NCBI GenBank assembly: GCA_031266335.1
Contig: JAISBF010000081.1
Span: 1 to 32,907, forward strand
Reading direction: 5' to 3'
Origin: Verrucomicrobiales bacterium
GTDB taxonomy: Bacteria; Verrucomicrobiota; Verrucomicrobiia; Methylacidiphilales; JAAUTS01
DNA length: 32,907 bases
Shown in pieces: positions 1 through 32,907 of the stretch; position 1 is the stretch's first letter, and each line of letters starts with the position of its first letter. The notes under the pieces were generated by a model. The model was given only the letters and a program-made list of their open reading frames with translations. It made no database searches and was not told where the DNA came from. Both the position numbers and the translations under genes were made by a program.

Positions 1-161
1 CCGTGGCCCGCTACGAAAGCGGCATCGACAACTACCTGGGCGTCCTGACCGCGCAACAAGACCTCTACCAAGCGCAACAAGACCTCATCATCGCCCGCTA
101 CTACCGTCTCACCAACCAAACCGCCCTCTACAAAGCCCTCGGCGGCGGCATGCGGGAATAG
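1..161 (+). CDS. TolC/NodT-family outer membrane efflux protein, C-terminal end (partial)
   Basis: Only the last 53 codons (from base 3) are in the window. The peptide contains ESGIDNYLGVLTAQQDLYQA followed by an alpha-helical stretch and ends LYKALGGGMRE. This is the usual C-terminal signature of outer-membrane channel proteins of RND and ABC efflux pumps (Y-x-x-G-x-x-x-Y/F-L-x-V-L-x-A-Q near the end, then the terminal ALGGG). It acts as the outer-membrane trimeric tunnel of a tripartite pump. It is the only gene in the window that looks like ordinary host chromosome, so it places the host among gram-negative (diderm) bacteria and marks the flank of the prophage. The pump genes, if present, lie upstream of the window. 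Confidence 0.85.
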   Translation, partial: VARYESGIDNYLGVLTAQQDLYQAQQDLIIARYYRLTNQTALYKALGGGMRE

Positions 162-166
162 AGCTT

Positions 167-377
167 CATTAACGCAAAGACGCCAAGGATTTTTTACCAA
201 GAGAACATGGAGAAAATGGAGGGGAAAAAGTTATTTTAGTTTTTAACTTTGCTGAATTACACGGCACCACCAACTTAAAAAAAACTAAAAAACTTTCCCT
301 TCTCCCTCCGATTCCTCTATGTCCTCTTTGTAAAAAAATCCTTCGCGTCTTTGCCCCTTAGTCTCTTTGTGTTAATG
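167..377. repeat. Nested inverted repeat, modules A-G-H/H'-G'-A', at the host-prophage junction
   Basis: The outer arms CATTAACGCAAAGAC and GTCTCTTTGTGTTAATG pair with each other. Inside them lie divergent copies of module G (around 200-225 and 299-330). At the centre is an A/T-rich divergent H module around 226-298, with its ACACGGCACCACCAAC core. The whole can fold back on itself. It is the same repeat class found inside the phage gene cluster, although here it lies next to a host gene. No gene is seen in it. Confidence 0.75.
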
Positions 378-541
378 CAGCTAAAAAAATTGTTGTCAGC
401 AATAAAAGCTTATCCGAAAAACCGTTGTTCAGTAACGTCCAATCAGATTTGAAATGAAGTTGCAAGGGTTTGGTATTTTTTTGGGGTTTTTCTGAAAAAC
501 TTAATGCGGGGTTAAGGGGCTTTGCTGTTGGTGTGCAATGG
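378..541. other. Gene-free A/T-rich stretch, possible left end of the transposable element
   Basis: No convincing gene is present. The stretch lies between the host-side repeat and the last late gene. It contains two copies of TCYGAAAAAC (413-422 and 491-500) and a TGTTGTC at 391. Mu-type elements end in 5'-TG and carry several MuA binding sites near each end, whose consensus finishes in CGAAAR, so TTATCCGAAAA at 410-420 is suggestive. The actual end, the target duplication and the partner end to the right cannot be seen here, so this is a guess about location only. Confidence 0.3.
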
Positions 542-1123
542 CTATTGGCTGGGGGTAAGGTGGCCGGGGCGAGGCCAGTGGCCGGCGGGGCAGGTTTCTT
601 CGGCGCGCCAGGGGTGGAGGTGGGCGCAGGGGCGGCGGGGGTGGTCGCAGTGGGGTGCAGGGGCGTGCGCCGAACGCTCGAGGCGCCATGGGCAGCGGTG
701 GCAGATTTGCCGGCGCGCCTGGTAGATGTCGGCGGTGACGAGGCGGCGCCCAGCGCCGGCGGCGGGCGGGGGCGCGGAGTCCACGCGTTGGCTCGGTGAA
801 ATTGTACTGCCGCCGCCTGCCGGTGGTTCCGGGCGGTGGGGCGGATGGTCCAGGTCAAGTATGCCCACCGGTGGTTCCGGGCAAGGGCGCGGATAGTCCG
901 AGTCAAGTACGCCCGCCGGTGGTTCCGGGCGGTGGGGCGGATGGTCCAGGTTAAGTATGCCTGCCAGTGGTTCTAGGCGGGGGCGCGGGTTGTCCGGGTC
1001 AAGCACGCCCGCCGGTGATGCCGGGCGGTGGCGTGGGGCGGTCGGGTCAAGTACGCGCGGCAGTGGCACGGGCCGGGCGGTGGCGCGCGCGTTGGTGGGG
1101 ACGTTGGTTAGGTTGGCGGTCAT
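542..1123 (-). CDS. Proline-rich tandem-repeat protein with C-terminal cysteine cluster (tail-tip end of late operon)
   Basis: This is the last late gene, 193 aa. The start chosen is the ATG at 1123, one base after the stop of the preceding gene (TAA at 1125-1127). Residues 24-103 are five 16-residue units of the type (V/I)LD-x-D-x-P-x-x-R-P-E-P-P-A-G, encoded by 48-bp DNA repeats. Residues 126-185 hold C141-x2-C144, C159, C166 and a CPAGHW ending (C178). This resembles the small zinc-ribbon-like proteins with CxxC and CPxGxW that often close phage tail operons. A likely job is a tail-tip or fibre-associated structural protein, with the repeats acting as a stiff spacer. I recognise no named family. 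The reading frame is supported by the repeat phase and cysteine spacing, because other frames here are low-complexity shadows. Confidence 0.6.
   Translation of the reverse strand: MTANLTNVPTNARATARPVPLPRVLDPTAPRHRPASPAGVLDPDNPRPRLEPLAGILNLDHPPHRPEPPAGVLDSDYPRPCPEPPVGILDLDHPPHRPEPPAGGGSTISPSQRVDSAPPPAAGAGRRLVTADIYQARRQICHRCPWRLERSAHAPAPHCDHPRRPCAHLHPWRAEETCPAGHWPRPGHLTPSQ
819..1058. repeat. 48-bp tandem repeat, five units
   Basis: Units start at about 819, 867, 915, 963 and 1011. Each begins with a variant of GCCGGTGGTTCCGGGC and ends with TCAAGTACGCCC or similar. The units differ by substitutions but keep exactly 48 bp, so the reading frame of the enclosing gene is preserved. Contraction and expansion by slippage would change the length of the encoded proline-rich rod in 16-residue steps. 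Confidence 0.9.
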
Positions 1124-1124
1124 G

Positions 1125-1637
1125 TTACCACGAAATTTCCACATTATACGGCATTGAGTTGATGAAGCCGTTTGCCACGTTCACGTCTTTGGGGTTTTCG
1201 GCGGCGTAGTCGCCGCTGATGGTGACGTTTTTGGTTTGTTTGAATTCCTCGACGGTGAGGAATAAAATTTTGCTGCGGCCGCCCCAGCTGTAGATTTCCC
1301 AGCTGACAAAAAATCCCACGCGGCCCCCACTAAAAATCATACTAATATATAGCTGGTAAAAATGTTCGCCGGGGCCGATTTTGCTCCAGCCCTCGATGTA
1401 CCCGCCGCCGCATTTGCAGGAACACACCGTCAGCGGGCCGCCGCGGATCCAGTAGCCGCCGGTGGCGGCGCTGTCGGTCGGATTGAGCGGCAGGTTGCAA
1501 GTCGCGCTGGCGTTGACCGTGCCGCCGCCTTGGACGTCACCCCGGACCAGGGTGGCCGTCACCGCCAGGGTGATGTTGCCCTGCGGCAAATCCTCGTCGG
1601 TAATCGCCACGCCGGGGCCTCTGATGTTTTTAAGCAT
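1125..1637 (-). CDS. Putative tail-tip structural protein
   Basis: 170 aa. The ATG at 1637 (MLKNIRGPGV) is preferred over an in-frame ATG seven codons upstream, which lies in a repeat A half-site. The body is rich in beta-prone stretches (NITLAVTATLVRGD, FYQLYISMIF, VGFFVSWEIYSW) with a Cys-rich patch CSCKCGGG near residue 80. It sits between the tail hub gene and the proline-rich zinc-ribbon gene, where small tail-tip or fibre proteins are usual. No family is recognised. The stop codon is one base from the next ATG, suggesting translational coupling with the downstream gene. Confidence 0.65.
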   Translation of the reverse strand: MLKNIRGPGVAITDEDLPQGNITLAVTATLVRGDVQGGGTVNASATCNLPLNPTDSAATGGYWIRGGPLTVCSCKCGGGYIEGWSKIGPGEHFYQLYISMIFSGGRVGFFVSWEIYSWGGRSKILFLTVEEFKQTKNVTISGDYAAENPKDVNVANGFINSMPYNVEISW

Positions 1638-1648
1638 AGTTATTTCTT

Positions 1649-1810
1649 TCACCACCAAGGCACGAAGGTTTTTAAAAATTCAAAATGCAAAGAGCAAAAT
1701 GCAAAATTGCAAAGCAAAGTTAAAAATTAGCCCGCTATTCGGCCCCGTCACATTTTGAATTTTGCACTGCAATTTTTCATTTTGCTCTTTGCATTTTGAA
1801 TTTTTTTCTC
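1649..1810. repeat. Half module A plus module B hairpin
   Basis: An A-like segment (CACCACCAAGGCACGAAGG, from 1650) is followed by module B (about 1676-1718). Its inverted copy B' (about 1753-1808) pairs across a short unrelated loop (AGCCCGCTATTCGGCCCC). It fills the whole gap between the tail hub and the following gene. Confidence 0.85.
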
Positions 1811-1812
1811 GG

Positions 1813-3885
1813 TTAAACGACCTCATACGGCTCGGTGGCCAGCACAAGGATTTTTTTCTCCTCGGTGCCGTCGCAATAAGTCAGCTCCCGAAATTTCGCG
1901 ATGCTGCCTTTGCCCGGGCCGTTCATTAAATCTTTCACATTGATTTCCACCCGTTGCTGGCCGCTCTCGGCGGTGTTCTCCAGTAAAATTTTGCCCTCGA
2001 TGGCGTCGTGGGTTAGTTGGTATTGGTTGTCCTTGCCGCCAACCATCACTTGTTTACTGGCGAAGGTTTCGGCGCCGGTGCCGCTGTTGGTGTTGGTCTT
2101 GGTCGGCGATACCTTGGCGCTGCCGCCGGTGCCGCCGCTGATGATGGTGTAGGTCTGTTGTTGTTGCGGGTTGGCCGCCTGGTCGCGGGCGACGAAGCCG
2201 GCGGTGTCGCGGTTGCGCGTCGCGCGCAACAGGTCCACCAGGCTGGCGGCGTCGAGGTTGGGGGTGGGACCGACCAGCACGCGGGTGTGGCCGCTGGCGG
2301 CGTCCACGCTGACGGTCTGCACCTGCATCCGCGCGGCAGCCCATTCGGCGCGGCCGCCGGTCAGCGCCAGCGCCTGGCCGGGGTGAAAGCGGCGCGGGTC
2401 GGCCGCGCGCTGCGTCAGGGTCAGTTCGGCGTCGTATTGCAACTCACTAAACGCCGCCAACAGTTGCGCGGCGAGGCCCTCCGGGGGACGCTCCGGCGGC
2501 GAGCCGGCCGTGCCGGGCACCGCCGGGGTGCCGGGAATATGCGTGGTCGAGGGGATGACGAAGTCCTCCTGCGCGGAGTCGCTGCCGGTGAAGCTGACCC
2601 GCAGCGGCACGTTGACCAGCTCCTTGCCGGCGCCGTCACTATTATACAGTTGGTAGCTGGCCTTGCAGGTGACGATGGCGTCGAACGCGAGGCTCTCCAG
2701 GCCGGGCGGGAAGGAGCCGCTGACCACCTCGCGGTGCACGCGCCCGGCGGGCAGGGCCTTGATGTCCGTCAGCGACACCTCCTTGGCACCCTCCGGCAAC
2801 GCGCCCTTAAGCTGCCACCATTCGACGCTGTTAATATCAACTCTTTGGTATTCAACGTGGTATTCGGAAAAACTGACACTTTGGCTGGCTGGCACCGCGG
2901 GGGTTTCCGGCTCGCCCGGGGCGCCGGGGTTGAGCGGCACGGTGAAGATGATGTTGCGCCAATGATCCGCGGCCCCGGTGCCGGCGCTGTCGATGACCGG
3001 TTGCACGCTGTAATCCCGGTTAGTGGTCACCGCGGTGAGCACGCCCGGCGGCAAATCCAGGCCCGGCGGCAGGCCGTCGGGCGGGGTGACCGGCAGCGGC
3101 GTCTCGCGCACCTCACTGGACACCTGATATTCGCCGTATTCGTAAACGATGCGCACGCCGGTGCGCAGCAGGTCGTAGCGCGGGTTGACGGTGTTGCCGC
3201 TGACCGCGACCCCGTCGTGCGCGGCCACCGTCAGCAGCGGCGCGTCGGCGCGGCGGGTGATATGGAAGGTGGGCGGCGCGGTGGCGTAGTCAATCCAGCC
3301 GAGCGCGTCAGGCAGGTATTGCAAGGCGAGCCGGATGGTCTCGGCGACGGTCAGGTTGGCGCGCTCGTCGGCCAGCAGCACGCCGTCGGGCAAGTCGCCG
3401 ATTTGCAACGGCACGGCATAGCGCTCGATGGCCAGCGTCAGCGCGCGGGTGAGCAACGCGCGGATGCCCTCGGGCTGGTCCGCGGTGCCGCGCCCGAGGA
3501 TGACGTGCGCGGAGAACGCCACGGTCGGTGTCGGCGCGTGAGTGTCAGCGGGCGCCGCCGGCGCGGTGAAAACGCGCGCGGCCTCGTAGGTGATATTCTC
3601 CAGCATGTACCAGGCATCCACCACGCTGACGGTCAGCGTCTCGCGCTCCGGCGCGCCGGCGCGGGCGACGCCCAGCACCAGGCCGTGAAACACCCGCCCG
3701 GCCGGGGTGCCGATATCCAGCCAGGCATAAGGGGCGAACAGCGCCGGCAACTCGGCGGTGTAATCGCGCGCGTCGAGTTGCAACCGCGCGGAGGAAGTTT
3801 GCAGGCCGCAAAGCTCCAGGGTGATGTTGGTGACCCCCAGTTCGGCGGCGGGGATGTCGTTGATAGTCCAATCAGTTAGCGACAT
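1813..3885 (-). CDS. Phage tail hub / tail-associated baseplate-like protein
   Basis: 690 aa from the ATG at 3885 (MSLTDWTINDIP). The 17 residues that could be added upstream are translated repeat B and are not counted. Residues 1-110 are beta-rich (LGVTNITLELCGLQTSSARL, TLTVSVVDAWYMLE). The middle carries an ERANLTVAETIRLALQYLPD helix and YDLLRTGVRIVYE, the kind of segments found in central tail hub proteins that also bind the tape measure. The C-terminal 90 residues are a separate Gly/Thr-rich then beta domain. Its place directly after the tape measure gene fits a hub joining tail tube to tip. It contains three CGTCAGCG or CGCTGACG octamers plus a 17-bp perfect palindrome of the motif (3623-3639). 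Confidence 0.7.
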   Translation of the reverse strand: MSLTDWTINDIPAAELGVTNITLELCGLQTSSARLQLDARDYTAELPALFAPYAWLDIGTPAGRVFHGLVLGVARAGAPERETLTVSVVDAWYMLENITYEAARVFTAPAAPADTHAPTPTVAFSAHVILGRGTADQPEGIRALLTRALTLAIERYAVPLQIGDLPDGVLLADERANLTVAETIRLALQYLPDALGWIDYATAPPTFHITRRADAPLLTVAAHDGVAVSGNTVNPRYDLLRTGVRIVYEYGEYQVSSEVRETPLPVTPPDGLPPGLDLPPGVLTAVTTNRDYSVQPVIDSAGTGAADHWRNIIFTVPLNPGAPGEPETPAVPASQSVSFSEYHVEYQRVDINSVEWWQLKGALPEGAKEVSLTDIKALPAGRVHREVVSGSFPPGLESLAFDAIVTCKASYQLYNSDGAGKELVNVPLRVSFTGSDSAQEDFVIPSTTHIPGTPAVPGTAGSPPERPPEGLAAQLLAAFSELQYDAELTLTQRAADPRRFHPGQALALTGGRAEWAAARMQVQTVSVDAASGHTRVLVGPTPNLDAASLVDLLRATRNRDTAGFVARDQAANPQQQQTYTIISGGTGGSAKVSPTKTNTNSGTGAETFASKQVMVGGKDNQYQLTHDAIEGKILLENTAESGQQRVEINVKDLMNGPGKGSIAKFRELTYCDGTEEKKILVLATEPYEVV

Positions 3886-3892
3886 AAGGTTG

Positions 3893-4022
3893 GTTAATTT
3901 CAAATTACAAATTTCAAATGCAAAATTGCAGTGCAAAATGCAAAATGTGATGCTGCCGGGTGGCGGGCGCTCATTTTAAATTTTGCACTGCAATTTTGCA
4001 TTTTGCTTTTTGCTCTTTTAAT
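3893..4022. repeat. Module B hairpin between tape measure and tail hub genes
   Basis: CAAATTACAAATTTCAAATG followed by B on the left arm pairs with the inverted right arm ending near 4022. The GC-rich apex (about 3949-3975) resembles the apices of the B hairpins at 8498, 14389 and 23289. Read as protein, its left arm creates the spurious N-terminus of the next gene. Confidence 0.9.
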
Positions 4023-4025
4023 TTG

Positions 4026-6137
4026 TTAAGCGTTTGTTTCCAGACTTTGAATCCGCCGCGCCAGCGCGGTCAGGGCGTCCTGCACGGTCTTATGGTTGCT
4101 CGCGATGGCGTCGCCGATGCCGGTGAGCGCCGTGGCGGTGTCCTCCGCCGGCAAGTTTTCCACCGCGTCCTGCACCGCCTCGGCGGCGGCGACCAGTTGC
4201 CCGCCCTTCTGATCCAACTCGGCGGCGGATTGTTGCAACTTGCGGACACTGTCCGTGTCGGCGCGATTGCCGGCGGCGGCCGACGCCGGTGATGTGGCCG
4301 GCGTGGCGGACGGTGCGGTAATCGGTGTGGCGGTGGTCGGCGACGGCGGCAGGCCGTTGCCGGCGGCGCCGTGACCCGGCGCCGGCAGCGCGCCGTCGCC
4401 GGCGACGTTGCGGATGGCCTCCACCAGCGCGGTCAGCGCGGTCGGGATGGTTACCTTAAGCTCTTCCAGTTGCCGCAGCGCGTCGGCGGCGATGGCCAGG
4501 TCGTCCGCCGTGGCGCCGTCCCGGTCGCCCATGGCGGCCACCGCCGCGGCGAACTGCTCGACGGCGGCGGCCTGGCGGCGCGCGGTCTCCGCGGCGGCCG
4601 GCTCGTAGCCCAGGTCACCCCGGCGCGGCACCGCCGGCAGGTCGAACTGGCTGGCCACCGGCTGGTTCTGCCCCCGTTCCCATTCCGCCAGCCGCTGTTG
4701 CCAGACCGGGCCGGTGTCGGACATCTCCCGCTCCGGCCGCGCCGTGGCGGCGGGCTGGAGCGCGTCCCGCACCGCCGCGACCAGCGCGGCCGCCGCGGCC
4801 TGCGCCGCCTGCTCGGCGGCCCGCTGTTGCTGCGCGACGTCCAGCTTCAGGTTGTCCAGCCGCACCTTTTCGCGCTCGGCGGGGGTGGCGTCGGCGGTCA
4901 GGCTCAGCTCGTTGAGTTGCTGGCGCAACGCGGTCACGTCCTGGCCTAACATCTCCATCGCGGTAATTTGATTTTGGATTTCCCGGCGCTGTTCCTCGCG
5001 TTGCGCGGTTTGTTGCGCGGCGAATTTTTGCTCGGACTCCTGGTAGTTTTTTTGGAATTGCGCGTTATCCTTTGCCGCCGCCGCGCCACTGACGGTGACC
5101 TCATGGGTACTCAATTCCACCTTGGCAGTCTCGACCTTGGTCTCCGCGGTCGCGAGTTCCGCGCGCAGTTTGTCGCCCTCGGCCTGTACTTCCTTGTTAG
5201 GCGAAGTACCGCCCCACTTGCGCCAGGTTTCGTAAGCCTGCTCCGCGGCGTCACGGGCGGCCTCGGCGGTCTTAAGGTGCTGTTCCAAAACACCGCGTTG
5301 ATATTCTTGTTCCGCGACCGCGCGGCGCTGGGCGTAATCGTCCTTGATGTTCTGGATTTTTTCCGGGTTGCCGACACCTTGCAAGGCCTGTGCTTCCTGC
5401 TGCTTGAGTTCGGCCAGTGTCAGCCGCAGATCCGCGGACTTCAGCTCATTTTGCGCGTTAACCAACTGCTGCGCGGCGCCGGCGGCGGCCTGGTAGGCGG
5501 CAGCCAGTTGCTGTGCCGCCTTGGTCGCGGCGGCGAACTGCGCGAGGTTGGCGTCAATCTTTTGCTGGGCGAGTTTTTCCTGCTCCGCGGCCACCTTAGC
5601 CAGCCCCGCCGCCGCCGCGTCCGCGTCCGGTTTCACCCCGCCGAGCACGTCCCGCAGTTTTTTAATCCCCTGCCACGCCAGTGTTACGATGCTGACCAGG
5701 TTGAGCAGAATGGTCACCAGCGCGCCGATGGGATTGGTGGCAATGGCGGCGGTCAGGCCTTTCACACCGAGCGTAACACTCCGAATGGCGCCCGTGACAT
5801 TCCCGCGCAGCAGACTGGCGAGGCCGCCATACAGGCCGCTCATCCCCGTCGCGGCCTTGCCGCTGGCAGCCAGGAACGAGGACGCGGTTGACGCCGCTGC
5901 GCCAGTCTCACCCAGCGCGTCCCCAACCTGTTTGACTTCGCCCGCCGCCGCGTCCGCGCTGGGTTTAAGCTCGTCGAGACGGGTGCGGACCTTGGTCAAC
6001 CGCTCGGCGAGATCATCGTAGGCTTTGCCGGCGGCCTGCGCTTTGACAATCTGCCGTTGCAAACTCTCCTCGGCTTCGGTCAATGCCTGGATTTCAATAT
6101 CCGCGCTGATTTTAACCTTGAGTTCGTTGTCGCTCAT
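4026..6137 (-). CDS. Tail tape measure protein
   Basis: 703 aa, starting MSDNELKVKISADIE. An N-terminal coiled-coil region (about 1-75) is followed by a small-residue linker, a hydrophobic pair of segments at about 124-157 (GLTAAIATNPIGALVTILLN, then VSIVTLAW) and several hundred residues of Ala/Gln/Glu-rich heptads. The C-terminus ends in another coiled coil. This is the standard pattern of tape measure proteins, which fix tail length and later help DNA entry through the hydrophobic segment. At about 700 residues a tail of roughly 100 nm would be expected from the known length rule, assuming full alpha-helix (inference). It lies just upstream of the hub gene, as in long-tailed phages. Confidence 0.9.
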   Translation of the reverse strand: MSDNELKVKISADIEIQALTEAEESLQRQIVKAQAAGKAYDDLAERLTKVRTRLDELKPSADAAAGEVKQVGDALGETGAAASTASSFLAASGKAATGMSGLYGGLASLLRGNVTGAIRSVTLGVKGLTAAIATNPIGALVTILLNLVSIVTLAWQGIKKLRDVLGGVKPDADAAAAGLAKVAAEQEKLAQQKIDANLAQFAAATKAAQQLAAAYQAAAGAAQQLVNAQNELKSADLRLTLAELKQQEAQALQGVGNPEKIQNIKDDYAQRRAVAEQEYQRGVLEQHLKTAEAARDAAEQAYETWRKWGGTSPNKEVQAEGDKLRAELATAETKVETAKVELSTHEVTVSGAAAAKDNAQFQKNYQESEQKFAAQQTAQREEQRREIQNQITAMEMLGQDVTALRQQLNELSLTADATPAEREKVRLDNLKLDVAQQQRAAEQAAQAAAAALVAAVRDALQPAATARPEREMSDTGPVWQQRLAEWERGQNQPVASQFDLPAVPRRGDLGYEPAAAETARRQAAAVEQFAAAVAAMGDRDGATADDLAIAADALRQLEELKVTIPTALTALVEAIRNVAGDGALPAPGHGAAGNGLPPSPTTATPITAPSATPATSPASAAAGNRADTDSVRKLQQSAAELDQKGGQLVAAAEAVQDAVENLPAEDTATALTGIGDAIASNHKTVQDALTALARRIQSLETNA

Positions 6138-6138
6138 C

Positions 6139-6243
6139 TTATGTTGTTTCCATGCGTTGGGTTAATTTAATCGAGGGGCTCGCGATGCTCGGCGCGGCGG
6201 GCTGGTTGTCCGTCCTGCTGGTGCGGCAAATCAGGGCCTTCAT
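6139..6243 (-). CDS. Possible 34-aa protein upstream of tape measure gene
   Basis: A short frame starts at ATG 6243 (MKALICRTSRTD) and ends TAA one base before the ATG of the tape measure gene. The close spacing and high GC in third positions support it. Its start overlaps repeat B, and the opposite strand is equally open. Tail assembly chaperones are usual at this position, but the peptide is too short for a family call. Confidence 0.25.
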   Translation of the reverse strand: MKALICRTSRTDNQPAAPSIASPSIKLTQRMETT

Positions 6244-6391
6244 TCAAAATTCAAAGTTAAAAAAGCCAAAAGCAAAATTGCAGTGTAAAATTTAAAATGA
6301 CCGACAGCACTCAGGCAGACTGACAGACAGCGCCAGCACTCTTTGAATTTTGCATTGCAACTTTGCATTTGTAATTGGTAATTTTGCATTC
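6243..6391. repeat. Module B hairpin
   Basis: B-type left arm (about 6243-6298) and inverted right arm (about 6345-6391) around a loop containing CAGCACTCAGGCAGACTGAC. It separates two very small genes. Confidence 0.8.
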
Positions 6392-6547
6392 TCATTCCCC
6401 CATCTCATTGCAGTTCACAAACTCAAACCGCCCGTCCGCGCTGACACTGGCGGGGAACCCCGCCGGCACCACGCAGTTGACGAAGCGGTAGCGGACGACG
6501 GCGGCAGGGTCGGCGCCGATTTTAAACTTTAACTGCGGGTCGCTCAT
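6392..6547 (-). CDS. Small phage protein (51 aa)
   Basis: The product begins MSDPQLKFKIGADPAAVVRY and ends FVNCNEMGE. Its ATG at 6547 has an AAGGA element seven bases upstream, one of the clearer ribosome sites in the late operon. Its ATG also overlaps the stop of a possible upstream frame (ATGA). Predicted as a compact beta-rich protein. The location between tail tube and tape measure suggests a tail assembly or accessory role. No family is recognised. Confidence 0.65.
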   Translation of the reverse strand: MSDPQLKFKIGADPAAVVRYRFVNCVVPAGFPASVSADGRFEFVNCNEMGE

Positions 6548-6678
6548 GGTATTATCCTTAAATCATGCAACTCCTGCTTGACTTGCTGCGCGATGTGATT
6601 GTGCTGTTGCTGTTGGTCGGCCTGCTGATTAACGGGGTCAAACGATTGCGCGCTTGGCACCGTGCCAAGGGCGGCCAA
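6544..6678 (-). CDS. Possible 44-aa Gln-rich protein with TTG start
   Basis: The frame LAALGTVPSAQSFDPVNQQA continues through a QQQQ run to HDLRIIP and stops at TGA, overlapping the next ATG by the ATGA arrangement typical of this operon. The only plausible start is TTG at 6678, inside the edge of a B repeat, so the original start may have been displaced by the repeat. The Gln-rich helix makes the opposite strand look like a Leu-rich membrane peptide, so the coding strand is uncertain. By position it could be the second tail assembly chaperone. Confidence 0.4.
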   Translation of the reverse strand: MAALGTVPSAQSFDPVNQQADQQQQHNHIAQQVKQELHDLRIIP

Positions 6679-6679
6679 T

Positions 6680-6785
6680 GCAAAATTAAAAGATAGTTCG
6701 CGCCTGAGCCTCCCCCGCGCCAGCGCTGTTTAAATTTTGCTCTGCAATTTTGCATTGTTAATTTTCATTTTTTAATTTTTCTTCC
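6680..6785. repeat. Module B hairpin, short form
   Basis: A reduced left arm at 6680-6692 and a full inverted right arm at 6732-6781 (AAATTTTGCTCTGCAATTTT) flank a GC-rich loop containing CCGCGCCAGCGCTG. The same loop sequence recurs in the hairpins at 6965-7108 and 11279-11440. Confidence 0.75.
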
Positions 6786-6925
6786 GGCTTAAGCTGCGCC
6801 AGCGCGGCCAGCGCGTGATCGGGCAGTTGGTCAACGCTGACGGTGACAGTCCAGTTGTCGCCTGGCGCGAAATGCTCGACGCGGGCTTGGCCGTTGCCGA
6901 GGATGGTGATGATGATGCGTTGCAT
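6758..6925 (-). CDS. Small phage protein (55 aa)
   Basis: Starts at ATG 6925 (MQRIIITILGNGQARVEHFA). The longer upstream extension has poor composition. A beta-rich core is followed by a helix (DHALAALAQLKPEE). The last six residues (KLKNEN) and the stop come from the edge of repeat B, so the native C-terminus may have been replaced by the repeat. It sits between the fibre-like and tape measure genes. Function unknown. Confidence 0.65.
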   Translation of the reverse strand: MQRIIITILGNGQARVEHFAPGDNWTVTVSVDQLPDHALAALAQLKPEEKLKNEN

Positions 6926-6964
6926 GGTGGGTTGGGTACTTTCTTTCCGGGTTGGTGATGGTGG

Positions 6965-7108
6965 TAAATTCAAAGTGCAAAAAGCAAAATTAAAAGTGGC
7001 AGTTTAAAATGCAAAATTGGCCCCGCGCCCGAAGTAACCCAGCGCCAGTGCTGTTTAAATTTTGCCCTGCAACTTTGCATTGTTAATTTATAATTTATAA
7101 TTTTTTTT
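6965..7108. repeat. Module B hairpin
   Basis: Left arm AAATTCAAAGTGCAAAAAGC and inverted right arm ending in an A/T-rich run (7080-7108) around a loop containing CCAGCGCCAGTGCTG. It lies between the fibre-like gene and the 55-aa gene. Confidence 0.85.
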
Positions 7109-7111
7109 GGG

Positions 7112-8497
7112 TTATACGGGAATGATGGTGCCGCCGGTGAGTTGGTGGGTGTTAAAGTTGTCGGTCACTTTGAAATGCTGAAGGAGACCGCTGCCCTGCA
7201 TCCCGCTACTCGGGCAATAAATCATCAACTTTACCAGGTTGCCGTCGCCAGTCAGCACGCCCCAGTCGGAGTAAAAATGCCAGCCGCTGTTGACTTGGTA
7301 ACGGTTCAAATCCATCAGTATAATGTTGTTATTGCCGGCGATGACCCATTTGCCAAAGTCAAATATCGGCCAGTTGGCGAGGGCTGAATCGGGGAAGCCC
7401 ATTACCAGCCGGATGCTGGCGTAGTTTCCAAAATAGCTTTGGTAATAACTCAGCGCGCCGTAACCATCGCGGTAAAACAAGATGCTGGCGGCGTTCGGGC
7501 CGCCGTTTTGCCAGCTGATACCCGGCTGGTCGGCCAGGTCGCCGCTGAACAGTCCGTAGGTACCAACAGGTTGTTCATTATAAGTTATTAGTTGGTTCGG
7601 GGTTTGCAGGTAGAGGTTTACTAATGACGGCGGTGTATTGTAATTGAATTTGTCACCGCTGAGACCTGGGCCATATAAGGCCCAAACTTCGGTTTGCTGG
7701 CCGTTGCTGTCCGTCATGGTGTCCAAGTGCCAGATGCTCACCTCCACGCCGACAACGAGCACATTGTTAGAGCCGGTGGCGACGCTGCTGGCGTTAAGCT
7801 GAAGCCCGCCCAGGGTATCGATATACTGGGTAGAATAGTTTATTATTCGTGCCAGTTCATGGTCGGCGGGCATGATGGGGCGGTCTTGCAGGGTCTGCCA
7901 GGAGTTTTGCTTTTCCCAGGCAACCCAGCTGCCGTTGATTTTGTAGCGGGAATACATGAGTCTCGGGTTAGACTCGCGCCAGGCAAGGATGACGCACTGG
8001 CTGGCGTTGTGCCACATGACTTGATAGAACCACGTGGACTCTGAGTTGGGCGCGTTATGGCCGGCGCCGGCCTCCGTGCGGTAAAAGCCGCTGGCGGTGA
8101 CGGTACTGATGTCGGCGACGGTTTGCGCCACTGTCGGAATGAAGGGCGGCAACTGCATCAGCGGCACCGTGCCGTCAACCAGATCGGCCTTGGTGTCCAA
8201 CGCGGCCACAGCTTGATCGGCGGTGTCCTGCGCCAGATCCGCCTTCTGCTGCGCGGTGGCAGCGTCCCCCAGCGCGTCGTTGGCCGTGCCTTGCGCCTGC
8301 TCGATCTGCGCCGCGGCGGCGGCCAGTGCGGTGGCGTCGGCCTTGGCCTGCAAGTCGCTGGCGCTGGCCATGCCGGCCTGGGCCAGGGTTTGGAGTTGCG
8401 CGGCGCTGACGCCGACGGTGGCGCCGGCTTGGTCGGCGGGGAGTTTTTCCGCGCCGGTTAAGGCGGCGGCGGGTGGTAATGATGTGATAGTCTTCAT
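7112..8497 (-). CDS. Tail fibre / receptor-binding-like protein
   Basis: 461 aa from ATG 8497 (MKTITSLPPAAALTGAEKLP). The longer frame upstream is translated repeat B. Residues 10-115 hold the LTGAEKLPADQ element common at the start of phage fibre modules, then an Ala/Asp/Gln-rich coiled coil (trimeric stalk). Residues from about 130 are a beta-rich globular part with a sugar-binding-like look: SGFYRTEAGAGHNAPNSEST, WHNASQCVILAWRES, and many Trp, Tyr and Asn residues. This is the classical stalk-plus-tip layout of an adhesin that recognises the cell surface. It is oddly placed before the tape measure gene rather than at the end of the operon, which may reflect a module insertion. No intramolecular chaperone motif is seen. 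Confidence 0.7.
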   Translation of the reverse strand: MKTITSLPPAAALTGAEKLPADQAGATVGVSAAQLQTLAQAGMASASDLQAKADATALAAAAAQIEQAQGTANDALGDAATAQQKADLAQDTADQAVAALDTKADLVDGTVPLMQLPPFIPTVAQTVADISTVTASGFYRTEAGAGHNAPNSESTWFYQVMWHNASQCVILAWRESNPRLMYSRYKINGSWVAWEKQNSWQTLQDRPIMPADHELARIINYSTQYIDTLGGLQLNASSVATGSNNVLVVGVEVSIWHLDTMTDSNGQQTEVWALYGPGLSGDKFNYNTPPSLVNLYLQTPNQLITYNEQPVGTYGLFSGDLADQPGISWQNGGPNAASILFYRDGYGALSYYQSYFGNYASIRLVMGFPDSALANWPIFDFGKWVIAGNNNIILMDLNRYQVNSGWHFYSDWGVLTGDGNLVKLMIYCPSSGMQGSGLLQHFKVTDNFNTHQLTGGTIIPV

Positions 8498-8680
8498 AAA
8501 TTTCAAATTACAAATTTCAAATGCAAAATTGCAGAGCAAAATTCAAAATGAACGCCGGCCATCCGGCTCCGCCGCATTTTGAATTGGCTTCACTTCGTTC
8601 GGAGTTTGAGGCGGCGTGTAATTGCCGCCTGACATTTGGCATTGCAATTTTGCATTTTGCTTTTTTCATTTTGCTCTTTC
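8498..8680. repeat. Module B hairpin carrying an inverted module F at its centre
   Basis: B left arm (8502-8550) and B' right arm (8637-8680). Between them lie GCCGGCCATCCGGCTCCGCC and, at about 8587-8632, a copy of F' (GAGGCGGCGTGTAATTGCCG). It is diverged from the F copies at 17936 and 21924, which sit inside A modules. The same module is thus found inside two different host repeats. Confidence 0.8.
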
Positions 8681-9170
8681 ATAAAACTTCGATGGTTACC
8701 AGGTAATCCCCGGCCAACGTCGCCAGCGGCTCGCCGGTGAGGGTCGCCAGCGCGTGGGCCGGGATTGTATCCGGCACGGGTTCTTCGCCGCCGTCCGACA
8801 GCGGCCCTTCAATGAGCAAGGTAAGCTGGTAGCCGTCGCTCAGGCCGACGCGCTTGATTACTTTGCCGCCTTGCATCACCGCGTGTGGAGATTCAACGAA
8901 TAGGCCGTTTTCCTCGATGGTTAGCACGCCCTCGACTGGCAAGTCCTGCAACCGCTTGAACATCGCCACCATGCTCTGCGCGACGCTGGCGTGCGGCGGG
9001 TCCCACACGGTCAGCGGCAGCGTGTAGAGCCGGTTGCCGCGCGGCCACACACGCTTCCAGTCACCGCGCAGGAACGCCGCGACTTGCGTGTCCTGCGCCA
9101 GCTCGGGCCACACGCCGGAGACTTGGTCCAGCGTGTCCACAATGACGGTGTTGCCGAGGGTGATTTTCAT
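8679..9170 (-). CDS. Putative tail protein (163 aa)
   Basis: Begins MKITLGNTVIVDTLDQVSGV. An alpha/beta protein with KRVWPRGNRLYTLPLTVWDP and a C-terminal pair of near-repeats (ALATLTGEPLATLAGDYLVT). It directly follows the tail tube gene, a position usually occupied by tail proteins or chaperones. Its fold cannot be assigned from sequence inspection. No paralogue is seen in the window. Confidence 0.6.
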   Translation of the reverse strand: MKITLGNTVIVDTLDQVSGVWPELAQDTQVAAFLRGDWKRVWPRGNRLYTLPLTVWDPPHASVAQSMVAMFKRLQDLPVEGVLTIEENGLFVESPHAVMQGGKVIKRVGLSDGYQLTLLIEGPLSDGGEEPVPDTIPAHALATLTGEPLATLAGDYLVTIEVL

Positions 9171-9173
9171 TTT

Positions 9174-9208
9174 TTATCTCAAAGCTCAAAACTCATAACT
9201 CAAAACTG
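9174..9208. repeat. Module K, single arm
   Basis: CAAAGCTCAAAACTCATAAC and a following CAAAACTGG lie in the short gap upstream of the 163-aa gene. A related inverted copy is at 11622-11657, where it is translated. Confidence 0.7.
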
Positions 9209-9219
9209 GAATTGCGTTT

Positions 9220-10425
9220 TTAGATTGCCGTGGCGCCGACGTAGATCAGCGGGTTGGCGACGCCGTTGTTAAAGGTGCGGCTGGCGCGGAAGGTCAGCGC
9301 GCCGGCGCGGATGTCCTTTTGGTTGAAGTTGCTCGGGGCTTCGCTCAAGTTGGCACCGTAGAGGCGGATGAACACGTTGGCGCCGCTGATGTCCAGGTCG
9401 TCGCCGCCGGCGTTGAGGCTGCGGCCCACCCCGGCGCCGGTGCCTTGCAGGAATAGCCGCGCGAAGAGGTCTTCCTCGTCCACCACTGTCGGGGTGAGGC
9501 TGGCGGTGACTTCGAGGTTGGTCAGTCGTTTGCCGGTGACGCCCATGTTGTCGGTGGTGCGGTCGTCCAGCGACGGGTTGAAGTTGACGGTGATGCCGTC
9601 CGTGGTGTCCATGAGGTCCCACGGGAAGCCTTTGTTTTGCCAGGTCACTTGGTATGCCTGGGTGATGATGCCGGCGGGGTCGAAGCTAGTGTCGTCGAAT
9701 GGCGCGTCCTCGATTTTGAACAGGCTATTCGCGTCGATTCGGTCATGGCGGTTGCGCGTCCAGGCGCTGAAGGTGAACTTGTCAAACAGCGTCTTGTTAT
9801 GCCCGCAGATGATGTTGCCCGGCGCGGTGACGCCGCCGTTGAAGAACGTGATGCGCTTGCCGGCGAAGGTGTGCAACACCAGGTTGCGCTCAATCACCAG
9901 CGCGTAGCGGCCGCTGCCGCCGGCACCGTTGCCGTGGTTCACGGGGTTCGCGCCGGTCTGCGCGTCCGCCAGCGTGAGGTGCAACGTGAACACGCCCGGG
10001 TCCGCGTGCGCGTGGACGTAGTAGAGCGTGTCGGGGTTGATGCCGGTCGGCGTGGCGCCGCGCGCGCCGAAGTACACCGTGTCGCCGGTGGCCAGGCCGT
10101 ACAGCGGGAAACCGGTCAACAGCAGTTGCGTGTCGTTTTGCAGGTTGGCGTCGCGGAACGGAATCACCGGCGGGATGACGCTGCCCATCGGCCAGTTCGC
10201 CACCTCGTAGAAGCGTCCATACTGGCCCCAGACGCCGGCGGGCGTGAGGCCGAACTCGACGAACGAGTGGTCCACGCGCGTGTCCGCATCGCCGTGGCCG
10301 TCCACCGGCACGGGGAACGTGTTGACGCGCGGGTTGAGGGTGATGCCGTCCTTGGTGTAAATGGCCGCGGGTCCGAGTTTGAGGATGCCGGGGCCGCCGA
10401 CTTGCGTTGCGAGGTCTAGTTTCAT
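9220..10425 (-). CDS. Major tail tube protein with inserted beta domain
   Basis: 401 aa from ATG 10425 (MKLDLATQVGGPGILKLGPA), with AAGGA nine bases upstream. The longer frame upstream is repeat A. The N-terminal part (GVTLNP-like, ...HSFVEFGLTPAGVW) and C-terminal part (VTGKRLTNLEVTASLTPTVV, ALTFRASRTFNNGVANPLIY) look like the two halves of a siphophage tail tube subunit. Between them lies an extra beta-rich stretch of about 70 residues (FPLYGLATGDTVYFGAR to LVIERNLVLHTF), probably a decoration domain exposed on the tube. There is no contractile sheath gene beside it. This argues for a flexible, non-contractile tail, as in the transposable siphophages B3 and D3112. Confidence 0.7.
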   Translation of the reverse strand: MKLDLATQVGGPGILKLGPAAIYTKDGITLNPRVNTFPVPVDGHGDADTRVDHSFVEFGLTPAGVWGQYGRFYEVANWPMGSVIPPVIPFRDANLQNDTQLLLTGFPLYGLATGDTVYFGARGATPTGINPDTLYYVHAHADPGVFTLHLTLADAQTGANPVNHGNGAGGSGRYALVIERNLVLHTFAGKRITFFNGGVTAPGNIICGHNKTLFDKFTFSAWTRNRHDRIDANSLFKIEDAPFDDTSFDPAGIITQAYQVTWQNKGFPWDLMDTTDGITVNFNPSLDDRTTDNMGVTGKRLTNLEVTASLTPTVVDEEDLFARLFLQGTGAGVGRSLNAGGDDLDISGANVFIRLYGANLSEAPSNFNQKDIRAGALTFRASRTFNNGVANPLIYVGATAI

Positions 10426-10445
10426 CTCGTTGATTCCTTCATTTT

Positions 10446-10565
10446 TTTCACCACTAAGACACCAAGGCACAAAGGTTTTTTTAGGTGGCAAGCTGCCGCG
10501 GTGGTCACGCTTAAAAAAACTGCCTTCCTTCGTGTCTTAGTGTCTTCGTGGTTCATTTTTTTCCT
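10446..10565. repeat. Module A hairpin
   Basis: The left arm CACCACTAAGACACCAAGGC and the inverted right arm CCTTCGTGTCTTAGTGTCTT enclose a loop with GGTGGCAAGCTGCCGCGG. Both arms keep the change GACACTAAG relative to other copies, so the arms have either co-evolved or been copied together. Confidence 0.9.
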
Positions 10566-10567
10566 GG

Positions 10568-11278
10568 TTAAAACTGTCGGGTCGCGCAGTTGCTGGCCGC
10601 CAGCGTTGGACTGTACGCCACGGCGCGCACCAGCGTGCCGGGCTGCACGGGGAACGCCCCGTGGTACAAAGTGGCCGCCGACGGTGACGGGTAGTCGCCG
10701 TCGAGCGTGTAATAAATTGCGTCACCGTCAGCGGCGGTGAGGGTCGCGGTGTCGCCGTCAACGTCAATGCGCGGGGTCATGGCGCGGTAGCACGGCTTGA
10801 GGCCGAGGCCCATGCGCAGGTAACAATCGTAAATCACCGCCGAGGTTTCGCGCGACAGGTCGGGCGCCAGGCAGTTTTTGTCCGCGTACAACACCGCGCC
10901 GTTGAGGCCGAGGTTGAGTTGGTGCAACTCGTTGAGCACGATCAGCGCCACCTCCTCGGCGCTTTGCAAGGTGCCGGTCGCGCCCATGTTGACGAGCGGG
11001 TTCTCAATCACGCGCACGCCGAGCGTCACTTGCAAGTTTGGGCCGGGCAGTTGGTCGTCGTTGGCGGCGGTCGGCATGCCCACGAAAATCGCCACGCCCG
11101 CCTTGCCGTTCCTTTGCAACAATCCTGCAAGGGCGTTGTTGATGGTTTGCTGGATGAGTGTGGCATCCAGGTTTTCACGCGGGCGCACGGTGTTGACCGG
11201 CACGTAACGCAGTCGCGCCGCCGCGTCCAGCCGCGCGGCAGTGTCGAGTTGCAATCTCTCTAACGGGCTGACTGACAT
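10568..11278 (-). CDS. Phage tail completion protein (DUF1834-like) with C-terminal chitobiase-like domain
   Basis: 236 aa from ATG 11278 (MSVSPLERLQLDTAARLDAA). Residues 1-165 resemble Mu gp37/DUF1834-type tail terminator proteins (PGPNLQVTLGVRVIENPLVN, then ALIVLNELHQLNL). The C-terminal 65 residues (TPRIDVDGDTATLTAADGDA, IYYTLDGDYPSPSAA, GTLVRAVAYSPTLAAS) match the small beta-sandwich known from the C-termini of chitobiases and beta-hexosaminidases, with its YTLDGxxPS signature. The domain is common as a fused accessory in phage virion proteins. Order (after gpG-like, before tail tube) supports a head-tail joining role. Confidence 0.65.
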   Translation of the reverse strand: MSVSPLERLQLDTAARLDAAARLRYVPVNTVRPRENLDATLIQQTINNALAGLLQRNGKAGVAIFVGMPTAANDDQLPGPNLQVTLGVRVIENPLVNMGATGTLQSAEEVALIVLNELHQLNLGLNGAVLYADKNCLAPDLSRETSAVIYDCYLRMGLGLKPCYRAMTPRIDVDGDTATLTAADGDAIYYTLDGDYPSPSAATLYHGAFPVQPGTLVRAVAYSPTLAASNCATRQF

Positions 11279-11440
11279 AATTTCAAATTCCAAACTTCAA
11301 ATTCCAATTAATTTCCAAATTCAAATCTCCAAATCCCAAACTAGAGGCCGCTACCGCGCCAGCGGTGCTGGTTGATTTTTTTGTCGCTCTTTGAAATTTG
11401 GAGCTTAATTGGAGTTTGGAATTTGGAGTTTGGAATTTTT
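11279..11440. repeat. Module C hairpin
   Basis: Left arm C (TTCAAATTCCAAACTTCAAA, 11281 on) and inverted right arm (TTGGAGTTTGGAATTTGGAG, to 11440) with a GC-rich apex CTACCGCGCCAGCGGTGCTG. The right half is inside the open frame of the upstream gene and supplies its last residues. Confidence 0.9.
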
Positions 11441-11658
11441 TCTCTCACCGTCTGGTAACACGCCTCCAGTTCGCCGCTGACGGCCAGTGCCAAATCCGGC
11501 GCGAACTCCACGCAAAACTTTTTTCCGCCGTGGCATTCCACCCATAGCGTCACCCGCGCGTCCGGCGTCAGGGCGGTCAGGCCCGTTTGCGCCTCGACCG
11601 CGTGGAACACCACGGCGTGTGGGCTTTGAGCTTTGAGGTTTGCGCTTTGAGTTTTCAC
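11341..11658 (-). CDS. Small head-tail joining region protein bounded by translated repeats
   Basis: 105 aa. The GTG at 11658 overlaps the TGA of the gpG-like gene (GTGA), so the start is well placed. Residues 2-15 (KTQSANLKAQSPHA) are translated module K. Residues from about 72 on (REKIPNSKFQTPIKLQISKS and beyond) are translated module C. Only the middle (about residues 16-70, HAVVFHAVEAQTGLTALTPD through FAPDLALAVSGELEACYQTV) looks like a native protein. It is similar in size and place to Mu gp38-type small proteins. Function unknown. Confidence 0.55.
   Translation of the reverse strand: MKTQSANLKAQSPHAVVFHAVEAQTGLTALTPDARVTLWVECHGGKKFCVEFAPDLALAVSGELEACYQTVREKIPNSKFQTPIKLQISKSDKKINQHRWRGSGL
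11622..11657. repeat. Module K, inverted arm, inside a gene
   Basis: GGCTTTGAGCTTTGAGGTTT continuing to GAGTTTTCAC is the inverse of the K copy at 9174-9208. It encodes the first residues of the 105-aa protein. Confidence 0.7.
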
Positions 11659-12266
11659 GTCAGTTCCTCTAGGTAAGCGTCAAAGCCGCGCCGCGCGGCG
11701 GCCTCGATAACAGCGTCAGACGGCAGTGTGTCCGGGTCGCGCGGCACATCCACGAACGGGCGCAGCCAGTACATCACCAAGCCTGGCTCCTTGGCGCTGC
11801 CGATGCGCCGCCGCTTGTCGCCCTTGGCGCGAGCCTGTTTGCGCGCGCGCTCGTCGGTAATCAGCGCCTTGGCGCCGGAGGCGAAAATGACAAAACGCAG
11901 GTTGTTAAAGGCACGGGGCCATTTGCCGTAGGCTTCCGCGCGGGCGGGGATGGCGAGGTTTTTATTTTTCGTGGGACGGACTGTGCCGCCGTAATAATGC
12001 AGCGCCAGCCCGCGATGGCGGATGCTGATGACCGCGCCGTCAGCGACCAGTTCCGGCTCGTCGGTGGCCTCCGCCGCTTGGTGCCAGTAATTGCTTTTGG
12101 GAAAGTGGTTGCGGTTGGGGCGCGCGTTGCGGCGCGTGAAGTGGTCAACAATTTCTTCCCGAACCTCACCGGCCATGCTCAGCGTCACGCGGCTCGGTTT
12201 TAATCCCGCGCGTAAACGCCGCAAATACGGCGTGACGGTGTCGGTGATGTCAACGCTGATGCTCAT
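11655..12266 (-). CDS. Phage virion morphogenesis protein (Mu gpG / tail completion S family)
   Basis: 203 aa from ATG 12266 (MSISVDITDTVTPYLRRLRA). The longer frame upstream is repeat B. Features typical of the gpG/P2 gpS family are seen: an N-terminal amphipathic helix, GEVREEIVDHFTRRN, the basic GGTVRPTKNKNLAIPARAEA segment and a closing alpha region. The family is needed for tail stability or head-tail completion. The stop overlaps the next GTG. It follows the MuF-like gene, as gpG does in Mu. Confidence 0.75.
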   Translation of the reverse strand: MSISVDITDTVTPYLRRLRAGLKPSRVTLSMAGEVREEIVDHFTRRNARPNRNHFPKSNYWHQAAEATDEPELVADGAVISIRHRGLALHYYGGTVRPTKNKNLAIPARAEAYGKWPRAFNNLRFVIFASGAKALITDERARKQARAKGDKRRRIGSAKEPGLVMYWLRPFVDVPRDPDTLPSDAVIEAAARRGFDAYLEELT

Positions 12267-12281
12267 GGGTCGCTCCGCTCC

Positions 12282-12318
12282 AATGCAAAGCGCAAAACGC
12301 AAAATGCAAAATTGTTTG
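12282..12318. repeat. Module B, single arm
   Basis: CAATGCAAAGCGCAAAACGC followed by AAAATGCAAAATTG, without an inverted partner. It lies between the stop of the MuF-like gene and the gpG-like gene. Confidence 0.8.
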
Positions 12319-12324
12319 GGTGGT

Positions 12325-13716
12325 TCATGACAGCAAGCCCTCCGCTTTAAGTTGACGGGCGCGGGCGCGCACTTTGAGCGCCAGTAAAATTGTCTTGAGG
12401 CGCGCCTTGGTTTGTGCGATATTTATGCCAGCGGCGGGCGCACCCGCTGACAGTCGAGACGATCGTAGGCTGTCAGTGTGTAGGTTCGATGGAATTACTA
12501 CCTTCCTCGAATTCATCAACCCCGCCGCTGCTTTTTGGTGACTGGCCGATGGCGTGTATCCGGTCAAAACCCAATGACGCCGGTCTTTCCCCTCGGTCTT
12601 GGTCAACACCACCAACGCGTCATCCTTGCTTAGCACAATGCGCTCACCTTGCCGCGATACCATTTTTCCACCCGCGATAATGCCGGGGATTTTTAGCAGG
12701 TCAGCCTTGCCGTGTTTTTCGATGACATGCTTCAAGCCGGTGCCATTTCTGCCCTCATACACAAAATCAATCGGGCCGATTTCAGGATGCGTCATGGCGG
12801 AAACGGCGTCGCGCTGTTCATGCAGGACGCGGCGCGCGGCGCGCAGGCCGCGGCTGTGCTGCACCGCCTGTTCCTTCGGCGTCCAACCACCGGCACGCCG
12901 CGTCTCCCAGCCTTTGACCGCGCCCTCGCTGGTGCCGTCGTTGGCCAGCATCAGCACGCCGTCCACGATTTGCAGGGCGGGGTCGGCGGCAAGGTCGGCT
13001 TGCAACGCGGCGGCGAGACCGCTGATGTTGGCGGAAAACTCCGGCAGCGGCACGTCCGCCGGTTCGACCTCCTCGCCGGCGTCAATCACGCCGAGGGCGA
13101 TGGCCTCCTTACGGCGCACCGGTTTGAGTGCCATGCCGCTGTTGAAGTCAAACGGCGGGTACGGCTGGTCGAAGCGCGAGATAGCCGTCCACACCGGATC
13201 GTTCACCGGCGCAATCATGCGGCCGTCATACAGTTCGCCGCCGGCGTCGAGCCAGCGCTCCTGCCAATCGCGCGGCGCGCGGGACTGGCGGCGACGCACC
13301 AGTTCGTTGCACGGGAACAACCAGAGGCGGTCGGGGTTTTGCCTGGCGACATTGGCGGCGTAGCCGCGCACTAGGCCGACGCGCGTCTCAATGACCAACT
13401 GGCGGCGGCGGTCGGAGGTGTGGTCGGTGAGTTCGTCGCCTTCCTCCGCCGCGAAGCCGCGCGCGCGCAATATATCGCCCAGCCGCGCCTTGGCCTCGCT
13501 GACGCTCATCCCGCCGCTGGCGACGCCGCGCGTCACCTCGTCAACGCCCTGCAAATACTCCGCGTCGTCCATTTTCGCCGAGAACACGGCAAGCTGGCGC
13601 ACGCGGGCGGAAAGTTTTTCCTGTATCTCGCGGCTGCCGAGCGTGGTGGGCAGCAAGCCTTGTTTATCCAACAAGGCAATGGCTTCCTTGAACAACATGG
13701 GCTTGCTAAATTTCAC
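12325..13716 (-). CDS. MuF-like minor head protein fused to a PBECR-type nuclease (putative polymorphic toxin)
   Basis: 463 aa. The start is GTG 13716, fixed by AAGGAGG six bases upstream. The 16 residues that could precede it are translated module C. Residues 1-215 are the MuF/SPP1 gp7-type head morphogenesis region, with the family motif W-x-W-like DWQERWLDAGGELYDGRM and WTAISRFDQPYPPFDFNSGM. Residues 316-388 carry GTGLKHVIEKHGKADLLKIP, IVLSKDDALVVLTKTEGK and HWVLTGYTPS. This pattern fits the phage PBECR (Barnase-EndoU-ColicinE5/D-RelE-like) nuclease domains, with H330 and H335 as catalytic candidates. MuF proteins with C-terminal toxins are known as injectable phage effectors. No obvious immunity gene adjoins. 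A palindromic element (12447-12476) lies in the C-terminal tail. The gene sits after capsid and gp36-like genes rather than next to the portal as in Mu. Confidence 0.75.
   Translation of the reverse strand: MKFSKPMLFKEAIALLDKQGLLPTTLGSREIQEKLSARVRQLAVFSAKMDDAEYLQGVDEVTRGVASGGMSVSEAKARLGDILRARGFAAEEGDELTDHTSDRRRQLVIETRVGLVRGYAANVARQNPDRLWLFPCNELVRRRQSRAPRDWQERWLDAGGELYDGRMIAPVNDPVWTAISRFDQPYPPFDFNSGMALKPVRRKEAIALGVIDAGEEVEPADVPLPEFSANISGLAAALQADLAADPALQIVDGVLMLANDGTSEGAVKGWETRRAGGWTPKEQAVQHSRGLRAARRVLHEQRDAVSAMTHPEIGPIDFVYEGRNGTGLKHVIEKHGKADLLKIPGIIAGGKMVSRQGERIVLSKDDALVVLTKTEGKDRRHWVLTGYTPSASHQKAAAGLMNSRKVVIPSNLHTDSLRSSRLSAGAPAAGINIAQTKARLKTILLALKVRARARQLKAEGLLS
12447..12476. repeat. Intragenic palindromic element in the toxin C-terminus
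   Basis: CTGACAG (12447-12453) and CTGTCAG (12470-12476) are perfect inverted arms. Between them, ACGATCGT (12459-12466) is itself a perfect palindrome. It is translated in frame as part of HTDSLRSSRLSAG, downstream of the nuclease domain. Confidence 0.6.
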
Positions 13717-13730
13717 GCCAGACCTCCTTG

Positions 13731-13933
13731 AAGGAAATTCCAAACTCCAAATTCCAAAATCCAATTAACTCCGGCCACGAAGACGCGAAGGCGCGAAGGA
13801 TTTTTTACAGGGAGTTCATGGAGGACATGGAGCTTCTTTTTAAAACCTTCATGAACTCCATGGTCTCCCGGTAAAATATTTCTTGGCGCCTTGGCGTCTT
13901 GGTGGCCGGAGTTGTTTGGAGTTTGGAATTTCA
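13731..13933. repeat. Three-layer nested inverted repeat C-A-G/G'-A'-C'
   Basis: Order from left: C (13736-13767), the ACTCCGGCCACGAAGACGC junction and A (to 13805), G (13806-13833), a short loop with CTTCTTTTTAAAACC, then G' (13846-13875), A' (13880-13910) and C' (13914-13932). Every layer is matched by its inverted copy in mirror order. It fills the gap between the MuF-like and gp36-like genes and touches both. Confidence 0.95.
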
Positions 13934-14386
13934 CGCAAGCCCTCCCAGTTGACTTTTCGCCGCGACCCGCGGCGGGCGGTTGACCACCTCGACCGTGCCG
14001 CCGCCGGTGTCATCACCGTCAGCGGCGGGGTCCTCAATGGCGTAGTTGCACGCGGCGACGGCGCGGAGCAACGTCAGCGCGTCCTTGTACTCACCCTCGC
14101 GCAGCGCGTCAATCAGCCCCGCCATTTGCGGCAGGCGCGTGGCGACGCGGTAACGGATGATGTCCAGCGCCGAGGCTAACAATCGCTTGGGAATAGTGCC
14201 GGTGGCGCCGAGCGCGTTGTTCGGGCAGGCGGCGACGTAGCCGCGCACTTGGTCGGTCACTTGCGCGATGACCTCCGGCAGCGGGTCGCCCTGCCCGACG
14301 GCCATTGCCGCGGTGCGAAAGGCGTTCAACTCCGCGCCGGTGAGGCGGGTCTGCACGGCGGTCTCGGTGATGGTGATCCAGTTCAT
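13931..14386 (-). CDS. Mu gp36-like head completion protein (DUF1320-like)
   Basis: 151 aa from ATG 14386 (MNWITITETAVQTRLTGAEL). The 35 possible residues upstream are translated repeat B. An all-helical body (EVIAQVTDQVRGYVAACPNN, LLASALDIIRYRVATRLPQM, then a Leu/Ala helix) matches the gp36/DUF1320 family that follows the major head gene in Mu-like phages and closes the connector. Length is near the family norm (about 140). A C-terminal Gly/Asp-rich tail ends in KSQLGGLA. Confidence 0.7.
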   Translation of the reverse strand: MNWITITETAVQTRLTGAELNAFRTAAMAVGQGDPLPEVIAQVTDQVRGYVAACPNNALGATGTIPKRLLASALDIIRYRVATRLPQMAGLIDALREGEYKDALTLLRAVAACNYAIEDPAADGDDTGGGTVEVVNRPPRVAAKSQLGGLA

Positions 14387-14388
14387 GT

Positions 14389-14526
14389 TTTCAAATTCAA
14401 AAGGCAAAAAGCAAAATGCAAAATTGCAGTGCAAAATGCAAAATGCGGCGGAGCCGGGTAGCCGGCGCTCATTTTCAATTTTGCATTGCAACTTTTCATT
14501 TTTATTTTTGCTCTGTTAATTTTCAT
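14389..14526. repeat. Module B hairpin
   Basis: Left arm with CAAAAAGCAAAATGCAAAAT and GCAGTGCAAAATGCAAAATG, inverted right arm ending near 14526, apex GGCGGAGCCGGGTAGCCGGC. It is nearly the same hairpin as at 8498 and 23289, including the apex. Confidence 0.9.
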
Positions 14527-14537
14527 TAGCTCATGAC

Positions 14538-14571
14538 GCCGCTGACGGTGAAACAGGAAGCCGTCAGCGGC
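14538..14571. repeat. Inverted pair of the CCGTCAGCGG motif forming a perfect 11-bp stem
   Basis: GCCGCTGACGG (14538-14548) and CCGTCAGCGGC (14561-14571) are exact reverse complements with a 12-base loop. The stem lies just downstream of the major capsid gene on its strand and has no T-run after it, so it is not a standard intrinsic terminator. Confidence 0.8.
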
Positions 14572-14586
14572 GGGTATGAGCCAATG

Positions 14587-15564
14587 TTAGCTGGCGCTGC
14601 TGACGTTGAGGCGGAACGTCCCCGCGCCGCCGAAGCCGATGATGCTCTCGTAGTGCTCCACCGTGATGGCGGTGCGCTTGGCGTCGAGCCGTTGCTCGAA
14701 CACGCGCAGGCCGCCGCTGATGGGCGTCACGAACCGCTTCACCGTGCTCGGGTCGTCGAGGTCGGGCGCGTTTTGGGAGAAGAACCCGATGGCGACGCTG
14801 CCGACCACTTCCGCCTTGGTCGTCTTGGTCACGGCGTAGCGCGCGTCAATGAACTGCGACGCGGTCATGCCGGTCAACTCGGCGACTTGCTGCAAGACCA
14901 TCGTCGAGAGTTGCCAGGTGGTGTTGCTCTTACTGCCGCGATAGGCCAGGAAGCGCGCCAGCCACGCGGCGCGGCCCAGCAGCAGCGCGTTGGGCGCGAT
15001 GCCGCGGTCGTCCGTGCCGGCCTTGACGGCCTGCATCAGCAGCGCGTCGGGGTCGGTGCCGGCGCCCCACACGCTGCCGGTGCCGGCGCCGGTGGCGGCG
15101 AGCAACGCGGCGTAGGCGCGCATCAGGCTGTTCATCAGCACGCGGTTCTTGAGTTTGGCTACCTTGCGCTCCTTGAAGCCGGGGATGCCCTCCTCGTCGT
15201 CGTCAAGAATCATCGTCAGCCCGTGGTTGCGGGTCTTGCCGAGGTTTTTCTTGCCGCTGTACTTGACCTCCTTGAAGGCCGCGCCAATGGCCCGCTCATC
15301 GTCGGCGTCCGTGTAGAAGGACTCGCCCTCGACGTTCTGGAAGAACTCGAAGTTGCGGGCCACATCGACTTGCGGGGCGATGAAGTCCAGCGCCTGTTGC
15401 ACCCGCTGGTCCACCTTTACGCCGGTGGCGTAGGCGGTCAGCGGCTCGGAGAGGTAGCTGGAATTGAAACGCGAATCGTTCGGCAGATAGAGCAGCCCGG
15501 GCTGCAAATCCGCGCCGCCGTTGTCGCTGTGCAACGGGGCGAATGTTGTTACTTGGTCTTTCAT
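14587..15564 (-). CDS. Major capsid protein
   Basis: 325 aa from ATG 15564 (MKDQVTTFAPLHSDNGGADL). The longer start is repeat A. Segments typical of HK97-fold head proteins of Mu-like and related phages are seen: an N-terminal LQPGLLYLPNDSRFNSSYLS arm, a long spine-helix region (FKERKVAKLKNRVLMNSLMR), PNALLLGRAAWLARFLAYRG, and the C-terminal ISGGLRVFEQRLDAKRTAI with EHYESI. Order (protease/scaffold, decoration, capsid, gp36-like) supports the call. No in-gene repeat is present, in keeping with strong constraint. Confidence 0.8.
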   Translation of the reverse strand: MKDQVTTFAPLHSDNGGADLQPGLLYLPNDSRFNSSYLSEPLTAYATGVKVDQRVQQALDFIAPQVDVARNFEFFQNVEGESFYTDADDERAIGAAFKEVKYSGKKNLGKTRNHGLTMILDDDEEGIPGFKERKVAKLKNRVLMNSLMRAYAALLAATGAGTGSVWGAGTDPDALLMQAVKAGTDDRGIAPNALLLGRAAWLARFLAYRGSKSNTTWQLSTMVLQQVAELTGMTASQFIDARYAVTKTTKAEVVGSVAIGFFSQNAPDLDDPSTVKRFVTPISGGLRVFEQRLDAKRTAITVEHYESIIGFGGAGTFRLNVSSAS

Positions 15565-15589
15565 GTTTTTTGGTCTTTCAATTTTTTTC

Positions 15590-15735
15590 ACCACCAAGAC
15601 ACCAAGGCACGAAGGATTTTTTTTACAGGGAGACCATGGAGTTCATTGAGAGCTAATTAAAAAAACTCTCTAGGTACTCCATGAACTCCCTGTAAAAAAA
15701 CCTTTGTGCCTTCGTGTCTTGGTGGTGCATTTTTT
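15590..15735. repeat. Two-layer nested inverted repeat A-G/G'-A'
   Basis: CACCACCAAGACACCAAGGC (A), ACAGGGAGACCATGGAGTTC (G), a loop with AGAGCTAATTAAAAAAACTC, then TCCATGAACTCCCTGTAAAA (G') and CTTTGTGCCTTCGTGTCTTG (A'). The same module order occurs at 167-377 and 13731-13933. Confidence 0.95.
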
Positions 15736-15751
15736 TCTTCGTTGTTAACAA

Positions 15752-15812
15752 ATGAAAAAATTCAAATTACAAATTCAAAATTTTGCATTTGGCTTTTTTA
15801 ATTTTGCTTTTT
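15752..15812. repeat. Short B/C-type hairpin
   Basis: AATTCAAATTACAAATTC and the following TTTTGCATTTGGCTTTTTTA form a shortened B-like unit between the A-G element and the decoration protein gene. Confidence 0.7.
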
Positions 15813-15814
15813 CA

Positions 15815-16330
15815 TCAGGCACTGACGGTGACTTGGTAGGGACTGTACGGCGCGAACTCCACCGGGTCGCCGGCGGTCGCGTCCTCCAGGCTCTCCCCCA
15901 CGACCCAGTAGGTGCCGGCGGCCACCGGCAGCGGGATGACCGCGCCGCCGGCGTTGACGGCCAGCAGACTGTACGCGGTGATGGTCGCGCCGGCCTGCGC
16001 CGTTCGCGTCTTGGCCGCGCCGCCGAGCAACTCGACGGCGACGGTGTCGCCGGGCGCGCCCTCGTCCCAGACCACGCCCAGCGGACGGGTGGCGGCGATG
16101 CAGAGCGAGATTAACCCCGCCGCGCCGCCGCCGGTGACGAACAGCCCGCCGGTGGCGAGCGTCGCCCCCGGCGCCAGTTGCAGCGTGACGCGGCCGTCCT
16201 CGTGGACGCCGGCGCCGATGCTGTTGGCCAGGCCGCCGATGGTGAAACTTTGCGAGTGGATAACCCTGCCCAGGAACGCGACCGCGAGGACCGCGCCGAG
16301 CAAGCCGATGATGACTAATGTGCTATTCAT
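15815..16330 (-). CDS. Capsid decoration-like protein (DUF2190/gp35-like) with hydrophobic N-terminus
   Basis: 171 aa. Residues 30-171 are Gly/Ala/Val-rich and beta-structured (GVHEDGRVTLQLAPGATLAT, GDTVAVELLGG, AGTYWVVGESLEDATAGDPV), like DUF2190-type small capsid decoration or fibre proteins that lie beside the major capsid gene. The first 22 residues (MNSTLVIIGLLGAVLAVAFL) are a strong hydrophobic segment, unusual in such a protein and resembling a signal anchor. An alternative is that translation starts later, but no good downstream start is seen. The segment could be a membrane anchor, or a leader removed by the head protease. Confidence 0.55.
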   Translation of the reverse strand: MNSTLVIIGLLGAVLAVAFLGRVIHSQSFTIGGLANSIGAGVHEDGRVTLQLAPGATLATGGLFVTGGGAAGLISLCIAATRPLGVVWDEGAPGDTVAVELLGGAAKTRTAQAGATITAYSLLAVNAGGAVIPLPVAAGTYWVVGESLEDATAGDPVEFAPYSPYQVTVSA

Positions 16331-16348
16331 ATTTTTTCTTTATTTTTT

Positions 16349-16496
16349 TTCACCACCAAGACACCAAGGCACGAAGGTTTTCTGGTTTATTAGTTTTCTG
16401 GTTTTCTAGTTGGCACGGCATCGTGTAACTCAAAAAACTAGAAAACTAAAAAACTAAAAAACGTTCCCTTCGTGCCTTCGTGTCTTGGTGGTGCAT
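16349..16496. repeat. Nested inverted repeat A-H-A'
   Basis: CACCACCAAGACACCAAGGC (A), then H: the TTTTCTGGTTTATTAGTTTT arm, GTTGGCACGGCATCGTGTAA core and the AAAACTAGAAAACTAAAAAA arm, then A' (CCTTCGTGCCTTCGTGTCTT). The H unit is almost identical to the copy at 17998-18088, so one was recently copied from a common source. Confidence 0.95.
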
Positions 16497-16510
16497 TTTT
16501 TTTCCTTGGT

Positions 16511-17893
16511 TTATTTTTTGGCCTCCATCTCCGCCACCAAAGCGGGATGCGCCTTTTTCATCGCCGCCCAGGCCGCCGCCCAATCGTTGCCGAACCGCGG
16601 CAGCGCGTCGTTGACCAGGGCGGTGAATCGTTCCGCCGGCGTTTGGTCCGCGGCGGTTTTGCGACCGCCGAGGTTGCCGGCTGGCGAGGCGCCGCTGAAG
16701 CTCGCCGGCCGGCGGCGCAGTTGCGCCAGCGTGTCGTCGAACTTGGCGTGCAACTCGCTGTTGAAGAACGCGACCTCGGCGGCGGTGACGCGACCCTCGC
16801 GCACCAGGCCGTCAAGCTCGAGCTTGATGCGGGCGTCGCGCTCGCCGGCAAATTGCGTTTGCAACTCGGTGAGACGCGCTTTCAGCCCCGCGTTTTCAGC
16901 GGCGACGGCGGCGGGGTCGCTGGCAGGAATTAACTTTTGCAACTCCTCAACAGGCTTGTCGAAGAATTGCGCGACCTTGCCGAGCACGTCGGCGGGCAGC
17001 GTCTGGATGTCGCCGGCGAGCAAGCCGTTGACGGTAGATTCATCAACACCCGCCGCTTGCGCGAGTTCGGCGACGCTTTTATTGAAGGATTGCAACGCAC
17101 GGTTGAGATAATCGCCCAGCGCGCTGTTGGCGAGTCCGAGACGCGCCGTTTGCTTGAGTTTCGCCACCACGGTGTTGTCATCCGCCGTGTTCGGCAGTTT
17201 CAACAGGGTGCGGAACTCGTCCATTAGTATTTTATTCATGTCGTTTTCCGTGGATGGCAGTTGTTTGTTATAGTCGCCGCGCGCGCCATCGTTGCGCGTG
17301 TTGACCAAAAGGACGGTGCCCCTGATGTTGGGATTGTTGGTGAAACCGACGCTCTCCAACCAGACGGGCAGATAAACTTCCATGCCGCGCTCAACGCCGA
17401 TTTTCGGCCCGAGCACAAACGGCGAGTGAAACTTGTAGTGCGCGTTGTCGAGCATGACCTGGCCGGGCGCGCTCCATTTGACGCGACCGTAGAGACCGTC
17501 AGCGCGTTGCTCGACCGCCATGATCCAGCCGTAGGCTTTTTTGTCCGGGTAGGTCTTTTCCAGCCCGGGCACGTCGGGATGGCCGACATACCACGGGCGC
17601 CCCGCCCAGCGCGCGCCGGCGCGGGCGGCGGCGTCGTTGAAGTTGGCGACGATGTGCGCCGCGCTGTCGGCGTTGAAACGCTGCAAAACTTTCTTGTCCA
17701 GGCGCGCGCCGGTACGCATGTCCACCGGGCCGTCTTTTACCACGTCGCCGAAGGGGAAGACTTGCACCCAGTCGTCCACCAGCACGTGAAAGGCATTGGC
17801 GGCGCCGAGGAACTGACCGTCGGCGTCGGCGGGATCATAGTTGGCCAACGCGGGCAGATTGAGCCAGCGGCGACACCAATTGTTTTTAACCAC
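16511..17893 (-). CDS. Mu I-like prohead protease / scaffold protein
   Basis: 460 aa if started at GTG 17893. All upstream in-frame sequence is translated repeat. Residues about 15-180 match the Mu-like prophage I protein family: AAARAGARWAGRPWYVGHPD, the KKAYGWIMAVEQRADGLYGR motif, HYKFHSPFVLGPKIG and VGFTNNPNI. The H of GHPD and the S of FHSPF are the likely catalytic or conserved residues. The C-terminal 200 residues are the coiled-coil scaffold (AENAGLKARLTELQTQFAGE and following). Residues around VAELAQAAGVDESTVNGLLA look like a helix-turn-helix, odd for a scaffold. The GTG belongs to module E, so the start codon seems to be provided by a repeat. Confidence 0.8.
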   Translation of the reverse strand: MVKNNWCRRWLNLPALANYDPADADGQFLGAANAFHVLVDDWVQVFPFGDVVKDGPVDMRTGARLDKKVLQRFNADSAAHIVANFNDAAARAGARWAGRPWYVGHPDVPGLEKTYPDKKAYGWIMAVEQRADGLYGRVKWSAPGQVMLDNAHYKFHSPFVLGPKIGVERGMEVYLPVWLESVGFTNNPNIRGTVLLVNTRNDGARGDYNKQLPSTENDMNKILMDEFRTLLKLPNTADDNTVVAKLKQTARLGLANSALGDYLNRALQSFNKSVAELAQAAGVDESTVNGLLAGDIQTLPADVLGKVAQFFDKPVEELQKLIPASDPAAVAAENAGLKARLTELQTQFAGERDARIKLELDGLVREGRVTAAEVAFFNSELHAKFDDTLAQLRRRPASFSGASPAGNLGGRKTAADQTPAERFTALVNDALPRFGNDWAAAWAAMKKAHPALVAEMEAKK

Positions 17894-18147
17894 GAATGAA
17901 CACCAATGGACACGAAACTCCCGCCACGAAGACGCAACACCTAAAGTGGCAATTACACGCCGCTTCAAACTTTCCTGCGAAGCAGGCAGCAAGGCACGAA
18001 GGTTTTCTGGTTTATTAGTTTTCTGGTTTTCTAGTTGGCACGGCATCGTGTAACTCAAAAAACTAGAAAACCAAAAAACTAAAAAACGTTCCCTTCGGGT
18101 CTTGGCGTCTTCGTGGCCGGAGTTAATTGGCGTTTGGAATTTCATAC
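17886..18147. repeat. Composite repeat E-A(F)-H-A'-C'
   Basis: Order: E (17886-17915), the first half of A (CCGCCACGAAGACGC), F (17936-17993), the second half of A (AAGGCACGAAGG), H (17998-18088), A' (18091-18117) and C' (18124-18145). F splits A at the same point as at 21924. The C on the left is missing and replaced by E. Confidence 0.95.
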
Positions 18148-19635
18148 TTGCTCCTCGGTTAAGCCCTCGACAAGTTGCGCGCCGAGCACTTGCTCCCACG
18201 CCTTGACGGTCTCACCGTCAGCGCCTTTTAACAACTCCGGCAACTCGGCTTGGAGTTTGGCTAGTTCGGTGGCGAAGGCGTCACCGTCAGCGGCGAGCAG
18301 TTGTTCCAACCGCGCCGTCAGCGGCTGGTCGGCGCGCGCCAGTAGTGCCGCAAAGTTTTTGGGCAATTCGGTATTTGGAAATTGGAGCTTATTTGGAGTT
18401 TGGAATTTGGATTCTGGAGTTTGCGCCGTTAGCGCCGGCTCGCCCGCTTCCGCCTCGCTGCGGCCGTAACGTTCCAGCGTCTCGCGCGTGGAAAGCCGCG
18501 CGCCGTTTCTAACCAGGAAATCATCAACCTTAAGGTCTTGGTCAATATTTTTCCGCGCGGGCGGCTCAAGCTCGAAATAGGCCAGCGGTTCCTCCGCGCC
18601 GAAAAAATAGCGGATGACCGCCGGGTCAATCTGTTGCTGCAACGCCTCGCTGACCATGACGCAATCGTCCTCCAACAGCAAATCGCCCTCGCGTCCCTGC
18701 AAGCTCGCGCCCGCGCCGTCACCCGTGCCGGCGCTGATGGTGGAGAGGTCGGCGCCGCGCCACAACGCGGCGAGCGCGCGGTCCATGCGCTCCGTCAGCG
18801 CGCTTTGCGGCATGGTGCCCTGGGCGCTGGCGGTGATGAGTTCGATTAGTTCCTCCCGGTTCACCACCGCGCCGCCGTCGCCGATGAAACTCCGCACGGC
18901 GTCCGCCATCGCCCGCCAGTCGTCGGTGCCCTTGGTGGCCGAGGTTTTGCCGAGGACGTAAGGCAGGCCGAAGCGCTCGCAATAGGAGAGCCAGTCGCGC
19001 AACGGCAAATGTTTGAACATGTATGCGACCGCGCTGGCCGGCCCGAGGCCGTCGCCGGCGGTGACGAGCCATTTGTTAGGTTCCAGCGGCGCGCCGTCAA
19101 TGCTGCCCTCATAAGGCAGGAAGCGCAGTCGTGCGGTGGTGTTCTCGAAAAACCACAGCGGCACAAACCGAAACTCGGCGGTCAGCCCGCCGTCAGCGGA
19201 CGGCTGCCAGAGGATTTCATGCGCGGCCTTGCCGAAGCCGACCGAGGTCATCATCTGCTGCACCAACAGCCGCGCGCCGCCGCGCCGGTCCTCGTCCAAC
19301 GCCTCGGTGGCGGTGAGGTTGTTGTAAAAAAACTCCAGCTTTTGCTTGTGTTCCTCGGCGCGCGCGGCTTGGGCTTGGTCGCTGCCGGTGTCGGTTTTGA
19401 CGATGCGCCACGGGCGGCGGCTGGTGTCCTTGCAACGCTTTGGCACGACGGCCCTCAAAACGTCATCGCGCTCGAACATCTTGTCCAGTGTCCGCGCGAA
19501 CGCGGGCAGGTAGCCGATGGCGAACGAATCCATCTGCGCGGACAACAGTTGCGGCGTCAGGTTGGCAATCGGGTTGTACCGCGACCGCTTTTCCTGCGCG
19601 ACCCGCTCGGGCGTGATGGCGGAAGCGGCGCTCAT
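18142..19635 (-). CDS. Portal protein (Mu gp29-like, DUF935 family)
   Basis: 497 aa starting MSAASAITPERVAQEKRSRY. Family segments are visible in order: NPIANLTPQLLSAQMDSFAI, DKMFERDDVLRAVVPKR, KRRPW-like SRRPWRIVKTD, AHEILWQPSADGG, FRFVPLWFFEN, KHLPLRDWLSYCERFGLPYV, and a stem region with LQQQIDPAVIRYFFG. It forms the dodecameric DNA gate at the head vertex. Residues about 404-422 (SKFQTPNKLQFPNTELPK) are translated module C. They lie between the portal core and the C-terminal helical region, so the repeat has entered a surface linker in frame. Codons elsewhere are ordinary. Confidence 0.9.
   Translation of the reverse strand: MSAASAITPERVAQEKRSRYNPIANLTPQLLSAQMDSFAIGYLPAFARTLDKMFERDDVLRAVVPKRCKDTSRRPWRIVKTDTGSDQAQAARAEEHKQKLEFFYNNLTATEALDEDRRGGARLLVQQMMTSVGFGKAAHEILWQPSADGGLTAEFRFVPLWFFENTTARLRFLPYEGSIDGAPLEPNKWLVTAGDGLGPASAVAYMFKHLPLRDWLSYCERFGLPYVLGKTSATKGTDDWRAMADAVRSFIGDGGAVVNREELIELITASAQGTMPQSALTERMDRALAALWRGADLSTISAGTGDGAGASLQGREGDLLLEDDCVMVSEALQQQIDPAVIRYFFGAEEPLAYFELEPPARKNIDQDLKVDDFLVRNGARLSTRETLERYGRSEAEAGEPALTAQTPESKFQTPNKLQFPNTELPKNFAALLARADQPLTARLEQLLAADGDAFATELAKLQAELPELLKGADGETVKAWEQVLGAQLVEGLTEEQV
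18370..18422. repeat. Module C inside the portal gene, in frame
   Basis: Contains GGTATTTGGAAATTGGAGCT, TTTGGAGTTTGGAATTTGG and TCTGGAGTTTG, the C' sequence of the intergenic repeats. The A/T-rich composition contrasts with the surrounding coding DNA. No stop is introduced on the coding strand. Confidence 0.9.
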
Positions 19636-19948
19636 GCCGAACCCCCGTTTTTAACCACGAATGAACTCGAATATACACGAATGAGCGAAAAAGAGAACCG
19701 CATCGAAAACAGAACCCGTTTGCATTCGCACAAACCTTTTTGCAAAGCCCCGGAACTCTTTTTGACCATCCCGACATACCACCCGACTAAAAATCGTCGT
19801 TTATAGGGCATTTTAGAGCGTCGTTTTTCGACGGTTTTGGGCAAAAAACCAGTAATTTCACCGCGGAGGCGCGGAGACGCGGAGATTTTTTTAATTAAAG
19901 CTCTGCGGCTCCGCGCCTCTGCGGTGAATATAAAGGGCAACCAGGCGC
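19636..19948. repeat. Gene-free 313-base gap with modules E and D
   Basis: E lies at 19651-19685 next to the portal start. A perfect-looking D hairpin lies at 19856-19933 (TTCACCGCGGAGGCGCGGAG, with inverted GGCTCCGCGCCTCTGCGGTG). The 170 bases between them show no gene, but include ACGTCGTTTTTCGACG-like dyad sequence near 19825-19845 (GCGTCGTTTTTCGACGG), a small hairpin of unknown role. This is the longest gene-free gap in the late arm. Confidence 0.75.
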
Positions 19949-21361
19949 TCATAACAACACTCTCCTGGAGTTGGCGCGCTCGCCAAAGCTGGCGCGGAGG
20001 TTGATGCTTTCCGGCGGGCAACTCACCGTCAGCGACGCCGCGCGCGCCGCCAGCGCCAGCGCGGTGGCGCGGTCGCAGTGGCCGTCGTCGTTGTGCGGGG
20101 CGGCGTAACGCACGCTGCCGGTGATGCCGGTGATTTTTTGCAACCCGTGCAAGTCCTCGCGGATGGCGCGGCTGACGGGGATGCGGATGAGTTTGTCATC
20201 AAACTTGCGGCGTAGGTTAGTAAAAATCTCCGTCTTCAGCGCGGCGGTGAACTGGCATTGCTCGACCTTGCCGCCGTGGGCGCGGCCCAGCTCTTCGGCC
20301 AGCATCGCGCCGATGCCGGTGGCGTCCACGCACACCCGCGCGGCGTGGCGGGTCGCGGCGCTTATAATGTCCAGTTGCTCGCGGAACGGCAACTTTTCCA
20401 ACACCGTCACGCCGCGCGTCCACAGCACGTCGCCGACGCGCTGCAACGCCCACAGCACGGTCAGGTCGTGCTTGCGGCCGATGTCAACGCCCAGATATAA
20501 ATTTTCCATTGATAATTGATGATTGATGATTTGTTCGGTGGCCTCGGCGCTTTCGCAGGTTGCCAGCAATTCGTAGGGGAGCAGCACGGCGGCGCTGTCG
20601 ATGAACTGGCACTCGTATTCCTGCGCCCAGCCGTCGGGGTCATCCAGGCCCTCCTTGAGTTCGGCCACGTTCAGCGGCAGGCCGCGTTTGACGGCGGTGT
20701 AGATGTCTAAAAAGTGCTTGGAGTATTTATCGTTCTTCGTCCACAGGTCGTAAAATTTGTTCGCCTTGCCGTTCGGCGTGCTGACGATGCGAATGGCAAA
20801 CGGGCCTTTCAGCGGGTTGCTGATGCTCGGGTAAATCGCCCGCCAGATTTTGTCCGGGTTCTCGTGGAAGGCGAACTCGTCGAGCACGAGATTGGCGGAA
20901 TAGCCGCGCGCGGTGTCCGGGTTCGCCGGTATCGCCAGCAGGCGCGAGCCGTTGGCCCAGGTGATTTCCGCGCTCTTCATCAGCGCGTTCGCGTGGTCGC
21001 GTTCCTCGGTGTAGTGGTTCGTCACCATGCCGAACACCTCCGCCCAATCCCGCGCCTTGCGCATCCACTCCAACGCCTGCCGCTCGCCGGCGCTGAGCGT
21101 GACCCAGGTGGTCTTGTGCCGCAGGCAATCACGCACCGACTCGAACGCGGTGGAAAATGATTTGCCCGTCTGCCGCGACCAGCAGCCGATTTTGAACCGC
21201 GCCGCGTCGTCCACCCAGTCAAGCTGATAGGGCAGCAAGGTTTCCTTCGGGCTGACCGGTTTTTCAACCACGGCAGAACTCCGGTCACGAAGACGCGAAG
21301 GCGCGAAGTTTTTTTGGAAAACCTCTTCGTGGCTTGGTGTCTTCGTGGTTTTGTTTTTCAT
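19949..21361 (-). CDS. Terminase large subunit (Mu gp28-like)
   Basis: 470 aa from ATG 21361, which overlaps the stop of the small terminase-like gene (ATGA). Packaging ATPase: Walker A SRQTGKS (residues 62-68), Walker B LVLDE (158-162), coupling motif VSTPNG (193-198). RNase H-like nuclease: GVDIG (291-295), CVDATGIG, and DDGHCDRA near the C-terminus. Residues 3-32 are translated repeat A plus E', so the native start may be GTG 21271 (VVEKPVSPKETLLPYQLDWV, with GGAG seven bases upstream, 440 aa). Residues 276-287 (EQIINHQLSMEN) are translated module J, exactly between the ATPase and nuclease domains. All catalytic motifs seem intact, so packaging activity is plausible. Confidence 0.9.
   Translation of the reverse strand: MKNKTTKTPSHEEVFQKNFAPSRLRDRSSAVVEKPVSPKETLLPYQLDWVDDAARFKIGCWSRQTGKSFSTAFESVRDCLRHKTTWVTLSAGERQALEWMRKARDWAEVFGMVTNHYTEERDHANALMKSAEITWANGSRLLAIPANPDTARGYSANLVLDEFAFHENPDKIWRAIYPSISNPLKGPFAIRIVSTPNGKANKFYDLWTKNDKYSKHFLDIYTAVKRGLPLNVAELKEGLDDPDGWAQEYECQFIDSAAVLLPYELLATCESAEATEQIINHQLSMENLYLGVDIGRKHDLTVLWALQRVGDVLWTRGVTVLEKLPFREQLDIISAATRHAARVCVDATGIGAMLAEELGRAHGGKVEQCQFTAALKTEIFTNLRRKFDDKLIRIPVSRAIREDLHGLQKITGITGSVRYAAPHNDDGHCDRATALALAARAASLTVSCPPESINLRASFGERANSRRVLL
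20508..20538. repeat. Module J inside the terminase gene, in frame
   Basis: ATTGATAATTGATGATTGAT and flanks, an A/T-rich repeat type often seen between genes, lies in the interdomain linker of the large terminase. Confidence 0.75.
21263..21355. repeat. E'-A-A' hairpin across the start of the terminase gene
   Basis: TTTCAACCACGG (E') is followed by GTCACGAAGACGCGAAGGCG (A, 21284 on) and the inverted copy CTTCGTGGCTTGGTGTCTTC (A', to 21350). It separates the ATGA start from the conserved part of the terminase and is open in that frame. Confidence 0.9.
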
Positions 21362-21873
21362 GCCAAAATTTCCTTCATCCGCTCGCGCACTTGCTCCGGC
21401 GTCAGCTTGGTGTCCGTCAGCGTGTCCTTCGCCTCGTCGAGTTTCTTTTCCAGCAGCGCGACACGCCGCTCCGCCAACTTCAACTTCTCCGGCTCGACGT
21501 GTTCCTTCAACGTCAGCTTCCGTTCCTCGGTGGCCATCGCGCGATAATCCATCAACTCTTTGTGCGACAACTCGCCGAGTGTCTTGTCGAAACATTGACG
21601 CAACACGCTCTCGCGTATCGCTTGTTCCATGTCCACCGGCAGCGTCTTCCCCAGCGAATCCCGCGCCGTCGCCGCCTCTTGCACCCGCCACGCAAACGCC
21701 TCGCCCGACTTGTGCAGCCGGTGCACCGCTGACAGTGACGACTTGATGCCCCATTCCGCCAAGCGTGCCAAACACCGCTCCAAGGACGGCTGCTCCGCCG
21801 CCCGCCAGGAGAAGTATTCGTCGAAGCGTTTTTTGCGCCGCAACTCCGCCGCCAGTGAGTCTGACCGGTTCAT
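21358..21873 (-). CDS. Small terminase-like protein (Mu gp27-like, DUF3486)
   Basis: 171 aa beginning MNRSDSLAAELRRKKRFDEY. An N-terminal helix-turn-helix region (PSLERCLARLAEWGIKSSLS, AVHRLHKSGEAFAWR) is followed by a central helix and a long C-terminal coiled coil (EKLKLAERRVALLEKKLDEA). This is the usual plan of Mu gp27/DUF3486 proteins, which recognise phage DNA for packaging. Its stop overlaps the ATG of the large subunit. About 171 residues fits the family. Confidence 0.8.
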   Translation of the reverse strand: MNRSDSLAAELRRKKRFDEYFSWRAAEQPSLERCLARLAEWGIKSSLSAVHRLHKSGEAFAWRVQEAATARDSLGKTLPVDMEQAIRESVLRQCFDKTLGELSHKELMDYRAMATEERKLTLKEHVEPEKLKLAERRVALLEKKLDEAKDTLTDTKLTPEQVRERMKEILA

Positions 21874-21887
21874 TCATGCCTCCCTCC

Positions 21888-22060
21888 GGTGGAAGAATTC
21901 CAATTAACTCCGGCCACGAAGACGCAACACCTAAAGTGGCAATTACACGCCGCTTCAAACTTTCCTGCGCAGCAGGCAGCAAGGCGCGAAGAAATTTTAT
22001 TAAAAAAACTTGGTGTCTTGGCGTCTTCGTGACGGGAGTTGTTTGGAATTTGGAATTTTT
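21888..22060. repeat. Nested inverted repeat C-A(F)-A'-C'
   Basis: GGAATTCCAATTAACTCC (C), CCACGAAGACGC (A, first half), F (21924-21986), AAGGCGCGAAG (A, second half), a short AT loop, then TTGGTGTCTTGGCGTCTTCG (A') and GTTTGGAATTTGGAATT (C'). The F copy and its insertion point match those at 17936-17993. Confidence 0.95.
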
Positions 22061-22282
22061 TCATATGCTCCTCCCCTTGGCCGTCAGCCCGTAATGCACA
22101 TCGCCCGTCAACGGGTCCTCACTGGCGATAACCAGTCCGTTTTGCTCCAATGTTTTCAGTGCCGCGCGCGCGTCGCCCTCGCCGCACACGCCGTAACGGA
22201 TGCGCGCCTCGCTCACCAGCACCGACAGCGTCAGCGGATGCGGATCGCTCAATTTCAAGGTCGCTAAAATTTGCCGGGTCAT
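22061..22282 (-). CDS. Small winged-helix protein, Mu gp26-like position
   Basis: 73 aa: MTRQILATLKLSDPHPLTLS, then a recognition-like helix (DARAALKTLEQNGLVIASED) and a beta wing (DVHYGLTAKGRSI). The layout matches the small winged-helix proteins found at the gp26 position in Mu-like phages, between the gp25 membrane protein and gp27. The ATG overlaps the stop of the upstream gene (ATGA). Probably a DNA-binding accessory to packaging or late regulation. Confidence 0.65.
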   Translation of the reverse strand: MTRQILATLKLSDPHPLTLSVLVSEARIRYGVCGEGDARAALKTLEQNGLVIASEDPLTGDVHYGLTAKGRSI

Positions 22283-22731
22283 CTTTGGTTCTCCCGAATG
22301 AGTTTGAGTTGCCCGGACAGGTCGCCGACTTTTTCCACCACCGCGTCCACGCGGGCGTGGACTTTGCCGACCGACTCGCGTAGCGAGCGGCCCACCTCGT
22401 CAAGTTTGCCCAGCACCGCCTCGCGCCGCTCGTTCTCACGCTCGACGGCCGCGCCATTGGCGCGGCGTTGCTCGGTGATGAACCGGTCAATTTCCTCGCG
22501 CAATTGCCTGAGTTCTTCCTTGGTCGCATACTGCGGCGCCGGCTGCACCGTCAGCGGTTGCGGCGTAATCTCGCGCCGCTCGCCCTCGCCCTTGAGACTT
22601 TTCTCAAACCCGCGAAACTTCAAATAGACGCCAAGCACCAGCGACGCGATTAGCAACCAGCCGCCAATCTCCGCGTAACTCGGCTCGCCCACCGCCGCCA
22701 ACATCCCGGCAAAAATAATATTCGTGTGCAT
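22279..22731 (-). CDS. Membrane-anchored coiled-coil protein (Mu gp25-like, DUF2730)
   Basis: 150 aa from ATG 22731 (MHTNIIFAGMLAAVGEPSYA). An in-frame ATG further upstream lies in repeat B. Two hydrophobic segments are visible, about residues 3-13 and 24-37 (GWLLIASLVLGVYL), followed by a basic stretch and a long coiled coil (ATKEELRQLREEIDRFITEQ to the end). This is the DUF2730 layout of Mu gp25. Located beside the endolysin it could also serve as an i-spanin. The distinction cannot be made from sequence. Confidence 0.6.
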   Translation of the reverse strand: MHTNIIFAGMLAAVGEPSYAEIGGWLLIASLVLGVYLKFRGFEKSLKGEGERREITPQPLTVQPAPQYATKEELRQLREEIDRFITEQRRANGAAVERENERREAVLGKLDEVGRSLRESVGKVHARVDAVVEKVGDLSGQLKLIRENQR

Positions 22732-22737
22732 AATCGC

Positions 22738-22815
22738 TTCGCTCAAAATCAAAGTGCAAAATTCAAAAATCAAAATCCGTGTTCATCGGTGTTAATCTGT
22801 GGTTAAAAGGTTTTT
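22738..22815. repeat. Half module B plus E-like repeat
   Basis: TCAAAATCAAAGTGCAAAAT (B arm) is followed by CCGTGTTCATCGGTGTTAAT and CTGTGGTT, a divergent form of inverted E. It overlaps the last codons of the endolysin gene, which end within it. Confidence 0.75.
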
Positions 22816-23289
22816 TTTCAGGTCGGCAACGCGGTTTAACCAGCCCGGCAAAAACCTGTCTTGCGTCGAGTTCGTCCACGCGATTTCCTTGTACCGCCGC
22901 TCGCGCTCCATGATGAGCCGCGCCGCCGTCGCCCGCGGCTCGACGCGCTGCAACGCCGCCCGCGTGACGGGGCCGATGACACCGTCAGCGTCCACGTCAA
23001 TCGCGCGTTGCAAACACCGACACGCGCCAAGACACCCCATGTTGACCTCGGCGTCGAACATCACCCAATTCAGCGGCACCGGCAGTGTCGCGCCGATGCT
23101 GCTGCCGTATTCCTGCGCGTAAATGCGCCGCGCCCGGTCGCGCGTCAGCGCGGCGATGACCACGTCGGGATGCGAGCGCTGGTCAATGCCGTACTTGGTC
23201 ACGCCGCCCTTATCACCGGGGACGTTCTCCAACCGCTCGCCCTCCCATTTCATCAGCCACTCGAAAAAGCTGTCAAAGTCCGTGATCAT
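22792..23289 (-). CDS. Endolysin: N-acetylmuramidase, glycoside hydrolase 108 family
   Basis: 165 aa starting MITDFDSFFEWLMKWEGERL. Residues 14-36 hold the GH108 signature E-G-x(6)-P-x-D-x-G-G-x-T-K-Y-G-I, with E17 the predicted catalytic acid. Residues 75-150 contain the usual C-terminal peptidoglycan-binding helical domain (ADGVIGPVTRAALQRVEPRA). No signal peptide is present, so export depends on a holin, which is encoded three genes upstream. Cleaves glycan strands of the host wall at the end of the lytic cycle. Confidence 0.85.
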   Translation of the reverse strand: MITDFDSFFEWLMKWEGERLENVPGDKGGVTKYGIDQRSHPDVVIAALTRDRARRIYAQEYGSSIGATLPVPLNWVMFDAEVNMGCLGACRCLQRAIDVDADGVIGPVTRAALQRVEPRATAARLIMERERRYKEIAWTNSTQDRFLPGWLNRVADLKKNLLTTD

Positions 23290-23430
23290 TTTTCAAATTT
23301 CAAAATTCAAAAGCAAAATGCAAAATTGCAGTGTAAAATGCAAAATGCGCCGCGGCCGGATGGCGGGAGCTAATTTTTAATTTGGCATTGCAATTTTTCA
23401 TTTTGCTTTTTGCTCTGTTAATTTTTGTGT
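23290..23430. repeat. Module B hairpin
   Basis: Left arm TTCAAATTTCAAAATTCAAA with B, apex GGCCGGATGGCGGGAGC, inverted right arm to about 23430. Same architecture as at 3893 and 14389. Confidence 0.9.
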
Positions 23431-23441
23431 TCATTCATGGT

Positions 23442-23795
23442 TCAGTTTTTGGCGGTGAGATTGACAATCTGCCCGACGCTGGCGGCAAGGTCGGCAGCGC
23501 GACCCCGGCAGTAGAGGCCGAGCAGGACGTAGCCGCTGACGGTGACTGCGGCTCCCTGAAGCTCACTCCGCTGGCTGGCGGTAAGGTCGGCCGTGACCCC
23601 GTGGCGCAACCCGTCCAGCATAAGGTCGCACTGCTTAACATCACGGTTAAGCACAGCGTCCGCAAAGCGTTTGCAATCCCGCCGCGCCGCGCCCTGCTCG
23701 GCGAGCACGAGCCGGTGTTGATCCGGCTTGAGCAACTCCAACGCGATTTGCCCAGCCACCGTGACCGCACCCGCAACTTGTCCAACGTCTCCCAT
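23442..23795 (-). CDS. Hypothetical protein of the lysis cluster (117 aa)
   Basis: MGDVGQVAGAVTVAGQIALE at the start, a central helical part with Cys residues (GAARRDCKRFADAVLNRDVK) and a hydrophobic C-terminal segment VTVSGYVLLGLYCRGRAADL. Two other overlapping frames exist, but this one has the more protein-like composition. It lies between endolysin and lipoprotein genes. A spanin or holin-related role is possible. Contains CGTCAGCG-type octamers read as TVSG. Confidence 0.5.
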   Translation of the reverse strand: MGDVGQVAGAVTVAGQIALELLKPDQHRLVLAEQGAARRDCKRFADAVLNRDVKQCDLMLDGLRHGVTADLTASQRSELQGAAVTVSGYVLLGLYCRGRAADLAASVGQIVNLTAKN

Positions 23796-23832
23796 AATTC
23801 GTGTCCATTCGTGTTCATTCGTGGTTTCATTT
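23790..23832. repeat. Module E, inverted copy, in the short gap between two genes
   Basis: TTCGTGTCCATTCGTGTTCA and TTCGTGGTTTCA. The upstream lipoprotein gene takes its stop codon from it. Confidence 0.85.
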
Positions 23833-24291
23833 CACTGTGGCGTAAACCTCCGCCCCCGCCGCCGCGCCCTCCGCGATGGCGTTGAGCACCTTTACTGCCA
23901 GCGCCGGTTCGTCGCGTAGTTGTTCGTAGTAACCGGCGTACAATCCCGCGATAGAGTTCACAATCAGCGCGTAGTCCGTTTTAACGCCCGCGTCCAACTC
24001 ATAATCAAACGCCAGCAAATACCGCGCAACCTCGTCAGCGGTCGGGATAGAACCATCCGTCAGCGTCCACGCCGCGCGACTCACCGACCACGACAAGTTG
24101 GCGATTTTCTCGCGGTGTTCCTCATCCACCCCGAACCGCAACCCGGCCCCCATCGCCAGCGTCGCCGCCGTGCGGATGTACGGCAGCGACCGCTCAATGT
24201 TGGCGTTTGTTTCACCGCCAGCAGGACCGTCAGCGGCAGGACCGGTCGAGCCACAACCAACCATTAAAAAAATCACCGTCACCGTCATCAT
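23827..24291 (-). CDS. Lipoprotein of the lysis cluster
   Basis: 154 aa if started at ATG 24291 (MMTVTVIFLMVGCGSTG). LMVGC is a good lipobox with the lipidated Cys at residue 13. The signal peptide is unusually short and lacks a basic n-region. In-frame translation of the upstream module A would supply one (NKIPSRLGVFAAAL), so the original start may have been disrupted by the repeat. The mature part is helical (YIRTAATLAMGAGLRFGVDE, TDYALIVNSIAGLYAGYYEQ). GPAADGPAGG just after the Cys includes one CCGTCAGCGG motif. Possibly an outer-membrane spanin, but not typical in length. Confidence 0.55.
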   Translation of the reverse strand: MMTVTVIFLMVGCGSTGPAADGPAGGETNANIERSLPYIRTAATLAMGAGLRFGVDEEHREKIANLSWSVSRAAWTLTDGSIPTADEVARYLLAFDYELDAGVKTDYALIVNSIAGLYAGYYEQLRDEPALAVKVLNAIAEGAAAGAEVYATVK

Positions 24292-24299
24292 CAGCGCCG

Positions 24300-24462
24300 C
24301 GGCGAAGACACCAAGACGCGAAGGAATTTTATTAACCGCAGAGGCGCGGAGACGCGGAGATTTTTTTTGCTTGAACCTCCGCGCCTCCGCGTCTCCGCGG
24401 TTAAGCTTGCTTCGCGCCTTGGCGTCTTCGTGGCCGGAGTTAATTGGCAGTTGGAATTTCAT
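24300..24462. repeat. Nested inverted repeat A-D/D'-A'-C'
   Basis: GCGAAGACACCAAGACGCGA (A), CCGCAGAGGCGCGGAGACGC (D, from 24337), CCGCGCCTCCGCGTCTCCGC (D'), TTCGCGCCTTGGCGTCTTCG (A'), then GGAGTTAATTGGCAGTTGG (C'). The left C is missing, where the lipoprotein gene begins. Confidence 0.95.
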
Positions 24463-24659
24463 GCTGATTTTTCCTTGTTCACGTTGCGTTGATAAATCGT
24501 CCACGCCGTCCACGCGGCGCTGACCAGCACGACCGCCGCGCTGACGATGGTTTCCAGTTCGTTGTCAGTGATGCTGCCCTTGGCGACGAACCCGCCGCCG
24601 ACCGTCAGCGCGACGGCGCGGAGGACGCTGCTCAAGGTGCCTTGGATTTCTTTGCTCAT
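24459..24659 (-). CDS. Holin-like protein (Pam3 gp28-like)
   Basis: 66 aa from ATG 24659 (MSKEIQGTLSSVLRAVALTV). Residues 10-28 form a first hydrophobic helix ending in GGGFVAKGSI. Residues 40-58 (IVSAAVVLVSAAWTAWTIYQ) form the second, followed by a charged tail NVNKEKSA. This matches the small two-helix holin type typified by Pam3 gp28, with its VAKG turn. First gene of the late transcription unit, behind a terminator and next to a perfect hairpin. It would form the membrane lesion that lets the GH108 enzyme out. Confidence 0.75.
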   Translation of the reverse strand: MSKEIQGTLSSVLRAVALTVGGGFVAKGSITDNELETIVSAAVVLVSAAWTAWTIYQRNVNKEKSA

Positions 24660-24709
24660 GGTGAGCAGTATGCTCACCAAACGCCAAAATCGTTACGCGC
24701 TTATGCGCG
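24660..24709 (-). promoter_or_regulatory. Two dyads upstream of the lysis/late operon
   Basis: GGTGAGCA-GTA-TGCTCACC (24660-24678) is a perfect 8-bp inverted repeat ending directly at the holin ATG. CGCGC-TTAT-GCGCG (24696-24709) is a second dyad. They lie between an intrinsic terminator and the first late gene, where a late activator site and a translational hairpin would be expected. The only Shine-Dalgarno-like bases (GGTGAG) are inside the first stem. Confidence 0.5.
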
Positions 24710-24726
24710 GCGTGGAGGTTATGAGG

Positions 24727-24757
24727 GGAAAACAGAAATCCCCGCCGCTGGGCGGGG
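24727..24757 (-). terminator. Intrinsic terminator at the end of the regulator/moron operon
   Basis: On the minus strand CCCCGCC-CAGC-GGCGGGG is followed by ATTTCTGTTTTC. A 7-bp GC stem with a tetraloop and T-rich tail, 25 bases after the stop of the 204-aa gene. It separates that operon from the late genes. Confidence 0.8.
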
Positions 24758-24782
24758 CTGGAAGACGGGAGTTCGCAAAAGC

Positions 24783-25397
24783 TTATTTTGCCTGTTTGCC
24801 AGGGTCGCATTTATCCACTTCGTCAACCGAGATGCCTTGTTCTTTCAGGTAACGGTCGCGAATCAAAATGCCGAGCAACTGGCAGTAACTGAAAAACGAA
24901 TCGCCATTGCGAAAGGCAACGTTCTTCATCGTAGAGATGTCGGCCGCGCCAAAAAATAACTCCGGCTGCACCGCAATTTTTTCCAGGCAATACTGTTGGA
25001 TGTCGTAAGCGTTTTTCTGCGGCAAATCCATATCCATTTGCCGGCGGATTTTTTCCCAGTTGGTCGCCATGATGCCGACCGCGTCAAATTGCCCGGCAAT
25101 CCGCTCACCATCTTCAGTCAAGGCAATCGGACTGTGGGATTTCAACAGGGTTTTGCGCCCGGGGCGCAGCACGTCCAGCGTGCCGTTTAAATAGACGATT
25201 TCCCGCTTGATGTCCTCGGTGTTGCTTTCGACTTTGCCAAGCCGTTTTTCCAGGCTCTCGTGGGCGGCAGTATAGCGGGTGATGAACTTGGTGATCGCCA
25301 CGGTGAGATAAAAGGCCAATCCCAACAGGGTCACCACCGTGGCGAAAGCACCACCGTTGGAAGTCAGAATGTCCTTGATGATTTGCGGCCAGTTCAT
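24783..25397 (-). CDS. Membrane-anchored protein with coiled coil (204 aa)
   Basis: MNWPQIIKDILTSNGGAFAT, then one hydrophobic helix (about 18-36, VVTLLGLAFYLTVAITKFIT), a short coiled coil (HESLEKRLGKVESNTEDIKR) and a helical cytoplasmic or periplasmic domain with KSHSPIALTEDGERIAGQFD. The segment around residues 90-105 (SPIALTEDGERIA) resembles regions of small winged-helix-like proteins. Last gene of the operon led by the ribbon-helix-helix regulator. It is probably expressed in the lysogen. Function unknown, and phage exclusion is one possibility for such a membrane protein. Confidence 0.65.
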   Translation of the reverse strand: MNWPQIIKDILTSNGGAFATVVTLLGLAFYLTVAITKFITRYTAAHESLEKRLGKVESNTEDIKREIVYLNGTLDVLRPGRKTLLKSHSPIALTEDGERIAGQFDAVGIMATNWEKIRRQMDMDLPQKNAYDIQQYCLEKIAVQPELFFGAADISTMKNVAFRNGDSFFSYCQLLGILIRDRYLKEQGISVDEVDKCDPGKQAK

Positions 25398-25509
25398 ACC
25401 GTTAAAACCCTAGCCATCCCCGCGTTATTCGCCAGCCTATTTGTCTGACAAATTAACTTAAAAATTTGACTTCCCGGCGGTGTGCTGAACGGTTGTTGCG
25501 GGGCAAACG

Positions 25510-25590
25510 ATTCACCGCAGAGACGCAGAGGCGCGGAGAGTTTAATTTAAAAAAACCTTCGTGCCTTGGTGTCTTGGTGGTGAAAAAATT
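25510..25590. repeat. Asymmetric composite of D (left) and A' (right)
   Basis: TTCACCGCAGAGACGCAGAG and GCGCGGAGAG on the left, CCTTCGTGCCTTGGTGTCTT and GGTGGTG on the right. The two arms come from different modules and do not pair, unlike most other elements here. Confidence 0.85.
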
Positions 25591-25610
25591 TTCGCGGCGC
25601 CGCGGCGGAA

Positions 25611-26369
25611 TTAATGGTCCGCGTCGAGTCCCCAGAAGGACGCCTGTTCGTGCAACTCGCGCAACAGTTTTTGGGCGTCCTGGTGCCGCGGGCCTTCCTT
25701 GACCCGGCACAGCTCGATAAAGTCGCGCAGCCAGTCCCGGTAGCCGTTCTCGACCGGCGGCAACGCCACCGCTTTTTTGGCAAACGACTCCAGGGCCCAC
25801 CAGGTCGGCAACTGGCTATTGTGGAAGCTGACCTTGCGACTCTCGGCGTGCCAGCGCTTGATTTGCGCCGCCCGGTAGATGCGCCGCATGGTGTCCGCGT
25901 CCAGCACCGCGCCGCCCGGCTTCGGCTCGTTCGCGGTGACCACCACCTCCCAATAACGCTCGCGCTCCGGCGTGCCATAACCGGGCAGATTCATGATCTC
26001 TAAATAATAAGTGCCCGCGCCGCGCATGATGGTCTCGCTGACGGTGCGGCCAATGGTGTTGACCGGCAGCAGCTTTTTTTTGCCGTACTCGTCATGCACG
26101 ATGATGCCGAAGTAACCGGCGTTCCGCCAACTCCAGGCGATGGTCCATTCGTCGGCCGTCACGGTGAAACTTTCCGTGTTGCGGTCAACATCGCCGCTCC
26201 ACATGCCCACCAGCGTCCAGACGCGCTCCACCGGTTGTGCGCCGGTCAGTTCCTTTTTCAAGCGGGCGTTTTCCGCGCGCAGGCGGTTGAGTTCATCCTG
26301 CGTGGTCTGCGCCGGAAGCGCGGCCGCCGTCAGGGTCAGCATAACCACCAGTAAAAATGATTTTTTCAT
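25611..26369 (-). CDS. Exported protein with leucine zipper (252 aa)
   Basis: A clear signal peptide: MKKSFLLVVMLTLTAAALPA, cleavage near AQ-T. It is followed by a short coiled coil (DELNRLRAENARLKKEL) and a beta-rich domain (WTLVGMWSGDVDRNTESFTV, DEWTIAWSWRNAGYFGIIVH, GAGTYYLEIMNLPG, YWEVVVTANEP). The W-x-G...TE-x-F...EW-x-I-x-W pattern is a domain seen in assorted small secreted bacterial proteins. A helical C-terminal part follows. Exported proteins are not needed by a virion, so in a prophage this looks like a lysogenic conversion gene. No enzymatic motif is evident. Confidence 0.7.
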   Translation of the reverse strand: MKKSFLLVVMLTLTAAALPAQTTQDELNRLRAENARLKKELTGAQPVERVWTLVGMWSGDVDRNTESFTVTADEWTIAWSWRNAGYFGIIVHDEYGKKKLLPVNTIGRTVSETIMRGAGTYYLEIMNLPGYGTPERERYWEVVVTANEPKPGGAVLDADTMRRIYRAAQIKRWHAESRKVSFHNSQLPTWWALESFAKKAVALPPVENGYRDWLRDFIELCRVKEGPRHQDAQKLLRELHEQASFWGLDADH

Positions 26370-26390
26370 AGCATTATATTGATTGTTAGG

Positions 26391-26909
26391 TTATTTGCCG
26401 AGTTGTTTTTCAATCCGGCGCAGGGCCGCGAAAAGCTGGGCGGCCAGCCAAAGGCAAAAAGCGGTTAGCAAACCGCCGAATAATAGCCAAATTCCCGACC
26501 AGATGCGTAGCTTGGCCGCGGCGGACACAAGGTCGTTGTTGGCGTCAATGGCAGACCAACCGCCAAGCACCTGATAAAGTCCTAACAAGACGACCACCGC
26601 CGCCACAATTGTGGCCACCACGGTGGCGGCCGCTTCCGCCGTGACTGCTGCCGGCGGCGCCGACTCCAACTTTGCCGGGGCTGGCCGTGTCGTTGATTTG
26701 TTTGGGGTCAGGTTTGGCTTAAGGTGGTCAAGCTTTTGCCCCTGCGCCGCCTTGGTCTTGGCCACGCCAAACGGCAGCCACACGTCCTCGCCCTCCTGGC
26801 AAACCAGCGGCGGCAACAAATACTGGCGACTGCGCACCGCCTGCTCGATTTGTTCCAAGGTAAACGGGCCGTCCACCTGGTTGTTATGGGAGACGTAATA
26901 GTTGCTCAT
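26391..26909 (-). CDS. GYF_2 (DUF4339) domain membrane protein
   Basis: 172 aa. Residues 1-50 are a GYF_2 domain: MSNYYVSHNNQVDGPFTLEQ, with the hallmark xxG-P-F-x-x-x-Q/E and a closing W-L-P. A Pro/Lys-rich linker follows, then two transmembrane helices (about 95-118, VVATIVAAVVVLLGLYQVL, and 138-163) with a short amphipathic tail. GYF_2 domains bind proline-rich peptides and occur in bacterial membrane proteins of the TM2/RDD kind. Located in the regulator operon. Probably a membrane adaptor, role in the phage unknown. Confidence 0.75.
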   Translation of the reverse strand: MSNYYVSHNNQVDGPFTLEQIEQAVRSRQYLLPPLVCQEGEDVWLPFGVAKTKAAQGQKLDHLKPNLTPNKSTTRPAPAKLESAPPAAVTAEAAATVVATIVAAVVVLLGLYQVLGGWSAIDANNDLVSAAAKLRIWSGIWLLFGGLLTAFCLWLAAQLFAALRRIEKQLGK

Positions 26910-26917
26910 GGGGTATA

Positions 26918-27472
26918 TTAGTTGTTAGTTTTTTTATTTACCGCAGGGACGCGGAGGATACGGTTGATGATGGCGATGCGCTGCCGGTGCTTGATCATTT
27001 GCGCGCTCAGCGTGGAGCGTTCCCACGGCAACACGTCTTGCTGCAACGCTTTGACCAGCGGCGCGTAGGTTGCGGTGTCGCGCGAACCGCCAAGAACAGT
27101 GTGAATCATGTTGACGGTAAAACCGTGTTGTTCCGCCCAGTCGCCAAGATCCCGACCGGTGGCGAGACTCCACCTTTTAACCAAGTCCGCGTCCATGCCA
27201 AAGGAACCTAACAGGTTGTGATGCGGTTTTTTGATGCCGGTGTATTTTTCCAGCGTGGCGAGGTGCCAGCCGTCCTTTTCCAGCTTGCGAAAAGCGCGAC
27301 CGACGGCTTGATAGGAACGTCCCTTTTTGTCACTTGCAAATTCCTTGCACAATGCCAGCAAACTTTTTTGACGAAAGCGCAGCCGCTCTTTGATTTTACA
27401 GCACACATCCAACATCCGTTGCGCCTCTTTGAGACGTGCTTGTTCGCGTTGGTCTTGGACGGTAGCTTTCAT
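26918..27472 (-). CDS. DNA-binding protein with BcepMu gp16-like helix-turn-helix
   Basis: 184 aa. The N-terminal half is basic and helical (RLKEAQRMLDVCCKIKERLR). Residues 109-146 (LGDWAEQHGFTVNMIHTVLG through YAPLVKALQQD) match the BcepMu gp16 family of phage-associated helix-turn-helix domains (pattern: WA-x-x-HG-[FY]-x-x-x-x-[IV]-x-x-VL-x-G). It overlaps the upstream ribbon-helix-helix gene by ATGA, so the two are translated together. Likely a regulator of the early region. The last residues (RVPAVNKKTNN) come from a degenerate module D (ACCGCAGGGACGCGGAGGA). Confidence 0.7.
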   Translation of the reverse strand: MKATVQDQREQARLKEAQRMLDVCCKIKERLRFRQKSLLALCKEFASDKKGRSYQAVGRAFRKLEKDGWHLATLEKYTGIKKPHHNLLGSFGMDADLVKRWSLATGRDLGDWAEQHGFTVNMIHTVLGGSRDTATYAPLVKALQQDVLPWERSTLSAQMIKHRQRIAIINRILRVPAVNKKTNN

Positions 27473-27690
27473 TGTTTCACACTAAAATTGCGGTTGTTGT
27501 TGCCAAATTTGACAGTCTTAATGGACCGTTCGTTCACCAAACCAAGTTCTAGCTTGGCGCACCAACGCATATAACTAGATCTATCCATCTCAAGCTCCTG
27601 GGCGCGTTGCTCAATCATCTGCAAAAGCTCTTTGCTAATACTGATAGTAAATGCTGTTTGCCCAGAACTACGTTTTATTTCTCTCGCCAT
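27469..27690 (-). CDS. Ribbon-helix-helix (Arc/MetJ-like) regulator, leftward
   Basis: 73 aa: MAREIKRSSGQTAFTISISK, with the beta strand TAFTISIS at about 12-19 and helices ELLQMIEQRAQELEMDRSSY and MRWCAKLEL. This is a textbook ribbon-helix-helix fold, with a basic N-terminal arm. It is transcribed away from the 53-aa ribbon-helix-helix gene across an 83-bp spacer. The pair therefore replaces the usual Mu c repressor/Ner switch (inference). It is probably the lysogenic or early regulator binding the operators in the spacer. Confidence 0.75.
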   Translation of the reverse strand: MAREIKRSSGQTAFTISISKELLQMIEQRAQELEMDRSSYMRWCAKLELGLVNERSIKTVKFGNNNRNFSVKQ

Positions 27691-27773
27691 ATAATCATTA
27701 TGTCATACGCAATAATACGCCACAATTTTTTTCTTGTTGACATTGAGTGATATTGAATATTATTGTGTCATAG
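27691..27773. promoter_or_regulatory. Divergent control region between two ribbon-helix-helix genes
   Basis: A/T-rich spacer unlike the rest of the window. Rightward: TTGACA at 27737-27742 and TATTGT at 27761-27766 (18-bp spacing), with the ATG only eight bases later and no Shine-Dalgarno. Leftward: on the minus strand TTGTGG and CATAAT with a 17-bp spacer. The word TATTATTG followed by GT occurs once facing each gene, making an inverted repeat (27708-27717 and 27758-27768) that overlaps both promoters. These are good candidate operators. Confidence 0.65.
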
Positions 27774-27935
27774 ATGAAAACAAGAAAGCGCAAACTTAGT
27801 AATGAAACACCAGTTAGCTTTCGCCTGCCTGCTATCCTGCAAAAACTTTTGTTAGAAAAGGCACAAAGCGAAGACCTCACCTTTTCGCAGATAATCCGGC
27901 GTGCCGTACGCCACGAACTGGGATTAACCAAATGA
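27774..27935 (+). CDS. Small ribbon-helix-helix protein, first gene of the early operon
   Basis: 53 aa: MKTRKRKLSNETPVSFRLPA, then helices ILQKLLLEKAQSEDLTFSQI and IRRAVRHELGLTK. A basic arm, a TPVSFRLP strand and two helices fit the CopG/Arc fold. The ATG lies eight bases after a good -10-like hexamer, so its mRNA may be leaderless. The stop overlaps the next ATG (ATGA). By position it corresponds to Ner/Cro-type early control proteins of Mu-like phages, although the fold differs. Confidence 0.75.
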   Translation: MKTRKRKLSNETPVSFRLPAILQKLLLEKAQSEDLTFSQIIRRAVRHELGLTK

Positions 27936-28360
27936 AAACCAACCAGCTATATCGTCCGGTTTTTTCGCTTGCGTGCGCATGGTACCAACTCGAACAGCGC
28001 ACCCGGAAATTGTCCGCGCGAATTCGTGTTGCCGCTGACGTTGACCGTGAACGCCGGGACCTTTTTTTACCAGCAGCGGGTGCTTTGGCGGCCGCCGCCG
28101 AATCGCTGCACGGGACGTGGAGCGGTATCGGCAACTGCGGCATGGATATTTTCTATGACGGTCAAACACCGCCCGCGAAAAAGACACGGAAAAAGCGGAC
28201 GCGGTTCCCGAACATTTGCGCCTTTATCCAACGCGCCAAAGTCACACGGCAACACGCCTATCTGGTGCTGAGCGGCCAGCGCCAGAGCCGCCGCCTCATG
28301 ACCGCCTGGAAAAAATTTCAAGCGGAGACTAACCAATTGCACCTGGAGGCGGGCCAATGA
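27932..28360 (+). CDS. Early operon protein with C-terminal helix-turn-helix-like region (142 aa)
   Basis: MKTNQLYRPVFSLACAWYQL at the start, a central Ala-rich helix, a basic KKTRKKRTRF linker and RFPNICAFIQRAKVTRQHAY followed by LVLSGQRQSRRLMTAWKKFQ. The last 45 residues read as a helix-turn-helix related in layout to gp16-type domains (R-x-x-AYLVLSGxR-x-S). ATGA overlaps on both sides tie it to its neighbours. Possibly a second early DNA-binding protein. No family is certain. Confidence 0.6.
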   Translation: MKTNQLYRPVFSLACAWYQLEQRTRKLSARIRVAADVDRERRDLFLPAAGALAAAAESLHGTWSGIGNCGMDIFYDGQTPPAKKTRKKRTRFPNICAFIQRAKVTRQHAYLVLSGQRQSRRLMTAWKKFQAETNQLHLEAGQ

Positions 28361-28986
28361 GCGGGGACAACGAAAAAAATATTCTGCGCGGAGCGATGAA
28401 TTTGAGCGTCGCATGGGGTGCTGGCGTGTTGATGGGTTTGTTCCTGCCGGGCACCGCGGCGGGTAAATGGTGCCTGGCAGCTGGTTCGATTTTGATGCTG
28501 TCTGTCGGTATGGTGTCGTTGGTCCCAGTGGTCATGGAGCTTATTAAGCTCGCGGCGGTTTATCGCGGTGCAGGATGTGATCGTGCAACCAATCGGAACG
28601 CCCAGTGTCTCGCCAATACTCTATCAATAGCTGCTCTAGCGCGGTTGTGCCACCTTCTCCGGTCTCATAGACCATTGTCGCCATATCTCTGCAGTACCAT
28701 ACGGCGCAGTCTAGGCGCAGACACACTGCCACCCGCTGACGTTCTGTCAGCGGCGGCCAGCATAGCATACGCGCGTAAGCTCGCACAATGCCGTCAATCG
28801 CGTCCTCGTCCCAATCCTGCATGGCAAGCGTTATATCGTAAATACTCACGAAAAACGGTAAGTGCGCCAGCCGCTCAAGCTCACCCTGAAAAAACGGAAC
28901 CAAATCTCCCCAATACTTTGGTGTCACGTCCCGAGATTAGCGCCGCTGATGCCGATACTCAACCCCGAACGGAGCCTAACCCATGA
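28357..28986 (+). CDS. Small membrane protein with an anomalous C-terminal extension
   Basis: The frame is 209 aa and has ATGA overlaps at both ends, so it belongs to the early operon. Residues 13-32 (MNLSVAWGAGVLMGLFLPGT) and 37-60 (KWCLAAGSILMLSVGMVSLV) are two transmembrane helices, ending VVMELIKLAAVYR. From about residue 66 the composition changes to an Arg/Ser/Cys/Pro-rich, unstructured sequence, exactly where a convincing gene lies on the opposite strand (28544-28927). The native gene is probably about 65-80 codons and its 3' part has been replaced by inserted DNA. The role of the membrane part is unknown. Confidence 0.5.
   Translation: MSGDNEKNILRGAMNLSVAWGAGVLMGLFLPGTAAGKWCLAAGSILMLSVGMVSLVPVVMELIKLAAVYRGAGCDRATNRNAQCLANTLSIAALARLCHLLRSHRPLSPYLCSTIRRSLGADTLPPADVLSAAASIAYARKLAQCRQSRPRPNPAWQALYRKYSRKTVSAPAAQAHPEKTEPNLPNTLVSRPEISAADADTQPRTEPNP
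28544..28927 (-). CDS. Orphan 127-aa protein antisense to the early operon (moron-like)
   Basis: GTG start at 28927 (MTPKYWGDLVPFFQGELERL). A helical acidic protein with many aromatic residues: VSIYDITLAMQDWDEDAIDG, VRAYARMLCWPPLTERQRVA, VCLRLDCAVWYCRDMATMVY, EQLLIEYWRDTGRSDWLHDH. It has the balanced composition of a real folded protein, whereas the opposite frame does not. Local GC and third-position GC are lower than in neighbours, suggesting recent acquisition. No family is recognised. Such inserted, oppositely oriented single genes are typical of morons (defence or exclusion). Holds an inverted motif pair at 28733-28753. Confidence 0.65.
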   Translation of the reverse strand: MTPKYWGDLVPFFQGELERLAHLPFFVSIYDITLAMQDWDEDAIDGIVRAYARMLCWPPLTERQRVAVCLRLDCAVWYCRDMATMVYETGEGGTTALEQLLIEYWRDTGRSDWLHDHILHRDKPPRA

Positions 28987-29399
28987 CTAACCAACTTGAG
29001 TTTGACTGGCTGGTCGCCACCTACCGCCCGCTGCTGACGGTGAGTGAGACGCAAATCATCCTCCACGATTGCTCGGCGCAGCATGTGCTTAATTTGCTCG
29101 ACGAGGGACGGCTGGCGGGGGTGGACATCGGCAACGGCAGCGTGGAACGTTGTGTGCGGGTGTGGCGGCACGCGGCGTTGCACGCGGCGCTAAAGCCAGA
29201 GTTGCCGCTGCCGGTGATTGCCACCGGCGAAATTTTGCCGCATCACCGCCCGACGATTTTCCAGCATGAACTGGCCCGCTGGTGCGGGTGCGCGGCGAAC
29301 ACCGTGGCGGGCTGGGGGCTGGCGGGGCCGCGCACGGACCGGCGCAATGTGTTTTTCCGCGAGGCGGTGATTGAGTTTTTGGAGCGGCAGAAGATTTAA
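28983..29399 (+). CDS. Early DNA-binding-like protein (138 aa)
   Basis: MTNQLEFDWLVATYRPLLTV, then ETQIILHDCSAQHVLNLLDE and GRLAGVDIGNGSVERCVRVW, which resembles an excisionase/MerR-like wing-helix (a helix, a GRLxGxxIG wing and an R-x-W strand). A second similar region is in FQHELARWCGCAANTVAGWG with RTDRRNVFFREAVIEFLERQ. Two tandem helix-turn-helix-like units suggest a DNA architectural or regulatory protein. ATGA overlap with the gene upstream, then a repeat element. Could help transposition or control early genes. Confidence 0.6.
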   Translation: MTNQLEFDWLVATYRPLLTVSETQIILHDCSAQHVLNLLDEGRLAGVDIGNGSVERCVRVWRHAALHAALKPELPLPVIATGEILPHHRPTIFQHELARWCGCAANTVAGWGLAGPRTDRRNVFFREAVIEFLERQKI

Positions 29400-29402
29400 A
29401 AA

Positions 29403-29518
29403 ATATGCACCACGAAGACACCAAGGCACGAAGGAAACCAAAAAAACTTTGTGTCTTGGTGTCTTGGTGGTGAAAAAAAAGGCACCACGAATGGACGCGA
29501 ATTAACACGAATAATTTT
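29403..29518. repeat. A-A' hairpin plus module E, the only such repeat in the rightward arm
   Basis: CACCACGAAGACACCAAGGC (A), CTTTGTGTCTTGGTGTCTTG (A'), then GCACCACGAATGGACGCGAA (E) directly before the next start codon. Confidence 0.9.
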
Positions 29519-30349
29519 ATGAAAAAACCAATAGCAAAAAATCAAGCAGCGAAATTAACCAAACCTGTCACCGTCAGCGGCCGGCTGGATGCCGGCGTGC
29601 TGACGCGGAAGGAGGCGCCGAAGATATCACCGGCGGCGGCGGAGTCCAGGGCCATCATCAAGGCGCTGGACAACGGGGCGGATCTGGAGATGGGGCTGCA
29701 ACTCACCGCGCAGTATCAGCGCGCCATCGGCGGCATGACCGAGGTGCTCAAGTTCGGCGCAATGATGATGCGGTTGCGTGAGCACTTGTCACAGAGTCCA
29801 CGTGCGGACTCTGTGAAGTTAAAGCGCGGCAAAGATGTCGCTGACGGTGGCATTGACGGCTGGCTGAAACGCTACGCGCCCCAAGTCAAGCACGCCACGG
29901 CCTACCGTTTCCTGCACGTGGCGGAGGCGGTGCTGGGGGACGTAAAAAAACAACTGCCCGCGCGCGTGAGTTTTGTCGAGCTGGTGACCAAGCCGGCCGC
30001 CGAGCTGTCGGCCAAGTTGCAAAAAAAGCAACTGGAGTTGTTTGACTACGTCAGCGGCACCAGCCAGCGCTCCTGGCTGGACATGTTCCGGCCAAAAACG
30101 CCGCTGGGCGGCCTGCGACTGCCGGCGAAAAAGGCCGCGGCGGCGGACGGCGCTGACGCTGGCGCGGCGGCGGCGCAAGCCGAGCAAGACCGCCGCGCGC
30201 TGGGCGTGACCGCTTACACGGACTTGACGCAATACCTGGACCGGTGGTTCGCCAACGACAATCACCTGCACCTGACGCGGGATTTGCGCGGGCAACTCGC
30301 CGATATTTTCTCGCAGGCGATTGATAAACTCAAGGCGGTGAGGGACTGA
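29519..30349 (+). CDS. Early protein of unknown function with DUF3102-like core (276 aa)
   Basis: MKKPIAKNQAAKLTKPVTVS begins a basic low-complexity arm. The core (about 65-145) reads MTEVLKFGAMMMRLREHLSQ, then DGWLKRYAPQVKHATAYRFL and HVAEAV. This arrangement (a helix with a small-residue start, W-L-x-x-[FY], then T-A-x-x-[FL]-[ML]) resembles DUF3102 proteins of plasmids and phages. The C-terminal part has an Ala-rich linker and LTQYLDRWFANDNHLHLTRD. It ends two bases before the transposase gene. An 11-bp-stem palindrome (29789-29816) is translated inside the core as QSPRADSV. Confidence 0.55.
   Translation: MKKPIAKNQAAKLTKPVTVSGRLDAGVLTRKEAPKISPAAAESRAIIKALDNGADLEMGLQLTAQYQRAIGGMTEVLKFGAMMMRLREHLSQSPRADSVKLKRGKDVADGGIDGWLKRYAPQVKHATAYRFLHVAEAVLGDVKKQLPARVSFVELVTKPAAELSAKLQKKQLELFDYVSGTSQRSWLDMFRPKTPLGGLRLPAKKAAAADGADAGAAAAQAEQDRRALGVTAYTDLTQYLDRWFANDNHLHLTRDLRGQLADIFSQAIDKLKAVRD
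29789..29816. repeat. Intragenic palindromic element, 11-bp perfect stem
   Basis: TCACAGAGTCC (29789-29799), loop ACGTGC and GGACTCTGTGA (29806-29816). The peptide it encodes (SQSPRADSV) sits in the middle of the conserved-looking core of the 276-aa protein and interrupts the expected helix, as if inserted. Confidence 0.8.
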
Positions 30350-30351
30350 CC

Positions 30352-32337
30352 ATGCGCGCCGCCCTCATTATCCGCCCGGACTTCCCGCTCGCCGTGCCGC
30401 CGGCGGCGCAGGACGAGTTTGCCGCGCTGACCGCCAGGCAGCGCCACGCGGTGTGGCGCAAGCTGCAATGGCTGCGCGACTGGCCGGCGGACGCGAGCGT
30501 GGCGGCGGCGGCGGCGCGGCTGCACGTCAGCGCGGCGACGCTGTGGCGCGCCACGCAAGACTTCAACCGCGACGGCTGGCGCGGGCTGGTGCCCGGCTGG
30601 CGCAACCCCAACCGCGGGCTGGCGCCGGAGTTTATCGACTACTGGCGGACGCTGGCGGAGAACAGCCAGCGCAAGAACAAGCCCGCGTGGCGAGAGCTGT
30701 GCCGCCGCTGGCAGCGCAAGGACGCCATCCCCGGTTACGCCGGGCATCCGGGCTGGCCGAACCTGCCCGCCGGCTGGACTTACGGCAACCTGGGCAGATT
30801 TTTGCGCAAGGTCGAGCTAGTCAGTTTCCGCATCGGCAAGGGCGCGGCGGCGGCGCTGCTGCCGCAGACGTTCACCACGCGGGTGGGGTTGTGGCCGGGC
30901 AGTCATATCCAGCTTGACGACATGCTGGGGGATTTTTTCGTCAACGTGCTCGACCGTTACCAGGCGGTACGGCCGCTGTTCCTGCACGCGCTGGACTGCT
31001 ACAGCGGTAATTTGGTCGAGTGGGGCACGCGGCCCCGCCTGAAAAACTTCAAGGCGGAAAAGCAGGACGGCCTGCTGGAGAGCGACACGCGGCTGTTGGT
31101 GGCGGCGCTGCTGTGCAACCACGGCTACCACGCGGAGCGCGGCACGACGCTGATGGCGGAGCACGGCACCGCCGCGGTGAACGAGCGGGTGGAGAAAATC
31201 TTGTTCGACGCCACCGGCGGCAAGATACGAGTTAGACGCAGCGGGATGACGGGCAAGGAACAGGCCGTGGCCGGCCTCTACGCCGGCGACGGCGGCGGCA
31301 ACTTCAAATTCAAGGCGATGTTGGAGTCGCTGCACAACTACACGCACAACGAGCAGGGCTTCCTGCCGGGGCAAACCGGCCCGGACGTGCCGCGCCGGCC
31401 GGAGCACCTGGACGGGCTGTTAAACCGCAACGCGGCGCTCTTGCAAGCGCACGGCAAGCTGCCCGCCGAGCGCGCTAACCGGCTGGTGTTCCCGCTGATG
31501 GAGTGGCGCGACTTCATCGCGCGCAATACCGCAATCTACCGCCTGATCAACGCGCGCACCGACCACGCGCTCAAGGACTGGGCGGAGTGCGGGCACGTCG
31601 TCAGCGAGTTCCGGCTCGCGCCGGACAGCGACTGCTGGCTGGGCGCGGCGGAGTTTGCGCGGCTGCCAGCGGCGACGCAAGAGATCATCCACAGCCTCAT
31701 CGTCGGCGGCGCGGCGGGTTACACGCGGGCGCGGCGGCTCTCGCCCGCCGAGGCGTGGGCGCGCGGCAAAAACGAGTTGACGCCGCTGCCGGCGGCGGCG
31801 TTGGCGGAGATGCTGCTGGCTGACCGCGGTGTGGAGCGCGTGACGGACGGCTCTTACTTTTCGTGCCGCGACAAGGACGTGTCGCTGGACCCGCTGACTT
31901 ACGAGGCGGTCATCATCAGCGCCGACGGCACGCGCCGCGAGGCACCGCGCGGGGAAAAGTTCATGACACTGGTCAACCCGTTCGTGCCGGCGCAAATGCA
32001 CCTGTTTGACGCGGCGGGGCGCTACCTGGGCTGGTGCGCGCAAGTCGAGCGCGCCAGCTACGACGACGTGGAGCGGACTCAACGGCAATGGGGTCGCAAC
32101 GCGGCGCGGGCCAAGGACCTGTTCAAGGCTATGCGCATCCGCCGTCACGCGTGGAGCGAGGCGCGGGCCGCTGAGGACCAGCACAACCTCGACATCATCG
32201 AGGGCGTGACGCCGGCGGACCGCGCGGCGGCGCGGCAGGAACAGGATTTACACGACCGGGCCGTGGCGGCCACGGTCGCGGCTAACAACAAAACCAATAA
32301 CAACGAAGAGGCGCAACATGAGTGTGACGAATATTGA
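30352..32337 (+). CDS. Mu A-like DDE transposase
   Basis: 661 aa starting MRAALIIRPDFPLAVPPAAQ. Residues 43-85 form an N-terminal helix-turn-helix (VAAAAARLHVSAATLWRATQ). The RNase H-like core follows: first acid in HIQLDDMLGDF (D189/D190), second-acid position in TTLMAEHGTAAVNERV (E270-H-G where most families have D-N/H-G), third acid in KAMLESLHNYTHNE (E325). The beta-barrel and C-terminal part continues to about 590, and an Asn-rich tail overlaps the ATPase gene by 20 bases. Length equals that of MuA (663). It performs strand transfer at element ends for integration and replicative transposition. The triad would be D-E-E here. Confidence 0.9.
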   Translation: MRAALIIRPDFPLAVPPAAQDEFAALTARQRHAVWRKLQWLRDWPADASVAAAAARLHVSAATLWRATQDFNRDGWRGLVPGWRNPNRGLAPEFIDYWRTLAENSQRKNKPAWRELCRRWQRKDAIPGYAGHPGWPNLPAGWTYGNLGRFLRKVELVSFRIGKGAAAALLPQTFTTRVGLWPGSHIQLDDMLGDFFVNVLDRYQAVRPLFLHALDCYSGNLVEWGTRPRLKNFKAEKQDGLLESDTRLLVAALLCNHGYHAERGTTLMAEHGTAAVNERVEKILFDATGGKIRVRRSGMTGKEQAVAGLYAGDGGGNFKFKAMLESLHNYTHNEQGFLPGQTGPDVPRRPEHLDGLLNRNAALLQAHGKLPAERANRLVFPLMEWRDFIARNTAIYRLINARTDHALKDWAECGHVVSEFRLAPDSDCWLGAAEFARLPAATQEIIHSLIVGGAAGYTRARRLSPAEAWARGKNELTPLPAAALAEMLLADRGVERVTDGSYFSCRDKDVSLDPLTYEAVIISADGTRREAPRGEKFMTLVNPFVPAQMHLFDAAGRYLGWCAQVERASYDDVERTQRQWGRNAARAKDLFKAMRIRRHAWSEARAAEDQHNLDIIEGVTPADRAAARQEQDLHDRAVAATVAANNKTNNNEEAQHECDEY

Positions 32338-32907
32338 CAGTTGGGGCGAGGTGCCGGATGGCCGGAACAACCTGCCGCCGAAACCACAGGAACAACCGGA
32401 CGCGGCGCTGCTGGAGCGGCTGGCGGCGTACAAGCGCGAGCATGAACTGACCGACAATGACCTCGGGCGCAAGCTCGGCGTCAGCGGGACAATGGTGAAC
32501 CGGGCGCTGAACGGGAAGTTCGCGGGCAACGCGCGGACCTTCGCGGCGCGGGTGGCGGATTTCCTGCGCAATGACCCGGCGCGGCGGCGGGTGCGGGAGG
32601 AGTCGTTCGCCAACGCGTTCACGCGCGGGGTGGCGGATTTTCTCGAGACGGTGCGGCGGACGGGCGACGTGGGTCTCGCTTATTCGCCGGCGGGCAAGGG
32701 CAAGACGATGGGCGTGGCGTTGCACGCCGCGGCGAACCCGCTGGTGGTGGCGTTTGAGTTGGCGAAGTGGAATTGCGGCGCCAGCGGCCTGGAGCGGGCG
32801 TTGTTCGCGGCGGTGGAGAACCGCGCGTGGAAGCGTAACAACGAGTCGCGCGGCGAGTTTTTGACGGGGCGGTTCAAGGGTTCGCGGCGGCTGGTGGTGG
32901 TGGACAA
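32318..32907 (+). CDS. Mu B-like AAA+ target-capture ATPase (partial, runs off window)
   Basis: 196 residues are present. Residues 41-68 (EHELTDNDLGRKLGVSGTMV and following) are a Cro/C1-type helix-turn-helix, as in the N-terminal domain of MuB-like proteins. SPAGKGKT (123-130) is the Walker A loop. RLVVVD at the very end is the start of Walker B. MuB binds target DNA and directs the transposase to it, giving target immunity. The ATG lies inside the end of the transposase gene (20-base overlap), so their translation is coupled. Confidence 0.9.
   Translation, partial: MSVTNIDSWGEVPDGRNNLPPKPQEQPDAALLERLAAYKREHELTDNDLGRKLGVSGTMVNRALNGKFAGNARTFAARVADFLRNDPARRRVREESFANAFTRGVADFLETVRRTGDVGLAYSPAGKGKTMGVALHAAANPLVVAFELAKWNCGASGLERALFAAVENRAWKRNNESRGEFLTGRFKGSRRLVVVD

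Follow-up and report, generated by a model that had tools for sequence, protein, structure and literature searches.

How does a repeat that is mostly intergenic come to lie in frame inside the gene for a phage portal protein? The question is raised by a Mu-like prophage, with profile matches to a portal (PF06074), a Mu-like protease I (PF10123), and a terminase, in a stretch of 32,907 nucleotides (here, the window) that constitutes contig 198 of a 222-contig, 2.77-Mb assembly that is 78% complete (genome G000). A preliminary description had placed a copy of repeat module C, designated C', within the portal gene. It regarded this copy as direct evidence that the modules move and can be accepted into proteins, similar in principle to the Rickettsia palindromic elements (RPEs).

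A solo repeat arm in the portal gene

The portal gene (Table 1) has no internal stop codons, and its match to PF06074 spans positions 3 to 335 of the 336 in the profile, the whole-core match expected of a Mu-type portal. C' corresponds to residues ~404 to 421, past the end of the profile match at residue 391, and reads as the array AAC TCCAGAA TCCAAAT TCCAAAC TCCAAAT AAGC TCCAATT TCCAAAT. The gene keeps the conserved reading frame both before and after C', and the C-terminal region aligns with homologues. These results bear out the earlier statements that module C lies in frame in the portal gene, that it sits between the conserved core and the C-terminal helices, and that the frame stays open. 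The statement that about 18 residues are a plain translation of C' is correct for TPESKFQTPNKLQFPN but not for TELPK, the last residues of the peptide then quoted, which have no heptamer origin. TELPK may be a decayed copy of module AACGCTGAACTACCCCG, which comes after 24 of 131 C arms (0.8% by chance), or it may be ancestral linker. Its resemblance to AACGCTGAACTACCCCG is weak (10 of 15 positions by manual count, all differences being transitions; 8 mismatches in 18 in the automatic best match).

The portal linker evolves fast, and its peptide could have arisen independently and merely resemble C. However, the 19-nucleotide core TTGGAGTTTGGAATTTGGA is matched exactly within the ~50-nucleotide array, and with up to three mismatches it has 12 matches in the window where 0.01 is expected. 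A coincidence of this kind is extremely improbable and is contradicted by the DNA match.

No inverted partner of C' was found between positions 17800 and 19000. As RNA the portal copy folded no better than shuffled sequences (z = -0.4); complete two-armed C elements folded far better than shuffles (z = -6.8 and -6.3). Therefore, the portal copy is a solo arm.

Table 1. Features of the portal gene, C-type arms in the window, and the second protein gene with an internal C arm (window positions unless a locus is given)
Feature	Position	Strand	Basis or remark
Mu-type portal gene	18142-19635	-	497 aa; PF06074, E = 2.1e-59; phrog_113 portal
Portal_Mu core, residues 49-391	18463-19491	-	Profile match, PF06074
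C', solo heptamer arm, in frame, reads TPESKFQTPNKLQFPN	18370-18424	-	Exact core match at 18393-18411; without inverted partner
TELPK, origin uncertain	18358-18372	-	Weak match to module AACGCTGAACTACCCCG
C-terminal (putatively helical) portal region past C'	18145-18345	-	Aligned with homologues and paralogue L032; conserved frame
Further short C-type arm (AAATTCCAAACGCCAATTAA) adjoining the stop codon of the portal gene	18120-18142	-	Sequence reading; repeat family D11
C arm in the C-terminal tail NSKFQTPIKLQISK of ORF 11341-11658	11409-11441	-	Reading frame as in the portal
Inverted partner of 11409-11441, jointly a complete hairpin element	11282-11332	+	z = -6.8
C arm, outer left, around a B element	13732-13764	+	Pattern match
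C arm, outer right, nested element with 13732-13764	13916-13934	-	Pattern match
tgt with in-frame C arm and second periodic array AATAATCAATATTCAATAATCAATAATCAA	L061:3867-5102		Same in G003, shorter in G004, none in other relatives

The repeat modules of the window sort into several families, and a search of the window against Rfam gave no match. The gap between the portal and protease genes (17882 to 18142) holds nested modules E, B, a AAAACTAGAAAACC-type hairpin, B, and C. The first-start protease ORF (16511 to 18199) reads back through these modules and is probably mis-extended at its start. The Mu-like protease I protein (16511 to 18082) also has a Cro/C1-type helix-turn-helix match inside the PF10123 match region. 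Elsewhere in the window, a phage protein (12325 to 13764) has a C-terminal PBECR1 nuclease-like domain (PF18809, E = 1.1e-8), and 48-bp units form a tandem array at 814 to 1053.

Insertion or replacement in the portal linker

The preliminary description had expected an alignment of portal homologues to reveal a clean insertion. It did not. The linker is 40 amino acids long in the portal studied here and 19 to 87 amino acids in homologues in which a linker is present, with unrelated sequences. No close relatives of the portal were found among genome contigs or viral contigs. The nearest portal by search score, from genome G198, is ~50% identical over the core, and phage portals are at most 27% identical among the matches listed. 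The portal has no empty site to compare because close relatives were not found. Because linker length varies and an empty site in a close relative is lacking, the portal does not show a clean insertion. Furthermore, the linker is not longer than that of most homologues, and replacement is therefore as possible as insertion. Solved portal structures match residues 16 to 314 only, and thus the linker has no structural placement. A short AN(A/E)-type motif, possibly a processing site, recurs in the otherwise unconserved linker of many homologues.

The homologues were also informative on the source of the segment. The same segment in homologues without the repeat had been named as the finding that would refute the earlier reading. 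No such homologue was among those found: the C' segment is absent from all of them and from the in-genome paralogue L032, which has a similar C-terminal region. Taken by itself, the portal shows that the C' sequence comes from repeat C, not that it was cleanly inserted.

Repeat C in related genomes

Repeat C is an array of the heptamers TCCAAAT and TCCAAAC, and a complete element consists of two inverted arms with a short GC-rich center. With up to two mismatches, TTGGAGTTTGGAATTTGGA has 55 copies in the 2.77-Mb genome G000, compared with none for the reversed pattern. There are 58 copies in G003 and 35 in G004, which are congeners of G000, one each in a further congener (G002) and in G005, and 0 to 2 in the rest of the order. 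Repeat C is multicopy in G000, G003, and G004 and all but missing from other members of the order.

The C sites are mostly common to G000 and G003, with flanks that are mostly 92 to 99% identical. However, a ~160-bp C element at L222 of G003 is missing at the G000 counterpart L071, and a ~235-bp C element at L209 of G003 is missing at the counterpart L094. C elements can be present in one and absent from the other of two near-identical genomes. No target-site duplication is definable at either pair of loci, and gain is not distinguishable from loss. For the portal copy, it goes too far to speak of direct evidence for movement of the modules. Turnover of C elements is shown at other loci, and the earlier interpretation as a whole is partly supported.

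An inner inverted sequence, ATAGCGCAGCTTGCGC, lies around a four-helix gene in G002 (L142:430-980) and also lies in the center of a G000 C element (L071:4139-4275), which suggests that arms and centers have been exchanged.

An in-frame C arm in tgt, with empty sites in relatives

A scan for C arms inside open frames, which covered 27 genome stretches (188 kb) and the window, yielded one further unambiguous internal case in addition to the portal. This is tgt, which encodes tRNA-guanosine(34) transglycosylase (TIGR00430, E = 3.6e-146), with a profile match that is split around the insertion. In the order, the stretch that runs from MAFDEC to FGIVQGG measures 50 to 58 amino acids, and the congener G002 has the plain form of 54 amino acids. 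It is 86 amino acids long in G000 and G003, in which it contains AEIPNSKLQIPIKLQAPNAKLQNADGDAPANNQY(S/L)IINNQLLFG, and 61 amino acids long in G004, in which it contains AEIPNSKLQIPNHQQLLFG. The left junction is common to G000, G003, and G004 at the DNA level, and the genomes with the insertion are exactly the three that are rich in C. Thus, a C arm lies in frame inside tgt, and relatives have empty sites. These empty sites, together with unrelated in-frame heptamer arrays in other portals, uphold the earlier claim that the modules can be accepted into proteins, and do so more firmly than the portal by itself would.

Two open frames that cross a complete C element were not scored as insertions. 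At L065 (2951 to 6136), a single open frame of 1,062 codons consists of two PEP-CTERM proteins joined via a complete C element; another C arm forms the C-terminal tail of this frame. At L094, the part of the frame upstream of a DegQ-like protease looks noncoding.

The tgt insertion bears on three other explanations for the portal copy. One is that the arrays are heptamer microsatellites of the ordinary kind, which arise and expand in place at tolerant linkers, with no element having moved. The array in tgt differs in length between G004 and the pair G000 and G003, and heptamer variants change between copies, as might be expected from local slippage. However, dozens of unlinked sites have the same heptamers together with a recurring TTAA/AAGC interruption and flanking module, C is confined to one subclade, and the complete elements are inverted pairs with long hairpins. 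We consider slippage distinctly unlikely. Another possibility is recombination or gene conversion, without transposition, from intergenic C arms of the same prophage into the portal gene; the window holds several C arms, one of which abuts the portal's own stop codon. This is also unlikely, if slightly less so, because tgt is a chromosomal gene and no neighboring source copy was seen for its insertion and because the arms have little common flank that ordinary recombination could use. The third possibility is an assembly chimera or a sequencing artifact in the contig, given that the assembly is fragmented into 222 contigs and that repeats often cause misjoins. The presence of the same tgt insertion in a second assembly, G003, argues against an artifact, as do the conserved frame on both sides of C' within one gene and the parallel portal case in G155, which is a single contig. 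An artifact is very improbable.

Different heptamer arrays in other portals

Portals of two other genomes hold different heptamer arrays in frame. G155 is a genome of another family, and its portal is ~38% identical to the one studied here. In the same linker the G155 portal has GTQLSALNPQLSS, encoded by ACTCAAC TCTCAGC TCTCAAC CCTCAAC. This heptamer has ~270 matches in the G155 genome, a count for which the reversed-pattern control is invalid because a reversed periodic pattern is nearly the same as itself. The G198 portal has two in-frame copies of CGCTCAACGCTCAACGCGTTGCGC, one in the linker and one in a core loop, which reads WKPSDAPRSTLNAQRVALTAEFRF, compared with WQPSADGGLTAEFRF in the portal studied here. 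The core of CGCTCAACGCTCAACGCGTTGCGC has 12 matches in 285 kb of G198, several of them in or beside the portal gene, versus none in Markov controls. Of all the portal linkers tested, those of G000, G155, and G198 have the strongest nontriplet period, which is 7 in each.

Repeats built in this style, though unlike C in sequence, occur in the portals of two distant relatives, and such repeats can therefore add stretches to proteins, probably without breaking them. From the sequences compared, portal linkers and loops appear to be places where such repeats land repeatedly or are at any rate tolerated.

The heptamer structure may help to explain why frames stay open. A tandem heptamer encodes one cyclic peptide in all three frames. 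For TCCAAAT this is SKFQIPN, and the reverse strand encodes IWNLEFG. TCCAAAT arrays are stop-free on both strands; TCTCAAC and CGCTCAA arrays lack stops in one orientation only, the one seen in the portals. However, ~69% of all heptamers read without a stop on any one strand, and therefore this is a permissive property rather than a special adaptation. The net length of the array still has to be a multiple of 3.

GxxExxY and four-helix genes between inverted arms

GxxExxY genes (PF13366/TIGR04256; PDDEXK_3) and genes for four-helix proteins (S23p; PF05635/TIGR02436) often sit between inverted arms built in the style of C. In G000, all five GxxExxY genes lie between inverted arms, formed by modules B, F, F, and E at four of them and by a similar array at the fifth, and the single four-helix gene is flanked by inverted GTAGTTAGTAG-type arms. 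The six genes are at L085 to L089 and at L090, at ~1400 to 1950 in each. The modules around four of the GxxExxY genes are also dispersed in the window.

Inverted arms (score of at least 14) were present at 33 of 61 GxxExxY or four-helix loci from the order, most of them four-helix, compared with 2 of 400 random positions; about half of the 61 loci have no clear arms. Many of the arms repeat with a period of 7 or 8, in units that vary by locus. Several consist of modules found scattered elsewhere in the respective genome or in a congener. For example, module A flanks a four-helix gene in the congener G003 (L119), and a four-helix gene of G155 (L194) is flanked by arms of TCTCAAC, the unit also found in the G155 portal. 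True C arms were not found around any four-helix or GxxExxY gene of G000, G003, or G004. C itself may be linked to these elements by analogy, to which the C-like arms (ATTGCCAATTTCCAATCGCCAAATGCCAATTAAAA) that flank the four-helix gene L145 in G040 also contribute.

A literature search found no paper linking GxxExxY or four-helix proteins to dispersed repeats, and to our knowledge neither the GxxExxY nor the four-helix S23p proteins have an established function.

Comparison with known repeats

RPEs are described as interspersed palindromic repeats that are intergenic and also lie in frame inside unrelated protein genes, with the frame kept open, and as whole elements of ~150 bp (PMC10969869, citing Ogata et al. 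2000). Measured against that description, C is similar in that it also lies in frame inside unrelated protein genes, the portal and tgt. However, C' is one heptamer arm, ~55 nucleotides long, rather than a complete palindrome of ~100 to 150 bp, with no partner and no hairpin. Repeats in the style of C also differ in that they go with GxxExxY and four-helix genes and enter a phage structural gene. Thus, the proposed similarity to RPEs holds for the outcome, an in-frame repeat in an open frame, but not for membership. By analogy, C' works like an RPE, which is a statement of likeness rather than of identity.

The intervening sequence (IVS) in the 23S rRNA of Coxiella burnetii has an S23p ORF between terminal inverted repeats that form a 28-bp stem, and the ORF is preceded by tandem heptamers; the element lies in helix 45, adopts a long stem structure, and is excised by RNase III (PMC4990558). 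Inverted arms with heptamers are likewise present in complete C elements and at four-helix genes, though not in the solo portal copy. In contrast to the IVS, the G000 C elements examined are too short for an S23p ORF, although related arms elsewhere do enclose one. The loci described here lie between or inside protein genes, the portal copy being in a protein gene, and most copies have no ORF.

REP and REPIN sequences, which are associated with RAYT transposases, are short interspersed palindromes, often in inverted pairs (PMC2817692, PMC3116915), and REPs are described as 20 to 40 bp long, most with GTAG or CGTC tags (PMC3733652). C is also short, interspersed, and found in inverted pairs. 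A RAYT origin of C was not supported: none of the five Y1 transposase (PF01797) loci of G000 has adjacent C arms, and only F-type matches, more than 1 kb away, were present at two of the five. Enterobacterial RU/ERIC sequences are MITE-like repeats with open frames, in units of 127, 168, or 103 bp, and also occur inside genes (PMC2759123). C likewise occurs inside genes with open frames. As for MITEs in general, complete C elements have inverted repeats, no target-site duplication was definable at the two pairs of loci that differ between G000 and G003, and the autonomous partner is putative. We know of no heptamer structure in RU/ERIC. The heptanucleotide STRR repeats of cyanobacteria are, like C, interspersed tandem heptamers that are mostly intergenic. 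We are not aware of any description of STRR repeats as inverted arms around four-helix or GxxExxY genes.

Possible origin of the portal copy and its implications

On balance, we favor the explanation that C' is a solo arm of the host-typical repeat C in a variable portal linker and that it got there by entry of an arm derived from a GxxExxY/four-helix element; we regard this as probable rather than settled. The dispersed arms would be nonautonomous ends, remnants, or ORF-less forms of small GxxExxY/four-helix elements. An element or arm would have entered the portal linker, and the partner arm would afterwards have been lost, or would never have been inserted. The portal arm would thus have arrived through movement of an element. 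The candidate movers are the four-helix protein, the GxxExxY protein, or host repair, and of these we infer a GxxExxY or four-helix protein. The portal copy may have been kept because a unit of 7 is cyclic in all frames and stop-free on both strands and because the fold tolerates change at that site; the net length modulo 3 would decide whether an inserted copy survives. The portal and Tgt proteins with a repeat segment presumably work.

It is conceivable, but on present evidence somewhat doubtful, that heptamer-armed GxxExxY/S23p elements are a broad and largely unrecognized class of mobile element that includes the 23S rRNA IVS, with solo arms that spread and enter proteins. If so, solo arms would enter proteins easily because a unit of 7 gives the same peptide in every frame, and portal linkers would be recurrent landing sites.

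In-frame repeats in bacterial proteins are best known from Rickettsia, and here a repeat of a different style does likewise, in a housekeeping enzyme and in the phage portals of three genomes, with empty sites and near-identical genomes as natural controls. These loci also hint at where the interspersed repeats of these bacteria come from and at a possible role for the GxxExxY and four-helix S23p proteins.

Follow-up and report, generated by a model that had tools for sequence, protein, structure and literature searches.

A conserved sense/antisense gene pair among the early genes of a Mu-like prophage, with evidence for overprinting

The window (the whole stretch of 32,907 nucleotides analysed here) is one whole contig of a Verrucomicrobiales genome in 222 contigs, and carries a Mu-like prophage. 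Its early operon is read rightward: a ribbon-helix-helix gene (27774–27935, +) is followed by a gene at 27932–28360 (+), the 209-aa plus ORF (28357–28986, +), a gene at 28983–29399 (+), another at 29519–30349, and the Mu-type transposase A gene (30352–32337, +; phrog_310, E 7e-20). The first of these holds a Ner/Cro-like position, with a PF01402 match just at the cut-off. The gene at 28983–29399 has a weak HTH match (HTH_17, E 0.019, below cut-off), and its tblastn search of phage records gave one match at E 0.1. Left of the operon lies a leftward gene, 27469–27690 (−), a candidate lysogeny regulator with a weak CopG-type match (CopG_antitoxin, E 0.052, below cut-off); a gene 50% identical to it was found near the L054 pair described below. 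The other arm of the prophage carries Mu portal and terminase genes, and a protein encoded near the portal gene (12325–13764, −) carries a PBECR1 nuclease-like domain (PF18809, E 1e-8) at its C-terminus. An intergenic repeat of the CACCACGAAGACACCAAGGCACGAAGG type at 29385–29481 matched on both strands, and dozens of copies occur in the genome (82 query matches, nearly all of them the repeat).

The plus ORF, third gene of the operon, was annotated at first pass as ATGA-coupled at both ends, and this is correct. Its start forms an ATGA overlap with the stop of 27932–28360, behind a Shine-Dalgarno-like GGAGG at 28345–28349 (whole start signal 28345–28360, +), and its end forms another with the start of 28983–29399, where the coupled stop and start read CGGAGCCTAACCCATGA (28970–28986, +). 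The minus ORF (28544–28927, −), read on the opposite strand, falls entirely within the plus ORF; it begins with GTG and encodes a predicted five-helix protein of 127 aa. By analogy with pC1 of phage Fc02, a lysogeny promoter is predicted in the leader of the minus ORF (28928–28990, −). No consensus promoter for the minus ORF was recognised in the window, and a clear Shine-Dalgarno site was found neither before it nor before the minus ORFs of the other loci.

We searched for relatives of the minus protein. A profile search of 384 genomes of the class gave two clear matches besides the window's own, GTDB genomes gave five loci (two of them on the same contigs as the class-genome matches), and IMG/VR gave two. 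With duplicates counted once (L059 is on the L054 contig and L062 on the L055 contig), the family comprises eight distinct loci: the window, L054 from a Spartobacteria MAG, L055 and L063 from Puniceicoccaceae MAGs, L060 and L061 from Opitutaceae MAGs, and L064 and L065 from virus contigs. Thirteen residues are invariant in all eight proteins, which share the motif W.P L..R.RL.L.LRL.CA.WYC ... LLI.YWR..GR..WL, and AlphaFold2 modelled five helices from the eight-row alignment (pLDDT 87.1, pTM 0.81). Further scans added no loci. Single proteins or profile A1 found no relative among the viral contigs, a rescan of these with profile A5 returned only L064 and L065 again, profile A5 found only G106 in 177 genomes of that genome's order, and tblastn of the minus protein against phage records gave one weak match (E 0.5). 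Weak profile matches in G012, G022, G138, G183, G320, G433, G437, G471 and G490 were not counted as family; they were partial and in some cases interrupted by stops. The strongest two, L057 and L068 (E about 1e-7), had ordinary chromosomal surroundings by eye. Beside the L063 pair is a possible diverged minus paralogue with a long open antisense frame (L063:26–472, +, with L063:66–476, −), which a one-sequence search scored at 9.8 bits (E 4e-5).

Library searches yielded no name for the family. Pfam, PHROGs and PADLOC gave nothing usable, Pfam offering two single-member matches at E about 0.02. By sequence, the best PDB match was at E 0.067. Foldseek searches of the viral and PDB libraries with the minus model gave nothing at E 0.001 or better, and a second look by VIA gave a best Z of 3.6 (70 residues, rmsd 3.4), within the common range. 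Judged by its homologues, the minus protein belongs to a real family to which none of the searched libraries gives a name.

At two of the eight loci, L060 and L065, the homologue is an ordinary sense gene, and the opposite frame is closed, by 7 and 3 stops respectively. The L060 gene stands in a same-strand gene row, adjoining a DUF4365 gene and outside any recognised phage operon. The L065 gene follows immediately on an HTH gene and is read in the direction leading away from the transposase; Mu-type transposition genes are present there. The family thus also occurs without overlap, which supplies a built-in control for the comparisons below.

At the other six loci (the window, L054, L055, L061, L063 and L064) the minus gene is embedded: the opposite frame is open along almost all of the gene, in the same phase, in six of six. 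Identity among these minus proteins averages 38% (26–55% by pair). The longest stop-free antisense runs, measured against maxima equal to the minus codons less one, were 126/126 in the window, 118/118 in L054, 118/122 in L055, 140/140 in L061, 122/129 in L063 and 134/134 in L064. Shine-Dalgarno-like start sites and ATGA at both ends mark the plus ORF in three loci, the window, L054 and L061, the downstream partner in L054 running off the contig; the plus ORFs of L055, L063 and L064 have no ATGA coupling. Mu-type transposition genes lie downstream in L055, L061 and L064, and the contigs of L054 and L063 stop a short way off. On both sides of the L054 plus ORF, at L054:6994–7005 and 7410–7421, is the same Shine-Dalgarno/ATGA junction with the shared stretch CACCCCGAAAGGAGCCCAATGA, as though identical coupling sites allowed genes to be swapped like cassettes.

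How surprising is an open plus frame? Under minus-synonymous shuffling it stayed open with P of 0.050–0.056 in the window, 0.23 in L054, 0.025 in L055, 0.047 in L061, 0.31 in L063 and 0.066 in L064, and the six loci combined gave a Fisher p of 0.0027. For comparison, 15 of 403 transposase windows of 126 codons, from 14 genes, were open in the same phase. In the window alone, then, the open plus frame is only mildly unusual, and frame openness by itself is weak evidence; it is the conservation across phages that exceeds chance.

The phase of the overlap bears on both composition and conservation. The first base of a minus codon lies opposite the first of a plus codon, the second opposite the third, and the minus wobble opposite the second, so that synonymous changes in the minus gene mostly alter plus amino acids. 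At 0.547, the GC content of the minus ORF is below that of the window (0.604) and of the transposase (0.686). Minus GC3 is 0.51–0.65 across the six embedded loci, and transposase GC3 is 0.89 in the window, 0.88 in L061 and 0.80 in the L064 phage. The first pass had described a convincing 127-aa antisense gene of lower GC; the gene is real, with homologues in other contexts, and its GC is indeed lower. We did not accept low GC as proving that the gene is foreign. Since the minus wobble is a second position in the plus frame, double coding itself draws the minus third base toward the composition typical of second codon positions, and would give the lower GC.

We measured plus-frame similarity against synonymous shuffles of the minus gene that kept both minus proteins. 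The 15 pairs of embedded loci had a mean plus z of 3.2 (0.9 to 7.3), and the 13 pairs that include L060 or L065 a mean of about 0.5 (−1.7 to 2.4, the upper value reached by the control pair L063–L060). Pairs with L064 were weak, at 0.9–1.7 in three of five. By minus similarity score L054–L060 are the most alike of all 28 pairs, with 63/113 residues identical, and their plus z was 0.6. Scored jointly, the six embedded loci reached a plus z of 11.1, or 7.8 to 10.7 on dropping any one. The mirror and third antisense phases also rose, to 5.1 and 3.1, as expected if third bases are constrained, although this rise is not specific to the plus frame.

Transposase genes served as controls. In 150 random six-sequence windows, whose mean identity of 31% makes them somewhat more diverged than the embedded loci at 38%, plus z was 0.72 ± 1.13 (maximum 3.53; mirror and third phases at most 3.29 and 2.89, below the values of the embedded loci). 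The transposase controls left out the truncated L064 copy and the duplicate L078, which were represented by L076 and L061; L022 was left out of both the six-sequence controls and the third-base class table. In 263 pairwise windows, restricted to pairs of identity at least 0.28 and with the window–L022 pair left out, plus z averaged 0.29 ± 1.07; it exceeded 3 in 1.1% of the windows and 4 in none. For two transposase pairs with 50% identity it was 0.8 and 0.1. The close pair window–L022, 73% identical, gave 11.2, which shows that the test responds to unsaturated synonymous sites. Part of the plus z of L055–L063 (7.3–7.6 for the overlap gene, 55% identical) may accordingly reflect recent ancestry. 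Neighbouring genes of the same phages gave plus z values of −0.5 to 0.9 in eight pairs: −0.1 for a ribbon-helix-helix pair (50% identity, 62 codons), 0.9 for the L055–L063 Bro-N genes (34%) and −0.5 to 0.0 for six pairs of the next early gene (19–29%).

Stricter nulls lowered the plus signal and left it in place. With third-base matches fixed at the observed 740 (598 under the free null), joint plus z was 5.0; pairwise, with the same third-base tilt, it averaged 1.7 for embedded pairs (15 of 15 above zero) and 0.44 for the other pairs. The strictest null fixed matches in four classes, defined by whether the minus amino acid was the same or different and whether the first base of the plus codon was the same or different, and still gave a plus z of 3.0 (p 0.0013). 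The clearest result lies in the comparison of these classes. Third-base matches were in excess where the first base of the plus codon was shared, 1.36-fold with the same minus amino acid and 1.43-fold with a different one. Where it was not shared, the ratios were 1.00 and 1.10. Without L055 and L063 the four values became 1.36, 1.30, 1.02 and 0.91. In seven transposase sets the ratio was 0.94–1.12 in every class, with the class of different amino acid and shared first base raised by 7–12% in three of the seven (z 3.0–5.6).

These class values bear on whether the third-base constraint could come from an RNA element or residual common ancestry instead of a plus protein. In favour of such an origin, lysogeny switches commonly involve antisense regulatory RNAs, there is some rise in every antisense phase, and the window–L022 transposase pair demonstrates what unsaturated synonymous sites can do. 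Residual ancestry predicts an excess wherever the minus codon is unchanged, while the data track the plus codon, the excess depending on plus first-base identity and hardly on sameness of the minus amino acid; it is disfavoured for that reason. Transposase pairs down to about 50% identity and the neighbouring genes reach no such plus z, the closely similar L054–L060 proteins do not either, and Rfam had no match within 27400–29600. We regard an RNA or ancestry origin of the signal as very improbable.

The first-pass annotation had favoured another account, in which only the minus gene is real: a moron inserted head-on, specific to this window, with the plus frame kept open by chance and shadow-like from about 28550. 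Such an insertion would fit the far stronger conservation of the minus protein and the only modestly unlikely openness of the plus frame. Against it, the plus protein is conserved conditional on the minus proteins, the third-base excess lies mainly in plus-matching codons, and ATGA coupling at both ends recurs in three divergent loci. The shadow reading does not hold, as the plus protein is conserved beyond the constraint imposed by the minus one, and homologues of its C-terminal part are conserved in other phages. We dropped the chance shadow because the nesting recurs in five other loci and that C-terminal part is conserved; an account with only the minus gene real now seems improbable, if less so than one based on RNA.

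The reverse case, with only the plus gene real and the minus ORF its shadow, would accord with the Shine-Dalgarno-like sites and coupling of the plus ORF in three loci and with a minus ORF that has no clear site. It is hardly credible, given the sense-position homologues of L060 and L065, where the opposite frame is closed, and the reverse test. Under plus-synonymous shuffling, minus z averaged 10.7 over the 15 embedded pairs (8.3 to 13.7); the alignments had been made from the minus protein, a choice that tilts this test toward high minus z. By these values the minus protein is the more constrained partner. At the level of sequence, the comparisons show both frames to be held by protein-level selection across six divergent loci. 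True overprinting of two proteins, which the first pass had listed as its alternative, is the better account of this six-locus conservation, and we conclude from the aligned loci that the pair represents a genuine, old sense/antisense overprinting.

The plus protein can be divided into a hydrophobic N-terminal region (residues ∼1–70), an overprinted helical domain (∼76–148) and a Pro/Ala/Thr-rich tail. An AlphaFold2 model from six rows has a run of four helices at 76–148 and a block at 81–140 with pLDDT of 91–94, a score that a helical model of an antisense shadow could also attain; residues 1–60 scored 42–65 and those after 160 scored 46–65. The membrane start of two helices proposed at first pass survives in part. 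Kyte-Doolittle analysis of the window's protein supports one clear hydrophobic segment, at ∼38–69, and the first putative helix falls under the 1.6 threshold; among the six proteins only the window's has a two-helix-like hydrophobic N-terminus. Across the 384 class genomes the plus profile matched strongly only in G000, G195 and G106, all at embedded loci, and weakly in two places broken by stops. PHROGs gave nothing solid for the plus family (one member at E 0.023), and the L064 plus protein found only itself among the viral contigs. Foldseek gave no PDB match for the plus model at E 0.001 or better, and in the second look by VIA the best Z was 5.2 (67 residues, rmsd 3.6), within the common range.

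A second Mu-like copy in the same genome, L022 on contig C128, has a transposase 72–73% identical to the window's and a copy of gene 28983–29399 that is 91% identical. DNA similarity begins at window position 28923 and covers the downstream ATGA junction. At the position of the pair, L022:1–448 carries an IS1595/ISXO2-like element (PF12762, E 1e-25), and the contig ends inside the IS, which makes this copy uninformative on an empty slot. A minus-strand ATG there matches the position of the window's minus start by eye, and the 20-odd codons that follow are too few to assign. By tblastx, transposase A is mosaic relative to L022 (30352–30800), with N-terminal pieces at ∼49–52%, the rest at 77% and more than 90% over the start of the following gene. 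Eight further loci with transposase relatives (L023–L030), some incomplete, gave no minus-family match.

The minus family occurs without the plus frame and, in the genomes searched, the reverse was not found, so the minus gene is likely to have come first. In our interpretation an older minus gene, encoding a five-helix protein, would have been placed head-on into the early operon, and the folded middle part of the plus protein would then have been overprinted on the complement of the same codons. An old insertion followed by overprinting stays plausible on two grounds, the sense-gene homologues at L060 and L065 and the lack of a strong plus-profile match beyond embedded loci in the 384 genomes.

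The orientation of the pair suggests how the two proteins may be used. In Fc02, a Mu-like, B3-like phage of Pseudomonas aeruginosa, strand-specific RNA-seq is reported to put gene 10 immediately behind ner in the early lytic operon; gene 10 is overlapped antisense by olg1–olg2 on the lysogenic transcript leading into the repressor, and Olg1 and Gp10, expressed from plasmids, are each described as excluding phages (PMC9936078). By analogy, the early lytic transcript would supply the plus protein, and the minus protein would come from a leftward transcript of lysogeny that continues toward the repressor genes, and the two would therefore be made at different times; the leftward transcript would also be antisense to the early operon. 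At L061 an S24-type repressor gene (PF00717, E 2e-17) lies ahead of the minus gene and shares its strand, and the early genes and the transposase occupy the opposite one. In the window the minus ORF is read toward leftward genes, among them the weak CopG-type gene 27469–27690, which sits downstream of it in the minus reading direction.

Since the topology matches that of Fc02, and the L065 homologue stands just behind an HTH gene, we infer a lytic/lysogenic pair engaged in immunity or exclusion; immunity or superinfection exclusion is the most likely function, by this analogy, of one or both proteins. The joint reading, a nested pair of real genes in a Mu-like early region with Fc02-like expression and a role in immunity or exclusion, is the one we favour and hold to be fairly probable. 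A rival that overlaps with that reading also takes the pair as real, and has it act instead as a toxin/antitoxin-like, defence/counter-defence or anti-repressor system. The L060 minus gene, beside DUF4365 and outside a recognised phage operon, and the L065 gene, directly behind an HTH gene, would suit such a role; the minus family has no PADLOC match and none of use in Pfam or PHROGs, and the topology is that of Fc02, whose two proteins exclude phages. We consider another function of this kind unlikely, though less so than any account with a single real gene.

A broader proposal, slightly less doubtful than that one and still tentative, is that the nested genes form a double-coding lysis/lysogeny module, convergent in transposable phages of two phyla (Verrucomicrobia-type hosts and Pseudomonas B3-like phages). 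Exclusion proteins of the lytic and lysogenic phases would be encoded on opposite strands of the same codons, and through antisense transcription making one would work against the other; the pair would be kept down to ∼38% identity.

Morons, the lysogenic conversion genes of temperate phages, are one class of genes with which the minus gene can be compared. It resembles them in pointing against the early operon and in having homologues elsewhere, and differs in sharing nearly all its codons with an operon gene, where a moron is cargo between genes. In the open-access literature on antisense overlapping genes, as represented by titles and the starts of abstracts, we found no published account of this pair. 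The reality of long antisense overlapping genes in bacteria and phages is disputed, partly since conserved, selected pairs are scarce, and the third-base test applied here separates selection on each strand.

Reported bacterial examples come from E. coli O157:H7, among them pop, antisense to ompA (PMC7103648), three novel antisense overlapping genes (PMC9927249) and an overprinted orphan gene (PMC4683798); antisense overlapping genes of the E. coli type are described as mostly young (PMC7103648, PMC7457138). The likeness lies in a long ORF wholly antisense to another gene. The E. coli genes, as reported, come with expression data, whereas the present case is a phage pair with both proteins conserved, at minus identities of 26–55%.

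The closest comparison is Fc02. Shared with it, on its published description (PMC9936078), are a Mu-like phage, a slot in the early operon near the first regulator and an antisense partner in the direction of the repressor, most clearly at L061. The comparison by sequence used the related phage B3: with profiles A5 and A6, no homology was detectable in the B3 early region (AF232233, ORFs of at least 40 aa in 1–12000), where the best matches were at E 0.043 (the Mor gene) and E 0.019 (3390–3824) and the gene-10 position gave only E 2, for A5 on 9337–9768. Because the B3 early region is not detectably related, the present pair would work like that of Fc02 without being the same thing. In Fc02 there is a further overlap, in the same direction, between olg1 and olg2, and Olg1 and Gp10 are reported as expressed and excluding phages (PMC9936078); for the present pair, expression and function are predicted. 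What the present pair sets beside the Fc02 case as described (PMC9936078) is selection across six divergent loci. If confirmed, it would be an unrelated second case and a tractable natural one, in which two folded proteins share almost all their codons at a lysis/lysogeny switch.
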